Assembly (NCBI GenBank): GCA_028753945.1
Contig: JAPNXP010000003.1
Location: 3,906,001 to 3,970,000 of the forward strand
Length of the DNA: 64,000 bases
Reading direction: 5' to 3'
Source of the DNA: Hexactinellida sp. DTS-2022
Lineage: Eukaryota; Porifera; Hexactinellida
The translations under genes and the position numbers were made by a program. Shown here one piece after another: positions 1 through 64,000 of this stretch (position 1 is the first letter of the stretch; the number at the start of each line of letters is the position of its first letter). The notes beneath the pieces were generated by a model, which was not told the origin of the DNA, did not search any database, and saw nothing but the letters and a program-made list of their open reading frames with translations.

Positions 1-2395
1 CCCTCGAACTAGCGTCTGCTTCAATGATGAAATTCTTTTCCCAGTCCGGAAAGGCTAACGTTACTGGTTCTTGGGTAAGCATGTGTCGCAGCGTGTCGAA
101 TGCCTCGTCGTGTAGATGGGACCACCCAAATCTTGATCCCTTCCTTGTCAACTCGTACAGCGGGGCTGCCAGCTGTGCCATGTTGGGGATATACGATCGG
201 TAAAAATTGACACTCCCTAAAAATCGCTGCAATTCTGCTACTGTTGTGGGTCTGGGGAACTTAGATAATTTCATTGCTGCGGACACTAGAGGTTTCCTTC
301 CGTCTTTCGATACTAAATGTCCCAAGAATTCTACTTCGCGGCGGAAGAACTGACATTTCCTCATTTTGACGTGAAGATTTGCAGCCCGCAAGCGCTCGAA
401 CAATGCCCGTAGGTCCTCCATGTGTTGTTCGAAATCCTGAGAGAATATAATACAGTCGTCAATGTACGCCTCCACGTGTTTGAGACCTCGGAGCGCGGTA
501 TCCATCAGGCGCTGGAAAGTTGCTTGAGCGTTGACAAGGCCAAATGGCATTACAGTCATCTCAAATAAGCCTTTTGGCGTATTGAACGCCGTTTTCTCAA
601 TGTCTTCGTTTCTGACTGGTACACCCCAATAGGCCGCCGATATATCTAATACTGAGAAGTGGCTAAAGCCATGTAGTCTGTCTAATATTGCCTGTATTTG
701 TGGTATCCCATATGCATCCTTTTTTGTAACGCTATTCAACCGCCGATAATCTATGGCGAAGCGTTGGCGTCCGTCCTTTTTCATCACTAGTATCACATTG
801 CTGGCCCACGGTGAGTTGGAGGTACGGCACAATCCCTGGTGCAGCATTTCATCAAGTTGTCTATTAATTTCTTCTTCCCAACGAGGCGGATTCCGGAACG
901 GTCTGGATTTGATTGGCGCCGCGTTTCCAGTGTCTATCACATGCTCGCATTCTGATGTGCGGCCTGGTTTGTCATTAAACACGTCATCGAACTCATTCAG
1001 TAGTGTTGCGAATCTATCTCGCTGCTCCAATTCAATGTCCGTATCCAGAGAATTTAATAGCTTTTCCTCTTGATCCCTAATCAGTTTAACTGATCGGGCT
1101 CTGTCTAGTGGGCTTCCTCCGAATACCTCCTCTTCTATCTCAACCCTTGCTCTGCCCAGTGTGATGCTTCTATCATTCCAATTAAAGACCACTCGACCGA
1201 ATAGTTGGAGAAATTGCCGCCCCAGTAATAGTGATTGGTCCTCCCCAACTAAAACATGAACCCTTGTCCAACGTGTTCCCTCTCCAGGTACTTTGATGGG
1301 TAATTCGATGCTCCCGATCACTGATATAGGGGTACCTGATACTCCATATATGTGACTGACCTCCGGCTCTAGGTATTTTCTTAGCCCCATCTCATCCATT
1401 GTCTGTGTATCCATTACGTTTACTTTAGCGCCTGTGTCTAACAACGCATAAACTTGTCTGCCTCGAATTTGCACTACAATAGAAACAGATTTTTCGTCGC
1501 ATGCTCCAATCTTCTTTACGTAGTCACGGCTTTTCGCCTTGCTACCCCGCGTTGCAACCCAAACTCCGCTACGACAATCGGCCGCGTCATGGCCCTTAAT
1601 ATGACACTTCCCGCAAACGCGCTGCGGGCAATTTATGTAACCATGCCCCCTTCTTCCGCATGTGAAACATTCGAGGTTGTCGTATCTTCGTTTGGTACCT
1701 CCCCGATTAGGTGTCCAACGCGCTTTGCGACCCGTTTGTCGGATCTCGTAGACATCAGAATGTCGTTGCTCAGAGGCGGAGCCGCTGGAGCAAGAATCGC
1801 CAGGTGGATCCTGTTCGATCATCTTGCAGTGGTCAGTAACCCTCTCGTCTCTTTCTCGTTTCCCATAATCCAAAGCAATATCTGCCTGCCGCAGACTCTG
1901 TTGCACTACGGCTATAAACTCTCGCATCTGCACATCTGTCACTGGGTCATCTTCTCGCTCTTTGATCCACTTCTTCAAACCTGACTGTACCCTATTTGGT
2001 AGTTGCGTGGTTAGTATCACACAGACCTGCCTATTGAGGAACCGCGCTCGTTTGGCTTCCCTCCACAGTAACGTAAAGAAAACTTCCACTCGCGTTCCTC
2101 TACCCCAAATCATACTGCACACTCGTGATGTGGCCTCGAACATGTCGATGGGTGGGTCTAGAGTATTGCGCAAAATTTTGAACGCCGCTTCTATTGTGTC
2201 CTCTTGTATCGCTAGTAACGCCGTATCCCTTTCAAATTCATTTCTGCATACGTATGATGGTATAATTTGTACCACCGCTTTCTCACCTGCGTGAGCCGCC
2301 AAAGAACTTGTTGCCGCCGCAAATAGAGGTTGCCAATCCTCTATCCTTTCATCGGGTTTTAGCGAAGGGATCGTGATATTCATTGGGGCCGCCAT
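1..2395 (-). CDS. Ty3/gypsy gag-protease-RT polyprotein, 3' end beyond window
   Basis: The minus strand is open without a stop from an ATG at 2395 to the window edge (about 798 codons); I checked the frame codon by codon down to about 420 and by motif below that. Order: gag-like region (about residues 1-240); two CCHC zinc knuckles of spacing C-x2-C-x4-H-x4-C (about 243-275); retropepsin with ALLDTGAKVNVMD (catalytic D about 320); reverse transcriptase with motif A LDISAAYW and catalytic YIDD at about 644; then the start of RNase H (EADAS). Gag and pol share one frame, so no frameshift is needed. Known role of the family: capsid, protease and RT of an LTR retrotransposon. RNase H end, integrase and left LTR lie outside the window. 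No LTR or primer-binding site could be recognised upstream of the ATG. The uninterrupted frame suggests recent activity. Confidence 0.93.
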   Translation of the reverse strand, partial: MAAPMNITIPSLKPDERIEDWQPLFAAATSSLAAHAGEKAVVQIIPSYVCRNEFERDTALLAIQEDTIEAAFKILRNTLDPPIDMFEATSRVCSMIWGRGTRVEVFFTLLWREAKRARFLNRQVCVILTTQLPNRVQSGLKKWIKEREDDPVTDVQMREFIAVVQQSLRQADIALDYGKRERDERVTDHCKMIEQDPPGDSCSSGSASEQRHSDVYEIRQTGRKARWTPNRGGTKRRYDNLECFTCGRRGHGYINCPQRVCGKCHIKGHDAADCRSGVWVATRGSKAKSRDYVKKIGACDEKSVSIVVQIRGRQVYALLDTGAKVNVMDTQTMDEMGLRKYLEPEVSHIYGVSGTPISVIGSIELPIKVPGEGTRWTRVHVLVGEDQSLLLGRQFLQLFGRVVFNWNDRSITLGRARVEIEEEVFGGSPLDRARSVKLIRDQEEKLLNSLDTDIELEQRDRFATLLNEFDDVFNDKPGRTSECEHVIDTGNAAPIKSRPFRNPPRWEEEINRQLDEMLHQGLCRTSNSPWASNVILVMKKDGRQRFAIDYRRLNSVTKKDAYGIPQIQAILDRLHGFSHFSVLDISAAYWGVPVRNEDIEKTAFNTPKGLFEMTVMPFGLVNAQATFQRLMDTALRGLKHVEAYIDDCIIFSQDFEQHMEDLRALFERLRAANLHVKMRKCQFFRREVEFLGHLVSKDGRKPLVSAAMKLSKFPRPTTVAELQRFLGSVNFYRSYIPNMAQLAAPLYELTRKGSRFGWSHLHDEAFDTLRHMLTQEPVTLAFPDWEKNFIIEADASSR

Positions 2396-2574
2396 AGAGT
2401 AGCTGGACTATTTGTATTTATGTCAAGCGCGAACTAATAAGTATACAAGTGAGATAAATAGAAATACAAATAAGTGAAGCTAAACTAGAAACTAAGTTAC
2501 ATGCCTAACACAGTACCTCGATGTAATTAACTAATAATACTATATGGGTGTATAACATAGCGTGATCGCTACAA
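2396..2574. other. Leader of the gypsy element, no gene seen
   Basis: Stretch between the gag ATG and the next repeat. No LTR end, primer-binding site or open frame was recognised. The 5' LTR may be missing or too diverged to see by eye. Confidence 0.4.
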
Positions 2575-2679
2575 GACCCATAGAAAATGCATTACTTCAC
2601 TAATCCGAACGAATTCACTAATCGGAACAGAATTTTTTTGAATCGGAACACCTCTGTTCGGATTAGCGAGGGTGTACTG
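2575..2679. mobile_element. Right end of a TA-target (pogo/Tigger-like) MITE
   Basis: About 105 bp closely matching the right end of the complete element at 31474-31785, ending GCGAGGGTGTACTG followed by TA. The left terminus is absent, so this is a truncated copy beside the gypsy leader. Confidence 0.75.
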
Positions 2680-2845
2680 TAATATTTTAACATCAATATT
2701 ATGACAGCAAAATAAATAAAATACAATTATTTGCAATAATTATTAATTTAAGAATTATTGAGCTATTAATTAACTAATAATTTATAACTATTGAGCAATG
2801 AGAATAACTTATACATATCATAATTTCCCAAACAAATTACAGTAA

Positions 2846-3217
2846 GGCCACTGTTTGTTGGAATCTTGTTTCAGCTCCACCGCCCGCGTCAGATTTCACT
2901 CCCGCACGAATATTGTCATTATTGTCATTATTTCCATTATTACACCTACATTTCAGAGTAAGGCCACTGTTCGTTGCCAATTATATGGTAGGACACACTC
3001 TAAAACAGCCATAATTAGCTAGTAACAAAATCAGAACCTATAACAAGCATTATTACCCAACGGTTGCACTTTTATCAATAAGCACTCACAAATTAGAATA
3101 TTTGCTAAGATAATTATTAACTATGTCATCATCAAATAATGAGATAATGATAATGAGATTCCGCCCGCCCGCATCCTCTGATAGACTTCGTGTGGAGCTG
3201 AAACAATATTGTCATTA
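2846..3217. mobile_element. TAA-flanked TIR element, truncated copy
   Basis: Begins TAA|GGCCACTGTT. It matches the complete 374 bp element at 63357-63730 in the opposite orientation, including the GTTTCAGCTCCAC subterminal repeat at both ends. It stops short of the expected right terminus. The 3 bp TAA target and GG start suggest a PIF/Harbinger-type MITE. Confidence 0.75.
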
Positions 3218-3457
3218 TTAATTAATACACCTGGCTTAACTAATCACAACTCAAAATGAATTTTTGGCACGTGTTATTAAGTAATAGTGTGTACTTCACT
3301 AGCCACAGGTGAACTCATTAATAATATTATTTGATTTGAAATCTCAAATTAATTGATTTTATTTTATTTGAGTGAAGAAAAAATCATTTAATTACAGCTC
3401 TTGCAATGGAGTGTGTTAATTAAGTACCAATGTGAGAACTGTCTTGAGAATATTTAG

Positions 3458-4240
3458 ATTCAACTGAATTGATGAATTCACATTTCAAAGAGAAACACGC
3501 GATCAATGCAGAACCACTTTCTGTTGAGAATATCGAGATTTCTAGTAGCAACTTTGAATCTTTACAAGAAAGTGATCTAGAGCAGCAGGTTGAATATAGT
3601 CAGTTCTCTGAAGATGATATTCATGATAAGGAATACTTAGATGAGTTAGATGTAGGAACAAATATCAGTGTGGAGTGCAATTCAACTTATGTTGCCAACT
3701 CGCCAGGTGTCTCCCAGGCTATGACTTTAGACCTGATTAAAAGACGATATGCAGATATTGTAGAATTTCCAGATTTTGTCATTACCAAAGTTTCTAACTT
3801 TACAATGGAGGAAACCGGAACTGATGATATAATGGAGAAGTCTCCTCCTGCAGACGATGCCACCTCCGAGTGCTTACTAACCCACGTATCAGAGACAATG
3901 GATATTACAGGCATTGACGCTGGAGAAGACATACCAACAAATAGTAAAACACTATCGTCCCATAAAGAATCAATAAAGGTGGAAGACATTGGTCCTTATT
4001 TTTGCCCAGATTGTGATAAAGGGCTAGGTCATTCATTTCATGCTTTCCGATCTCATATGGGAAGGAATAAAGGTATTTGTGGGCAACGTAATTCTGCGAG
4101 AAAATTCTATACCTGCCCTTATTGTAACACTGATTATGCTCGTCTCCGGACTCTAGAAAGACATAACACAAAGTATGGCGTTAACTGCAGAACCTGGCAG
4201 ATTTCTATGAACAATAGGAAACAACTCCAATTGTTAGCAG
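3458..4240 (+). CDS. Paired C2HC zinc-finger exon A of an inferred multi-exon gene
   Basis: Open from 3448 to 4326. A Ser/Glu/Asp-rich stretch of about 170 residues is followed by two zinc-finger-like modules: C-x2-C-x13-H-x7-C (starts YFCPDCDKGLGHSF) and C-x2-C-x12-H-x7-C (starts FYTCPYCNTDYARL). The same pair occurs at 16.7 kb, and the second finger at 22.7 kb. A donor AG|GTATAGT follows codon position 1 at 4240, a phase-1 junction. The 5' end is less certain: either an acceptor TTTAG|AT at 3457/3458 (also phase 1 but with a weak pyrimidine tract), or a first exon starting at ATG 3472. Likely role, inferred only: DNA-binding regulator. No BTB or other partner domain is visible in the window. 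Confidence 0.68.
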
Positions 4241-4412
4241 GTATAGTGTACAATTTTTATTGTGAAAATTCCAAAAATACTCTTAACTATTTTGAAAATT
4301 TCCAAATATACTCAATTAATTTGTAAATATACTCAAGTTAATCCAAATATACCCAAGTTTTATTGGATTATTGAAACTAGTATGGTACTCCAACCACAAA
4401 TATTTATTAGTA

Positions 4413-4512
4413 CAAGCTGCTCGTCTGCTCTACGCGCGACCTTACAACATGTACTGGGGCCTGCGGCCCTCGCTTGTTTTCAAGCATGTTCCTTTTCAAT
4501 TTAAATGTCATT
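4413..4512 (+). repeat. Dispersed GC-rich palindromic repeat, copy 1
   Basis: Contains TCTACGCGCGACC and GGGGCCTGCGGCCCTCGCTTG. About 95 bp recur at 16466-16562 (inverted) and 57490-57590 (same orientation). The self-complementary GCGC and GGCC blocks suggest hairpins. Copies 1 and 2 lie just inside the two ends of the inferred first intron of the zinc-finger gene. Confidence 0.7.
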
Positions 4513-4904
4513 CTTGATGAGTGGCCCTAGCTTTCTATTTATATCCGTAGATCCTAGCTATAGGTTTATATATGGAGTATGGACAGAGTAAATAATTTGG
4601 ATATTTATACTAATTTGGACAGATAATTTTCTAGATATTAAAGCTTGTCCGTGTATAATAATATACCAACTCCTGAACTCCAAATATAATATTAAATATC
4701 ACTAAGAAACTGTACCAGTGGACCCCTAACTTTGTGATGTGGAGAAGTTATTGTATTGATTGATAATAATTTGATATCTAATAATACAATGGAATGTTAG
4801 AAATGTAGGGCTAGATAGACAGAACACAAATAACTGATTAGATGACTGAACTTCCTCTCGACCAATTAGACTACAGTCAGTATTCTAGAATTCACACTTA
4901 ACAT

Positions 4905-5168
4905 TTGACAGACACTAAAGCATTCGATTATTCTAATTGAATGCTAGCTGCTAATCCATACTGAAATAACCATCGAATTTAATTGGCGAAGGTTTTGACA
5001 CCTTTTGTGATGGAAGATGTGAACATTTTTTTAGATATTGAACTTGTTTGTACATACAGTATTCCCTACCCCCTGCCATATTTTAAGTCTGTAGCTTTTA
5101 CCAGTTCCTCAATCAATTCTGAACAAACAAACAAACACAAAAACATTGTGATTTAATATATAAGATAG
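4905..5168 (+). repeat. Dispersed foldback repeat family, copy 1
   Basis: Shares long near-identical blocks with 58345-58560, ending in an AACA-rich run and TGATTTAATATATAAGAT. Other members lie at 14.8, 15.2, 17.0, 21.6 and 59.1 kb. No coding capacity was seen. Superfamily not established; Helitron-like is one possibility. Confidence 0.65.
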
Positions 5169-6726
5169 AGTCTGATAGACCAAATATAGCCTTTCTAAAC
5201 TTGAGTAGTTTATTGAAAAGTTGAGTAAATTTGGAATTTATTGACAAAAACTTTAGCAGATTCGGAAAGATTTAGTTTTATATTTCAGTGTCAGCAAAAA
5301 GTTGAGGCTTAATTGTGCATTTTTATATTTAATTTCAAAGGTTTGTTCGTTAATGCAAATATAATCAGGTCTACTTATTATGAGCAAGCACTATGATCCA
5401 AATTTAACAACTGATTGGGTTTGTATTAAGTTGAGTTCGCATAATATGAAGTCTCTCTATTATGAACACATTTTTGGTCCCTTGCTAGCTTGATGTTCAT
5501 TATAAAAGAACTTGACTGTAGTCAGTGTAGTGTCTTTTGGATTTAGTAGTGCCACCTACAAAATGCAATGTATCGGTCACAACTGGCCACTTAAATGAGG
5601 GACACATTTTGTAGGTGTACACTTCCTCTAACTTCCATAATTAAGTCCAATCCAATTTTATGCCAATATTCGTAATCAACACTAAATTTGACGCCATTCA
5701 AATTTTTCTTTGACGACGCAGGAATGTTGTAGGAATTTAACAACATTCCATTGTCCTTAGACCCCTTATTTAACTTCACTCAGGTTCCACAAGCTAGTAT
5801 ACACATGCGGACCCTCTTAACTGTCATATGGTGACTGTAAGTTCACTTGTGTAGTATCTCCCTAGAAAACAGTGGGAGGGTGTTAAATCCCTAATAATCC
5901 CCCTTTCGGCGCATGCGCTTCCATATAGTATGTACCACACTTTATGCATGTAATGGGAAGTGTATTTACTAAAAAAAATTGTGTTCGTCGATCAGACGAA
6001 CACAATTAATACGCATCTTCGGATACGACTAACCATTCCATGCCTTTTCAATCAAATTCATTCGTTAAAATACGATTCCGGACAATTTCCACAATACCCT
6101 GGTGCTCCTCTTATTTACAGTAGTCAATAGAACATAAAATGCATATATCATCTCATAGCACAGTGGGCACAAAGTTCTGTTTCGGCCCGTTGTGAAACTT
6201 TAAGCTAACTTGAGGGCCGGAAGAATGTGAGGATATATTCTGCTACCATTGCAATAAAGTTTTGTAATTAAACTTTCCAGATGAATTTATATCCTTTGTT
6301 TCTCAGTTTATTACAAAAAGCCCTTACTACCTAACATTCAAATCATGTTTTGGAGTCGGCTATTTATACAAATAAAATATACCCAACTTTTAGCGGAAGC
6401 AAGACCATTCATTACGAACAATTCATTAGGGATACCGACATTTCGATACAGACAATTCGATACACGATAATTCGATACAAATACTGGACTCACGTAAATT
6501 TGAGAGAATAATGCTCATCTTTGAAAAATATAATATGTTTATTGTCCAATCCTGAATATTGATGTTTCACAAGTTCGTCCTTTTGTGAACTTTGCATTCT
6601 CTCAATTTGTAAAATGGTATACAATTACTTGTGCTTAAGGTGGTAATAATACACTAAGCAATGATGTTTCTTTCGCGAGTTGTCGGTCAGTATAAATAAA
6701 TGTGTATCTATGACAAACAAAGAATA
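5169..6726. other. Intronic AT-rich sequence, no gene recognised
   Basis: About 1.5 kb inside the inferred first intron of the zinc-finger gene. Apart from the hairpin at 5977-6007, only short AT-rich runs and short unconvincing frames are visible. Confidence 0.5.
5977..6007. other. Perfect 13 bp hairpin
   Basis: AATTGTGTTCGTC, a 5 nt loop, then GACGAACACAATT. Perfect stem in otherwise unremarkable sequence. It could be the remnant centre of a foldback element; no function is assigned. Confidence 0.7.
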
Positions 6727-6884
6727 CAGTTGAAACCGGATATTTTTAACACATTCTTTTAACGAAAATTTGTTAAAATATCCGATTGTTAAAAATACCC
6801 GATTTTACAACAACAACAATAATTAATTATTTACAAGAAAATGTGTTAAATATATCCGGTGTTAAAAATATCCGGTTTCAACTG
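6727..6884. mobile_element. 158 bp TA-target MITE (pogo/Tigger-like)
   Basis: Flanked by TA on both sides (6725-6726, 6885-6886). Terminal inverted repeats start CAGTTGAAACCGGATATTTT and match at both ends. The CAGT...ACTG termini and TA target are typical of the pogo/Tigger branch of Tc1/mariner. No coding capacity. Confidence 0.88.
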
Positions 6885-7129
6885 TAGTAGGAGAAACTAT
6901 TCACTGGAAATGTGAACAGAGGTTGCCGGCAAATTGCCGAGCAAGAATATTTACAAAATATTCTGAAATCCAAAATTGTTCTGAAATTGTATTTACCAAA
7001 TATTCTGAAAACGAACATTTGCATGGCTCAGATGAGCAGAAAATATGCTGCTATGAAACAAAACCGGAATAAAAAGAAAGGCAGTGGTTACAATATAATA
7101 GCTCACATAATTGTTGGAGAGAGTCTCCC

Positions 7130-8790
7130 GACAGTTTCAGAGGGCACAGCTGCAAAGTTACCAAAATTGACAGTTTAAAAAGAACAATTCAACGGCAACG
7201 TCAACGAGTGCTTGCAGCCCCCATACAACCGATTAGTCTTGGTGAACTCGAGATTCCAATGGAATACAGCAGTGTTCCGCAACCCTTCATTTGCCGGCCG
7301 CATGCGGCCGGAAAATTACTTTTTGCGGCCTGCAGAATTTCAGACAATAATTGTTTTATAGAATCACTTATGGATTTGAAGTTCCATGCATTATTGCATT
7401 TTAAATTGTTCCTAGGACCATTTTTCCACCGAAAACTTTTGGGGGATCAATTTTCCAGTGACATACATTTTTAGGTACTTGTATCAGATCTTGAGTCTCC
7501 CAAATCTTATTTTCCATCAAGTTGATTCTGCATAATTAATTATTGAGTAACTAAATAAACATAACTCAAAGGGACCAATTTTCCAAGGGGTCCAAAATTT
7601 CCGTGACAGGCCTATGGTATCGTATTTTGAGGCGCTGTATGATACACTAATATAAACCATGGATATGCTATTACAAAGTATACTGTGGTATTTTGAGGCG
7701 CTCTGGTAGATTGAGACGCTACTATAAATGTGTTGGCCTCGAGATTCCTTTTCATATTTTAATGGACTTTGAAAAGGCTGCAATAAATAGCTTTCAGCAA
7801 TACTGGCCGAACACCCAAGTGAAGGGTTGTTTCTTCATTTAACACAAAACATCTGGAGGAAGGTATACACCAGGGTTCCGCAAACTAGGTTTTTCAGGCC
7901 GCATGCGGCCTGAAAGAACCTTATGTGTGGCCTGATAGCGCAATGAAAATTTGTTTCACTTGTGGCCTGAGAGATATTTCTAATTTCATCTGGCCTGTAC
8001 ACATATACACACTGATTATACCTTTTGACTAGAGCCCGTTATGCACTTTTTGCTTAGAAATTGGTTTAGTTCTAGTATTACAACAACATAATAGTTTTGT
8101 AATAAATTCCGAAAAATTTCTCGATATTGTTTGCGGCCTGAGGAAAATTTTGTTAAGATTATGTGGCCTGATAAGAATTAAAGTTTGCGGAACCCTGGTA
8201 TACACGGAGTTGGATTACAGGTACAATACACTCAAGATGCAGACTTGGCAATGCGTATTCGATTACTACAAGCCAGGCCTTCATCTGGCCTGATTTTACG
8301 GAAAATGCTGGAAGGGTGCGAGAAATTGGAATTAATTTGGGTGCGCACTGCGCACCCAGAGTATTTTTAACATTAATTTTTGGTATTTTTTTGTTAAATG
8401 TACTATTTTTGGTAAATTTGGGTGCGCGATTGTAAAATCAACATCACCTAGGGTGCGCGGATCTCTTAGGGCCATATGAAGGACTGCTACAAGCCCTGGC
8501 TTTCGCTGCACAAAACGAAGTACCAGAGCTCCTCACGCTTGTGGCTCAACAACTACCATACCAGAAGCGAGTGATCTCATCTTGTACTTCAGGAATACTT
8601 ATGTAGGACATTTTCTATCAGGAGGCTCATTTCAAGCACCTCTCTTCCCAATTCCAATGTGGAACTATTTCTAAGAAATACCTTTCGGATTACCACGGAC
8701 AAATAATGCCGTTGAAGCCTTGCACCGATCAATTTTTGCTCAGATTTAGCTTCGGTTTTTCCATAATAACTAAAAAATTATTCATTATGG
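7130..8790 (+). pseudogene. MULE (MuDR) transposase relic, FLYWCH-type
   Basis: Fragments in several frames appear in the order expected for FLYWCH/MULE transposases. At about 7150-7222 is a basic LKRTIQRQRQRVL segment; at about 7762-7862 the core DFEKAAINSF...KGCFFHLTQNIWRKV; after the hAT insertion at 7871-8197 the frame resumes with YTELDYRYNTLKMQTWQCVF; at about 8480-8740 come LFPIPMWNYF and LPRTNNAVEALHRSI. Frameshifts, stops and a large deletion between 7257 and about 7740 (direct repeat CTCGAGATTCC at both edges) show it is dead. MULE transposases catalyse cut-and-paste transposition. A second relic of the type is at 44700-45413, minus strand. Confidence 0.85.
7871..8197. mobile_element. 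hAT MITE inserted in the MULE relic
   Basis: CAGGGTTCCGCAAACT...AGTTTGCGGAACCCTG with a perfect 8 bp target duplication GTATACAC (7863-7870, 8198-8205). It splits the MULE frame exactly, so it came later than the MULE. A related but incomplete end (CAGTGTTCCGCAACCC) is seen at about 7269. Confidence 0.95.
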
Positions 8791-8818
8791 CAAATTTTCC
8801 CTTTAATCACATACGTAT

Positions 8819-9664
8819 TAGACCTCTGCGCGGGTCATATGCGGGACCCGCGCCCGCCCCGCATCTATTGGTAATTGACCCGCCCCGCCCCGAAAATCCG
8901 AATTTATAAACAAATGAACCCGCAACAACCTGCACCAACCCTTGATATCCAATCTTCTCGCCAGGATATAATACGGTGTAAACCATAGGCGTCGTTGCAG
9001 GGGGGGGGGCAGCATAGGTCTCCCCCCCCCCAGATTTCGTCCCCTCAACTGGCGTTTATCTTGAAAATTAGTTGAAACAGTGGAGGATAACAGGTTTTTA
9101 ATTTGCCCCAAATTTCAAGTTGCATAAAGCTTTCTCAGTAAATTTACATCTCACTTACGTTATTAATTTAAAAATTATGTGTGATTTTTGTGTATTCATT
9201 GCAACATAAAATAAAAGTCTTTAAATGTTCTCTGGCTGCCCCCCTCCTCCCCAGATTTTCAGAAAAATTGGAAAGTTCGACGCCTATGGTGTAAACACTC
9301 AGCGCACAATTGCGGGCACAAACATATTTACATCCTTAAGGAATAAGAAGACGGCAATATGTTTTGGGCGGAAATTTGAAGAGCCAATTATGAGTTTATT
9401 ATTTGGAATTACGAAATAATTTACTATACAATTCGTTCGATTGCAAAACCATCTTAAGATTATATTGATCATTAATTATGTTAAGGAACTATAGAGGGGT
9501 CCGTTGTTACAATAAGTGGGCACTGCGGCCCCCCAAATAAGCCTTAGCGAGAACTTGCGCTGACCCGCACCAATCCGCAAGACGAATCCGTGACCCGCCC
9601 CGAAAATATTCTGATCCTTTGACCCGCAACCCGCATTTATTAACCCGCCCTGCGCAGTGCTCTA
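8819..9664. mobile_element. hAT-type element rich in GACCCGC motif
   Basis: Termini TAGACCTCTGCGCGGGT and RC of CCCTGCGCAGTGCTCTA. Near-perfect 8 bp target duplication ATACGTAT/ATACGTAC (8811-8818, 9665-9672). Both subterminal regions are filled with the short motif GACCCGC and its complement. It contains the nested element 8984-9288. Confidence 0.85.
8984..9288. mobile_element. hAT MITE, CATAGGCGTCG family
   Basis: Ends CATAGGCGTCG...CGACGCCTATG with a perfect 8 bp duplication GTGTAAAC (8976-8983, 9289-9296). It lies inside the element at 8819-9664. Relatives are at 12954, 33780, 42118 and 51895. Confidence 0.93.
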
Positions 9665-9672
9665 ATACGTAC

Positions 9673-10595
9673 TTGTTATGTTAATTTTGTCAAATGTTGA
9701 TTTGATTTTTTCGGTGACAGTGCGGAAACTATTTTACTGTCTATAAGTCTACAGTCAATTAAATCTTATTCCACAACTTTGATATCTCTATAATCTAGAT
9801 GGATGTTGAATATTAAATTACAAAAATTATTTATATCGAACTATTACTAAACATATAGTATACGTATATCAGTGTATTTAGTGGTTAATCCACTAACCTT
9901 TATTATATACTATATGCAAGAGAAGATATTCTAAAGAGATTTATACTTCTAGTGCCACCGATTGTTAAATTTAGGATTTTTGAGAGTGGGTCCCTAATAC
10001 ACGTAGAAGCTGACCATAAATGGGTTTGCAGTGTTTCCATATATGGTCATAAGTGTTTTTTTCCAAATTTACTGCCCTTTTCCGGGGTGGAAAAAACCGG
10101 GTTTTTTCCGGGGTGCTCTTTTCTGGCAAACACTGATTATTTATAATAATTTATGATTTGCGTCCGTGTTCACAGGAACTAAAGTTTTAGTCAGAAGAAT
10201 AATTAATGACTGCACTTCTTAATTATCAGGATAAGTGATTACTTTCTGTAAACATGATTGCAATATTCGCACATACTTTACAATGTTTACATTATAATAC
10301 AAACAATTTCAAATATACAAGTTTTTAGAATCCAATATTAATTAATTAATTAAGAGAATAGAATGAGAGATGTACACAATATTATTGTTACTATAACAAT
10401 GTTAGGTATTTTAAGCGACTCCAGGTTTTTTTAATTTCCATAATCTGCGTGACTCTAATTGACTCCTGCTTGGGAATGATCTTACTTGTGCCGATGTTCT
10501 TCTCTCCAAATATGAAATATACGTATCTGCCTTTTAAAGAGGATGAATCTCATATAAATGTAAAGCAACATATTATCTCGGATTATGATTTACCA
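9673..10595. other. No gene recognised
   Basis: AT-rich stretch with short frames that look like nothing known. A local GGGGTG/TTTTCC-rich patch lies around 10080-10120. Nothing else supportable. Confidence 0.5.
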
Positions 10596-10599
10596 ACGA

Positions 10600-11305
10600 G
10601 AGTGCATCGTATTAGTGAGTCATTACCTAATAATGAATTAAGTATTAATTATCTCATTATCTCAAAATTATCGAAGTTAGGCATATAAAATGTATTATCA
10701 ATGAATAGGAAGTTACCTAATCCGGATAGATCTGTACCAGCCTAGTTTACATAACATTCATAGTTTTTGAGTTATGGCACATTTCAGGGGTGTAGGAATG
10801 GGGGGGGGGGCCGTGGCCTCCCCAACATCCAACACTGGGGGGGGCCTGCCCCCCCCCCCTATGAATTTACTATAAATCAAAAAACATTTAGCTGCATATG
10901 CATATCGGGCATATATGATGCATTATTTTGAATTATTGAATACCTCTATTTACTGATCCAATTAAAATTAAGTGACTGATATGTTAATTGTTAAATATAC
11001 AAACAGTGTTGAATGCATAGTATACACTAACCAGCCAAAAGTATTTGAACAATTGGAGTTTTAATGCAAACAAACAAGATAATTCGCAACCAAAATTACC
11101 ATAACGTCATCAGATGATGACATATCACAATTCTGGAGGGTGCTATGTATACCTGGATACCATATTCCTATATAGTTATAATACACTTTTCAGCTCTATC
11201 ATTGCTAATTATTGGAATAAAGATCAATTCTCCATTTTTCAATGCACTTTAAGTGATCCATGGTTCAAACCAGCACTCAGGCCTTTTATATCGAAGGTCA
11301 CGATT
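10600..11305. mobile_element. Degenerate copy of the GTGACCTTCG palindromic element
   Basis: Segments at about 10630-10785 and 11100-11305 match the interior and right arm of the elements at 11645-12417 and 37747-38607, ending TCGAAGGTCACG. It is interrupted by a poly-G/poly-C-rich insertion at about 10786-10860. Confidence 0.6.
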
Positions 11306-11459
11306 GAGTCAAGTTCGGGAAATAATTAATTAAAGTTTCTTCATTATCTAAAGTACTATTATAGTAAGAGTACGCTAACTCTTCGCGAAATTGAAAATTC
11401 CAATCTTTACATGTAGAAATCTGCCAGTCTGTATGTGGGTGGCGAAAGCTTGGTAGTAC

Positions 11460-12594
11460 CACGGACTACTATAATACCGGACGCGACAAAGCCAAACCAC
11501 AGTCAAAAATGCGTAGGCTGAACATTGTATGACTGAAAATATGGTCAATTCTGATGTTTAGCCACTAAATTTGGTATCTAACACAATCTTCGGGCGCTGA
11601 ATTCAAAAATGACAATTTCAAGGTTCAAAAACATACTCCCCGCCCGTGACCTTCGTTATATAAGGCCTTACTACTACTCCGAACCATGGATTACTTAAAG
11701 GCCATTGATTATTATCCGACATATCTTTATCTCAATAGATAGTAATGACAGAACTGAGAAATACATTATAATTCTATAGGAAGTTAGGAACATGATATCA
11801 AGACATACATAACACCCTTTAGAATTGTGATATATCACCATTTGATTACGTAATCGCTATTTTTCGTGGAAATTATCGTGTTTTATAGCCTGCTTTTGAC
11901 ATAGTTAAACGCGTTATAATTGTTCAAAATTGGAACATGAGGATGTCCATAACTAGTTGAATGAAATATATCGAAATTGTAAATGGAATGTTGACACATT
12001 CCTCGGTTGCCAGGGAAATGCATATTTCTTAAAATGAGCCATAACTCAAAAACTATCTACTTTATGTAAACTATGCTAGTACTGATCTATCCGCAATTGG
12101 TAACTTCCTATTCATTGATAGTACATTTTCTAGGCCTAACTTCAATAATATTTGAAATAATGAGTGTATTAGCACTTAATTATTTATATGGTAATACACT
12201 CATTATCTCAAAGATTTTTGAATGGTGTGTATCACAATTCTAAAGGGTGTTATGTAGGCCTTGATATCATGTTCCTAACTTCCTATAGAATTATAATGCA
12301 TTTCTCAGGTCTGTCATTACTATCTATTGAGATAAAGATATGTCGGATAATAATCAATGGCCTTAAAGTAATCCATGGTTCGGAGTAGTAGTAAGGCCTT
12401 ATATAACGAAGGTCACGGGCGGGGAATGAATTTTTGAACCTTGAAATTGTCATTTTTGAATTCAGCGCCCAAAGATTGTGTTAGATACCAAATTTAGTGA
12501 CTAAACATACAGAATTGACCATCATACAATGTTCAGCCTACGCATTTTTGACTGTGGTTTGGCTTTGTCGCGTCCGGTATTATAGTAGTCCGTG
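11460..12594. mobile_element. 1.1 kb concentric palindromic element
   Basis: Outer arms begin CACGGACTACTATAATACCG and are near-perfect inverted repeats of about 185 bp. Inside sits a second palindrome (11645-12417) with ends GTGACCTTCGTTATATAAGG. The 7 bp flanks GTAGTAC (11453-11459, 12595-12601) look like a target duplication. No open frame resembles a transposase. The inner element recurs alone at 37747-38607, so the outer arms may be a separate element hit near its centre. Confidence 0.8.
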
Positions 12595-12597
12595 GTA

Positions 12598-12720
12598 GTA
12601 CTGTTGTATGACGGTTTACTTAACATGACAGTTTACTTACCTCTATTACTATAACAGAAAGTATCCATGGTTAATTATGGTTGTAGTAATAGAGGTAAGT
12701 AAACCGTCATACAACAGTAC
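12598..12720. mobile_element. Short foldback, TACTGTTGTATGAC family
   Basis: AGTACTGTTGTATGACGG... and its inverted copy meet around a short loop. The same terminal sequence bounds the 1.3 kb element at 28506-29781. It abuts the right flank of the palindrome at 11460-12594. Confidence 0.75.
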
Positions 12721-12953
12721 ATATCGTATTATCCCCGTCTCAACTATTTCCTCATCTGTAATTATAGAGGCCACTCGCATTACCTTTGATACAGTTCAGG
12801 CTTGGACTGGGTCACCGGGTCAACCGGGTCACTTAATTTTGATTTTACCCGATTCTTCACAGTAATGCTAATTAAATTTTATTGGTTTGTAGAATTATAA
12901 CTTAGAAAGATTCATCTAATATAGTAAGTCATTTAATATTTATGAGACATAGT

Positions 12954-13097
12954 CATTGGCGCCGATTTCTTTTGATTTCCTATGAAATTTGGGCGGGTCC
13001 ATCCTCAGATTCTGAGCCATAGGCGCCGATTTCTTATGATTTCCTCTAAATTTGGGCGGGTCCGGACCCGCCCAAATCGGCACTATCGGCGCCTATG
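12954..13097. mobile_element. hAT MITE, CATAGGCG family
   Basis: CATTGGCGCCGATTT...GGCGCCTATG with a perfect 8 bp duplication GACATAGT (12946-12953, 13098-13105). It carries a second internal CATAGGCGCC end at 13019, perhaps a partial duplication. Confidence 0.9.
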
Positions 13098-13518
13098 GAC
13101 ATAGTACTTCAATTGAAATTTCTTTGGTATCGCTGGTCACTGTATACTTACTTACCGGGTCAACCGGGTCATCGGGTAAAAATGTACCGGGTCATGAAAT
13201 CTTGACCCGATCCAAGCCTGATACAGTTTGCGAATGTAAACTAGATTACTTTTTACATTTTCGTGGGACAAATTTACGCTTAATTTTACACATTTTGTTT
13301 TTACTCTCAACTTTTGTCTTCTTAAATGTTTGAAATTCATATGATTTAGGTTTTAAATACCCACAATACACTTTTAAAATTACACTGCTTTAGCTCTAAA
13401 AAAACAGCTATTTTGTATTCTTACTATTAAGTTTATTAACCTTTTTGTATTGAAAAGTAAGAACACGAACACACACAAAATTTCCCTCGATTTTGAACTA
13501 AATAAATAATACCCCAAG
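13098..13518. other. No gene recognised
   Basis: AT-rich stretch. A short CCGGGTCA-containing tract (12800-12850, 13155-13205) flanks the hAT MITE and may be the arms of an older element into which it jumped. Confidence 0.45.
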
Positions 13519-13747
13519 GCGTGACCTACGTTATAATAAGGCCTATTCAGTGTTATCAAAATGTGGATAGGCCTTATTCAGGGCCGTAGCCACTGGTCAG
13601 GTTGGTCAGGTTTCAACCTGACCACTTTTGGTTGGTTGGACAGGTTAACCTGAACCCTTGGTCCTGTTGGTACTGTATCCAGCCCGGTCTAACCTGACCA
13701 CTTTTAATTGGTGGCTACGGCACTGTTATTATAACGTAGGTCACGCC
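13519..13747. mobile_element. GGCGTGACC palindromic MITE with nested insertion
   Basis: Inverted ends GGCGTGACCTACGTTATAAT, related to the GTGACCTTCG elements at 11645 and 37747. A second element, 13579-13725 (CAGGGCCGTAGCCAC...GGTGGCTACGGCACTG), sits inside. The inner one is hAT-like and rich in AACCTGACC motifs; its target duplication is unclear. Confidence 0.7.
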
Positions 13748-13749
13748 CA

Positions 13750-14274
13750 AGACTACTAAATCACAAAATGGAGACATTCTAAAATTTTAAAAAATTATAA
13801 AGCAACCACATGCTAAAATACAATTAATATCCGAGTTTATGGCCTATTCAATATACGGCTAATTATCCCACCGAGAAGGCCAGTTTCTAATTTTCATTCT
13901 AAGCTAAACTATGCCTCCTATTTGCATAATTTGCATTGTATATGGGGTAATCAACCATCGCGAGTCCAATGGAATCACTTTTGAGAATCTGAGATATGTG
14001 GTTAAGCAGTTTAGGCGCAATTTCATGGTGACGGTAACAATCTATAGTAAAATTTAAAATATTTCAAATATCATAAATTTCATTTTCTTGCTACTAAATA
14101 GGGATATACTATTTCATACCCCAAAGGCTACTAAATCACAAAATGGCGACAAATTAGCCGACAATATATATATATATTTTAATTATAAAGCAACCACATG
14201 CTAAAATACAAGTATTATCCGAGTTACAACTTACTATTTTCGTCCATAAAACGATATAATTGCTGGTTTATATA
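13750..14274. other. Intronic repeat-like sequence, no gene
   Basis: Segments near 13775-13830 and 14130-14220 resemble each other. A block near 13910-14010 is found again, inverted, near 15880-15985. No coding sequence was recognised. Confidence 0.5.
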
Positions 14275-15075
14275 TACGAGCCCTTCGGTCTCGGTCGCTT
14301 AGCGACGGATCACTCTCTCACAAAGGCCGCTTCGTGACCTTTGTTCGTTCGTGGTAGACACTATGTAATACAAATAACGGCCGCTTTGCGGCCTTACCCA
14401 CCGTGAGGTAAAACAGAATAGAAAAAAGATTTATCTAGTTCAAATAGGAATTTATATAAACACTTATTCATATCTAAATATCTAAACTTATGCACTTCTG
14501 TATGCTATTAATAAATCACTAATAGAACTAACTAAACTGTATACATGCAGGTGGAGCCAGCAGGTAATTACCAAACCTCAATATGTGCAGTGAATTTAAT
14601 ATGTGAATATGTGCAATGAATTTAAAGCAATAATAATAATAATCATAATAATTAATTCCCACGTGACGTCATAAACCCATAAATCGGAATACGTGTGTCT
14701 CATTTCATGTTGTCTTGCCATCTAAAATTGTGGGCGTATCGGTTTTAGAAATGAAAGAGTTATTCCCAAATAAGTGCCTTTTTGACGTCATAATCCCGTT
14801 ATTTTGTTTCAAAAACCAATAGATCGTTGCCGCAGTACAAAATTACCCTAGGATATAAATTTTCAGCTTTCTGGGACTCGTAGTCTTCCCAATCAATTAT
14901 GTACAAACAGACAAACAGACAAACAAACATACAATAATTCCGCTTTTAATATACGAGCCCTTCGGTCTCGGTCGCTTCGCGACGGATCACTCTCTCACAA
15001 AAGTCGCTTCGCGACTTTTGTTCGTTCGTGTTAGGCACTACGGGATACAATTAACGGCCGCTTCGCGTCCTTTCC
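14275..15075 (+). repeat. Duplicated GC-rich CGAGCCCTTCGGTCTCGG repeat
   Basis: Blocks at about 14275-14400 and 14950-15072 are near-identical: CGAGCCCTTCGGTCTCGG, then stem-forming TCGCTTCGCGA and TTCGTTCGTG. Inverted remnants occur at about 21885-21957 and 59300-59375. The region between holds a member of the foldback repeat family (about 14800-14940). No ORF. Confidence 0.75.
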
Positions 15076-15179
15076 CTCCCCAAAAGCAATCACATTAATA
15101 ATGAGTTTTAATAGCTCAATAAATTTCAGTTGCACGATAAGAAAGCTCGAATCAAAATAATACTAAAAGAAAAACAGGC

Positions 15180-15735
15180 AATAGAATAGACAAATGATTG
15201 ATTGGTTAAATGAATTTATTTTCAATCAATCAAATTGGAGCCTCAGAAAATATTTCTATTATGCACAATCTATTTATACTAATTGATGAAATCTGCTAAT
15301 CCATACTAACAAACCCTCGAATTTAATTGGCTAAAACTGGATTATTACACTTGCACTTTGCTATACCTGTGTTGGTACGATACGCTATTTATGGTTGATT
15401 AGTGTACGGACTAATTAATTAACTGTGTTACAATCAGAAGAAAAATGGGAATTCGTGAACTGCTATCAGGTGTAGAAATTTAGTGTATGTCTAATGCTTT
15501 GAATTTTCTACAGATCGGAGCAAAATTGGGAAGCTAGTACAAAATATCTGTTTTTCGCAACTGTGGCGTCATAGACCCGTTATTTTGTTTCAAAAACCAA
15601 TAGATCGTTGTCGCAGTACAAAATTACCCCTGTATACAAATTTTCAGCTTTCTGGGACTCGTAGTCTTTCCAAATAATTCTGGACAAACACACAAACACA
15701 CAAACACACAACAATTGCTCTTTTAATATAAAGAT
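15180..15735 (+). repeat. Dispersed foldback repeat family, long copy
   Basis: Contains AATGATTGATTGGTTAAATG, GAGCCTCAGAAAATATTTC and CTTTCTGGGACTCGTAGTC blocks seen again (some inverted) at 14.8, 17.0, 21.6 and 58.6-58.9 kb. It ends in an ACAAACACACAAAC run. Non-coding; superfamily unassigned. Confidence 0.65.
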
Positions 15736-16071
15736 AGATAGATTCATTCTCATTCTATATTCTGAAAATGTATACTAAGTATATTAGCATTTAGCAAATT
15801 ATCTTCATTTCTCGTAGTTCTTTAGACTCGAATTGTATATTTTGTATATTTGTGATGTCATCGTTAAATGGCGCCTAAACAGCTTAACCACAAATCTCAG
15901 ATTCTCAAAAGTGGTTCCATTGGACTCACGAGTCACGATGGTTTATTACCCCATATACAATGCAAATAATAACAATAGGAGGCATAGTTTAGCTTAGAAT
16001 AAAATTACAAAACTGGACTGGACTTCTACTATGATTCGGCAGCATGTATAGCCGTATTAGTAGGCCATCAG

Positions 16072-16392
16072 CAGGGTTGATAAAAATCATGATTTTTTTG
16101 ATTTAAATCAGAGTTTTGATTTTAATTGTTTTTTTTGCAATCTATATCACACTGACGTATATTATTTGGCTAATAGATTAATTACATTGATAATGACTCA
16201 TTATCATTCTAATTTGACTCATTATCAATGTATTTCTTTTCTTTTCGCAAAAAACAATAGACATAAAAATCTGATTAAAATCAAAGAAGTCTGATTAAAA
16301 TCAAAAAAATCCGATTTTTTTGATTTTAATCAGACTTTTTTGATTTTAATCAGATTTTTGATTCTAATCATGATTTAAATCAAACAATCCTG
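16072..16392. mobile_element. hAT-like MITE built from TGATTTAAATCA motifs
   Basis: Ends CAGGGTTGATAAAAATCATG and ATTTAAATCAAACAATCCTG. Possible imperfect duplication (AGGCCATC/AGGCCATG) with two extra bases at the left. Both subterminal regions consist of repeats of TGATTTAAATCA and its variants. Second copy at 37345-37651. Confidence 0.75.
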
Positions 16393-16465
16393 AGGCCATG
16401 GTGTGATAATTATATATGTGATTCATGGTATAAATTGATTGATAGATAACGGGCATTAAATTTGA

Positions 16466-16562
16466 AAAGGCATGTGTTTGGAATACAAGCGAGGGCCACA
16501 GGCCCGAGTGTAAGTTGTAAGAACGCGCGTAGCGCGGACGAACAGCTTGTTTATATAAAGTA
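16466..16562 (-). repeat. Dispersed GC-rich palindromic repeat, copy 2 (inverted)
   Basis: Inverted copy of 4413-4512, with AAGCGAGGGCCACAGGCCC and CGCGCGTAGCGCGG. It lies about 100 bp upstream of zinc-finger exon B. Confidence 0.75.
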
Positions 16563-16668
16563 GCGATTTACAATAATTTCAGTTTTAACCTGTTAAAACA
16601 ATTCCTCCAACACTTGCTGGTCCTTGAGGGTACTCACACACATAGTATGAGCCTTATTATTTTCCCAG

Positions 16669-17022
16669 GTGCAGACATACCACAGCGTGTCCAAAGCTTG
16701 GAAATAACAGATTCTGAGCCTACCAGAGATTATACAGAACTTCATTCACCTCATTTGATAACTGAGGAAGACAGTAATCCTTATTACTGTCCTGACTGTG
16801 GTCGATGTTTAGGCTATTCGTATAAATCTCTCCAGAATCATATTGGTAGGTATACAGGGTACTGCAGGGAGAAATTTGCTGGAAGAAGATTCTACGGGTG
16901 TAAATACTGTAAGGAAGAATTTCATGAACTCATTAATCTCAAAATACATAACAAAAAATTTGGCGATGCATGCAAGACCAATCAGATCACATTGAATAAA
17001 AATAATATCATCTTCAACTATA
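16669..17022 (+). CDS. Paired C2HC zinc-finger exon B of the inferred gene
   Basis: A strong acceptor TATTATTTTCCCAG precedes 16669, leaving two bases to complete a codon (phase 1). About 40 residues lead to the finger pair: C-x2-C-x13-H-x7-C (starts YYCPDCGRCLGYSY) and C-x2-C-x12-H-x7-C (starts FYGCKYCKEEFHEL). Both have the spacing of exon A. A donor A|GTGAGTT at 17022/17023 leaves one base, again phase 1, so the exon is symmetrical and could be skipped or alternated without changing frame. The frame continues into the intron to 17126, which would be read only if the donor is not used. Likely DNA-binding; targets unknown. Confidence 0.72.
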
Positions 17023-17034
17023 GTGAGTTATACA

Positions 17035-17205
17035 TCTGTATATTAAAAGTACAATTGTTTGTGCGTGTGTGTTTGTCCAGGATAGGAAAGACCCCAAGCT
17101 CTAGAGATCTGAAAATTTGCATATAGGGGTAATTTTACACGCTGACAACGATCTATTGGTTTCTAAACGAAATAACTATATGACGTCATAAAGGCACAAT
17201 GTGAA
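17035..17205 (-). repeat. Foldback repeat family, short inverted copy
   Basis: GTGTGTTTGTCC...GATCTATTGGTTTCT...TATGACGTCATA, the inverse of blocks at 14800-14940 and 15560-15720. It follows directly after exon B. Confidence 0.65.
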
Positions 17206-17391
17206 CACCTATTCACATATTGTAGTTACATAACGTCACGAAATAACACATTAAGTAATAACTCCAACAGTTTTAACTCAATCGCTCCAAAAAATGTATA
17301 ACTTTATAGAACTAAGTGTGTTAGCCAATTTTCTATTGTACATATCACTTTAATTTTCCTCTGGGCCCGTATTCACTAAGATTACTTAGTA

Positions 17392-17579
17392 CAAGGGTGC
17401 TCAAACGGTGGCCCGCGAGACCATTCGCTGTGTCCCGCGGATAATTCGCTTCTTGAGGTCAAATAGTATAGCTTGAAAATTGATTAAACTAAAGCCAGAG
17501 GCGATCTATGATTTGTGGCCCGTAAGGCGGAGCCTAATATTTAAAGTGGCCCGTAGATTTAAAAGTTTGAGCACTTCTG
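17392..17579. mobile_element. hAT MITE nested in the Harbinger terminus
   Basis: CAAGGGTGCTCAAACGGTGG...AAGTTTGAGCACTTCTG with a perfect 8 bp duplication ACTTAGTA (17384-17391, 17580-17587). It inserted after the tandem terminal repeat existed. Confidence 0.93.
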
Positions 17580-18873
17580 ACTTAGTACCTAAGTTACTAA
17601 GTATATACATAAGTACTAAGTACGTACTTAGTTAAGTACATACTTAAGTCGTATTCACTAAAAAATATTGTTGTACTTAAGTACATACTTAACTAAGTAT
17701 GTACTAAAATACGAAATTGAATTATATTTATTCAATTATATTTAATAGCATACATATTAGTGTATGGACTATGGAATGCTATTTGTAATAGCTTGCTGTA
17801 TTCTTTTAACTTAAAAAAATATTCTCAATGAAGTTCCTGTGATTTGTGTGCTTGAAAAAACAGGGCCCGTATTCACTAAGATTACTTAGTACTTAAGTAC
17901 TAAGTATATACTTAACATACTTAAGTCGTATTCACTAAGAAATATTGTTGTACTTAAGTACATACTTAACTAAGTACGTACTTAAGTACGAAATTATATT
18001 TATACGTGTATTTTATATTTATTCAATTATATTTATAGTACACTGTTCATTCTTTTGGAATTGGCTTTACGTAATATTCAACGTAGTATTGATAATTCAA
18101 TATTTAAATTACATTTTATCTTAGTGAAGTATCTACATTATTATTTTGAATAGTAGAATTGACATCATCAATCAACTGTCCAAGTGTTTTTATTTCAATT
18201 GTATGAAACACAAATTCACTTTGAAGCTATAACCAATCAATAACAGTCATTATAGAGCAGTATAGTTATGTAATACTGTATATTCTATAGTATTCAGTCT
18301 ACCATAAGAGTACAATACAATATGGAGAAGATGGCTGATTTCCGTAAAAGAAAACCGTTAATAAAACGGAGAATTGATTAGCGACCTATTCATTTTAATT
18401 GATATATAGAAAGAACATCCTTAGGAGAATACAACCACTATATTTTTTTATTTTCTATATTTTTTTCCGGCCGGACGGAACTCTATCAGAACGAATTCAA
18501 TTCACTTATAGTATAAAACTATAGAGGACCCTACTATAACGGTTTTACTAGAAGAAGCACACTAAAATAGGTTTCAGCATGTTGGTGAATATTTTTCACT
18601 ACACAATTGCTAGTTGCAAACGAATGCATGCATTATTATTTATTCAAATAGAGAATTTAATTACACAAATGCTAGTTGCAAAGGAATGCATGGTATTTTC
18701 TTTATTCAAATAGAGAACTTAATTATTATTTTGAATTTTGTATCTTGCATTTTAACGTTAAATTAACATTCCAAGTAACCATAAATCCATCAATTGTTTG
18801 ATAACTGATTACGCAATTAAGTATAAATCTGTGATTTAAATCTGATTCATTCAATTACACAAAATTCTTACAA

Positions 18874-19917
18874 ATGGCACAAATGATTCCACTATTTCTA
18901 GCAGAAGAAGAAGAAAACTCTTCATCTATGGCACGTCCAAGAATTTTTAGGGATATTACTGATCCCTTAGATTGTTATGATGATTTGGAACTTGTTCAAC
19001 GTTTCCGCTTCTCTAGATCATCAATTTCAAGAATCACTGAGTTAATAGCTCATCGTTTAAACTTTACAGATCGCTCCCATGCCGCTCCCCCACATTTACA
19101 GGTTTGTGTTGCACTTCAGTTTTTTGCTTCTGGAACGTTCCAGATAATCTGTGGAGATGGAGTTAATGTAAGCCAGTCTTCAGCTTCTCGCTATATTCAT
19201 GATGTTTCACAAGGTTTTCAGGATATATACAACCAGTATGTTAGTATGCCAAGCTCAGCTGAGAAGGCAGAAGTCAAGAACAAATTTTACGAAATTGCTC
19301 ATTTTCCAGGCGTCCTTGGACTAGTTGACGGGACACATATACGCATTCAAAAACCATCTGAAAATGAAGCAGATTACGTGAACCGACATTTTTACCACTC
19401 AATTAATGTCCAAGTTATATGTCGATCGGATGGTATAATTAGTGATGTGTTGGCTCGTTTTCCTGGATCTGTTCACGATTCTCGCATTTGGAAGCTTTCT
19501 CGGGCTGGAATATATGTTGAAAACAACTTATTAATCGGGGAGCACATATTAGGGGATAGTGGTTACATGCTAAAGCCCTACTTACTGACACCCTATCGAC
19601 AACCAGCCTCGACTCCCCAATCCAATTATAACTATGCTCATAAGAAAACACGTGTTATAATTGAGCAAACATTTGGAAGATGGAAACGTAGATTTCATTG
19701 TCTTCATGGCGAACTTCGGATGTCTCCAGATAAAGTATGCATGATAATAGTTGCTTGTGCAGTATTGCATAATATGGCAATTATGTGGAAACAACCTCTA
19801 TTAGATGACGAATTCTCCAATGTAACTGATCCGAGTGAGCTGTTTGAGGTTGAGGATACTGGCCATATGGCTGCCAAACATTATCGAGATCAATTCTCCA
19901 TTCATAATTTCAGCTAA
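18874..19917 (+). CDS. PIF/Harbinger (HARBI1-like) transposase, intact 347 aa
   Basis: DDE-type nuclease that excises and integrates the Harbinger element. N-terminal helix-turn-helix-like region (about residues 40-110, ending in the SQSSASRYI motif). Catalytic core: GLVDGTHI (D152), PGSVHDSRIW (D202, conserved), LGDSGYML (D228) and VIIEQTFGRWKRRF (E264). The likely triad is D152/D228/E264. Length fits the family (about 340-400). The start ATG at 18874 is followed at residue 19 by a second ATG. No stop or frameshift; it looks functional. In this superfamily the transposase needs its Myb-like partner, which lies 360 bp downstream but is frameshifted here. Confidence 0.95.
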   Translation: MAQMIPLFLAEEEENSSSMARPRIFRDITDPLDCYDDLELVQRFRFSRSSISRITELIAHRLNFTDRSHAAPPHLQVCVALQFFASGTFQIICGDGVNVSQSSASRYIHDVSQGFQDIYNQYVSMPSSAEKAEVKNKFYEIAHFPGVLGLVDGTHIRIQKPSENEADYVNRHFYHSINVQVICRSDGIISDVLARFPGSVHDSRIWKLSRAGIYVENNLLIGEHILGDSGYMLKPYLLTPYRQPASTPQSNYNYAHKKTRVIIEQTFGRWKRRFHCLHGELRMSPDKVCMIIVACAVLHNMAIMWKQPLLDDEFSNVTDPSELFEVEDTGHMAAKHYRDQFSIHNFS

Positions 19918-20276
19918 TATTTCAATAGCAGTATTGTATATTGTTAATACAGTATTATCCGCTTAATAGAGCCACTGTTAATAGATTTCACCGTTTAATT
20001 GAGTCAAATTAACCCTGTCCCGAGGTGACTCCAGAGTCTAAACGCATTTAAATTAAGTTAGGGATGTAATGCAACATGGGATGTATTAGCATAGCATATT
20101 AGTGTATGGAATGCTATTGTATTAGCTTGCTTTATTCTTTTAACTGTAAAAAGAATATTCTCTTTGAAGTTCCTGCGATTTTCGTGCTTGAGAAATATCG
20201 TCGAGTACAATTGCATCGGCTGTTGTTATTGCAAAAGTATAAATTAAAGTGATTATTTGAATTTCAGCTAAAGAAA

Positions 20277-20985
20277 ATGGAAAAACCTCGAAAAAGTAAC
20301 TGGTCCAAAGAGGAAGAGTATACACTCATCGACGCGATTCAATCCGCTCGTGATTTACTCAGAGGTACTGGGCACTGTGCTGACCTCAATAGGAAGAAGA
20401 AATCACTGTGGACCGATATGGTAGGAAAGGTTAACTCGATCCATGGAAACAATAGAGATGTTAAAGACCTTAAGAAAAAATGGAATAATCTCAAGGGAGC
20501 TGCAAAGTCTCATGTCGATAGTAGTCGTCGAGAATCAAGACAGACAGGAGGAGGACCAAATGCAGTTGGAGAGATAAGTGACGAGGCTATACTTATCCTT
20601 TCTGCTGACAAAGACTTGTCAACCACTGCAACGGAGAGGGTAACAGATATGCTAGAGGGTACACCTGCATTTAGTGGAATTATGGGAAGTATAGACTTGT
20701 TCGAAGGACCATCAAATTCCCTACCTGAAGAACTTGTCATTGAATCAAGTTCCATGATCCTCGACGCACCAGAAGTTCTTGTAAACAATAGTTCTGCTGT
20801 TGGAATACGTACCCGCAAACGTAAAATCTTCAGCGAGGTCATTATCAGCCTCTGATCTACTCCCTCTACAGCAAGAAGTTCTCTGCAAACAAATGGAGGT
20901 TTTTTCAGCACAATTAGCCTTAATAGAGGAGCAGAGGGAATACTATCGACTGAAAAAACAGAAACTTTTAGAAAAAAAGAATTAA
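20277..20985 (+). pseudogene. Harbinger Myb/SANT-like DNA-binding protein, frameshifted
   Basis: ATG 20277 opens a 192-codon frame with a Myb/SANT-like trihelix (SNWSKEEEYTLIDAIQ ... LWTDMVGKV ... LKKKWNNLKGAAKSHV) and the QTGGGP motif typical of Harbinger second ORFs. It stops at 20855. The expected C-terminal tail (LLPLQQEVLCKQMEVF ... IEEQREYYRLKKQKLLEKK) follows in another frame to 20985, so a frameshift near 20830 separates the parts. A tiny intron is unlikely. In the family this protein binds the element's ends and brings the transposase into the nucleus. The copy may be non-functional or lack its tail. Confidence 0.85.
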
Positions 20986-21266
20986 AGTAATAATTGTTGA
21001 AAATAGAATAATAAACTTCCCCTAAAGTAAAGCAAGTACTACAAGATATATAATACAATGTTCTAATTAAACACCAACGTCTCAGGGTCAATAAAAGAAA
21101 ATTCTTATAAGTTAAGTTAACTTAGTAGGTTACTTAAGTTTTGTACTTAAGTATGTACTTAAGTACGCACTTAAATCTTAGTGAATACGACTTAAGTACG
21201 TACTTAGTACTTAAGTACTAAGTACTTACTTAAGTACGTACTTAACTTCTTAGTGAATACGGGCCC

Positions 21267-21524
21267 TGGTAAGAAGTAGACTTAACTTTTTGTTTACTTT
21301 TCAACAGAAAACTAAGCAAGAACTAAGTTTTATCTCAAAACTAAGCACAAACTAAGTTCAAACTAAGTTTAGACTTTAGTTTGAACTTAGTTTTGCTTCG
21401 TGAATACCGACTTAGTTTCAGACTTAGTTTGTGCTTAAACTTAGTTTAAACAAAGCACAAACTAATTTTATGCTTAGTTTAAGCACAAACTAAGTTCAAG
21501 AAGTTTAGTGAATAAGGCCCCAGC
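21267..21524. repeat. Second Harbinger-like terminal repeat
   Basis: Dense AACTAAGTTT/AAACTTAGTTT repeats ending GTTTAGTGAATAAGGCCCC, which resembles but does not equal the right TIR at 21266. Probably one end of a related MITE abutting the full element. Confidence 0.65.
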
Positions 21525-21579
21525 TGATATTAATAAAAATGTAAAAATGTGTGTTTGAAAATATTCGCATTTTCATCCA

Positions 21580-21965
21580 AATTATTTAGCCAAAAAAATT
21601 CGAGGGTTTGTTGGATTAGCTATACTCCATTCAATTACTGTGCATAATAGAAAGATTTTCTGAGGCTGCAATTTGATTGAGTGAAATAAATTCATCTAGC
21701 AATCATTTGTCTATTTTATTGATTTTTTTTGCACCTGAAATTTAGTGAGCTACTAATGTGAGACATTGAATTTCCCAAACAAATTAATTGTGTAACATTC
21801 TTATTAAGGAGACTTTATTAGAAATATATTTAATACGCCACAAAGATGTTAATTCTAAATGATTAGTTTCAAGGCGTAGTAAGGCTCGCAGCGGTTGTCA
21901 ATTGAGGCGCAAATCGCCGAACAGTCTCAAAGCGACCGAGACCGAAGGACTCGTTTATCTAATAA
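21580..21965 (-). repeat. Foldback repeat family plus CGAGCCCTTCGG remnant
   Basis: Blocks shared with 58720-58870 and 59140-59380 in the same orientation, and inverted relative to 15180-15350. Ends near GACCGAGACCGAAGGACTCG at 21957. Confidence 0.65.
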
Positions 21966-22710
21966 ACGTACTTTATTATTCACAAGGATTACATTTTTAT
22001 GTAATGTCTCACATTGTGACTGAGATAGAGGAATATTTCAATAAATTAATAATACATAAAACTATATAAAAATTTGAAGTTTATAACCTGTATAAGAGAT
22101 TAAGAATACACCAACCGACCAAAATTGCAAAAGTATATGAACAACAGGAATTTTAATCCAGACACAATATGCTTCTTGTAGCTTATTAACGGCTGTTTAA
22201 TCTACTCTGAAACACTTTAAATATGTTGCTATAGATATATCAATTTATTTTGAGTCATTTTTATCCAATATCCATGAAGTGGTACATGTCACCTGGCACT
22301 TGTGGCAGTTTTAACCTCCATGCTCCATAAACATGCGAATTGAAAAATTAAGTAGTTTTATTTTAGTTAACATAACGTTTATGTAAATATCCATGTATAA
22401 GCTTCTACAATTGTTATTATGCCGCTAGAAGCTTGAATGTATTAATACAAACTATTGTTGTTCAAATACTTTTGGCCGTATGGTGTATATATCCACTGTA
22501 ATTCCCTTATTTTCCCCATTATTGGAATCATTGTTTAATACTGTTCAGACATGTTATAACCTCAATACAGGTGTTAATTAGGAAAGAAGTAATATTGTTT
22601 GAATATAACTTCTCTAGTAGTGATACTTTTATGCGGAATGGCTAGTTAATAATAAGGACCATGCCAATTTATAAACTCACTCTACTTATTTTGATGTATC
22701 TATCCTACAG
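21966..22710. other. Intron sequence before zinc-finger exon C
   Basis: No open frame recognised. Segments at about 22110-22160 and 22420-22480 (CCAAAAGTATTTGAACA-like) resemble others near 11030, 23250-23320 and 24000, another low-copy dispersed repeat. Confidence 0.45.
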
Positions 22711-22916
22711 ATGGAGAAGTGAAAGAGATAGAACTGTATAGTGGTCTATGTAAAGAAATGTCTACAAAAAAAGCATATTACACTTGTCAGTATTGTAAGT
22801 TTAGTTACTGCTCAGTTTACGCTCTTAGATATCATAACAAAAAGTTAGGTGAAAGTTGTAACCTTTTGAAGAAGCCGTTAAATCCGAAAAAGACACCCAC
22901 ATTGAATAAACATTAG
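22711..22916 (+). CDS. C2HC zinc-finger exon C, likely terminal
   Basis: Acceptor TATCTATCCTACAG ends at 22710; the exon starts with two bases completing a codon (phase 1, same as exons A and B). It encodes about 68 residues with one finger of the second type, C-x2-C-x12-H-x7-C (YYTCQYCKFSYCSV...HNKKLGESC), then a basic tail (LKKPLNPKKTPTLNKH) and TAG at 22914. The first finger of the pair is missing; only a short stretch precedes the finger. Joined to exon A or exon B the frame stays open with no stop at the junction. Either the last exon of one transcript or an alternative 3' end. Confidence 0.68.
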
Positions 22917-23513
22917 CATATGAATACACAAACACAGATGGGAGGGACAAGGACCTCTATATCTTGTAGTTAGCAAATCTATCAGCTGATCTACTCTACT
23001 CTCTATTCTCTACATATTTTTATACTAGTTAGTCATTTTCATCACATAGCCTCGGAGCCTCAATAAGAATGTAAACTCAACTAATCGCTTATTTTACTAA
23101 TATTATTAAAATTATAGGCTAGAACGTAGTGTAATGAAAACTTGCTAATAACCTTAACTATAACAATTTAGTTGCAATTAAAATATTTTTATGATATCAC
23201 TTCTATTTTGATTCAATACTTACACACTTATTATCAAGACACGATATTCGATGCCCGGTCAAAAGTATTTGAACATCAACAATTAGTATTCATACATTCA
23301 AGCTTCTAGCAGCATAATAACATTTTAGATGCTTCAACATGGGTGTTGCATAGAACGATATGTTAACTAAAATAAATAAACATAATTTTTTATGGCGGTT
23401 TTAATCTCATTAACTATATAATGAGCTAATTAAATATATAATTTCTGATCATTATGAGGCAATTAGAATACACGAATTCTGATTTCACTTTTGAATTATA
23501 CGTGGTTGAATTA
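22917..23513. other. Downstream of exon C, no gene recognised
   Basis: Putative 3' UTR and flank. No clear AATAAA was seen close to the stop. The rest is AT-rich without a plausible frame. Confidence 0.4.
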
Positions 23514-23521
23514 CTCTAGGT

Positions 23522-23666
23522 CAGCGATTCCCAACCTTTTTCAACCGTGGACCCCCTATATACTTTCTGTGGACGCCCTCCCATTGACCGTAATGCATCC
23601 TGTGGATCCCCTACAGCCATCCGTGGTTCCCTAAGTGCTCCATGGACCCCAGGTTGTGAACCACTG
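23522..23666. mobile_element. 145 bp hAT MITE
   Basis: CAGCGATTCCCAACCTTT...GGTTGTGAACCACTG with a perfect 8 bp duplication CTCTAGGT (23514-23521, 23667-23674). Confidence 0.95.
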
Positions 23667-24023
23667 CTCTAGGTGCATAGTTTCTAATCATTATGATTAT
23701 TTCTATTGAGATCCCACTTGTGCCACAAGTGGCACATGGCAAAGACACTCATGCACTTCATGGATATTTGCTAAAATGGTATGAGACCTTGGTGTAACTC
23801 AACTCTGCAGCGGCCGACCCGAATCGTGGTGTAACTCCAAAACATCTTGGTGCAAATTTTACACCAAGATCGGCCTTAACAAAACCCTGCAATAGGATAT
23901 TTATAGTCATTTCAAAGTAGTTTAAACAGCCTTTGATGAGGTAAATACTAGACGAATATTTTGTCTGCATTTATATTCCTGTATTTTCAAATACTTTTAG
24001 CCGGTTAGTATATAATTATTTAA

Positions 24024-24382
24024 CAGGCATGGGTCCAAGCCCCAAAGGGCTTAAGCCCATTTTTGAGAGGGCTTAAATCCGGACTTAGGTCCTCCTTTAA
24101 AAAAGGGCTTAAGTCCGAAATTGGACTTAAGCCTTTTATAGATGAGCTTCAAGCCTTTTTTCAAGCCCTTTTCAAGGCACCTATTCAATAAAATACGGTA
24201 TGGATTTCAAAATAATTAGAGTAGAAGACTTAAGTCCGGACTTAAGCCCTTTATTAAGGGCTTGAGCTTGGACTTAAGCCCTTTTTCAAAAAAGGCTTAG
24301 AAAAAGGGCTTGGGCTTAAGCCCTTCTGATTAGGGATGGGCTTGGACTTGAGCCCTTTTGAAAGGGATTTACCCCATGTCTG
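24024..24382. mobile_element. hAT-like MITE built from GGGCTTAAGCCC motifs
   Basis: Ends CAGGCATGGGTCCAAGCCC and GGGATTTACCCCATGTCTG. The interior is mostly repeats of GGGCTTAAGCCC and near variants. No clear target duplication was found. Confidence 0.65.
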
Positions 24383-24394
24383 CGACTGTATATA

Positions 24395-24573
24395 CAGTCG
24401 ACTCCGATTAATAGTCACCTCGGGACCAGGTTACTTTGACCAGAAAAACGGAGAAATCTATTAACCGAAAATATTTTAAGCCAAGCTGCCATTCCGTTCT
24501 ATAAATCCTATGAAATTTTACCCCATTAAGCGGATAAATCTAATAAAAGGTGGCTCTATTAAGCCGAATCGAG
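24395..24573. mobile_element. TA-target MITE, CAGTCGACTCCG type
   Basis: TA|CAGTCGACTCCGATTAATAG at the left; the right end (CTATTAAGCCGAATCGAGTA) is a degenerate inverted match. A related end sits at 19950 inside the Harbinger element. Confidence 0.6.
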
Positions 24574-24999
24574 TATATATATATAAATATATATTACAAA
24601 AGCGACATTTTAAGAGGATAAGGGGAACGAAAAGTATTAATAATGTATGAAATTGGTTATTTATACATTATGCTTGCCTAATCAAAATAATATATATTTT
24701 CCGGACCGGACGGAGGATAAATTGGGACGGGCGGGGATGATAAACAAGTAATTTATTTTATGTGATAACCGAAAAAATCTAAAGCCGCGAAGATGAAATT
24801 TTTATACTGTGAGCCCTCTATAAATGTGTCCAGGGCAATGAGCCAATGTCCAGAGTATTTTGGCATGCATCCAAAATTTGCTGGATCTCAGTTAGCTCAG
24901 TCGATAACGTATAAGTATCGACTTCTGCTTCGTCCACACTTACTACTTTTATTCTAACTAGATAAAAGATTAAGAATTATTCGAGAAGATTGCTCATAA
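24574..24999. other. No gene recognised
   Basis: AT-rich. A TTAGCTCAGTCGATAACG segment near 24893 resembles a tRNA A box but lacks the rest of a tRNA (see rejected items). Confidence 0.4.
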
Positions 25000-25678
25000 A
25001 TTAATTACATGTTCAAACCTACGGTTTATGTATAAAACAGCACAGCCTATTAATTTTCTGTAGTAATTGGTAATTACTAGAGATTTAATGAATCATTAAG
25101 ATTGTAATACAGTTAACTAACAACAACAACAATGAGTAGTGCCTTGAGAATATATAGCAGTATATATAGAACTATGTAAACTGCTATTGTCATTCAATTA
25201 TAAGGAATATTCTAGAATCTAAGTACAGTCGAACCTCCCCTATCCGGGCACCCTCGTCCGGAGGGTGCCCTGATCTCGAAAAAAAAACATCTATTGCATA
25301 ATCAACTAGTGTTTATCGTATGATGTATCCAAAACTATTGTCGAGGGGTACTCTAGCCTGATACGCATCCTCCGATTATCGAAACTTGGGATAACTTTAC
25401 CCAAGGAGTTCATAAATTTCGAAAATGAATTGTATATAAAGTAGCGAAATTTCCATATGGCCAAATCCAAACCAATATTTACTGCCCAGATATGGGTGGT
25501 TTACTTTTAGTAACATGTTTGACATTCAAATCTGCAAGGATAAACTAAATTTGGGGCTAATAACCAAAAAAAGGCGTGTTAATTTTGAACTTATACAAAG
25601 ATTTTGCCCGGTTGAAGGAGGTGTCCGGATCTTGGAGGTTTGACTGTACTAGCTTAACGAATATTACAATCCTCCCTC
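25000..25678 (-). repeat. Probable LTR of the gypsy relic, far end undefined
   Basis: On the minus strand a purine tract AGGAGGGAGGA is followed by TGTAATATTCG, the layout of a polypurine tract and LTR start at 25678. The far boundary is not determined. The LTR is interrupted by the MITE at 25226-25646. Confidence 0.5.
25226..25646. mobile_element. 421 bp TA-target MITE inside the LTR
   Basis: TA|CAGTCGAACCTCC...GGAGGTTTGACTG|TA (TA at 25224-25225 and 25647-25648). Subterminal CCGGGCACC and CCGGATC motifs are shared with the MITE at 57101-57405. Confidence 0.88.
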
Positions 25679-26880
25679 CTAATAAGGGAAAATAGGTTTG
25701 TCGCCTTCTGAACCATCCTAAGTATCGGGTTGGTACGTTTTGGATCGGTAGCGCAACCTATCCAATCGGCGAGGCTGTGGTAACTCGTTATGTTCTGGGA
25801 TCATGAGTTCTTCATCAGTTAGTACTGTCTCCGATGCAGGACAATCATAATCTCATCGGAACCTAACATTCTCAAACTCATTGCTCAGCTCCGGTTGCGG
25901 CCTTATGTGATCGATGTGACGTCGAGTGACCGTACCATTGGCCATCTCGATATTGAATGACATGGGACCACTACTATTCTTGATATTCCCTAAGTTCCAC
26001 TTCCTCCAGCTACTCGTAAAATCCCGTACCATGACAGTTTGGCCTTCTGTAACTTTTTAATGCTTTGTATTTTTGTCGTAGTAACGTTTTTGATTTCCTT
26101 GTCTGCTCGCCACGCGGGAACTATCTGGGATAAGGCAGCTCAAGTGTGTTCTGAGCCGTATCCCCATTAACAACTCAGCAGTGGAAACTCCAGTTGTCGT
26201 ATGAGGAGTTATCCGGTAGTGAAAAAGAAATCTTGAGACCGTAGTTTGTAATGTATCGCAGGCAGGGAATGAAAGGTTCACGAACGAACTGAACGCAGGA
26301 CTTTTATGGCATTTACGCTGAAAGAACTGAACGAACGCCAACAGTTTCCTGAACGGAAGTTGAACGAGCTGAACGAACTGAAAGAACTAAACTTAATATC
26401 GATAAATTAGAAATACTGAATCATTAATCCATACCTAGAATATAAATATCACTAGAAAAGTAAAATATAAATAGATCACTAGTTCACTACTCATACCTGC
26501 TTGTCATACCTAATAACCACGACCAACTCATCTGAACTCAACGAACCAACGAACTGAACGAACGCCGGTCAGCCCATTGAACGAACTGAACGAACGCTGG
26601 TGGTGTTGAAGTTAGGAGGTGAACGTGCGTTAATTTGAAATGGCGCTCCTTTGATTGCCTGATCCTTCTTTTCATTGGGTTTGAGCCCATCCACAGTAAT
26701 AGTATGACCAAGATAGTCCACTGATTGTAGAACTGAAGGAATGCACATTTGTCTCGTTTCAGTCGGAAACCGGAATTTTCCAAGCGTTTGTACTTTTCTA
26801 GGTTCTTCAAGTGTTCGCTTTCGTTTCTTCCAGTTACGTGGATATCATGTATGCATTAGCTCGAATTTCATGTGTTGACA
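25679..26880 (-). pseudogene. Ty3/gypsy pol relic: RT piece fused to integrase C-terminus
   Basis: Reading the minus strand: an RT segment at about 26610-26870 (EHLKNLEK, then in shifted frames SGFRLKRDKCAFLQ and VDYLGHTITVDGLKP); next an insertion rich in GAACGAACTGAACG motifs (about 26268-26609); then the integrase C-terminus (RFLFHYRITPHTTTGVSTAELLMG; GTVTRRHIDHIRPQPE). RNase H and most of integrase are deleted and several frameshifts are present. It ends just before the purine tract and LTR at 25678. A different lineage from the element at 1-2395 seems likely but was not tested. Confidence 0.85.
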
Positions 26881-27039
26881 TTAGGTCGAATTCCAAATGT
26901 CTTATTCAGTAAGTGATTAATTTCTAAATAAATGTGAGAATTGAAAGTTTAATGTGAAATATGAAAGCAAGTTTTATTAGGTATGTATTGTAAAATGTGT
27001 AAGCTATGTTAATAAGAAAAATTTGAAATTTGGATTCAA

Positions 27040-27205
27040 TTATACCTCTGCACGTTGGACAAGTCTGTTGAAATTGTTAAATTGTGTCGCTACACTGTGC
27101 AACAATTTGCATGCTTGCAGGCATGAATAGCCATGTGGTGCTCCTTGTTTGTAGGCATACTACGCATTGATTTGTTTCAATACTGCCGAAAGTTTAAGGC
27201 TCCTC
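27040..27205 (-). pseudogene. RING-finger-like fragment, frameshifted
   Basis: The minus strand gives NQCVVCLQT, then in the next frame KEHHMAIHACKHANCC, then QQTCPTCRGIIES. The Cys/His order fits a C3HC4 RING finger (CVVC...H-x-C-x-H...CPTC) if two frameshifts are allowed. No flanking gene was identified. It could be a relic of a host E3-ligase-like gene or a domain carried by a transposon. Confidence 0.5.
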
Positions 27206-27439
27206 GTGTATATCAGAATCATCTGAAATATTTGTGTCTTCTAATGAAGTAGCATTGCCTATATAGCAACTAATACTTTCGAGAAATTGTTTGGGAGAGT
27301 AACTCCCACTTAACAGTTTTTCTTTGCATCGCTTCGACGTTCATTATTCATTAAGTTCTTCTTTTTTTTGCTTGATCTCGTTATCTGTCTTCCTTGCTGT
27401 ATCCGGGCCATTTCACAATCAGGTCAGCAATTATTTCGT

Positions 27440-27690
27440 TAATGACAGTCTGGAAATTCCAAATTCTTGGATGGCTTGATTTTATGATGAACTTTAATTT
27501 TGCATGGTATCTTAACAAAACACAAGCCGCTATTTAGGATAAACTCGCATCAGTGAGAAAGACTGGAGGAGGTTCGCCTGAGGCCCAATTTACTTACTTG
27601 GAGGAGAAAATTCATAGCATAAAGGGAAGAGAAATTTTCGAAGGAATTCCTTCCGGAATAGATACATCCATTGAGCCTCAAAGTTCTTAG
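27440..27690 (+). pseudogene. Relic of a second Harbinger Myb-like ORF
   Basis: Plus-strand frame around 27553-27690 reads ASVRKTGGGSPEAQF...IPSGIDTSIEPQSS and a stop. The KTGGG motif and acidic tail are those of Harbinger second ORFs. The Myb domain upstream is not recognisable. It converges with the minus-strand transposase relic at 27945-30411. Confidence 0.6.
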
Positions 27691-28505
27691 GTGTCCCAGA
27701 ATACTCAGAAATCAGCAAATTATTATATCGCTACTGAGTCAACAGTCCTCCTATCCTAATATTTTAGGACCTTATGATGTTCCTATCGTACCCAAAAATT
27801 ATTATAATTTTTCATTCTTGCCAGTTGCCACCTCCTCCTGATGATTTATAATACATAATGCTTTACTCAATGTACTAATTACAATACTTAACAAAATAAA
27901 TGTTAGTCAATCATTCTTTATTTAATAGAATAATTAAATCAGGGTTACTTGTGAATCAAAAAATTCGATACAATTTCTTGTCTCATGGTCACTCCATTTG
28001 CTGAAGGTACTGGGAGATCAATATATAGCGTAAGATCTTCATCAATATCGATATCCTTTTATAGGCCATGGTTGATACACATGATGTTATGTAAGAACAT
28101 AGTGGCCGAGATAATTTTACAAACCCTTTCCGGAGTATATACAGAGGGTACGCCAGTTTTATCCATCAAACTCCCAACGACTTTTCCAAATCCCGAACGT
28201 GTATTCGATGGTCTTGCGAACTTTTACAAACGCTCGATTATACCTTCTTTGCCCAGGGACGATGGGAGAAGGTATGGGACTCGTTAGATTAGTTCGTAAT
28301 CCATACGCACTGTCTCCCAAAAACCACCCATGGACAGTAGAAATTTCAACACTTGCTATTTTACGGTTTAAACCCGGTTGCCGCCATATAACGCATCATG
28401 AGTGCTGCCGGGCCACTTAACGACAGGATCAATGAAGCGAAATTCGAGGTCACAAATAGCTTGTATATTGATAGAATGGAATAACTTTCTATTAATGTCT
28501 ATATA

Positions 28506-29781
28506 GTTAGTACTGTTGTATGACAGTTCTACTACCATGACAGACTTACTACCTCTATTACTAGTACCATGGATGTTCTCTATCCATGACAGATTTACTA
28601 CCTTACATGACAGAATTACTACCCTTTGATCTTGACTTGACTATTACTATGTACTTTTAATGGCTTCTTTCTTTCTTCTACTTGACTAAATACAAACAGC
28701 ATGTATTCAAATATAGGAAATATTTACTTGTATCTTTTACAAAATTTATTGAATTTGACTTGCTCAATCATCTATATCAGGGGTCCCCAAACTGCGGCCC
28801 GCGAGAGCAAAATATGCGGCCCGCCAAAAAATATTGTGAAAAGCAAACAGGCTCAGATCGCTAAATGAAACTATATATAGTTATAGTGATAGCGGTAGTT
28901 ATGTCTTGTAATTGATAATAGCCAATTAAAATTACATGATTTAAAGATTTAATGCTAGGTTACAATAAAAATTGAAATGTATATGCTGTTGAAATTTTTG
29001 TGTATTTGAGTTGCGGCCCTCGATCAAATTCTTATAACTAATGTGGCCCTCGACTGAGAAAGGTTGGGGACCCCTGATCTATATAATTGACATTTCCACA
29101 TCCGCCTTCCCCGTATTCATTATTCACTAGGTAAATTAATATGTATAGCATTGTGAACGGTATAGCAAATAGATAATTATTCTAACATCGTAGATAGGAC
29201 CTTTTAATGGATTTAACGATACATAACCTATTGAGAATCTGAGAATATATTAGCTGTCAAAACCGTATCGCTCTACTCAATAATCATTGCATCACTGAAG
29301 CTGTCTGCGTAAAAAGTTGTAGTACGACTATGTATCATGTCAATAACTTCACCAAGTTGATAGCCTGAGGCACGCATTTTAAAATTCGTCTCGCGAATTT
29401 TGTTGAGTTCAATAAATCGCTCGGCAAAATTACATGGGAAAGAAAATTCACAAGCTTTAAATATTCAGAGATATTCACTATTGTATGTGATTTCTTGAAT
29501 CTGACTATAATTTGTGTACTTTCTTAAATCGATGAGTAAAATAAATAATATAAATGAATTATCATTTCCTAATATTTTGAATACATGCTGTTTGTATTTA
29601 GTCAAGTAGAAGAAAGAAAGAAGCCATTAAAAGTACATAGTAATAGTCAAGTCAAGATCAAAGGGTAGTAATTCTGTCATGTAAGGTAGTAAATCTGTCA
29701 TGGATAGAGAACATCCATGGTACTAGTAATAGAGGTAGTAAGTCTGTCATGGTAGTAAAACTGTCATACAACAGTACTAAC
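28506..29781. mobile_element. 1.3 kb long-TIR element (GTTAGTACTGTTG)
   Basis: Arms of about 209 bp (28506-28714, 29573-29781) are near-perfect inverted repeats. With TA as target duplication the ends read GTTAGTACTGTTGTATGAC. Arms hold repeated (T)GACAG(A)TTTACTACC-like motifs. No transposase frame. It interrupts the Harbinger relic and is itself hit by the hAT MITE 28778-29076. Shorter relative at 12598-12720. Confidence 0.85.
28778..29076. mobile_element. hAT MITE, third-level nested insertion
   Basis: CAGGGGTCCCCAAACTGCGG...GGTTGGGGACCCCTG with a perfect 8 bp duplication ATCTATAT (28770-28777, 29077-29084). Confidence 0.96.
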
Positions 29782-30599
29782 TAGTAGCACGGGGGCGACA
29801 GAGAGCTTTAATAGATAGTAGAACTCTAATATTTGCAGCGATATCTTAGAATACTTAGTAGTATCCAAATATGCAATCAAAACATTAGGTCGTCGGGTGT
29901 CGAAATATCAAGGGGGTAACACCTTAACATAGATATGTCTTCATTGCATGAGTGAGCTATGATAGGAATATGTCAGCCACCTATACTGCCAAAAACTAAA
30001 GGAAATCCGCCTTGTTGAAAAATGGATTCTTGGAAAATCTTTTATCGAGTTTCTAATACTTTCTATGCACAATAGAAGCTAAACCATCACACACAGCTGT
30101 AACGCATCGTGATACAGACTTTTGTGAAACTCCATGAGCAGATGCACAACAATCTGAAATGTGCCCGTGGCTAAGAATTGTGGTGCTATTGCCAATTGTG
30201 TTGTTGCAGGAATAGAATAGGAGCGAGTAGTTGATCGATGAACTTTACTCGAAATTAGATCTAGAATCTCAATGAACATATACCGCAGGTACCGGGTATT
30301 AAATTCTCTATCTGAATATTTCTCTAGGAAGTTAAGTCGATCTCTAAAAACTCTTTGACGACGTAAGCTAATTTCAATTTCAAGTTCAAGTATATGCAGC
30401 GCTGATGCCATCGTCGTGTGTGAAATTATAGATTAAAAGTACTCAGGAATTATAGGCGGATTGAACAGAATTTCTTTTATACATAAATCTAACTACTGAT
30501 TTAACTCAAAACGCTTAGTGTACATTTTCAGACATAAACTATGTTTGTGGAGAAGATATTCAAGCAACATTACTAAATTACACAATTATTCTAACTAAG

Positions 30600-30866
30600 T
30601 TAAGTCACCTATAGACATTACTAATTTTTTCTTAATGTAAGATTAAGTTTAAGCAAATTCATAGTTTTTGCTTGAAGTCAAGCAAATTCTTAGTATTTAC
30701 TTACGTTTTAGTTAGTGAATACCGACTTAAATCTGACTTAAGTATTGCTTAAGTTTTGCTTAAGTTTGAGCAAAGACTAAGAAATTGCTTAAAGTTAAGC
30801 AAAAACTAAGAATTTGCTTAATATTAAGCAAATCTTAAGTTAAGCCCTTTAGTGAATACGGCCCCA
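30600..30866. repeat. Terminal repeat of the second Harbinger element
   Basis: Alternating AAGCAAA/TTTGCTTAA-type motifs ending TTTAGTGAATACGGCCCC, the inverted GGGGCCGTATTCACTAAA terminus typical of the group. The opposite terminus near 27 kb was not found. Confidence 0.7.
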
Positions 30867-31473
30867 ACTAACTGTACAAAACTCTTCATAAAAACTAAAC
30901 AGATTAAATATATTTCAACTAAGCCTACACAGTCATGGCCGGTGTCCCTGTCAAGAGAAAACGAGGGAGACCATCGAAGGATTCAAACGCAGTGAGTACT
31001 TATAAATGTATTAATAATGACGATGGTGCCAGCCGAGACAATATCTCGGAAAGCTATGAAAACGACACTTCATATTTAATGACATACAAGGTTATTGTGT
31101 TTCGTGCAAGAAATGGGTGTGTGAAGGTATATTTGTGAAGGAAAGTGCCAGCCCTGGTACCATTACAACTTTATTGGTCTCAGTGTTGATGATTTCAATA
31201 GATTGAACTCTGACAAAAATAACCAGTGGTATTGTGGTCCATGCCAATCACTTTTGTCCCTACCAGAATTTAGTCCTGCCACAGTGATACCTCATGTTAC
31301 AGAAATCCAGCGCTACATCTAAGAACAGTGGTCATAATAAATATATTAAAGAACGAATGAAGAGGTGAGTGCAAAGGACAATTCTTTGAACTAATCAAAG
31401 AATGTGAAGCTATTCAATCACGACTTACTAAAAAAACGAGAAAACCAGAAGTGCAGAAGTGCAGAAGGTATTA

Positions 31474-31785
31474 CAGTGCACCCTCGCTAATCCGAACCCC
31501 GCTAATCCGAACAGGAGAAACCAAAATATTCTTCTAATAAATGTGGGAAAAAATCGTAAATTGCAATGGAAGTATAAAAAATAAGTCTCAGGCAAGTATT
31601 TAAGGAGTACACTAGATGTTTAGTGCGGATTAACAAGGTTTGTACAAGTTTGGTTCGGATTCGAGATTCTCATTTATAGATGCCCATAGAAAATGAATTA
31701 CTTCACTAATCCGAACGAATTCACTAATCGGAACAGAAGATTTTTGAATCGGAACACCTCTGTTCGGATTAGCGAGGGTGTACTG
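31474..31785. mobile_element. 312 bp TA-target MITE (pogo/Tigger-like), complete
   Basis: TA|CAGTGCACCCTCGCTAATCC...GGATTAGCGAGGGTGTACTG|TA (TA at 31472-31473, 31786-31787). Truncated sister at 2575-2679. Inserted in the RT relic. Confidence 0.92.
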
Positions 31786-32153
31786 TAGTTAGGCTAATGC
31801 TCCAAGGTAAAATTGTGCTGTCATCAGATGGATTACTAGTAATATTTCCAAAGCTCTAAACACCACACCCGAGTTAATATGTATGTAGAATGGAAAAACC
31901 AGATCGCTGGCCCTATTTCCATTGAGAGAGTGATTTCCGGTGAGAGCCCTAAAGTTCAGCCTGTGATATACGATATCATTGATGGCAATACAATATATAA
32001 GGCAGCAAAACTAACAAAAGGTTCAACTGGTCCATACGGGCAAGATTCAGACGCCTGGAGAAGAATTTTGTGCTCGAAATCATTTAACAAAGCTTCTTCG
32101 AATGCATATGATTCTTTAGATCGGCTGACTCGTAGGTTATGTACAGAGTTTAT

Positions 32154-32686
32154 CAGTGCTGCCAACCTAAAATATCCCAAAAGTGGGACCTGTGGCGGGA
32201 GTTTCATCTAAAAGCGGGAGAAAAAGCGGGAGGTCAGTATTTTAGTTAAATTAGCAAGAATACCTGAATAAAAGGCAGTATAAAAACATTTCTCTACCTA
32301 TCAATTAGTTTCTACCCTCTAATATTGAATATAAGGTAGCAGTGAGCATTTTATTATTATTATAAAATATATAAATAAATAAAAATTTCCTAAATGATGT
32401 GTTGTAAAAATTCCCTAAATGATGTGTCAGAATGGAAAATTGGAAATACAAGATAATATACAGAATTATGGTATTTTAAAAGAGACAAATTTGTTTCTCG
32501 GGTTAGAGTAAATTAGTTAAGTGAAGACTACTAAAATATATTGCTTGTAATTATAAAATTAAGATTCTAATATTTACATATAGAATCATCCAAAAAGCGG
32601 GAGGTTTGAGAGGGGAGGCGGGAGAGCGGGAGGAAACATCAAAAAGCGGGACCCTCCCGCCGAAAGCGGGAGGGTTGGCAGCACTG
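32154..32686. mobile_element. 533 bp hAT element inside the RT relic
   Basis: CAGTGCTGCCAACCTAAAAT...GGGTTGGCAGCACTG with 7-8 bp duplication (G)AGTTTAT. Subterminal GCGGGAGG motifs are inverted at the two ends. It cuts the RT frame: removing it with one target copy joins TEFI directly to DPLDLAPF in frame. Confidence 0.93.
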
Positions 32687-33779
32687 AGTTTATAGATCCT
32701 CTAGATTTAGCCCCCTTTCTAAACTACCGCCTAATACCGTTATATAATAATACAGAGGTTCGCACTATTGGTATTGGTGAGGTTATAAGGAGGATAATCG
32801 GGAAATCTATTATAATGTTAGTAAAACCAGAAATAATAAAATCTGTTGGCTATCTTTAGTGCAGGCAAAGAGGGTGGTTACGAGGCAGCATGTCATGTAA
32901 TGAGAGAAAATGTCATGTGTTATTAGTTGATGCCTCTAACGCTTTTAAGAGTCTCAATCGCAAAACATCTCTTCTAAACATGAGGTATCTATGTCCAGAG
33001 TTTTATATCTACATATATCATTAACACGTATAGACAAACTTGCAAGCTTTTCCTGTTAGATGATACTTATATCCGGCATACGAAGGGACTACACAGGGTG
33101 ATAATTGTGCGTCGGAATTTTACTGCATAGGAATTACACTTCTCATCAAATTATTATCTGTAATTGCGAACATGAAACAAATATGGTATGCAAATGATGT
33201 GGCTGGTTCGATTCAAGCACTTAAGGTGGTTCGATTCAAGCACTTAGACAATGGTGGGACGAACTTGAGAAAATAGGTCCGACACTAGGGTATTTCTCAA
33301 ACCCTTCGAAACTTTGGATGGTAAATAAATAAATAAAACATTTCCCAAAAGCTAAAGAGCTGTTTAAAGGTACAGGGTCCAATTAGTCAAAAAGAAGGTC
33401 AAAGATACCTCAGTTCATTAATAGGTACTCAAAAATTTCAGAGGAAGTATGTTAGTGATAAGATAATAAAGTGGATAGCTGAGTTAGAAGAACTTTCTGA
33501 GATAGCTAAGAGACATCCCAGATTGCATATTGTTTGTCATGAGGACCATCAATAACATCTCTGACCTCTTCCAACCTCTTGAGGATGCATTAGAAGTAAG
33601 TTTAACTCTGTAATTACTGGTACATACGAATGTAACGACCTAGAGAGAGAGAGCCATTTGTAGTCTTCTTACTAAACATGGTGATTTAGCTATATTTGAT
33701 CCTGTGAGGTTGCTAGTCTTGAATATCAATACTCTATTAAAGCTTCTAAACCTTTGTGTGACATATAAAACAACAACAT

Positions 33780-33901
33780 CATAGGCGTCGCCCGAAAGGG
33801 TTGCTCCTATGCTACTAATACTATACCCGGAGTTTACCCGGACATTACCCGGAATTTCCGGGCGGGCCGAAGGATTGACCTTTGCATTTACGACGCCTAT
33901 G
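33780..33901. mobile_element. 122 bp hAT MITE, CATAGGCGTCG family
   Basis: CATAGGCGTCG...CGACGCCTATG with a perfect 8 bp duplication AACAACAT (33772-33779, 33902-33909). Internal ACCCGG motifs are repeated. Confidence 0.95.
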
Positions 33902-34600
33902 AACAACATATAGAAATTCATGAGAGCAGTACCTTCAGTTGAACTCCATCATAAAACATCAAAAATATAAATTACTCAAAACAAAGTATCCTACTATAAG
34001 GAGAAATTGAAAGTAATTCAAATCAAATTCTCTGAGACAACCGCTAAAAACCTTGATATCCTAGGTGAAAAAGGTTCGTCATCTTGGCTGACGGCACTAC
34101 GTCTAAAAGAATATGGTTTCCTAACTAAATAAACAAGAATTTATAGATTCTATCTCGCTGAGATATAACCATTCCTTAATAAGGATTTAATTGACTTTAG
34201 ATTGACTTTAACCATTTAATTGACTTTAGGCAGTAAAATAGTATCCGCACTGTCACCGAAATATATTAATTATGCGTAAGCTAGTCAATAGAAACAGGCA
34301 GAAAAGTCCAGAAAAAGGCGTTTTCCCGAACACTGGCTCTTAGTCTGCCTTTCACCCAAGAACAAACAATAAATGGATAAGAAGTATTAAGTTAGAGCAT
34401 CTCGTAATATCCCGTGAAATCGTGACTCATCTGATTTATCGATCAATTGCATTGAGATAATATGTACCAGAATATTTAACTGATATCTAACAACAACTTA
34501 ATTAATGGGCTACCAGTAACACCAGAACTCTCCTATCAGGCTTATAATTTATTGGTATAAATAGGATGTAGACTGTATTACTATTACCTCACCTATAGAC

Positions 34601-34932
34601 TAGAGGTGAGCGTCGTGTTCAAATTTTTTAAGACAGGCACGTACACGAAACATGTGACGCGAACACAAAACACGAAACACGAACATCATCACGAAATACC
34701 AAGTTGGAAAGATTTAATCAATAAATATTAAATATAATGAATTAAGATCATTACATACGAATATTATACAATAACAAAACCCCCATGAAACTTTAACCAA
34801 ACACGAAAACGACACGAACACGAACACGAAAATCTTTGCCCAACATGACACGAACACAACACGAGACATGAACTTTGAACACGAACACGAACTTGTGTCG
34901 TGTTCGTGTTCGTGTCTTATCGCTCGGCTCTA
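34601..34932. mobile_element. hAT-type MITE built from ACACGAAC motifs
   Basis: Ends TAGAGGTGAGCG and CGCTCGGCTCTA; duplication CTATAGAC/CTACAGAC (34593-34600, 34933-34940), 7 of 8 matching. Filled with ACACGAAC on one side and GTTCGTGT on the other, so it can fold back. Confidence 0.85.
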
Positions 34933-35096
34933 CTACAGACCACCAACAGTCTCAGTTGTCTAACGCTATACTCTCTTTGACAGCCTCCTCATAGAGGAAA
35001 TTAACAACACCAACTGATAGAGATAATTAAAAATAACAGCACTTCTCTGAATGATACATCATACATCATTAGTAGTATAACTTGGTATAACAGATA

Positions 35097-35235
35097 CAGT
35101 GAACTCTCGTTATAACGAAGTGCTTGGGACATGTAAATTCCTTCGTTATATCAAAATATTCGTTATAAGCGGATAAGAAATAATCCATTTAGTGCTCTGG
35201 GGGAAAATCTCCATTTCGTTATATCCGACTTCGTT
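35097..35235. mobile_element. TA-target MITE fragment, CAGTGAACTCTCG end
   Basis: TA|CAGTGAACTCTCGTTATAAC followed by CGTTATA repeats. Related to the complete element at 38719-39121. The right terminus is not clear. Confidence 0.6.
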
Positions 35236-35549
35236 GTCAAAAGGTGATGCTCAAAAAACCCTCTCAATAGGTGAGCCTGTAATAATAACTGACTCCATGT
35301 AATTTTAACATGAAACAGATATCATTAACACGTCTATCAAGGGATAACTTAACATGTTTGTCCTGGTCATCTTGTTGCCCGTTTTTGAAAATGATCTCGC
35401 TTTGATTGTTCGGTGAACAACTGCAAGGATCGGTTCTTGTTTGTCGCACATGCAGACTGGCAGATCTGATTAAGATAATCGCTGACCGTCAGTTTCTGGT
35501 GGATCAACGTGGCACACGGAATATGTCAGTCTAGAGAGGACACCAACTT

Positions 35550-37330
35550 CAGACGTTCTGCTGTGAAGCTCCTCAAGTGAAAGCTCTCCGAGCAACAACG
35601 TAATGCAGCAGCATCAGAGCCTTGCACTCATAGTGAACTTAATTTGACAGACTCAACAGTGAACTAGGGCGAGTGGTCTGCCACTGAAGACTGCCACTGC
35701 ATAAGAGGATTATAAAAGTGTCGCGACTTCCACAAGGTTCATCATCTGAACCGCTGCCGAAACCTGACTCATTGAGGACCCAGCATTCAACTCAGCGCTG
35801 GACAGAGCATAGAAGTCGATTCGCAAGGCGATTATGATCGTTATGCCTGCTCTTGCCGCAGCAGGAGTGGATGTCAACCAGCTTAAATTGTCACGCTCCA
35901 CCATTATGGATGCTCGCAACGAGTCGCGTGAGTTGATGACAGCGAGCGTTAGGCAAAATTTCCCACCTATGGTCCAATTGGTCATGCAACTATATAACTA
36001 AGACATCAGATTGGAATGCAAACAGAATAAGTAAACAATGAATTATTCTGGTTGCGAAATTCGACGGTAAATTGTTGCCCACCAAGATGGAACGAAGAGC
36101 GATCGTCTGGCAAATATTGTGTGGGGTCTGGGTGTAGAAAAATTACTAGGCATCCCCATTATACCTGTCGGAACTGGACAGCTGATGGATCAGAACATCT
36201 TGGACTATATTCATAAATGTTCAGGAGTCGAGCAGAATCTCGCTGGCCTCTGCTTTGACACAACAGCAAGCATTACGGGAGTTAATACAGGAGCGATTAC
36301 AATTGTCCAGAGCTTCTTTAGCCGCAGATTGTTGTTCCTTGCATGCCGGCATTACATGCTAGAGCTGTACGGAGTTGTAATTTTCGACGACGTCTTTGCT
36401 TCCTCGGGCCAGAGATAGAGCTCTTCGGTGGACTTAAGTCCCATTATCGCTTCATCGATCAGTCAAAATTTGAGCCACTTGGCGCTGATCAGGAGGGTCA
36501 GTCGCTGTGAAGACTGCTGAGATAACGTGGCTTGTATCGCGTCGGTCCGAGGTCGTGGAAAGACTCCGTAAACACCTGATGGAAATCCAACCGCGTGATG
36601 ATTACAGGGAATACGCCCAACTGACGTTGCGCCTCGGGAAGAAATTGAAGTTAAATTCTGCCCATCGGGTGCATATCATCGCGCAATATGGATGGCAAAA
36701 GGCATTTATTACCTGAAGATCTTTGGATTCCGCCATCAATTTAATTTGAGCTGCCGGGAGTTGACAGCTTGCGGCGTATTTGTTTGTTCGTCGGCACTAT
36801 CTACGCGACCTTCTGGTTCGCTGGGATAATGGCACCCGCCGCACCAATCAACGATCTCCATATGCTACAGCTTGTTGAGCAGTTCATGAGTGCCGACAGC
36901 AATGTGTCATATGTTATCTATGGTAGAGAAGAGGATGAGGCTCCACCTTGTCACACACATGATGAGCCTATGCACCACCTATCTCCGAACCAGACTGAAT
37001 CCTTCCAAGATAAGACCATTTCGAACATCATTACTCCTCGCTCAACCAATTTGTTTCACGCTGAGACTACCTCGGGAATTCCCGACAGCAGTTGTTGACA
37101 CGTGGATGGAGCGCGACGACTTCAAGGAAGCATTCAAAACTATCCGTGCGTTGAGGGTTGTCAATGATGCAGTAGAGCGCAAAATCAAGTTCGCAACATA
37201 CTTTCATGAAGTTCTGACAAAAAGAACGATGAACAACGCCAACTGCTCTACCAGGTTAGGTAGAGCAGTAGGGGTGGATTATCATCGAAATCAGTTGCCC
37301 AAAAATGCATCACAAACACAACTAATGATC
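35550..37330 (+). pseudogene. Decayed transposase-like gene, family not named
   Basis: Fragments in three frames read as one protein: AGVDVNQLKLSRSTI and MVQLVMQLY (35.86-36.0 kb), DGKLLPTKMERRA (36.06 kb), GLGVEKLLGIPIIPVGTGQL then AGLCFDTTASITG and LFLACRHYMLEL (36.1-36.4 kb), PRDDYREYAQLTLRLG (36.6 kb), ELTACGVFVCS-like (36.77 kb), and AVERKIKFATYFHEVL (37.17 kb). I recall this motif order from multicopy genes annotated as uncharacterised in aphids, hydra and corals; a transposase role is likely but the superfamily is uncertain. Its GC content is clearly above its surroundings, suggesting fairly recent arrival despite many frameshifts. Confidence 0.6.
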
Positions 37331-37344
37331 AGCACAACTCGTAA

Positions 37345-37651
37345 CAGGGTTGTTTGATTTAAATCATGATTTAAATCAAAAATCTGATTTTTATCAAAAA
37401 TATCCGATTTTTATGATTTAAATCAGATTTATTGATTTAAATCAGATTTTTTATTCTATTGTTTTTTGCGAAAAGTAAAGAAATACATTGATAATGACTA
37501 ATTAATGAGTCATTATCAATGTAATTAATCCATTAGCCAAATAATATACGTCAGTGTGATATAGATTGCAAAAAGACAATTAAAATCAAAATTCTGATTT
37601 AAATCAAAAAAAATTTTTTTTAAAAAAAAAATCATGATTTTATCAACCCTG
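37345..37651. mobile_element. hAT-like MITE with TGATTTAAATCA motifs, copy 2
   Basis: CAGGGTTGTTTGATTTAAAT...ATCATGATTTTATCAACCCTG. Inverted relative to the copy at 16072-16392, with the same central block (GACGTA/TACGTC near a TAATGACTCATT segment). No convincing target duplication. Confidence 0.75.
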
Positions 37652-37746
37652 AAAATTTACTATTATTGTCAACTGATAAGTTTCTTTTTATTCTGACTAA
37701 TCCTAATGATTATGATAAATAAATTCAGAGTATGGGATTATGTATG

Positions 37747-38607
37747 GGCGTGACCTTCGTTATATAAGGCCTTACTACTGAGTAAATTTTGCTGGACCTT
37801 CGATTACTTAAAGGCCATTGATTATTAGCTGACATATCTTTATCTCAATAGGTAGTAATGACAGACCTGAGAAATGCATTATAATTATATAGGAAGTTAG
37901 GAACATGATATCAAGGCCTACATAACCCCCATTAGAATGTGATATATCACCATTTGATTACGTAATCGCTATTTTTCGTGGGAATTATCGTGTTTTTATA
38001 GCCTGCTTTTAACGTAGTTAAACGCGGTATAAATTTTCAAAATTGGAACATGAGGATGTCCATAGCTAGCACTTAATTCTTTATTATGGTTATAATCTCA
38101 AAAAATATTGAAGTTAGGCCTATAAAATGTATTATCAATGAATAGGAAGTCACCAATTGCGAATAGATCAGTACTAGCATAGTTTACATAAAATCGATAG
38201 TTTTTGAGTTATGGCTCATTTTAGGAAATAACATTTCCCTGTAACCGAGGAATGTGTCAACATTCCATTTATAATTACGATATATTTCATTCAACTAGTT
38301 ATGGACACCCTCATGTTCCAATTTTGAACATTTATACCGCGTTTAACTACGTTAAAAGCAGGCTATAAAACACGATAATTCCCACGAAAAATAACGATTA
38401 CGTAATCAAATGGTAATATATCACAATTCTAAAGGGGGCTATGTATGCCATGATATCATGTTCCTAACTTCCTATACAATTGTAATGCATTTCTCAGGTC
38501 TGTTATTACTAGCTATCGAGATAAAGAGATGTTAGCTAATAATCAATGGCCTTTAAGTAATCCATGGTTCGGAGTAGTAGTAAGGCCTTATATAACGAAG
38601 GTCACGT
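37747..38607. mobile_element. 0.86 kb palindromic element, GTGACCTTCG ends
   Basis: GTGACCTTCGTTATATAAGG...CCTTATATAACGAAGGTCAC. Arms of about 310 bp or more fold around a loop near 38060-38255. The same family forms the inner part of 11460-12594 and a decayed copy at 10600-11305. Non-coding. Confidence 0.85.
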
Positions 38608-38718
38608 CTTAGGTAAATCAATGTGATCTACTGAGTCCCTAAATATGAATTCCCATTTCCCAATCGCCAATAATAAATTTTTTATGCATAAAGTTAATTG
38701 ATCTCGAGATTATAACTA

Positions 38719-39121
38719 CAGTTCCATCCCGTTATAACTTAGAACCAAGTCGGATATAAGGAAGTACCTGCTTATAACGTTGAAATTCAATGGTCCGGAA
38801 ATCCTTCTATCTTATTGCATTATTAAAACTTGGGTTACAACGAAATGGATATAACGAAATTCCTCTTATAACGAAGTCATTTTAATCCCATTTAGCCTAT
38901 AAGCTATTGATTTTACTCCGGTTATAATGAATTCTTCTTATAACGAACTCCGGTTATAACGAAATCCGTTTATATGAAATCCCGGTTACAACGAAATGCA
39001 ACTTGTAATGAACTCTTTTAAGATCGAACTCCGCCTATAACGAACTCCGGTTATAACAAACTCCGCTTATAACGAAATGAAACCACGGTCCCGAACACTT
39101 CGTTATAACGGGAGTTGACTG
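38719..39121. mobile_element. 403 bp TA-target MITE built from CGTTATAACG motifs
   Basis: TA|CAGTTCCATCCCGTTATAAC...GTTATAACGGGAGTTGACTG|TA (TA 38717-38718, 39122-39123). Many ACTCCGGTTATAACGAA-type repeats inside. Confidence 0.9.
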
Positions 39122-39492
39122 TATTACCTTATATGGAAAGGTGTGAATATCCCATAACTTAAATTCCACAAATATTTTCGATAAACCAATATGACCGTTG
39201 GACTCCCAAAATATGACTTCCTACACGACAATAATATATTTCATATGTATAAAGCTAACTAATCGCGAGATTTTAACAATAAAACCATATATGGAAAGGT
39301 GTGAACATCGCATAACTTACATTCTACAAATATTTTCGATAAACCAATATGACCGTTGGATCCCCAGAATATGACTTCCTATACGACAATAATACATTTC
39401 CTGTGTCTAGCATTAGCGGATTACGGGATATCAATAAGTACATACTATTTTCGGCCTACGAAAATTTTACCGTTAAACGAAGTTTACAGTCC

Positions 39493-40116
39493 CTATATTA
39501 AAGAAGTCCCTAGGCATGGTATGATGGGATGGTGTAACTTGGTGTCGAAAAAGATATCGCAGCGGTTTGGACACTCGGTATACTGCGAGATGGCTGAGTG
39601 GTTCATGTAGGAGAGGAGGGACTTTAAAGGGGGCATTGGAAGTATGGTAATTAAGCGAAAAGGGCGAAATGCGTACGGTTGAAGCTGGTTAAGGGTTGGT
39701 CGGGTGGAAGAATATGCGAAGTTGAGTGTGTCAATATCGCTCGGTGGTTGTTTTATGGTTTTGGTGGGAATGAAACAAATTAAGGCTATTTCCGTTATTA
39801 TATCGGCTGCATCTCTTCCCGAGGCTAAGATTTCCCAAAAACCTTGAAAGGCAGGTGTGGAGGGCTATGTTTTGATCTGAACATATGGTGGCGAGCCGAT
39901 GAACGGTTGAAAGGTATGACTTGTGTACCATTCGGCGATGTGGATGGCAGGAGTTGGGGTGGATCGGTTTAGGGGCACGTATTTTAAATTGGTTGGGGCA
40001 AAACTCCCGTAGGGTTTGATGCAGCCGGCGTCTTGAAATGTATTGAACTCCTCGGGTTCGAGGATAAAGGGGTCAAATACTGATAGTATCTGAGTTGGGT
40101 CATGACTGGTGTACAA
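39493..40116 (-). pseudogene. Unidentified protein of the long-TIR element, one internal stop
   Basis: Minus-strand frame from 40116 (TTG; true start unknown) reads DPTQILSVFDPFILEPEEF ... to a TAG at 39865-39867. The same frame then stays open for another 124 codons (PSTPAFQGFWEILASGRD ... to FFDTKLHHPIIPC) to a TAG at 39493-39495, inside the TIR. About 208 codons in all with one stop, at higher GC than its surroundings, so it was once coding. TTCTCCAAACTTAG just upstream of 40116 could be a splice acceptor. I do not recognise a domain. Confidence 0.6.
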
Positions 40117-40327
40117 CTAAGTTTGGAGAACACTCAAAATCCTAATAATTATGATATAATAATAACAATAATTTGTAATCATATAATGATTACCATTAAG
40201 TTGTTAATACAGAGTCCAGATAGGAAGAAGGTTTGAGAATTGGAAAGTTGGTCAATAAATTCCTTATTAGTTTTCTCCTAAACAACAGTGAATTTTATAT
40301 AAATTGGAATAATTAGTCCCATATTTG

Positions 40328-40531
40328 CTAATACGGCAATTGATGGAGATATTGAGGATAAGGAGTTGAGTTCTTTAGAAGTGATTTCAGGTAGCCTAAA
40401 TTATCATGAAGTACGATTCGATTGTAGTAAACAGGTGTGTAAGTAGATCCTGTTCCCTCATCTTTTGTTACCCGAACATTATTTCCTAGGGAATAGGGTT
40501 CCCCTGAACTGTATTTCACTTGGATAAGCAT
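40328..40531 (-). CDS. Hypothetical protein fragment in the long-TIR element
   Basis: 67 codons from ATG 40531 (MLIQVKYSSGEPYSLGNNVR ...). Same strand as 39493-40116 and 210 bp upstream of it; it could be a 5' exon of the same gene. No recognised domain; may be chance. Confidence 0.3.
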   Translation of the reverse strand: MLIQVKYSSGEPYSLGNNVRVTKDEGTGSTYTPVYYNRIVLHDNLGYLKSLLKNSTPYPQYLHQLPY

Positions 40532-40539
40532 GGCATTGT

Positions 40540-42110
40540 TATTCTAAATCTCCCACTGGCCCCACTGGCCGAAGCTGGGGTCTTAATCAAGGCCAGGAAA
40601 AGAAGATTCCTTAGAGGAGTCAACATTTCCTAGGAAATATTGAAACAATTATTTCCTAGGAAATAAAAAGGAGTAATTGGAAATTTCATAAAATGACTAA
40701 ACATTCAGTTCGTTAGAATGGGCTTCAATTGGAAAAATTGGAACAACAGGTAACGTTAACAAAAGTAATTGTTATATTTTATAATAAATAATTCATTTTT
40801 TACTGAATGGGATTCCAAGTTAACGATGATTCACTTTTAGACATACCACTTTAACTAACTGTACATGTCATTCCACTCGTGCTGCGGACTCCCGTATCGA
40901 ACATATTTCGTACCTGCCTTGAGAATAAAATTACTCGTGTACCAGAAGTTATTACCCCATTTTGGTTAGTAAAAGTGATGAACAGAATGTAGAACTTGTC
41001 AATTGCTCAATACAAATAAAATCCCCCATAATATCATATCGAGAACGAAAGAAGAAATATATGGCCAATTATTGACTGAATTTTAAACTATTGCACATAT
41101 TGCTTCGTTGACAAATGCTGAGAAGTTCATTTGGAACTAAACAAAATCTTCGACAGTTTGATACTATAAAAAGCCAGCATAGATTCACCATAAAAATTTT
41201 GTATGGAAAGTCAAACGAACATACAAAATCGTTATTAGGCGAAAAGTTGAGGGCGGACACCTCAAAAGAGATAGAGGTCTTGAATAGGTTATTACTCGAA
41301 AAAAAAAACTAATAATTGTAAGAAGCATGGGCGGCGCGACTAAATTTAGGTCTATTACCGAGATTTACATGGAGACATACTACATACCTAGTTAAAAGGT
41401 TATTGCATGTATATAGGATAAGATATGCTTCAAATCTCTTTAAAAAAACTTTTTAAGAATGGACCTCCCATGGTGACAAATGACGTAAGAATATTTAAAA
41501 GGTTATTACATTAAAAGTATAGTCCCGATTGAGTTGAAATTTTCAGTGCAGCTACTACTTATTGTATACTGTTCAAAAACACGGCCTTAATTTTTCAAAA
41601 TGATTGCCGGAGGCCCTTTGAATTTGTCGCTATAAAAAAGTTTGCCCAAACTTTCCAGAGCGGCATGGGAGCTTAAATCGCGAGATAAACCCTAAAGTAT
41701 CAGAATCAGGCATAAAACTTAACTAGCCAGAGGTTGGTCACGGAATCTTAATTTTTGACCCCACTAAAAACGTGATTTAATAAAATTATTCGATTAATAA
41801 AATTATTCGAAATTATTCTATTGCGTGAGAAATCCTTTTACAGAGCGAATAGTTTATTTCCGCTTCTAATGATACTAAAATACGCTTTGTATGAATTTTT
41901 TCTAGGCATGACCCATTTTGGGATTTCAACGACCAGATTACTTCTCCAAATAATTAAACTTATAAATTCAACTTTACATTGAAAATTGGTGTTATTTATT
42001 CCTTACAGTATTTGTCGCTGTTTAAGATTACCCAACATGTATAGGAAAAATGCCAACTCATCACATGTATTGATACTCAGACGATAATAATATCCCTGGA
42101 ATGCATTGGG
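40540..42110. other. Interior of the long-TIR element, no gene recognised
   Basis: Overlapping short frames on both strands at 41069-41312 (one ends LLLEKKN, reminiscent of Harbinger Myb tails, but too little to call). The rest is AT-rich and without motifs. Confidence 0.4.
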
Positions 42111-42117
42111 TTGGAAG

Positions 42118-42396
42118 CATAGGCGCAAAGTTTACAAGTCTGAGGTTAAAGTTGGGGGGGCGCGGAGCGAGTGAAGCGAGCGATTCTTTTGGGGGCCTGG
42201 AGGGCTTGCCCCCCGGAAAAAAATTGATTGCAACAAATGACATTTTTTTAATGAATTATACGTATATTTACTATCCTAAATTATATTGAACATTTTATTT
42301 TTTATCCAGAGGGCACGGTAACACCCGCACCATTAATATTGCCCTCCTTCAAATTTTTTCGGGGGGCGTGCGCCCCCCCCCCTGTTTGCGACACTG
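42118..42396. mobile_element. hAT MITE, CATAGGCGCAAA type
   Basis: CATAGGCGCAAA...TTTGCGACACTG with a perfect 8 bp duplication GTTGGAAG (42110-42117, 42397-42404). G-rich and C-rich tracts face each other near the two ends. Confidence 0.92.
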
Positions 42397-42682
42397 GTTG
42401 GAAGGAAACTTTCAACACATTAAGGGTCGTTAGCTTCTGAAACAGCTTTGTGGGATTGTTTAAGACCTTTGTAGTGATGATGGCATGATAAAAAATCTAA
42501 AATTACAGCTGGGAAGACAGCATTTCTTATGGAGGCCAGGGGTGGGGTTGGTTAACAGTTCTGAGGCTATGGTTTCAATTCTATTTCTCGCCACGGTTAA
42601 TAATATATACATATTTATATATGTTAACCGCCCATCCTACTCAATACAATTAATCCTATAGAAATTTTTGATTATACTATAG

Positions 42683-42790
42683 AAAAATTGCAGCTGTGCC
42701 GACACATGTTCCTTTGGTGGCAATATATTTTGGTGGTGGTTTATTGATAGTGCCTCCAAAGGAACATGCTGTCGGCACAGCTGCAATTTT
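42683..42790. mobile_element. Hairpin MITE, AAATTGCAGCTGTGCCGAC type
   Basis: AAAATTGCAGCTGTGCCGAC and its inverse GTCGGCACAGCTGCAATTTT flank a short core, with inner CATGTTCCTTTGG/CCAAAGGAACATG also pairing. A second copy at 45421-45547 and a partial one near 54668-54770. Confidence 0.8.
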
Positions 42791-43074
42791 GGATTTTTTT
42801 CGCCATGTCATGAACGTCACATGGTGTTTACACCCATTTATCAATTTGTTACGGGACAAAGGAACGTTTGATAAATTTCATGCTTCTTTCTATCTTAAGA
42901 CTTGAAATATACGTGGTATATTGTGGTATAATATTAGTATATTCTAGGTGTAATGTAGTTAAAATTTAATAAATTTCAAGTAAGGTAGTATTCCGAAAAA
43001 TTTGGTATAATTTATTATACCTCATTAGACGATCGTATACCACGTATCGTGTTAGAAATAGCATTATTCATGAT

Positions 43075-43470
43075 CAGGGAAGGAAACAGCCAAGCTGTTA
43101 ACAGCCACTGGCTGTTAACAGCAAATGAAAATCGAAGCTGTTAACAGCTAGATGCTGACCAATGCAATAATTGAAATATTATTATGTAATCATTTACTTT
43201 AAAATTTCACTGTTTATATGTAAATACGATATACAATTCGAATTTAAACATTTTGAGTATAACTTTCTTTGCTTGTCCCTTTCCTTAATTATTACTGATA
43301 CAATTGTTGAATTTGAACAGCTTGAATTGGCTGTTAACAGCTCACATTGGCAGTTAAAAGCTTAAGTTTTAATGCTAATTGGGGACGAATTCTGAGCTGT
43401 TAACAGCAAATAGTTAGCTGTTAACAGCAAACAGCCAAAATGGCTGTTAACATCAGATTCACCACCCCTG
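43075..43470. mobile_element. hAT-like MITE with GCTGTTAACAGC array
   Basis: Ends CAGGGAAGG and CCACCCCTG; flanks TTCATGAT/TACATGAT agree at 6 of 8 bases. About six perfect copies of the 12 bp palindrome GCTGTTAACAGC plus variants are spread over both sides. Confidence 0.75.
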
Positions 43471-43984
43471 TACATGATACAGTTAAAACCGGGGTTTTCT
43501 AACATCGGGTTATTCTAACTAGCCGTTTTTCCTAAACTTATCGGTTTATTCTAACTAATTGTGGTGTAATAAATTCCAACTTAACTAATATTTTTCATCA
43601 AAAAAAAAATATCGGTTTATTATAACTCCTACCAGGGACTTCTTTAATATAGGGACTGTAAACTTCGTTTTACGGTAAAATTAGCGTAGGCCTAAAACAG
43701 TATTGTTACTTATTGATATCCCGTAATCCGCTAATGCTAGACACAGGAAATGTATTATTGTCGTATAGGAAGTCATATTTTGGGAGTCCAACGGTCATAT
43801 TGGTTTATCGAAAATATTTGTGGAATGTAAGTTATGCGATTTTCACACCCTTCCATATATGGTAATATTGTTAAAATCTCGAGAATAGTTAGTTTTATAC
43901 ATATGAAATATATTATTGGCGAATGGGAAATGGGAATTCATATTTAGGGACTCAGTAGATCACATTGATTTACCTAAGGCGTTC

Positions 43985-44580
43985 CCCTTAGCCTATATTA
44001 TTATTTTGGCACTCTCCACAGGAGGATTGCCCCGACCCTGTTTTGTAGTTTAGCTAATACTTACATATCAGATATCTGTCATTATGTTGTTTATTAGAAA
44101 CAACGTTGTGCCTATATGTAGTCAATGCAAAATGCATTGCAGAATATACTACTATCACATCTGTAGACATTTTTAGGCATTATTTACTCATAATTAGTAA
44201 ATTTAAAATCCCTATATAAATGGAATAAATCCCTGTACGCCTGTACAGAATGGCCGAAATGGTTAAAATTATTTACTGTACAGGGATCCCTGTACGATTG
44301 GCAGGTATGATAAAGTTTATCAAAAATATGTCAAGATCATCAGTATTGACAGATGAATACCTTTCTCAGCTTATCATATGTGTATTGCTACTTCAGCCAG
44401 AGAACCAAATTTTGATAAATAATAAAAACGCAGGATCAACTGCACAATTCCCACTAGTTCTTTATGCTTCCTAATATGTCATTAAATTAGTTTATACTTC
44501 CTCAGTATCATAGTTTATTTCCCATTAATGCTACTGCAATTCAAATAAAAAATGTGTTAAATAGGAAATGTTCACTCTCA
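43985..44580. other. No gene recognised
   Basis: AT-rich; CTGTACAGGGATCCCTGTAC at about 44268-44297 is a local palindrome. A 74-codon frame (44250-44474) has no recognisable features and is not called. Confidence 0.4.
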
Positions 44581-44584
44581 GGCC

Positions 44585-44642
44585 CGCAACACTATGACAT
44601 TATCCATTTTGGCCCGCGGCCTAAAAAGTTTGCCCACCCCTG
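44585..44642. mobile_element. Right end of a hAT element
   Basis: GGCCCGCGGCCTAAAAAGTT, then TGCCCACCCCTG at 44642, matching the GGCCCGCG-type hAT ends at 17392 and 28778. The left end was not found. Confidence 0.6.
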
Positions 44643-44699
44643 GTATAGATAGTCTTTGATTCCTTTCCTTTGTAGACTTTGTTTGGAAATGAATATTTC

Positions 44700-45413
44700 C
44701 ACTCTCCCATTTCCTGTATTGCTTGTTCTCTCTGAAATCGTCACATTAATAATTTAATTTTTAAAAACTAGGATGTGGAGAAGATAGGCCAGACTGAAAC
44801 GCATTATGCCATCCCTATATGGAATTGTTTGTGCGAGTAGTTTTGTTTAACACCCTCGAATGCCTACTCCAAAATCTAATTGGAAATGGAGGTATCCTGC
44901 GTGTTAGATCTGGAAATCTTCTTCCGATGTATGTCTCCTCAAAAATTCCGCTACTTTCCTAGCAGGTTGTGGAAAGTGGCCCATAAGTATAATGAAACAA
45001 TCGATGACATCATGTTCCGGTGCGAATGCAATACTTGGAAGCATTCTCATCATAAGAGCGAACTCTTGATTTCCATATAGAGGATAGCCAAGCCAATTGA
45101 TTGAATTTGCATTTGGTAGTTGGACTAAACTTAATTCACTCATTGTCTCTACCCCGCAAGCATAAATGGATCTAGTGTTTTGATCTGTATCTTGCGGAGC
45201 ACATTAATTCCTTTTGTTGTAACCCTATAGCATATTAATCTTTGACATATCTGGTCCATGAGTGTAACTCTCCAGTGTTTCAGCTATATCCTTCAGTTTT
45301 GTAATTACCAAATCAAAATTCGTTGTTATTATTCGTGCTTTACACGTACCACGCTTTTCACATACCCAATGTTTGAATTGATTATAGGATTTGTTTAGTG
45401 TAAATAAATCCAT
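44700..45413 (-). pseudogene. Second MULE transposase relic with FLYWCH domain
   Basis: The minus strand from 45413 gives a FLYWCH-type finger (KHWVCEKRGTCKARIITTNF ... TLESYTHGP). After a deletion, 45143-44904 gives the transposase helical segment (EFALMMRMLPSIAFAPEHDV). Shifted frames then read LNKTTRTNNSI, the motif that in the first relic reads LPRTNNAVEALHRSI. Most of the catalytic core is missing. Same superfamily as 7130-8790, opposite strand. Confidence 0.78.
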
Positions 45414-45420
45414 GTACTAA

Positions 45421-45547
45421 AATCCAAAATTACAGCGTGTGCTGACGCATTTCCCTTTGGATGCACTACATTAGTGGTTGGGTATCTACTATCTAGTAGT
45501 GCCTCCAAAGGGCAATACATTCGGCACAGGCTGCAATTTTAGATTTT
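45421..45547. mobile_element. Hairpin MITE, second copy
   Basis: AATCCAAAATTACAGCGTGT... and ...GCACAGGCTGCAATTTTAGA; same family as 42683-42790, including the GCCTCCAAAGG core. It separates the MULE relic from the transposase relic. Confidence 0.75.
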
Positions 45548-45636
45548 TTTCGCCATGTTTGCCACAATTACATTGTAAGTATTTCTCTAAATTTCCCACA
45601 ATACAATTATACGTAGCTGACATTCTAGATTTTTTT

Positions 45637-48600
45637 TTAAATATCGGTTTCAATTTCTATAATTTCTTTTTGCCATTTAGAATCTATCGGACAGAATTCG
45701 CCTAGAGGATAAACCTTGAAATCATTATTGATCACTACAGGCTCATCATCACTGCCATCACTTAAAAGTTCAATGTTTTCGCTAATCTTTTTTGAACATA
45801 TACGAGAATGCGATTTAGAGATCAATTGATTTGTTGAAGTTTTGGTATTTCTCGGTGTATTTTTAATTGGAGAAAATTTGTCTTTACGTCTTTTTCCAAT
45901 ATTCTTTGTAATTTTGTTTGATATGTTATAGCGATCAAAGTAACTCTTTTTCTTTCTCTTTCGCTTATCCCAAACTTCTTCAATCTGATTAGTATCTGTG
46001 AGGTCATTTTTCACTCGTCTTATTATTTTTGAACTTATTGGATAAAACACGAACTCGAATGCTTTTAATCTACCTTGAATCCCTTCGTGAACTTTCCTTA
46101 TGAAATCTGCTGGTGTCATTTTAATTTCGTTACCTAAAATATTTTTTTCAGAATTCTCATCCAATTTTCGATGATTGCATTTGGATATTTACTCATGAGA
46201 TTTTGTTCTGATGTTGATAGGCGGCAGAGTATCAAACCTATCTATAGGGGGCAGACAGGCATATAGTGGGTAGATATAAATATTGCTAATTTACGAAGAA
46301 AATAACGGGAGTTTTCTTCGAAATCGTGTCTCCCTGAATAAGTTTCCTCCATCTAATCTATGAAGTCCTGACAATTAGTTAATTCTCTTTCGAAATATTT
46401 TCCAAAAGGAGATTCACAGTGGTCTAAAATGGCAAATCAGGAGAAATCGCTATAAAAGCCATTATAAACCTTTTTTAGCCATTCTAAACCTATTATTGTT
46501 GAATAGTAAATCAACCAAGAGAAATCCAATGATTACCTAAAAAACAGTGTATGACTTCAATTTTTCGAGTTATGACGTAATCACTTTATATATTATTAAT
46601 ATTAATTTCTAAAATTTGGTTGAGTTAATTATTAATGCTGCCAAGTTATAGAGATATACATAGTATTGTATTTATATGCAACTATAAAGATATTAAACTA
46701 ATTATTCTCTAATTAACCTCAAGAATAGCTCGTCATTCGTTAGATGAGATATTTTTTGTTTATGTTTAAGTTCTATGTTCTTCCTCTGTAAGAATGAAAC
46801 ATAATTACTCTGACAGAGGAGACGCTAGTCTTGAACAGAACATTGTGCCATGAACTTACGAGTCAAGGAACTAAGGTTTTCAGAATCATTCTCTTTCAAA
46901 AAGGTGTACACTTTGTCATTGTCCATGAGTCTTGTAATTTATATTCATAATGTAACATTTATAAACAAACCATAAAATTTAATCTTGCCAAATATAAGTG
47001 AAATTTTTGGCGATTGGGCTTACTCTTTGCCTATTTTTTAGATTGTTTGCGGGTACCTGCGGGTATAAATATATTTTTAATTACTAGAATAGATATATAA
47101 CTAATAATTTATGTTGGTATTACGCTTCTCAATTCACTTAAATTTGAGATTTTGCTCTCAGATTACTAGAAAATTAGTTAAATTAATACAACTGATTGGA
47201 AAATTTGAACAGCTCATAATAGGTTTAATAAGCAAATAAATCTGCAAGAAATTATACATAAAGAATAAAGGAGAAAATGCATTCTAAATATGTTTACACT
47301 TTGCATTCACTATTTATAGAAAGTAACCTGGAGATTGGAATAGTCAATGGTATTTTGATAGACGTCATTTTACACTGTAACTCAATATCATAGTCATGAC
47401 TTCAGTCGAGTGTTATCGGAATGTAACCACACTCAATTTTCAAAATCAATGCATTTTTCTAGGTTTACAACTATGCAGAATTTTATGAAGCTAAAAATAC
47501 CCAAAACAAGTATTGTCAAAATTTCGAATTTTTCTCCTGGTTTGACCACTGTGAGATTTCCTTTTGTATGTCAAGCTATCACCTAGATCATTGGGAAGTT
47601 CTTCATTTAAATCTTCAAGGTAATCAATAGCAATATATTCTCATTCTTCTTCACCATTTATAGCCTTTTCTAAATCACCAATATATTTTTGAACTTCTGG
47701 ATATAGCTTTTTAGCAATACAGGAAATTGATAAGGCAACAAACAGGTGTCTAAATTCTTCTAATGTAGTAGAATTAACTAATCTAGCCATTGCAAAAAGT
47801 AAATTTTCTTGGTGTTTTTTGTACCCTCATTGTTCGATCAAGCTTGTAACTAAAGCGATGCATTATATGTGCTGTGCAAATATGAATACGGTAACTGTTT
47901 TAGGTTGTATTTTTGGTTCCAAGATTTGCAACGAGGTGTTAGTAAATTTTCCAACAAGATTTGAGGTAATTTTCCAAATTTTCGTGATTAAAATTTGACA
48001 GGCACTATGCAACATCGCCCAACTAAAGTCCACCTCTATATGTGCTGGAGTAAATTCCCTGGTTATGTACTTTTTTCACAGAATACTGCCATCTATTTAA
48101 GAAATGTGTAATCTCAACATTTGTGTGATCACTACTCAACATTTCAGCAAGGGGTATTGGACTTATTTTTGCTTCAGGATGTCGGGTAGTTAAAGCATAA
48201 TAGAGAAAAAGTTTTTGACCTTTGTATAATTTGCGAACAACTGAGCCAGTCGCGTCTAGGTGTAGAAAAATTCTCTTTGATTGGAATTGTTTCAACAGAA
48301 GTATTTGCTATTCACTATAGAGGTGAATTACAATTGGTTCTCTGGATAAGCTTTGGATATAACCATTTAAAATATTTCCTTTTATGGAAATATCATAGGT
48401 TTTCTTTGTGCTAACAATATCAGGCCACAAATCGCTATTCAACCGTTGTCTAGATAATTCCTGTGATTTTATCTTTCGTAGAACACTTTGTGATACTACC
48501 ATGCTTTGCACTAGACAAAATTTCAGAACTTTTGAATTGGTCATAGTGATAATTAATGGGAGAGGATGAGGATATGTTCAGAGTCAGTTCCTTCCTTTTT

Positions 48601-49555
48601 GCACCAGTAATGTGACGACTATGTGACGTTCTATTATCGAAATGTTGAGAAGATATTGAACCGTTTACTAGGAAGTTTACTTTTCACACTATCCACCCAA
48701 TTTCTGGTGCTCTATCAATCCAAAATTTTAGTGTAATGCAGTTTGTGAATTTGCAATTTGCTTCAGCAATTAGAAAGTGACATTTTAGACTTTCGTACTT
48801 TACGTTAATTCGGTGGTATTTAAATAGCAACACGCAGAGTGGGTAAATTCTTCTATTTTTCGAGTAAAAATATTAGTCCATTCGGGTTGCAACTTTCCAT
48901 ATGCAAATTGTGGCTCTACTTGGCTCCATTCTTGATAGCTTAAATGAAACTTTGAAGCACTGCACTCAATTTCACATGGATTATCTTTAAGGATGCATGT
49001 GGTCGATTCATGAAATGTTTTTAATGGAACTATCTGAGAAGAAATATTAGAAAAGGAAGCAGATTTGGAATCTATATTTTCATTCACATCCGAATAACCT
49101 GTTTCCTTCAGAGTTGTGGGAATTTTAGAGTTGAGATTGCTGTTTTGTGTGTTTACATTAGTTAATGAAGTTTTGTGTCCCAATACAGCCGTTCTAAATC
49201 GATTTTGAACATTGCATCTGTTATTGTACCACGAAAGTCTAATCTTACCTCTGTACTTGTTAATGTTTCTTCGGAAGATTAACCTTGATAACTCACCCCA
49301 GATCGAGCTAGGGTTGCGCCAATTATTGAGTTTTAAGTTATCATCAATTTCAGACAAACTGTAATCTAATTTGATCAGAGCTTTTACCATCAAATCTGAT
49401 ATATCCCTATGTCTGTTTTCATTTTCAACTATATAAAGAAAATCGTTAGTCAATATACTATTATCTAGGACATTAGCCCATTGCGAAAAAAAAGATCGCA
49501 GATCTCGATCACGATAGTTTTTGAGATTTTTCTTATTACCATTGTGTATATACAA
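45637..49555 (-). pseudogene. Large transposase relic (LDATGSVV / ENWMRILKK type), split by a hAT-like insertion
   Basis: Minus-strand fragments collinear with one protein of very roughly 900 codons. N-terminal region 49555-48800 (SQWANVLDNSILTNDFLYIV ...), open apart from its final stop; continuing in frame with one TGA through about 48545 (DNRTSHSRHITGAKRK). Then 48308-48544, and 48023-48295 with FLHLDATGSVVRK and ISPIPLAEMLSSDHTNVEI; then to about 47560 (KKHQENLLFAMARLVNST). The element 46417-47551 interrupts. After it the frame resumes KYFERELTN ... MPVCPL ... NAIIENWMRILKKNILG, then IKMTPADFIRKVHEGIQGRL and a basic tail to 45637. D in LDATG and E in ENW look like DDE residues. I know the motif set from uncharacterised multicopy invertebrate proteins; no superfamily name is given. 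Confidence 0.75.
46417..47551. mobile_element. 1.1 kb hAT-like element inside the transposase relic
   Basis: CAGTGGTCTAAAATGGCAAA...TTTCTCCTGGTTTGACCACTG. Flanks GGAGATTC/GAGATTTC give an imperfect duplication. It disrupts the transposase between YKRKSH and the following KYFEREL block. No long open frame inside. Confidence 0.8.
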
Positions 49556-49828
49556 ATTGAAATGTTGATTAAATTAGAATTTAATTTCCTTCTAAATGTT
49601 ATAGAAATTTTAATGACCAACCAGCAACATTCATTATGATAATTCTATATGTTAATAACAGTTATGATCATAATTAGAAATCTTAGGAAAGAGCTGATAA
49701 TCTAAGCGCTTTATAGATTATCAGATTTTCAAAAGATCGGAATGTAAGGATCGAAATTTAGCGAGGAGAATGATCGAGATCTCCAATTTGATCCTCCTGT
49801 AAATATGTTCGCCATCCCCCTACGATCG
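49556..49828. other. No gene recognised
   Basis: AT-rich, with a GATAATCTAAGCG/CGCTTTATAGATTATC inverted repeat near 49697-49723 and several GATCG motifs. Nothing coding. Confidence 0.4.
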
Positions 49829-50035
49829 TTAGAAAAGGATCGCGATAATGATCGTGCGACCTAATGCCCTACTATTATCCATTAAGTGAATCAAAAATCT
49901 CAGAAACCAACCTGAAGAAATGGGTCCAGGATTAGCTTCAACATCGCCACAGCACATCATTCGCACTGAAGATGCGATCCAAACAAAACATAAAATAGGA
50001 ATATTATTAAGTAGATTGCAAAATTGGAAAGACAT
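49829..50035 (-). pseudogene. LINE ORF2 N-terminal fragment with a 2A-like motif
   Basis: 68 codons. A hydrophobic lead (NIPILCFVWIASSVRMMCC) runs directly into GDVEANPGP at 49922-49948. D-[VI]-E-x-N-P-G-P is the 2A ribosome-skipping signature, known in some CR1/L2-type LINEs and in small RNA viruses. The hydrophobic lead and CGDVExNPGP form is the one seen at the start of invertebrate LINE ORF2 proteins. No endonuclease or RT follows, so only the 5' part is left here. Whether the motif acted as a skip site or signal segment cannot be told. Confidence 0.65.
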
Positions 50036-50039
50036 AAAA

Positions 50040-51713
50040 ACAAACGTCGATTAGAATTGTGTGCATAAAGAAATATTTTTAACAAATTTATTCACTTTCT
50101 GGATTATATAGCAAGGAATTACATATACGTATAATAAGAAGCTAGAGAAAAAACATAAACCACAATGTTGATAAAAGTAAGTGTAAATATCTAAATGTAA
50201 GTGTTGATTGTCCAAGATTTTAGCTTGAAGAAATCATCTAAGTGCAGAAGAAGAAAAAGTGCCAATTATAGCACTTTAGGAAGAAGAATCTTCTAAACAC
50301 ACATGTGTGGATAATTTATAAGCAATTGGTTGAATAAATAGAAATATATTTAGTATGATACGGTCCAGGAATGGGAACTTAGTATGATAGGTGGTTATAC
50401 AATTTACCCATTAAAAAAGAAAAAGCCCCAACCTAGATTAAGGTACTCAAGAAATGTCATGTTAATTGAATGAAAATTGACTGATTTATTAAGTGTTAAG
50501 CTGTGTTCGAAATCCTCTATGGAGATTTTGTATTAGAAAATTTGCAATGTCATTGTGGCAAATGTAGGTGTGATATGGGTTAGCTTTTGGAAATAGCAAA
50601 AGCCCCAACCTAGATTAAGGGGTACAATTTCACTATCTTACCTCACCTAGATATTTTTGTGTTTGGTTAGAGGTTATTTTTTTATTGGATAGAGCTTTGA
50701 AAATAATGAGTATTGGTCGAAACAGGGAGAAATCGGATAAAAATTGACTTAGTTAGGCCAAATTTTGTGTTATAAGCCAAAATCTATGGGAAACTTAAAA
50801 TATAGCAAGATTATTTGGAATATCGAATTTTGTGGTTAAACGCTTACTTTTGATGCCCATATTTCGCTGCTGGAACTCGCTGTAAATCTATACTATTAAA
50901 AACACAAACCTGTATATGTGTATGTGTATATATACACAGACGTAGCACGTGGTCCGGCCATGGCCGGACCAGTTTTCATTTATTCTACTATATTATATAG
51001 GAGGGTCCGGTTTTGGCCGGACCACTTTAACTGTTTGGCCGGAGAGTTTTCAGAGCCGAGATTCACCGTGATTCAGTGATGGAACTATACTTTTACCTCA
51101 GGGGGGGGGGGGGGGGGGTTAATGAAGTCCAATTGAAGTCAGGGGGTCAGAAAAAAATCTCAGGGGGGTCCTTTTTCTCAAAGAATAATTTCAGGGGGGG
51201 TATAGATGAAACCCTGCCGTGATTTACTATAAATATCGAATAATTTTATCAAATCACGTTTTACAGGGTGGGTATGTGTATAATTAATTATACTCAGGTA
51301 GTTGAGTGGAGTCGAAAGAGGGATCACTCGATTGGGTAAGGACACAATTGGAGAAAGGAATTTTTGACACATTCCTGATACATTCCAGCGTTGCTATGAG
51401 AAATTCTTCTAAATATGGTCATGTGATATATCAAATTATCGGAAATTTTATTTGGAAACCGAATTCAACAATAAAAAGACGATATAACTTAACTTGAACA
51501 AGTTTTTATGGGAAAACATGTCCGGCGAACACTATCGGACATGGTTACTTTGGCGAGCTGTTATGGCCGATATAGAAACTCTTTCAATTGCCTCAATATC
51601 CAAAAATGTTCGCACTACATCAAAGTACATGTGTATAAATTTTGGTGCTTTTATCAAAAAAATGAACAATTATATGGTTGTGCCGCTGCACTATAACAAG
51701 TTTCTCATTGATT
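50040..51713. other. No gene recognised; short repeats
   Basis: Contains a short direct repeat AAAGCCCCAACCTAGATTAA (about 50422 and 50600), a TCTATACTATTAAAA segment at 50890 that resembles some Helitron 5' ends but has no matching 3' end, GGTCCGGCC inverted motifs (50950-51040), and a run of 18 G at about 51101-51118 that may be a sequencing problem. Confidence 0.45.
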
Positions 51714-51894
51714 GAGTCTCTACTCCGCGCGGGCCGAGTAGATTTTGGATCGAATTATCAATTTACTATAATACTACAATTTTACCGATGATGCCTTCTC
51801 CAAAGACTTATTTAGTGCACTTTATTGAATTTCTCATTCAATTGCGTATTCTATTGTTAGTATTGTAGTTGCTATATACCTTTACAGGTATTAG

Positions 51895-52174
51895 CATAGG
51901 CGCCAAAATCAATTATGTTGGACAGGTATAATTGTATACATATATAAATCATCCAATGTTATGTAGAAAAACTCCTTATGGAAATATAATTATATATGGG
52001 TCTATGTTCTATACGTGTAACATTAAAGAAAATGTCTAATAAGTATACCCACCCTGACCAGGAGGGGTATACCCTCCTGACTGTTTCCTTAGCCAGGGGA
52101 GGAGAAACCCACCCTGAAAAAAAACAGGGAGGGTGAGACTCCCCCTGACCCCCCCCCCTCTTTCGGCGCCTATG
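51895..52174. mobile_element. hAT MITE, CATAGGCGCC family
   Basis: CATAGGCGCCAAAA...TTTCGGCGCCTATG; duplication GGTATTAG/GGTGTTAG (51887-51894, 52175-52182), 7 of 8. Internal CACCCTGAC/GGGTATACC repeats. Confidence 0.88.
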
Positions 52175-52330
52175 GGTGTTAGTGTCCAACCTGCTCTCCG
52201 AGAATGTCTAAAAGGCATTTTGAGGATGGCTCAAAACAGCCAAGTTTCGCTAACTATTTCCCGTCGGCTAAAAAATATTCAATTTTGAGAGTGATATATT
52301 TGTGGGGTTAATTAACCCTACAAATAAATA

Positions 52331-52517
52331 CAGTAGAGCCTCTGAACAACGGACACCTTGGGACCGGAACCGTTGTCCGTTATTTAGAGGTTGTCCACTA
52401 TTTAGAGGTTGCTTTTCTAATAGACATATGCTAAATAAATAAATCCGTGCCACGAGAGTTGTCCGTTATTTAGAGGTTGTCCGCTATTTGGAGTGTCCGT
52501 TATGGGAGGCTCCATTG
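52331..52517. mobile_element. 187 bp TA-target MITE
   Basis: TA|CAGTAGAGCCTCTGAACAAC...GTTATGGGAGGCTCCATTG|TA. Contains repeated GTCCGTTATTTAGAGGTT units. Confidence 0.88.
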
Positions 52518-52889
52518 TACTCCCAAAATTGAATATTTTCAGCAGCTTCAGTATTTTAGCCGACGGGAAATAGTTATCAATACTTGGCTGTTTTGAGCCA
52601 TCGCCAATATACCTTTTAGACATTCTCGGAGAGCAGGTTGGAGGCTTACACCTGTCAAGGTATAAAGTAACTACAACACTAATAAATAAGGTTTACGCAA
52701 TTGAATGAGAAATTCAATAAAGTGCACTATGTAAGTTTTTGAGAAGGCATCATCGGTAAGAATAATACTATTATAGTAAATTGATAATTCGATCCAAAAT
52801 CTACCCGGGCCCGCCCTCCGGTCAGGGCAATATAATACAATCGGAGGGGGACGACATACTGAAAAGGGTTGAGAAACGCTGGTAAAGAT

Positions 52890-53690
52890 CATAGCTATGT
52901 ATAAATGCTCTCTAATACTAGTTACTGATTTTGGTAATGTATGACCCAAAAGCCATTAGAGATTTCTAAGGTGTGAAGTAATACAAATACAGAAAGGGAG
53001 TCCATCACATGCCGTCATCCTTGAAAGTATTCAGTACACTCATGATGACACTTACGTAGTCTATGTCATTCTGTGACAGAGAAACAGTTGATGGATCCAT
53101 TCTTTTGTTTTATTTTCCTATTATGTAGAGGAAATACTTTTCATATATTCGAGAGGTGTGCAAATGCCATTCAAGTATCTAGTCTTATATTCAGTCGGCT
53201 GTTGAACATTTAAGATGATTTTATTTATTGGCGCCTTGTAATTTCTAGACCATTATCCAGCCTTGTAATTCCAATCATAATCTGCCATTACACTTTTAGG
53301 ATGATTGCCATTTATGAACGAGTTCAGACAGTTGTAGTACGTACGATTCAGCCCCATTGTGTGTTAAACTCTTAGTAAAATACTAATATGTTAACACTTG
53401 CTCCAGACTTTCGAAAATTTACTCATGAATGCTCCACACATTTGCAATTCGCTTTCAGTTAATCCAATTAATGGGAGGTGAATTGCTAAGTAAGTCGACG
53501 AATCTCAGTGGCGTAGATAAGGCTTTGGGCCACGGTTAAAAGATGTGCCGGGGCCCCTGGCCCCACAAGTTCAAATTGGAGTAGAAATTTTAAGGAGTGC
53601 ATACATCTGGATAAATTTGGGTTAGGAAATTACATTTCCCGCATTTTGACATCACTGTTAGACAAAATGTATATGATTAATAAAATTGTA
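52890..53690. other. No gene recognised
   Basis: A possible hAT left end CAGTGGCGTAGATAAGG at about 53508 without a visible partner. Otherwise unremarkable AT-rich sequence. Confidence 0.45.
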
Positions 53691-53701
53691 ATTGTTTCTA
53701 C

Positions 53702-54503
53702 CAGGGTTGGGTTCAAGTACATTTGAAAGTACTTAAGTACAAGCAGGGGTGGATCTAGCGAGGGGGTGCGGGGGGGCGCGCACCCCCCCAAAATTTATCC
53801 TATTAGAAAATTTCATTCTATTTTGAATTGTAGTCCTATTTTGTTGAACACTTGGCCGAGAATAGTTAATTAAAAAACTCATCCAAAATTTGCACCCCCC
53901 CAAACTACACCATCCAAAATTTGCACCCCCCCCCCCCCAAATTTTAGTGGCTAGATCCACCCCTGAGTACAAGTACTACTACTTTTCAGATATTCAAGTA
54001 CAATACAAGTACAAGTACAGGTACAGGTAAACTTAAAGTACTTAAGCACAAGTACAAGTACAATGAAAAAATTACGAAAATACTTGAGTACAAGTACAAG
54101 TACTTCCCAAGCTCTTATGATAAATCTCTCGTACTAATAATAGAAATTGCTAAATACATAGTTTATATAGTATCATCCAAATCTATTTAATTGAAAGTAG
54201 CAGTAGTCCGTGACACGAACACAATTCCTAATATACTAAGTATTAAGTAACACTACTTTATTTGAGATGGGATTTGAGGAACATCAATGATGTGTGTTGG
54301 AAATATATTGAATGATAAAAAAGTCACGAGTAACAAGTACTCAAGTACAAGTGCAAGTACTTTAGAAAAATGAGGAAAGTAATTAAGTACAAGTACAAGT
54401 ACAACGGAAAAATGGTGAAAGTACTTAAGTACAAGTACAAGTACTAAAAAAATGTACTTAATTACAGAAGTACTTAAGTAAATTGTACTTGAACCCAACC
54501 CTG
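53702..54503. mobile_element. hAT element built from AAGTACAAGTAC motifs
   Basis: CAGGGTTGGGTTCAAGTAC...GTACTTGAACCCAACCCTG; duplication GTTTCTAC/CTTTCTAC (53694-53701, 54504-54511). Filled with AAGTACAAGTAC/ACTTAAGTAC repeats on both sides. Contains nested 53744-53965. Confidence 0.92.
53744..53965. mobile_element. 222 bp hAT MITE nested in the above
   Basis: CAGGGGTGGATCTAGCGAGG...GTGGCTAGATCCACCCCTG with a perfect 8 bp duplication AGTACAAG (53736-53743, 53966-53973). Near-identical CACCCCCCCAAA-type blocks repeat inside. Confidence 0.95.
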
Positions 54504-54511
54504 CTTTCTAC

Positions 54512-54871
54512 TCGTTTTGAATAACCAGAAACATAAACTCTTCATGTTTCACTCAAGTCTCAAAAGAAATGTAGCTATGAAGCAAAATATAATTATAAAA
54601 ATCCAAAAATATATAAAAATCCTGTTTAAGTTTTAGGTCAAATACCGCGTTCCCCTGGCCCACTAAATAGTAGTCGGCACAGTACAAACAAATCGAAAAT
54701 TATAGCTGTTCCGCAAACATTTTATTTGGAGGTACTAATAATCTTTGGATTTTTGGTGGATTTATAGTGCCTGCATTTACTTAAATATTTAATTTTGCAA
54801 CATGTAAAAAGTTATCCGACGTAGAAATGCTAAGTTTAAATAGTATATTGTTAATAAGAAAGTGAATAAAG
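54512..54871. other. Probable 3' flank/UTR of the coiled-coil gene
   Basis: Lies just past the stop of the coiled-coil ORF on the minus strand. No AATAAA in that orientation was spotted near the stop. A partial hairpin-MITE match occurs near 54668-54770. Confidence 0.4.
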
Positions 54872-56620
54872 TTACATGTCTAGAATGCTCAAAATGAGTT
54901 CTGCAAGTCTCAGTGCAAATGGAGGAGGTTTCTCCAAGACAGATACAATCTGCAAAAATTGATTAGTGTCTGTCCATTTAGTTGTCACAGCTGTAGCTCC
55001 ATGCTTAGCAATTTCTAGCATTTCTTGAGCAGAGAATGAAAGAATATCTTTGGTCTGTCCACCACCCTGCCTGTTAAACTTCCTACACCAAACCAGCTCA
55101 CCGATACACAACACAGTTTGTCTATACTCATCAATGCAAGCAGTAGTACAGATTAGCTGTTTCTCCAAGTCAGAACTTCTCATAGTATCCTCTTCTTCTC
55201 CGAACAAATCAGAGAGATGATCGATCTGAGTCTTAGCAGCCTTGAGCAGCTGAATCTTCCTACTACATTCAGTTTGGGACAAATCCAGTTGTTGTGTATG
55301 GAATATAAGCGCTTGCTTTGCTTGCTGCAGTTCCTGAATATAAAGCTCTCTCTCCTGAGAAATGCGGGCAACTTGCTCCTTCAGGAGGCTATTCCTGTTG
55401 TTAGCACTCGTATTAGCGTCTATGAGTCTCTTTATTTCAGCTGCTTGCTTCCTAACCAACTCTTCGTTGGACTGCAAATTAGCTTTCAACTTGTGTGTCT
55501 GCCCTCTCATATCTTCCAGCAGATGCCGCTTCTGTGCTAAGTTCTGCTTTTGCTCGCGCTCCTTCCTGAGGCTGCAGTCGATCAGCGAGTCCAGCTCAGA
55601 CCGCTTCTCCTGTAGCTCTCTGTTCAGGCGGTACAGGGTCCCGGCCTGCTTGGAGCACTCCTCGCTGGAGGACTTCAGGCGTGCCTCCAGTCTGGAGAAG
55701 AGCGCACTCGTCTCAGACTCTCTCTCCACAGTCCCCGTCTGGAGAGACTCCTCTAGTGCGGCGTTTGCCTGTCGCAGTACGAGCGCCTCGGAGCTCAGAG
55801 AACAGTTCTCCGCCCTCGACACTTTGAACTTATATAGAGTACCATTCAATAGCGTCTCTATCTCAGACGCCTTATCCTGCTCTTCCTCTAGACACGACTT
55901 TAGGTGGTTTCTTGTTTCACTCAGCACCTCCACCTGTCTGCTCAGGGAGGATACTCGCTTCTGTAGACTCTTTACCTCCAAAGAAGACTTGCTCTGCTTA
56001 ATAGGCGTCTCTGGTGCAGGCATCAGTGCAGTTTGTGTGCAGGCGTGTCTCAATGGAGGGTAATGCTTAAGGAGCAGCTGCTGTGCCGTCTGTGTTGATA
56101 GTGAGCGAGTGAATACATTGCTTGGAGATGTACAGGTGTGCTTGTGTTGTGTGGAGTTAGGCGTGTGCTCCTTCAGGAGATTAATCTCATTCTCTCTCTT
56201 TCGCAAGATTATGTCCTTCTGTTCGAGCTCTACATTACATTGCTCCATCTCCGTAGCTAGCTGTTGGTACTCACTGATAAGCTTCTGGTGCTCCTTATTC
56301 CATTCATTGCGGTCTGTCTCTAAAAGCAACAGACAGTCCTCTAGCTCTTCTATCTTGAGTTCTAGAGAGAACTTTCTCTCCAGTAGACTCCCACTCTCTC
56401 CTTTGCTAAATAAGTCTGTGTCACTACCAATTGACCGGAGACTGGATAGTCTCGCTATGATGCTAGCTCTGTCCTGCTCCACAGAGTACATCAACTCGGA
56501 CACTACGCTCTCTAAATGCACCTTCTCACACCGCAGCTCATCCAGGGTCTCCTCCATAGAGAATATCGTGCCTGTCAACCTCACATTCTCTTCTTGAGAT
56601 GACTTAAGTTTCTTCAACAC
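54872..56620 (-). CDS. Coiled-coil protein, last large exon (582 codons)
   Basis: The minus-strand frame is open from a splice acceptor GATTTCCTTCAG ending at 56621 (exon starts at a codon boundary, 56620) to TAA at 54872. Heptad-rich coiled coils span about residues 1-150 and 215-480. The linker (152-210) holds two TQT motifs, LSTQTAQ (176-178) and ACTQTAL (195-197), the core of dynein light chain LC8 binding sites, usually found in such linkers. The last 70 residues are not coiled coil. Composition and GC content mark it as a real host exon. Likely a scaffold, perhaps of the centrosome, cilium or a transport complex; this is inference and I do not recognise the gene. The 5' exon(s) lie to the right and were not found. 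Confidence 0.82.
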   Translation of the reverse strand: MLKKLKSSQEENVRLTGTIFSMEETLDELRCEKVHLESVVSELMYSVEQDRASIIARLSSLRSIGSDTDLFSKGESGSLLERKFSLELKIEELEDCLLLLETDRNEWNKEHQKLISEYQQLATEMEQCNVELEQKDIILRKRENEINLLKEHTPNSTQHKHTCTSPSNVFTRSLSTQTAQQLLLKHYPPLRHACTQTALMPAPETPIKQSKSSLEVKSLQKRVSSLSRQVEVLSETRNHLKSCLEEEQDKASEIETLLNGTLYKFKVSRAENCSLSSEALVLRQANAALEESLQTGTVERESETSALFSRLEARLKSSSEECSKQAGTLYRLNRELQEKRSELDSLIDCSLRKEREQKQNLAQKRHLLEDMRGQTHKLKANLQSNEELVRKQAAEIKRLIDANTSANNRNSLLKEQVARISQERELYIQELQQAKQALIFHTQQLDLSQTECSRKIQLLKAAKTQIDHLSDLFGEEEDTMRSSDLEKQLICTTACIDEYRQTVLCIGELVWCRKFNRQGGGQTKDILSFSAQEMLEIAKHGATAVTTKWTDTNQFLQIVSVLEKPPPFALRLAELILSILDM

Positions 56621-56640
56621 CTGAAGGAAATCGGAACTTA

Positions 56641-57100
56641 AATAAAACTATACTGTACATATAATATTAATTAATTAAACCTCGATTTGTTGTTAGTTTG
56701 TTTGTCCGGAATTAACTAAAGTGATAAGGGAATAGAAAACACATTAAAATTTGAGGTAGATACTAATTTCCAAATGTTATAATAGGTAAACAAGTATGCT
56801 AAATACGAATTTCGCATCTACAAATTATAATTTGAATATATACGTAAGTATATTGCTGCTGTTTACAAATTAGGGAACAAATTAGGGAACAAATTAAGAA
56901 AATGATAAATGAAACTAGAGGTTAGCTTCCAACGGGATAATACGTTAATTAATTAATGGATATTCTCATTTGAAATTGAGCATCCATACATGTATAATAT
57001 AGCTATTTATTGTTGTTGTTCACAATTGAAATAAGCGAGACCGTGTAGTAATGGAGTGATCCGGCCGAAGTGACCAGTTGATGACTCAAATATTTATATG
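56641..57100. other. Intron of the coiled-coil gene, no feature
   Basis: AT-rich sequence upstream (minus sense) of the acceptor at 56621. No exon recognised. Confidence 0.4.
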
Positions 57101-57405
57101 CACTCAAACCTCCGAGATCCGGAACTCCCTCAACCGGGCACCTTTATTGGTGTAAAGCGAAGCTAAATATGTATACATTTAACCAAAGACAAAAGGACAA
57201 AATTATATAGCAAATACATATCTTAAATTATCCACAACCCGTTAAAAAACATCAGTTTTTTAAATTTTTGAATGAATCTAGAAAATATGGATTATAATTT
57301 TGGGATTGCACATGTAGTAGTAGCCACTGTATTTCTGAGAACCGGGCAATTCCCAGTTACGGGCACCCTCCGGACGACAGTGCCCGGAGAAGGGAGGTTT
57401 AAGTG
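57101..57405. mobile_element. Tigger-like MITE, CACTCAAACCTCC ends
   Basis: CACTCAAACCTCCGAGATCC...GGGAGGTTTAAGTG with CCGGGCACC motifs as in 25226-25646. The termini read CACT rather than CAGT and the TA is clear on the right only, so this is a diverged relative. Confidence 0.7.
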
Positions 57406-57489
57406 TACTAAATATGCATTAAAATATTTTATTAAAATTGGAATCTGTAAATATCTATAATTTAAAATTACAAATTACAAATATAATCG

Positions 57490-57590
57490 AGAAATAATCT
57501 ATACAAGCTGCTCATCCGCGCTACGCGCGTTCTTATAACTTGCACTCGGGCCTGTGGTCCTCGCTTGTATTCATGGCAAATACCTTTTCA
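57490..57590 (+). repeat. Dispersed GC-rich palindromic repeat, copy 3
   Basis: TACAAGCTGCTCATCCGCGC, CTACGCGCG, CTCGGGCCTGTGGTCCTCGC; same orientation as 4413-4512. Confidence 0.75.
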
Positions 57591-58340
57591 AATGTATGCC
57601 AGTTGTATTTAAATACTGTGGAGTGTAACGGAAATTTAACGAAAATTATACATCCCTTTCCTTACGTCAATTTTTTGCCATTTTGGAATAAAAAGTACGA
57701 TCTGTGACATTCGTAATCTTTCTCCTCCCTCGAAAGCGTTACGTAACGTTCGAAAGCCTCATACGCAGGTTAATTATATTATGGAAAATCTTTAGGAATT
57801 ATAATAGCTGGCCGCTAGACTATGTACAAATGACCGTTGTATCGAGTAATCTTTAGCAGATTATACTATACAGTATGTAGGTATCAATTTGATTTCAGAT
57901 TTGCTACTCATAAACCCGAAAAAAGATATATTTGTCAGTTAAGAATAATTTTCGTATAAAATGACTTTTTTAGCAAGAATTAACGTATTAATTTACCGAG
58001 AATCATGAGCATATATTATTATGATTTAGTCTAAAAGTTTGAGCTGTTTACTTTCTTTCTGAAGTAACAAATTTGTCTAATCTAATTAAGGAATCAAATT
58101 GTTGTAAATAGCAAATCTGAAATCAAATTGATTAATGAATCAAAAGTTTGGAAATGAAGATTTTATAAGGTGGAATGAAAGGTTTGAGTTTAACTTTTAC
58201 TAAATTGACTATTTATGCGATTAATGGGACTATTAAAGTACTAACTTATAGGGCAAAATTTATTGGTCAAATGTATTGACCCATAATTATTTGTATGTAT
58301 TTTTTCATCCAATTAAATTGCAGTCTCAGTTAGACTCTCT
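57591..58340. other. No gene recognised
   Basis: AT-rich; an AACGTTACG/CGTAACG patch at about 57735-57765. No frame or repeat family identified. Confidence 0.45.
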
Positions 58341-58344
58341 ATAA

Positions 58345-58870
58345 TGCATACTTAACATCTGATAGTTTTGTCACCTTTTGAGAGGGAAGATATGAATATT
58401 TTTCTTAGATATTAGAACTTGTTTCTAGATACAGTATTCCCTATCCCCCTGCCAAATTTCAAGCCTGTAGCTCTTACCAGTTCCTCAATCAATTCTGAAC
58501 AAACAAACAAACAAAAACAAACAAAAATCATTGTGATTTAATATATAAGATAATAAAAGCACGATCGCTGTATGTGTGTTTGTTTGTTTGTTCATAATTA
58601 ATTGGAAAATCTACGAGTCCCAGAAAGTTGAAAATTTGTATACAGAGATAATTTATACTGCGAGTGCGACAACAATCTATTGGTATTTGAAGAGAAATAT
58701 TCACATTTAAAGGTGACAAAATATGTTAGCCAATTAATTTCTAGGGTTTGTTAGTATGGATTAGCTATACTTCATTCAATTTGTATAAATTTATTGTGCT
58801 TAATAGAAAGCGTTTCTGAGGCTGCAATGATTGAGTTAAAATAAATTCATCTAACCAATCAATCATTTGT
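58345..58870. repeat. Foldback repeat family, head-to-head copies
   Basis: 58345-58560 matches 4905-5168 directly (ending TGATTTAATATATAAGAT). 58565-58870 is the inverse of 15180-15720 (GTTTGTTTGTTTGTTC, CTACGAGTCCCAGAAAG, ATTGAGTTAAAATAAATTC). Two members joined at their AACA/TGTT-rich ends. Confidence 0.7.
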
Positions 58871-58916
58871 CTATATTATTGCATATTTTTCTTTTAATAT
58901 TATTTGGATTCGAGCT

Positions 58917-59122
58917 CAGAGACGGAACCGGTCGGGTCGGGTCGGGTCGAGTACCGGTCGGAACCTTGACCGGCCGGTCGAACCCTGACCGGCCGGTCGA
59001 GATCTCTATATGATCTATTCGATATCTATGATTGACCGGTCGACCGACCGGTCGGGTCGGGTCAAATTTCCAACTGCACCGGTCGGGTCGGGTCATGATA
59101 ATCCCGACCGGTTCCATCTCTG
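58917..59122. mobile_element. hAT-like MITE built from ACCGGTCGGGTCGGG motifs
   Basis: CAGAGACGGAACCGGTCGGG...CCCGACCGGTTCCATCTCTG. Flanks TTCGAGCT/ATCGAGCT suggest an 8 bp duplication displaced by two bases. Interior is mostly GGTCGGGTC and ACCGGTC repeats. Confidence 0.8.
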
Positions 59123-59139
59123 TAATCGAGCTATCCCTA

Positions 59140-59380
59140 TCGTGCAAGTGAAATTTATTGAGCTACTAATGGGAGGATTTGAATTTCCCAAACAAATTAC
59201 ATTCAATGTGTAGCATTTTATTAATTAAGGGGACTTTATGAGGAATATATTTAATACACCACTAATATGTATAATTTTAAATGATTAGTTTCAAGGCGTA
59301 GTAAGGCCGAGAAGCGGCAGTCAATTGAAGCGTGAAGCGCCGAACAGTCGCAAAGTGACCGAGACCGAAGGGCTCGTATA
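59140..59380 (-). repeat. Foldback family plus CGAGCCCTTCGG remnant
   Basis: Closely similar to 21740-21960, ending GACCGAGACCGAAGGGCTCG. It lies about 170 bp past the NAPRT stop. Confidence 0.7.
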
Positions 59381-59552
59381 ACTTAAAAATGACATAAATA
59401 TGTGAATCATTATAAATCAAATTTAATACTAGACTGATATAAAGTGAATTTCATTAATTTAGCATGTATTTTAGTGTAAGATTACAAAGGAAATGATAAT
59501 AAATGATACAAGGGAGGTTGAATGTTATTTGTTATGCAGTCTGTAGAGACTG

Positions 59553-61220
59553 TTACTGGTCTGGTGTATCAGAGAAGGCGGGCGAAGAACTGGATCTGAT
59601 ATTATAAATAATTTCTCTACTGTATCGCAGCTCCAGGGCATTCACCTCATCGCTCATCTTTCGGCTGAGAGCGAAGAGAGAGGGGCTCAACAGGGTCTGA
59701 TGGATTCCGTTCTCAGCAATGGACAGGTTAACCATAACCTGATCTCGAATTACTATAGCCGCGGGAAGCCCGTATGCCTGCGGCATATACCTCTTTAGGA
59801 GGGTAGACACCTCGAACGGAACCACTTGTATTTCGTCGCATTTCGGGATACGGACACAGGGAAGAGGCGACCTAACGCTCGGGCTTCGCTCTTCCGGGAG
59901 ACAGAGGAAGTCTGCTGTGCCCAGTCCCTGGGAGAAAGTCAGTCTGTAGACAGTCTTCTCTCCGGGAATAACCGACTTGTCCAAGGTTTCAGATTTCTTG
60001 AAACAGGGCTTGAGACCCATCTGGACCAACTTGAACACAGTCCCTAGTCCGGTCTGCCCCTCGGTATTAACGAGACGGGTCCCCACCAGATACCCGTTTA
60101 TCTCCGTCTTGCGCTCCTCCATGCTATTAATCTGTGTCTCCTCGAGATCCCCGCTGGCAATTATCAGCATGTTTCGTATCCATGGTATTTGGAGCTGAAC
60201 TGTAACTTTGTTTAGGACTTCGCGTACGTGCTCTGCTAGAGCGAAGAGGTCGCCGGAGTCTATTCTAACTCCAACAGCTCTGTAGCCAGCCTCAGCCAGA
60301 GCGAGGGAAACCGCGAGGAAGTTGGGAAGTCCTGAGTTCTTCACGTTATAAGTGTCAATAACAGGTAGGAACGATAGAGGAAATGAATCAGCGAATGCTA
60401 TGAAAGAGGAGAGCTCGCTCATGTTGGTTGTGCTATTTTCCTGCAGTCCGCATGCAGACTTAGCCTTATCCAGGTAGAACAAGCACTTGCTAACCAGGTC
60501 TATCCCTTGATTAGTCTCCTTGTGTAGCAACACACACTTGCCAATGGAATTCGGTTCTGTTCCCGTGTAAGAACTCACGAAGGAGTGGGACATCGTGCCC
60601 CTGGAGGGGATGTCGAACTGCTTCCCAGCTAGCGAGTTGGAGGTAGAATCGAACCCTCCCAGGTACGCGGCCCGCGACGCAGTGAGCGCTCCGTTGGGCC
60701 CCGGGGCCCGTCTATAGCCCCCCTCTATCAGCCTCTTGCCCGGACAGCGGAGTCTGATGCGAGCAGCCTTTGTGGTGACCAGTGTGGAGTAGTCTATCGC
60801 GTTTATTACTGAGGTTTCCAGAAGCTGGATGAGGCCCAGGGGTCCCCTTATAGTACCTATGGGCACACGGGGGTGTACGAGTGTGCCCTCTGGAACGAAG
60901 AACAGATTCAGAGCTGCTGAGTTCAGCGACAAGAGGTACGAGTAAAATTCTTGCTCTATGTAACTAGGTAACACGCGTTGTAAGTAGTCTATGTCATCTG
61001 CAGTGAATGAATAGCGAGATATTATGTCTAGACACTCGACTAATCCTGTGAATACTGCAAAGTTTCCGTTGAATGGATATTTGCGAAACGAAATCTCAAA
61101 GACCGCTTCCTCTTCATGCCTGTTGTGCTTCCAGTAAGAATAGCACATCGTAATTTCGTAGAAGTCCGTAGAGAGACCGGAAATCAACATGGAATTTGGA
61201 GAGGTGATAGGAGCTGCCAT
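59553..61220 (-). CDS. NAPRT: Nicotinate phosphoribosyltransferase
   Basis: Cytosolic enzyme of the Preiss-Handler NAD pathway: nicotinate + PRPP (+ATP) to nicotinate mononucleotide. Full length, 555 residues (animal enzymes about 540), in one uninterrupted exon. Matching blocks: LSTDFYEITMCYSYW (16-30), the RKYPFNGNFAVF core (46-57), PLGLIQLLETSVINAIDYST (127-146), GALTASRAAYLGGFDSTSNS (177-196), MSHSFV with the phospho-acceptor His (about H212), VGVRIDSGDLFALAE (316-330, phosphoribosyl/substrate site), and YLVGTRLVNTEGQTGLGTVF (377-396). ATG 61220 begins MAAPITSP; no upstream in-frame start was needed to fill the family domain. GC is well above the flanks. No promoter or poly(A) signal was clear. 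Absence of introns could mean a retrocopy or lineage-wide intron loss. Confidence 0.97.
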   Translation of the reverse strand: MAAPITSPNSMLISGLSTDFYEITMCYSYWKHNRHEEEAVFEISFRKYPFNGNFAVFTGLVECLDIISRYSFTADDIDYLQRVLPSYIEQEFYSYLLSLNSAALNLFFVPEGTLVHPRVPIGTIRGPLGLIQLLETSVINAIDYSTLVTTKAARIRLRCPGKRLIEGGYRRAPGPNGALTASRAAYLGGFDSTSNSLAGKQFDIPSRGTMSHSFVSSYTGTEPNSIGKCVLLHKETNQGIDLVSKCLFYLDKAKSACGLQENSTTNMSELSSFIAFADSFPLSFLPVIDTYNVKNSGLPNFLAVSLALAEAGYRAVGVRIDSGDLFALAEHVREVLNKVTVQLQIPWIRNMLIIASGDLEETQINSMEERKTEINGYLVGTRLVNTEGQTGLGTVFKLVQMGLKPCFKKSETLDKSVIPGEKTVYRLTFSQGLGTADFLCLPEERSPSVRSPLPCVRIPKCDEIQVVPFEVSTLLKRYMPQAYGLPAAIVIRDQVMVNLSIAENGIHQTLLSPSLFALSRKMSDEVNALELRYSREIIYNIRSSSSPAFSDTPDQ

Positions 61221-61229
61221 CTGCTACTG

Positions 61230-61845
61230 TGCAAAGAATGAATACTAGTTAAATAACAGTCTGTGCATTATATTAACTAAGGAATATTGTTACGGGAGTA
61301 TAGTATGCTTAGGCTGTAATGAATTTGATTGAGTTCATGCAGGCAGGCAGAGCAGAAGGAAGTGAGTAGCTCAATATACTCACTGTAATTACGTTCTGGA
61401 ATGTTAATTTGTTCGTAGGAGATTTTATTCCTACAACAAACTATCATCAGTGAGCGTGAGTCCACCAAGGGAGGTTGAATTTGGTACACTTTATTGGGTG
61501 CAAAATGTTAAATATTATAGACCGGTCTACTAGTTGGTAGACACACACCAATTAAATTACAATACTATAGACTCTCGTTAGTATACTAACGAAACAAAAG
61601 GGTACGACCGAAAATTATTCGCCTCATCCGAAATTAGTATCAACAGTCAGGGCGTCGATTTGCCTAAATATAGGGGCGAATTATTTTAAGTTTAATTCGG
61701 TTAATTTTTGTTCCTCCGAATATCTGAGTTCAACTGTATTTTTATTGTGATCCACTTTTAAGGCATCTTTATTATTATATTTGTCGTATACATTTCTAAA
61801 AAGAATAAGGACAATTCGATTGCCTTTTCATTTTAGATATTTTTT
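61230..61845. other. 5' flank of NAPRT, no other gene
   Basis: Upstream (minus sense) of the NAPRT ATG; would contain its promoter, not identified. A possible degenerate TA-target MITE lies at about 61563-61735 (right end GAGTTCAACTG|TA; left end poor). Confidence 0.45.
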
Positions 61846-61847
61846 TG

Positions 61848-62400
61848 ACAAATTGAACAAAGTTTTAAAATGTATAAGTTTATAAATAAGACCAGTAAGC
61901 AGTGGTGTTTTGCCAAAAAAAGAAGTGGGGAGCGCTCCCTTTTCAAATTTAGCATTTTCTTAGAAAACATAGGTGAAAACGGCCCCCAATAATGAATTCT
62001 ATAGATAACTGATAGGAAGGAGCGCCCCCCCTGGGATATAAGCGCCCCCCCCCTAGCGAAATAAGTGGGGGGGCGCGCCCCCCCCGAGCCCCCCCCCCAA
62101 ACATCACTGCCAGTAAGTTAAGATGTGATTGAGAGCAAATTATTCCTCTTTATCAGCGTGATGGCTTTAGGGATTTACAAATTGATTAGCAAATTTATTT
62201 AGAAATAATCTGCCTAAAGGTAGAGACTTATTTATTCTCCAAATTTTGCTGAATAATCTGTCGATCCCTAAAGCCATTATACAGATAAAGAGAATAATTC
62301 ATTGGGGAGCAATGCCCACTCGCGAATTAACCATAACCCACAGATCATTTCGTAAATCAGTACATAATAGAACTTTGTTCAATTTGTCAAAAAATTCATA
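61848..62400. mobile_element. Palindromic element with nested hAT MITE
   Basis: GACAAATTGAACAAAGTT near 61850 pairs with AACTTTGTTCAATTTGTC near 62371-62390. A second inner pair (ATGGCTTTAGGGATTTAC / ATCCCTAAAGCCATTAT) centres near 62215. Inside the left arm, 61900-62109 is a hAT MITE (CAGTGGTGTTTTGCC...ACATCACTG) with a perfect duplication CCAGTAAG (61892-61899, 62110-62117). Confidence 0.85.
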
Positions 62401-62590
62401 AACTAATTATAATTATTATAATATATAAATTAGGGGCTGAATTTTCGCTGAAACGAATATACCGAATATTCGAAATTCGAATATTCGTTCGAAATGATTG
62501 AACGAATATTAGATTCAAAGTTGAAACGGATATTCGTTGACTACTTTTGGACAACAGCATAACTTTTGTTTAGATTGGAGATATCGTAAA

Positions 62591-63294
62591 TATATGTTAT
62601 GTCGATTTTGTCAAATGTTGATTTTACAAAATCAACATGAATCAACATTCTCTGTCAAGGTGTGGAATGGGGGTAATAACAAGATAAAAGAACCAGGCTT
62701 TAAACAAAGTGTCTTGCATGGTTATTTGAAACGTTCGGGCCATTTTAAGTGTGGGTTTACAAATTCAACAAATAAAATATGTCGATTTTATAAAATCAAC
62801 ATATTTTATTAGTTGATTTTGTTAAATAGACATTCTGAAGTGTCGATTTTACTCAATCAACATTTCAGATTATCGATTTTACAAAATCAACTAATAAAAT
62901 ATGTTGATTTTACAAAATCGACATTCGGAAAATAGTTGATTTCACAAAATCAACATATTTTATTAGTTGATTTTGTTAAATAGACATTCTGAAATGTCGA
63001 TTTTACTCAATCAACATTTCAGATTATCGATTTTATAAAATCAACTAATAAAATATGTTGATTTTACAAAATCGACATTCGGAAAATGGTTGATTTCACA
63101 AAATCAACATATTTTATCAGTTGGTTTTGTAAAATCGATTTTGTTAAACGTTGATTTTACAAAATAACTATTTCACAAATTAAAGTTCAGTTTGTATGTT
63201 GATTTTTAAAAATCGACATTTTGGATGTAGATTTTCTAAAATCGACATGTTGATTTTGTAAAATCAACATTTGACTAAATCGGCATAACATATA
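62591..63294. repeat. Palindromic array of ATTTTACAAAATCAAC units
   Basis: Outer ends TATATGTTATGTCGATTTTG / CGGCATAACATATA are inverted. The interior consists of TGATTTTACAAAATCAAC-type palindromes, with a 154 bp unit (from 62811) repeated from 62965. Nearly every unit can pair with any other. Confidence 0.85.
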
Positions 63295-63356
63295 CATTCC
63301 TACCTAAACTAGCTGAGTAATAACTAACTTGTGTCTAATACACTTTGTAACACTAA

Positions 63357-63730
63357 GGCCACTGTTAATGACAATATTGTTTCAGCTCCACACGAAGTCT
63401 ATCAGAGGATGCGGGCGGGCGGCATCTCATTGTCATTATCTGATTATTTGATGACGACATAGTTAATAATTATCTGAGCAAATATTCTAATTTGTGAGTG
63501 CTTATTGATAAAATATGCAATCGTTGGGTAATAATGCTTGTTATAGGTTCTGATTTTGTTACTAGCTAATTATGGCTATTTTATAGAGTGTGTCCTACAA
63601 TAATATTGGCAGCGAACAGTGGCCTTACTTGAAATGTAGGTGTAATAATGGAAATAATGACAATATTCGTGCGGGAGTGAAATCTGACGTGGGCGGTGGA
63701 GCTGAAACAAGATTCCAATAAACAGAGGCC
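63357..63730. mobile_element. 374 bp TAA-flanked TIR element, complete
   Basis: TAA|GGCCACTGTTAATGAC...GGAATCTTG-type interior...AACAGAGGCC|TAA (TAA 63354-63356, 63731-63733). GTTTCAGCTCCAC is inverted near both ends. An internal copy of the terminus (GAACAGTGGCCTTAC) is at about 63616-63630. Inverted, truncated sister at 2846-3217. PIF/Harbinger-type by target size. Confidence 0.85.
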
Positions 63731-64000
63731 TAAACTAATGCAACATTAATTTATAAAAACGATTTTCCACTGTATATTGATTGAGTCGTGAAATTGATTT
63801 AGTACTTAGTCATCAAAACGAACGAATATTCGTTGGTTTAGAAAAAGGTTCGTTCGTTACATTTCGAATATTCGTTTCAACCCTATATAAAATGGTATAG
63901 GTAAATTGCATCAACATGTAACTAAGGTCAAAGTAGTAATTGAGGCTATAGGAAAAATTTCTGTGCGAAATTATCGATTTGTCAACATCTATTAAATAAA

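Follow-up and report, generated by a model that had tools for sequence, protein, structure and literature searches.

A clustered family of C2HC zinc-finger genes in a hexactinellid sponge, with signs of diversification at predicted DNA-contact positions

The window gene and its insertion

The DNA that we analysed (the window) is a stretch of 64,000 nucleotides from contig JAPNXP010000003.1 of Hexactinellida sp. DTS-2022, positions 3,906,001 to 3,970,000. Its GC content is 36.6%, and a search of the whole window against Rfam at gathering scores gave no match. For the organism as a whole, an 18S gene (SSU_rRNA_eukarya) marks a eukaryote, COX1 gave no match, and an exact 30-base run of TTAGG or TTAGGG was absent. 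By its sequence, the window holds one gene, read A-B-C, of a family described below. Its three exons carry C2HC fingers (Table 1), as the original prediction had described: finger 1 of exons A and B has the spacing C-x2-C-x13-H-x7-C, finger 2 has C-x2-C-x12-H-x7-C, and the one finger of exon C is of the second kind. Both donors had been placed in phase 1, and the sites bear this out (gcag/gtatag at 4240/4241 for exon A and ata/gtgagt at 17022/17023 for exon B).

Table 1. Features of the zinc-finger gene and of the insertion in its second intron (window coordinates)
Feature	Position	Strand	Description
Damaged start of exon A	3406-3447	+	homologous to the start of L002; ATG 3406, in-frame stop 3421-3423
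Exon A	3448-4240	+	open frame, in-frame ATG 3472, two C2HC fingers, donor in phase 1
Exon A finger 1	4003-4080	+	C-x2-C-x13-H-x7-C
Exon A finger 2	4114-4188	+	C-x2-C-x12-H-x7-C
Exon B	16669-17022	+	acceptor and donor both phase 1; C2HC fingers at 16788-16865 and 16899-16973
Harbinger-like proteins	18835-20855	+	inside the B-C intron; DDE_Tnp_4 transposase and Myb/SANT protein
DDE_Tnp_4 transposase	18835-19917		E 1.1e-41
Myb/SANT protein	20253-20855		E 7.3e-16
Exon C	22711-22916	+	phase-1 acceptor; single C2HC finger at 22785-22859; stop 22914-22916

Three phase-1 acceptors had also been claimed. Those of exon B (16668/16669) and exon C (cctacag/a at 22710/22711) stood, but the one proposed for exon A at 3457 did not. 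We compared exon A with eight A exons from a 200-kb stretch of the main array of the family and with L002, a compact paralogue on the contig carrying the window (C12). L002 (C12:3886026-3887893) is found some 22 kb upstream of exon A of the window and is organised like a complete three-exon gene, all within 1868 bases. In all eight and in L002, sequence homology runs through the proposed acceptor to an ATG, and an AG is absent from the aligned site in every one of them. Because the paralogues read through 3457 back to an ATG, exon A is most likely the first coding exon of the window gene.

Near its start, window exon A differs from L002 by +4 and -1 bases, so that the frame opened by the ATG at 3406 closes after five codons; not until 3472 does another in-frame ATG occur. 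Exon C has one finger compared with two in the matching L002 exon. Read against L002, the window copy has a damaged start and has lost one finger. Between the window and L002, dN/dS was 0.50 for exon A and 0.25 for exon B. The part of exon A that is N-terminal to the fingers is without a recognised domain, and no KRAB, SCAN or ZAD domain was found by Pfam in exon A of the window, of L002 or of one array copy.

The intron between exons B and C carries a DDE_Tnp_4 transposase and a Myb/SANT protein, a pair which we take to be that of Harbinger elements. These Harbinger-like proteins are an insertion and lie outside the zinc-finger gene proper. A complete Harbinger element had been predicted in the intron; both proteins are there, but completeness is not supported, as no clear pair of element ends was seen among 25 of the 41 inverted repeats.

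Finger type

The ligands C, C, H and C, with the H-x7-C spacing, were kept in 17 of 17 aligned rows drawn from A, middle (T2) and last (B) exons; finger 1 of L002 exon A, which lies outside these rows, reads H-x6-C. In classical C2H2 fingers the last ligand is a histidine and the spacing is H-x3-5-H. Among 14 exon proteins reported singly (three from the window, one array B exon and ten further exons), none reached any Pfam cut-off, and for the other rows of the search that included the array B exon, where best E-values alone were taken, zf-C2H2_4 was matched at 1e-5. The statement that the finger spacing differs from classic C2H2 thus holds for all aligned rows. For poly-zinc-finger proteins, the available portion of PMC2604467 gives the spacing as C-X2-C-X12-H-X3-H.

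When the family profile was searched against PDB sequences, C2H2 proteins came first (2i13, Aart, E 1e-10; 5v3g, PRDM9, E 1.5e-7), and the profile aligned in register with the designed finger protein 2i13 and with the PRDM9 fingers of 5v3g. In finger 2 of the last exons, F and L were invariant (23 of 23) and helix positions -1, 2, 3 and 6 were the most variable, while position -1 of finger 1 was an invariant Ser. Judged from these alignments, the fingers keep the C2H2 helix layout but have a different last ligand.

A family of neighbouring genes

Further exons of the same type, the existence of which the original prediction had raised, were found in number. Searching the genome (112.4 Mb, 18 contigs) with the window exon B protein at E<=0.001 gave at least 73 matches, which is more than chance would produce; 71 were on C12 and two, in adjacent exons, on contig C6. 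These match counts are lower bounds, and a few exons occupy two rows. The C12 matches comprised the three window exons, three in L002, six at 4.06-4.07 Mb and 59 at 4.97-5.28 Mb. With the last exon of L002 as query we obtained at least 70 matches, at places on C12 and C6 only.

The finger-free N-terminal part of exon A served as a query for first exons. It returned 24 rows, or 22 places once two split ones were joined, of which 21 were strong matches and one was weak and partial. The strong matches lay at C12:4.98-5.28 Mb (18), at 4.07 Mb (one), in the window and in L002; the main array, about 1 Mb from the window, packs its 18 into 0.3 Mb. The copy on C6 is an isolated pair of a middle and a last exon, and this query matched no first exon there. 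The family is about twenty neighbouring genes, of which the window exons are one worn member, and by the placement of its sequences it has multiplied locally on one contig.

To describe the array genes, we extracted 45 finger pairs from the 200-kb array stretch, locus L007 and further short stretches: 23 from last, 14 from middle and eight from first exons. Ligand conservation in this set is by construction, because the extraction pattern required intact ligands, and its eight A exons overlap only in part with the eight A exons of the 200-kb stretch. An array unit consists of an ATG exon, a middle exon and a stop exon separated by phase-1 introns, with two C-x2-C-x12/13-H-x7-C fingers per exon. 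Phase 1 was found at conserved places in all A donors (8/8), all T2 acceptors and donors (14/14) and all last-exon acceptors (23/23), where several candidate acceptors per exon occurred and the one at the conserved distance was taken. Within a gene the finger pairs encoded by the exons are homologous to one another and the introns between them are in phase 1, in agreement with the proposal that the gene grew by exon duplication.

The ends of the units are also well marked. All eight A-led units in the 200 kb begin with an ATG exon of their own, which a stop-bearing exon follows. Seven of the eight A exons have their ATG in the family frame, an in-frame stop lies 18 bases upstream of the ATG in all eight, and about 85 bases upstream of the ATG are common to these exons; some 184 residues precede the first finger cysteine of an array first exon. 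In the last exons a stop follows 24-57 bases past the finger pair (23/23), and two of the 23 have a donor-like site ahead of the stop.

Several copies are irregular or broken. Five of the eight A exons of the 200 kb are open through the fingers and three are frameshifted in or before them, and one of the 14 middle exons carries a stop. An extra B-type exon precedes T2 in four of the eight A-led units (two intact, two broken), and one unit has B but no T2.

Exchange of exons between units

Adjacent exons of one unit can have discordant histories, and for this reason units appear to exchange exon-sized pieces. Between the units at 5.016 and 4.966 Mb, divergence is 0-2% in T2 and the greater part of the intron but 5-21% in the last exon and its 3' flank. 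For the units at 5.071 and 4.966 Mb it is the last exon that differs most (7-11%); T2 and the sequence upstream of it differ by 0-6%, the intron by 0-8% and the 3' flank by 0-2%. When seven units were tested for four-gamete compatibility between T2 and the last exon, p was 0.0005. Tests confined to single exons stayed short of significance: p was 0.42 for B, 0.17 for B together with its flanks and 0.08 for T2.

Protein distances among middle exons, with contact positions included, did not correlate with those among the last exons that belong to the same units (Mantel r 0.05, p 0.35, n = 12), and we rejected whole-unit duplication as the sole process on these grounds. When contact codons were removed and flanks added, the correlation was moderate (r 0.35, p 0.011, n = 12). 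Taken at the sequence level, the units seem to have been partly duplicated whole and partly assembled as mosaics.

Variation at predicted DNA-contact positions

Helix positions were counted backwards from the histidine, following the C2H2 convention; finger 1 is one residue longer ahead of that histidine. According to the accessible text of PMC2604467, the main contacts of such fingers are -1, 3 and 6, with 1 and 2 contributing in some. Across the 23 last exons, mean entropy was 1.72 bits at the eight contact positions compared with 0.55 at other non-ligand positions (position-label permutation, p 5e-5), and the five most variable of 62 columns were all contacts (+6 of finger 1; +3, -1, +6 and +2 of finger 2). 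Contact octets were almost all different from one another, with 22 distinct among 23 last exons, 13 among 14 middle exons and seven among eight first exons.

Pooled pN/pS in the last exons was 2.77 at contacts and 0.71 elsewhere (n = 23), and in the 13 middle exons without a stop it was 3.25 and 0.45 (p 0.005). First exons gave 1.24 and 1.09, with a weak entropy excess (p 0.049, n = 8). We also counted changes on a tree, built from exon and flanks with the contact codons included. In the last exons, contacts had 63.5 nonsynonymous and 5.5 synonymous changes, an omega of 2.88 (binomial p 0.003) compared with 0.73 elsewhere. In the middle exons contact omega was 4.04 (21 nonsynonymous, one synonymous), compared with 0.51 elsewhere, but taken alone it was not significantly above 1 (p 0.11). 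First exons had an omega of 1.26 at contacts and 1.01 elsewhere (n = 8), with no rate excess at contacts. Fisher p values for contacts against other sites were 0.004, 0.008 and 0.64 for last, middle and first exons. The substitution patterns thus support diversification at contact sites in the last exons and make it probable in the middle exons. With a dN/dS of 0.91 between two array A exons over 260 codons, constraint on the first exon of array genes may be weak.

Interpretation

We interpret the locus as part of a lineage-specific, diversifying DNA-binding family analogous to the KRAB or FiNZ zinc-finger genes, and put the probability of this reading at about 0.68; the figure was lowered slightly because the first exons are near-neutral. 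The window copy is probably a decaying member of this clustered family of separate genes. Separate genes, exon modularity and a mosaic history are supported by the sequence itself. The fingers would fold as zinc-binding beta-beta-alpha modules in which a cysteine replaces the last C2H2 histidine, and each family protein would bind its own DNA sequence, with an N-terminal region that may recruit a partner. The finger repertoire would then follow its genomic targets as these change, transposable elements being the likeliest of them, a role that has been proposed for KRAB and FiNZ zinc-finger genes. Fast change at the predicted DNA-reading positions hints at an arms race, possibly one against mobile DNA; by analogy, a specific role in recognising changing genomic targets, chiefly transposable elements, is plausible, though we would rate it somewhat below even odds. 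A more elaborate model, in which the finger-pair exons, all in phase 1, are cassettes that recombination or gene conversion swaps among some twenty neighbouring genes, with the contact residues of each cassette driven to diversify and a C2HC finger that escapes standard domain models, is more tentative still, and we consider it rather doubtful as a whole.

The family could instead be a decaying tandem array under relaxed constraint, its contact variability arising from mutation and gene conversion and not from positive selection. Broken copies in the array, the damage to the window copy and the near-neutral array A exons all fit such decay. However, relaxation alone will not lift amino-acid change over silent change at contact columns only, frame, acceptor and stop remain intact in the 23 last exons (in a set chosen for intact ligands), and the dN/dS of window B against L002 B is low, so we regard this explanation as unlikely.

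Still less probable is a single giant gene of the kind of Drosophila lola (longitudinals lacking), in which one shared 5' region would be spliced, in cis or in trans, to numerous finger exons. In lola, as far as the consulted portion of PMC1947980 describes it, fingers lie on separate exons and some isoforms include C2HC fingers, and in both respects the present family resembles it. Phase-1 compatibility of the exons would allow such splicing, and the extra B-type exon in half of the eight A-led units leaves an opening for alternative splicing. Unlike lola, which has one BTB-coding common region and many 3' exons, the units here have their own start and stop exons: ATG first exons recur (21 strong matches, eight inspected), the last exons carry stops, and L002 is laid out as a complete gene. 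BTB domains were matched 30 times in the genome and never on C12. The suggestion that the exons are alternative finger exons as in lola therefore finds no support in these units.

That the fingers are part of a multicopy transposon, which would have overturned the original prediction, is very improbable, for although copies are many and the C6 pair is isolated, nearly all matches cluster on one contig with only the two adjacent C6 exons elsewhere, the copies retain introns and splice sites, and the blocks in which units resemble one another centre on exons and vary in length.

Relation to known zinc-finger families

As described in the available parts of PMC2604467 and PMC10547256, KRAB clusters of tetrapods and FiNZ genes of cyprinid fish show positive selection on base-contacting helix residues. 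The sponge family resembles both in its clustered, lineage-specific paralogues and in its diversifying contact residues (here clearly in last exons, in middle exons relative to other sites, and not in first exons). It differs from them in its finger, which is C2HC with H-x7-C where theirs is C2H2, and in its layout of two fingers per exon on three exons where theirs is one long finger array. Unlike KRAB genes, it had no KRAB domain matched in exon A.

Among invertebrates, the ZAD genes and the ZF271-like/APEZ expansions of insects form zinc-finger clusters with pseudogenes, in the portions available of PMC6444547 and PMC7655104, and the present family is likewise an invertebrate zinc-finger expansion with clusters and pseudogenes. 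Here, however, no ZAD was matched, and the finger spacing and exon layout are other than theirs. Fly and mosquito zinc-finger expansions showed no positive selection where tested, according to the portion of PMC2604467 at hand. A literature search for a C2HC finger family of the present kind recognised none among the matches listed.

Fast-evolving zinc-finger clusters have been described mainly as long C2H2 arrays. The same signature of fast evolution is seen here in another finger type, on exchangeable exons. Model-based surveys of C2H2 genes could miss this family, since the exons examined score under the Pfam cut-offs, and such counts may underestimate how common diversifying DNA-binding families are. 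The array also provides a natural set of variants with which to ask what drives the change of contact residues and whether H-x7-C fingers read DNA.

Variation among copies of the zinc-finger family

Among the eight genes headed by exon A that were inspected in the array (C12:4960001-5160000, L019-L038), four carry an additional B-type exon, a finger-pair exon of the last-exon kind, upstream of the middle exon. Two of these extra exons are intact with a stop and two are broken; an exon in this position may provide an alternative 3' end.

The N terminus of exon A has the appearance of a degenerate extra finger (window 3411-3500; 624-720 in L002, the compact upstream paralogue). The window copy retains C-x2-C and H-x4-H pieces, split over two frames, and ligands are missing from L002 and array copies.

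A genome search with the N-terminal part of exon A gave no match to the family's first exon on contig C6, and the exon pair there is apparently a translocated piece of the family.

Other features

Location of additional features
Feature	Location	Strand	Remarks
Family middle and last exons	C6:1033850-1035250 (L049)		
591-codon open frame	window 54872-56647	-	coiled-coil-like by eye
Intronless 556-residue open frame	window 59553-61223	-	nicotinate phosphoribosyltransferase match (NAPRTase_N, E 2.1e-27)
Tandem repeat	window 62774-63175	+	154-base period, 2.6 copies, 91% matches

A Pfam search with the 591-codon frame returned nothing above the cut-off. The tandem repeat is underlain by a finer repeat of ~31 bases.
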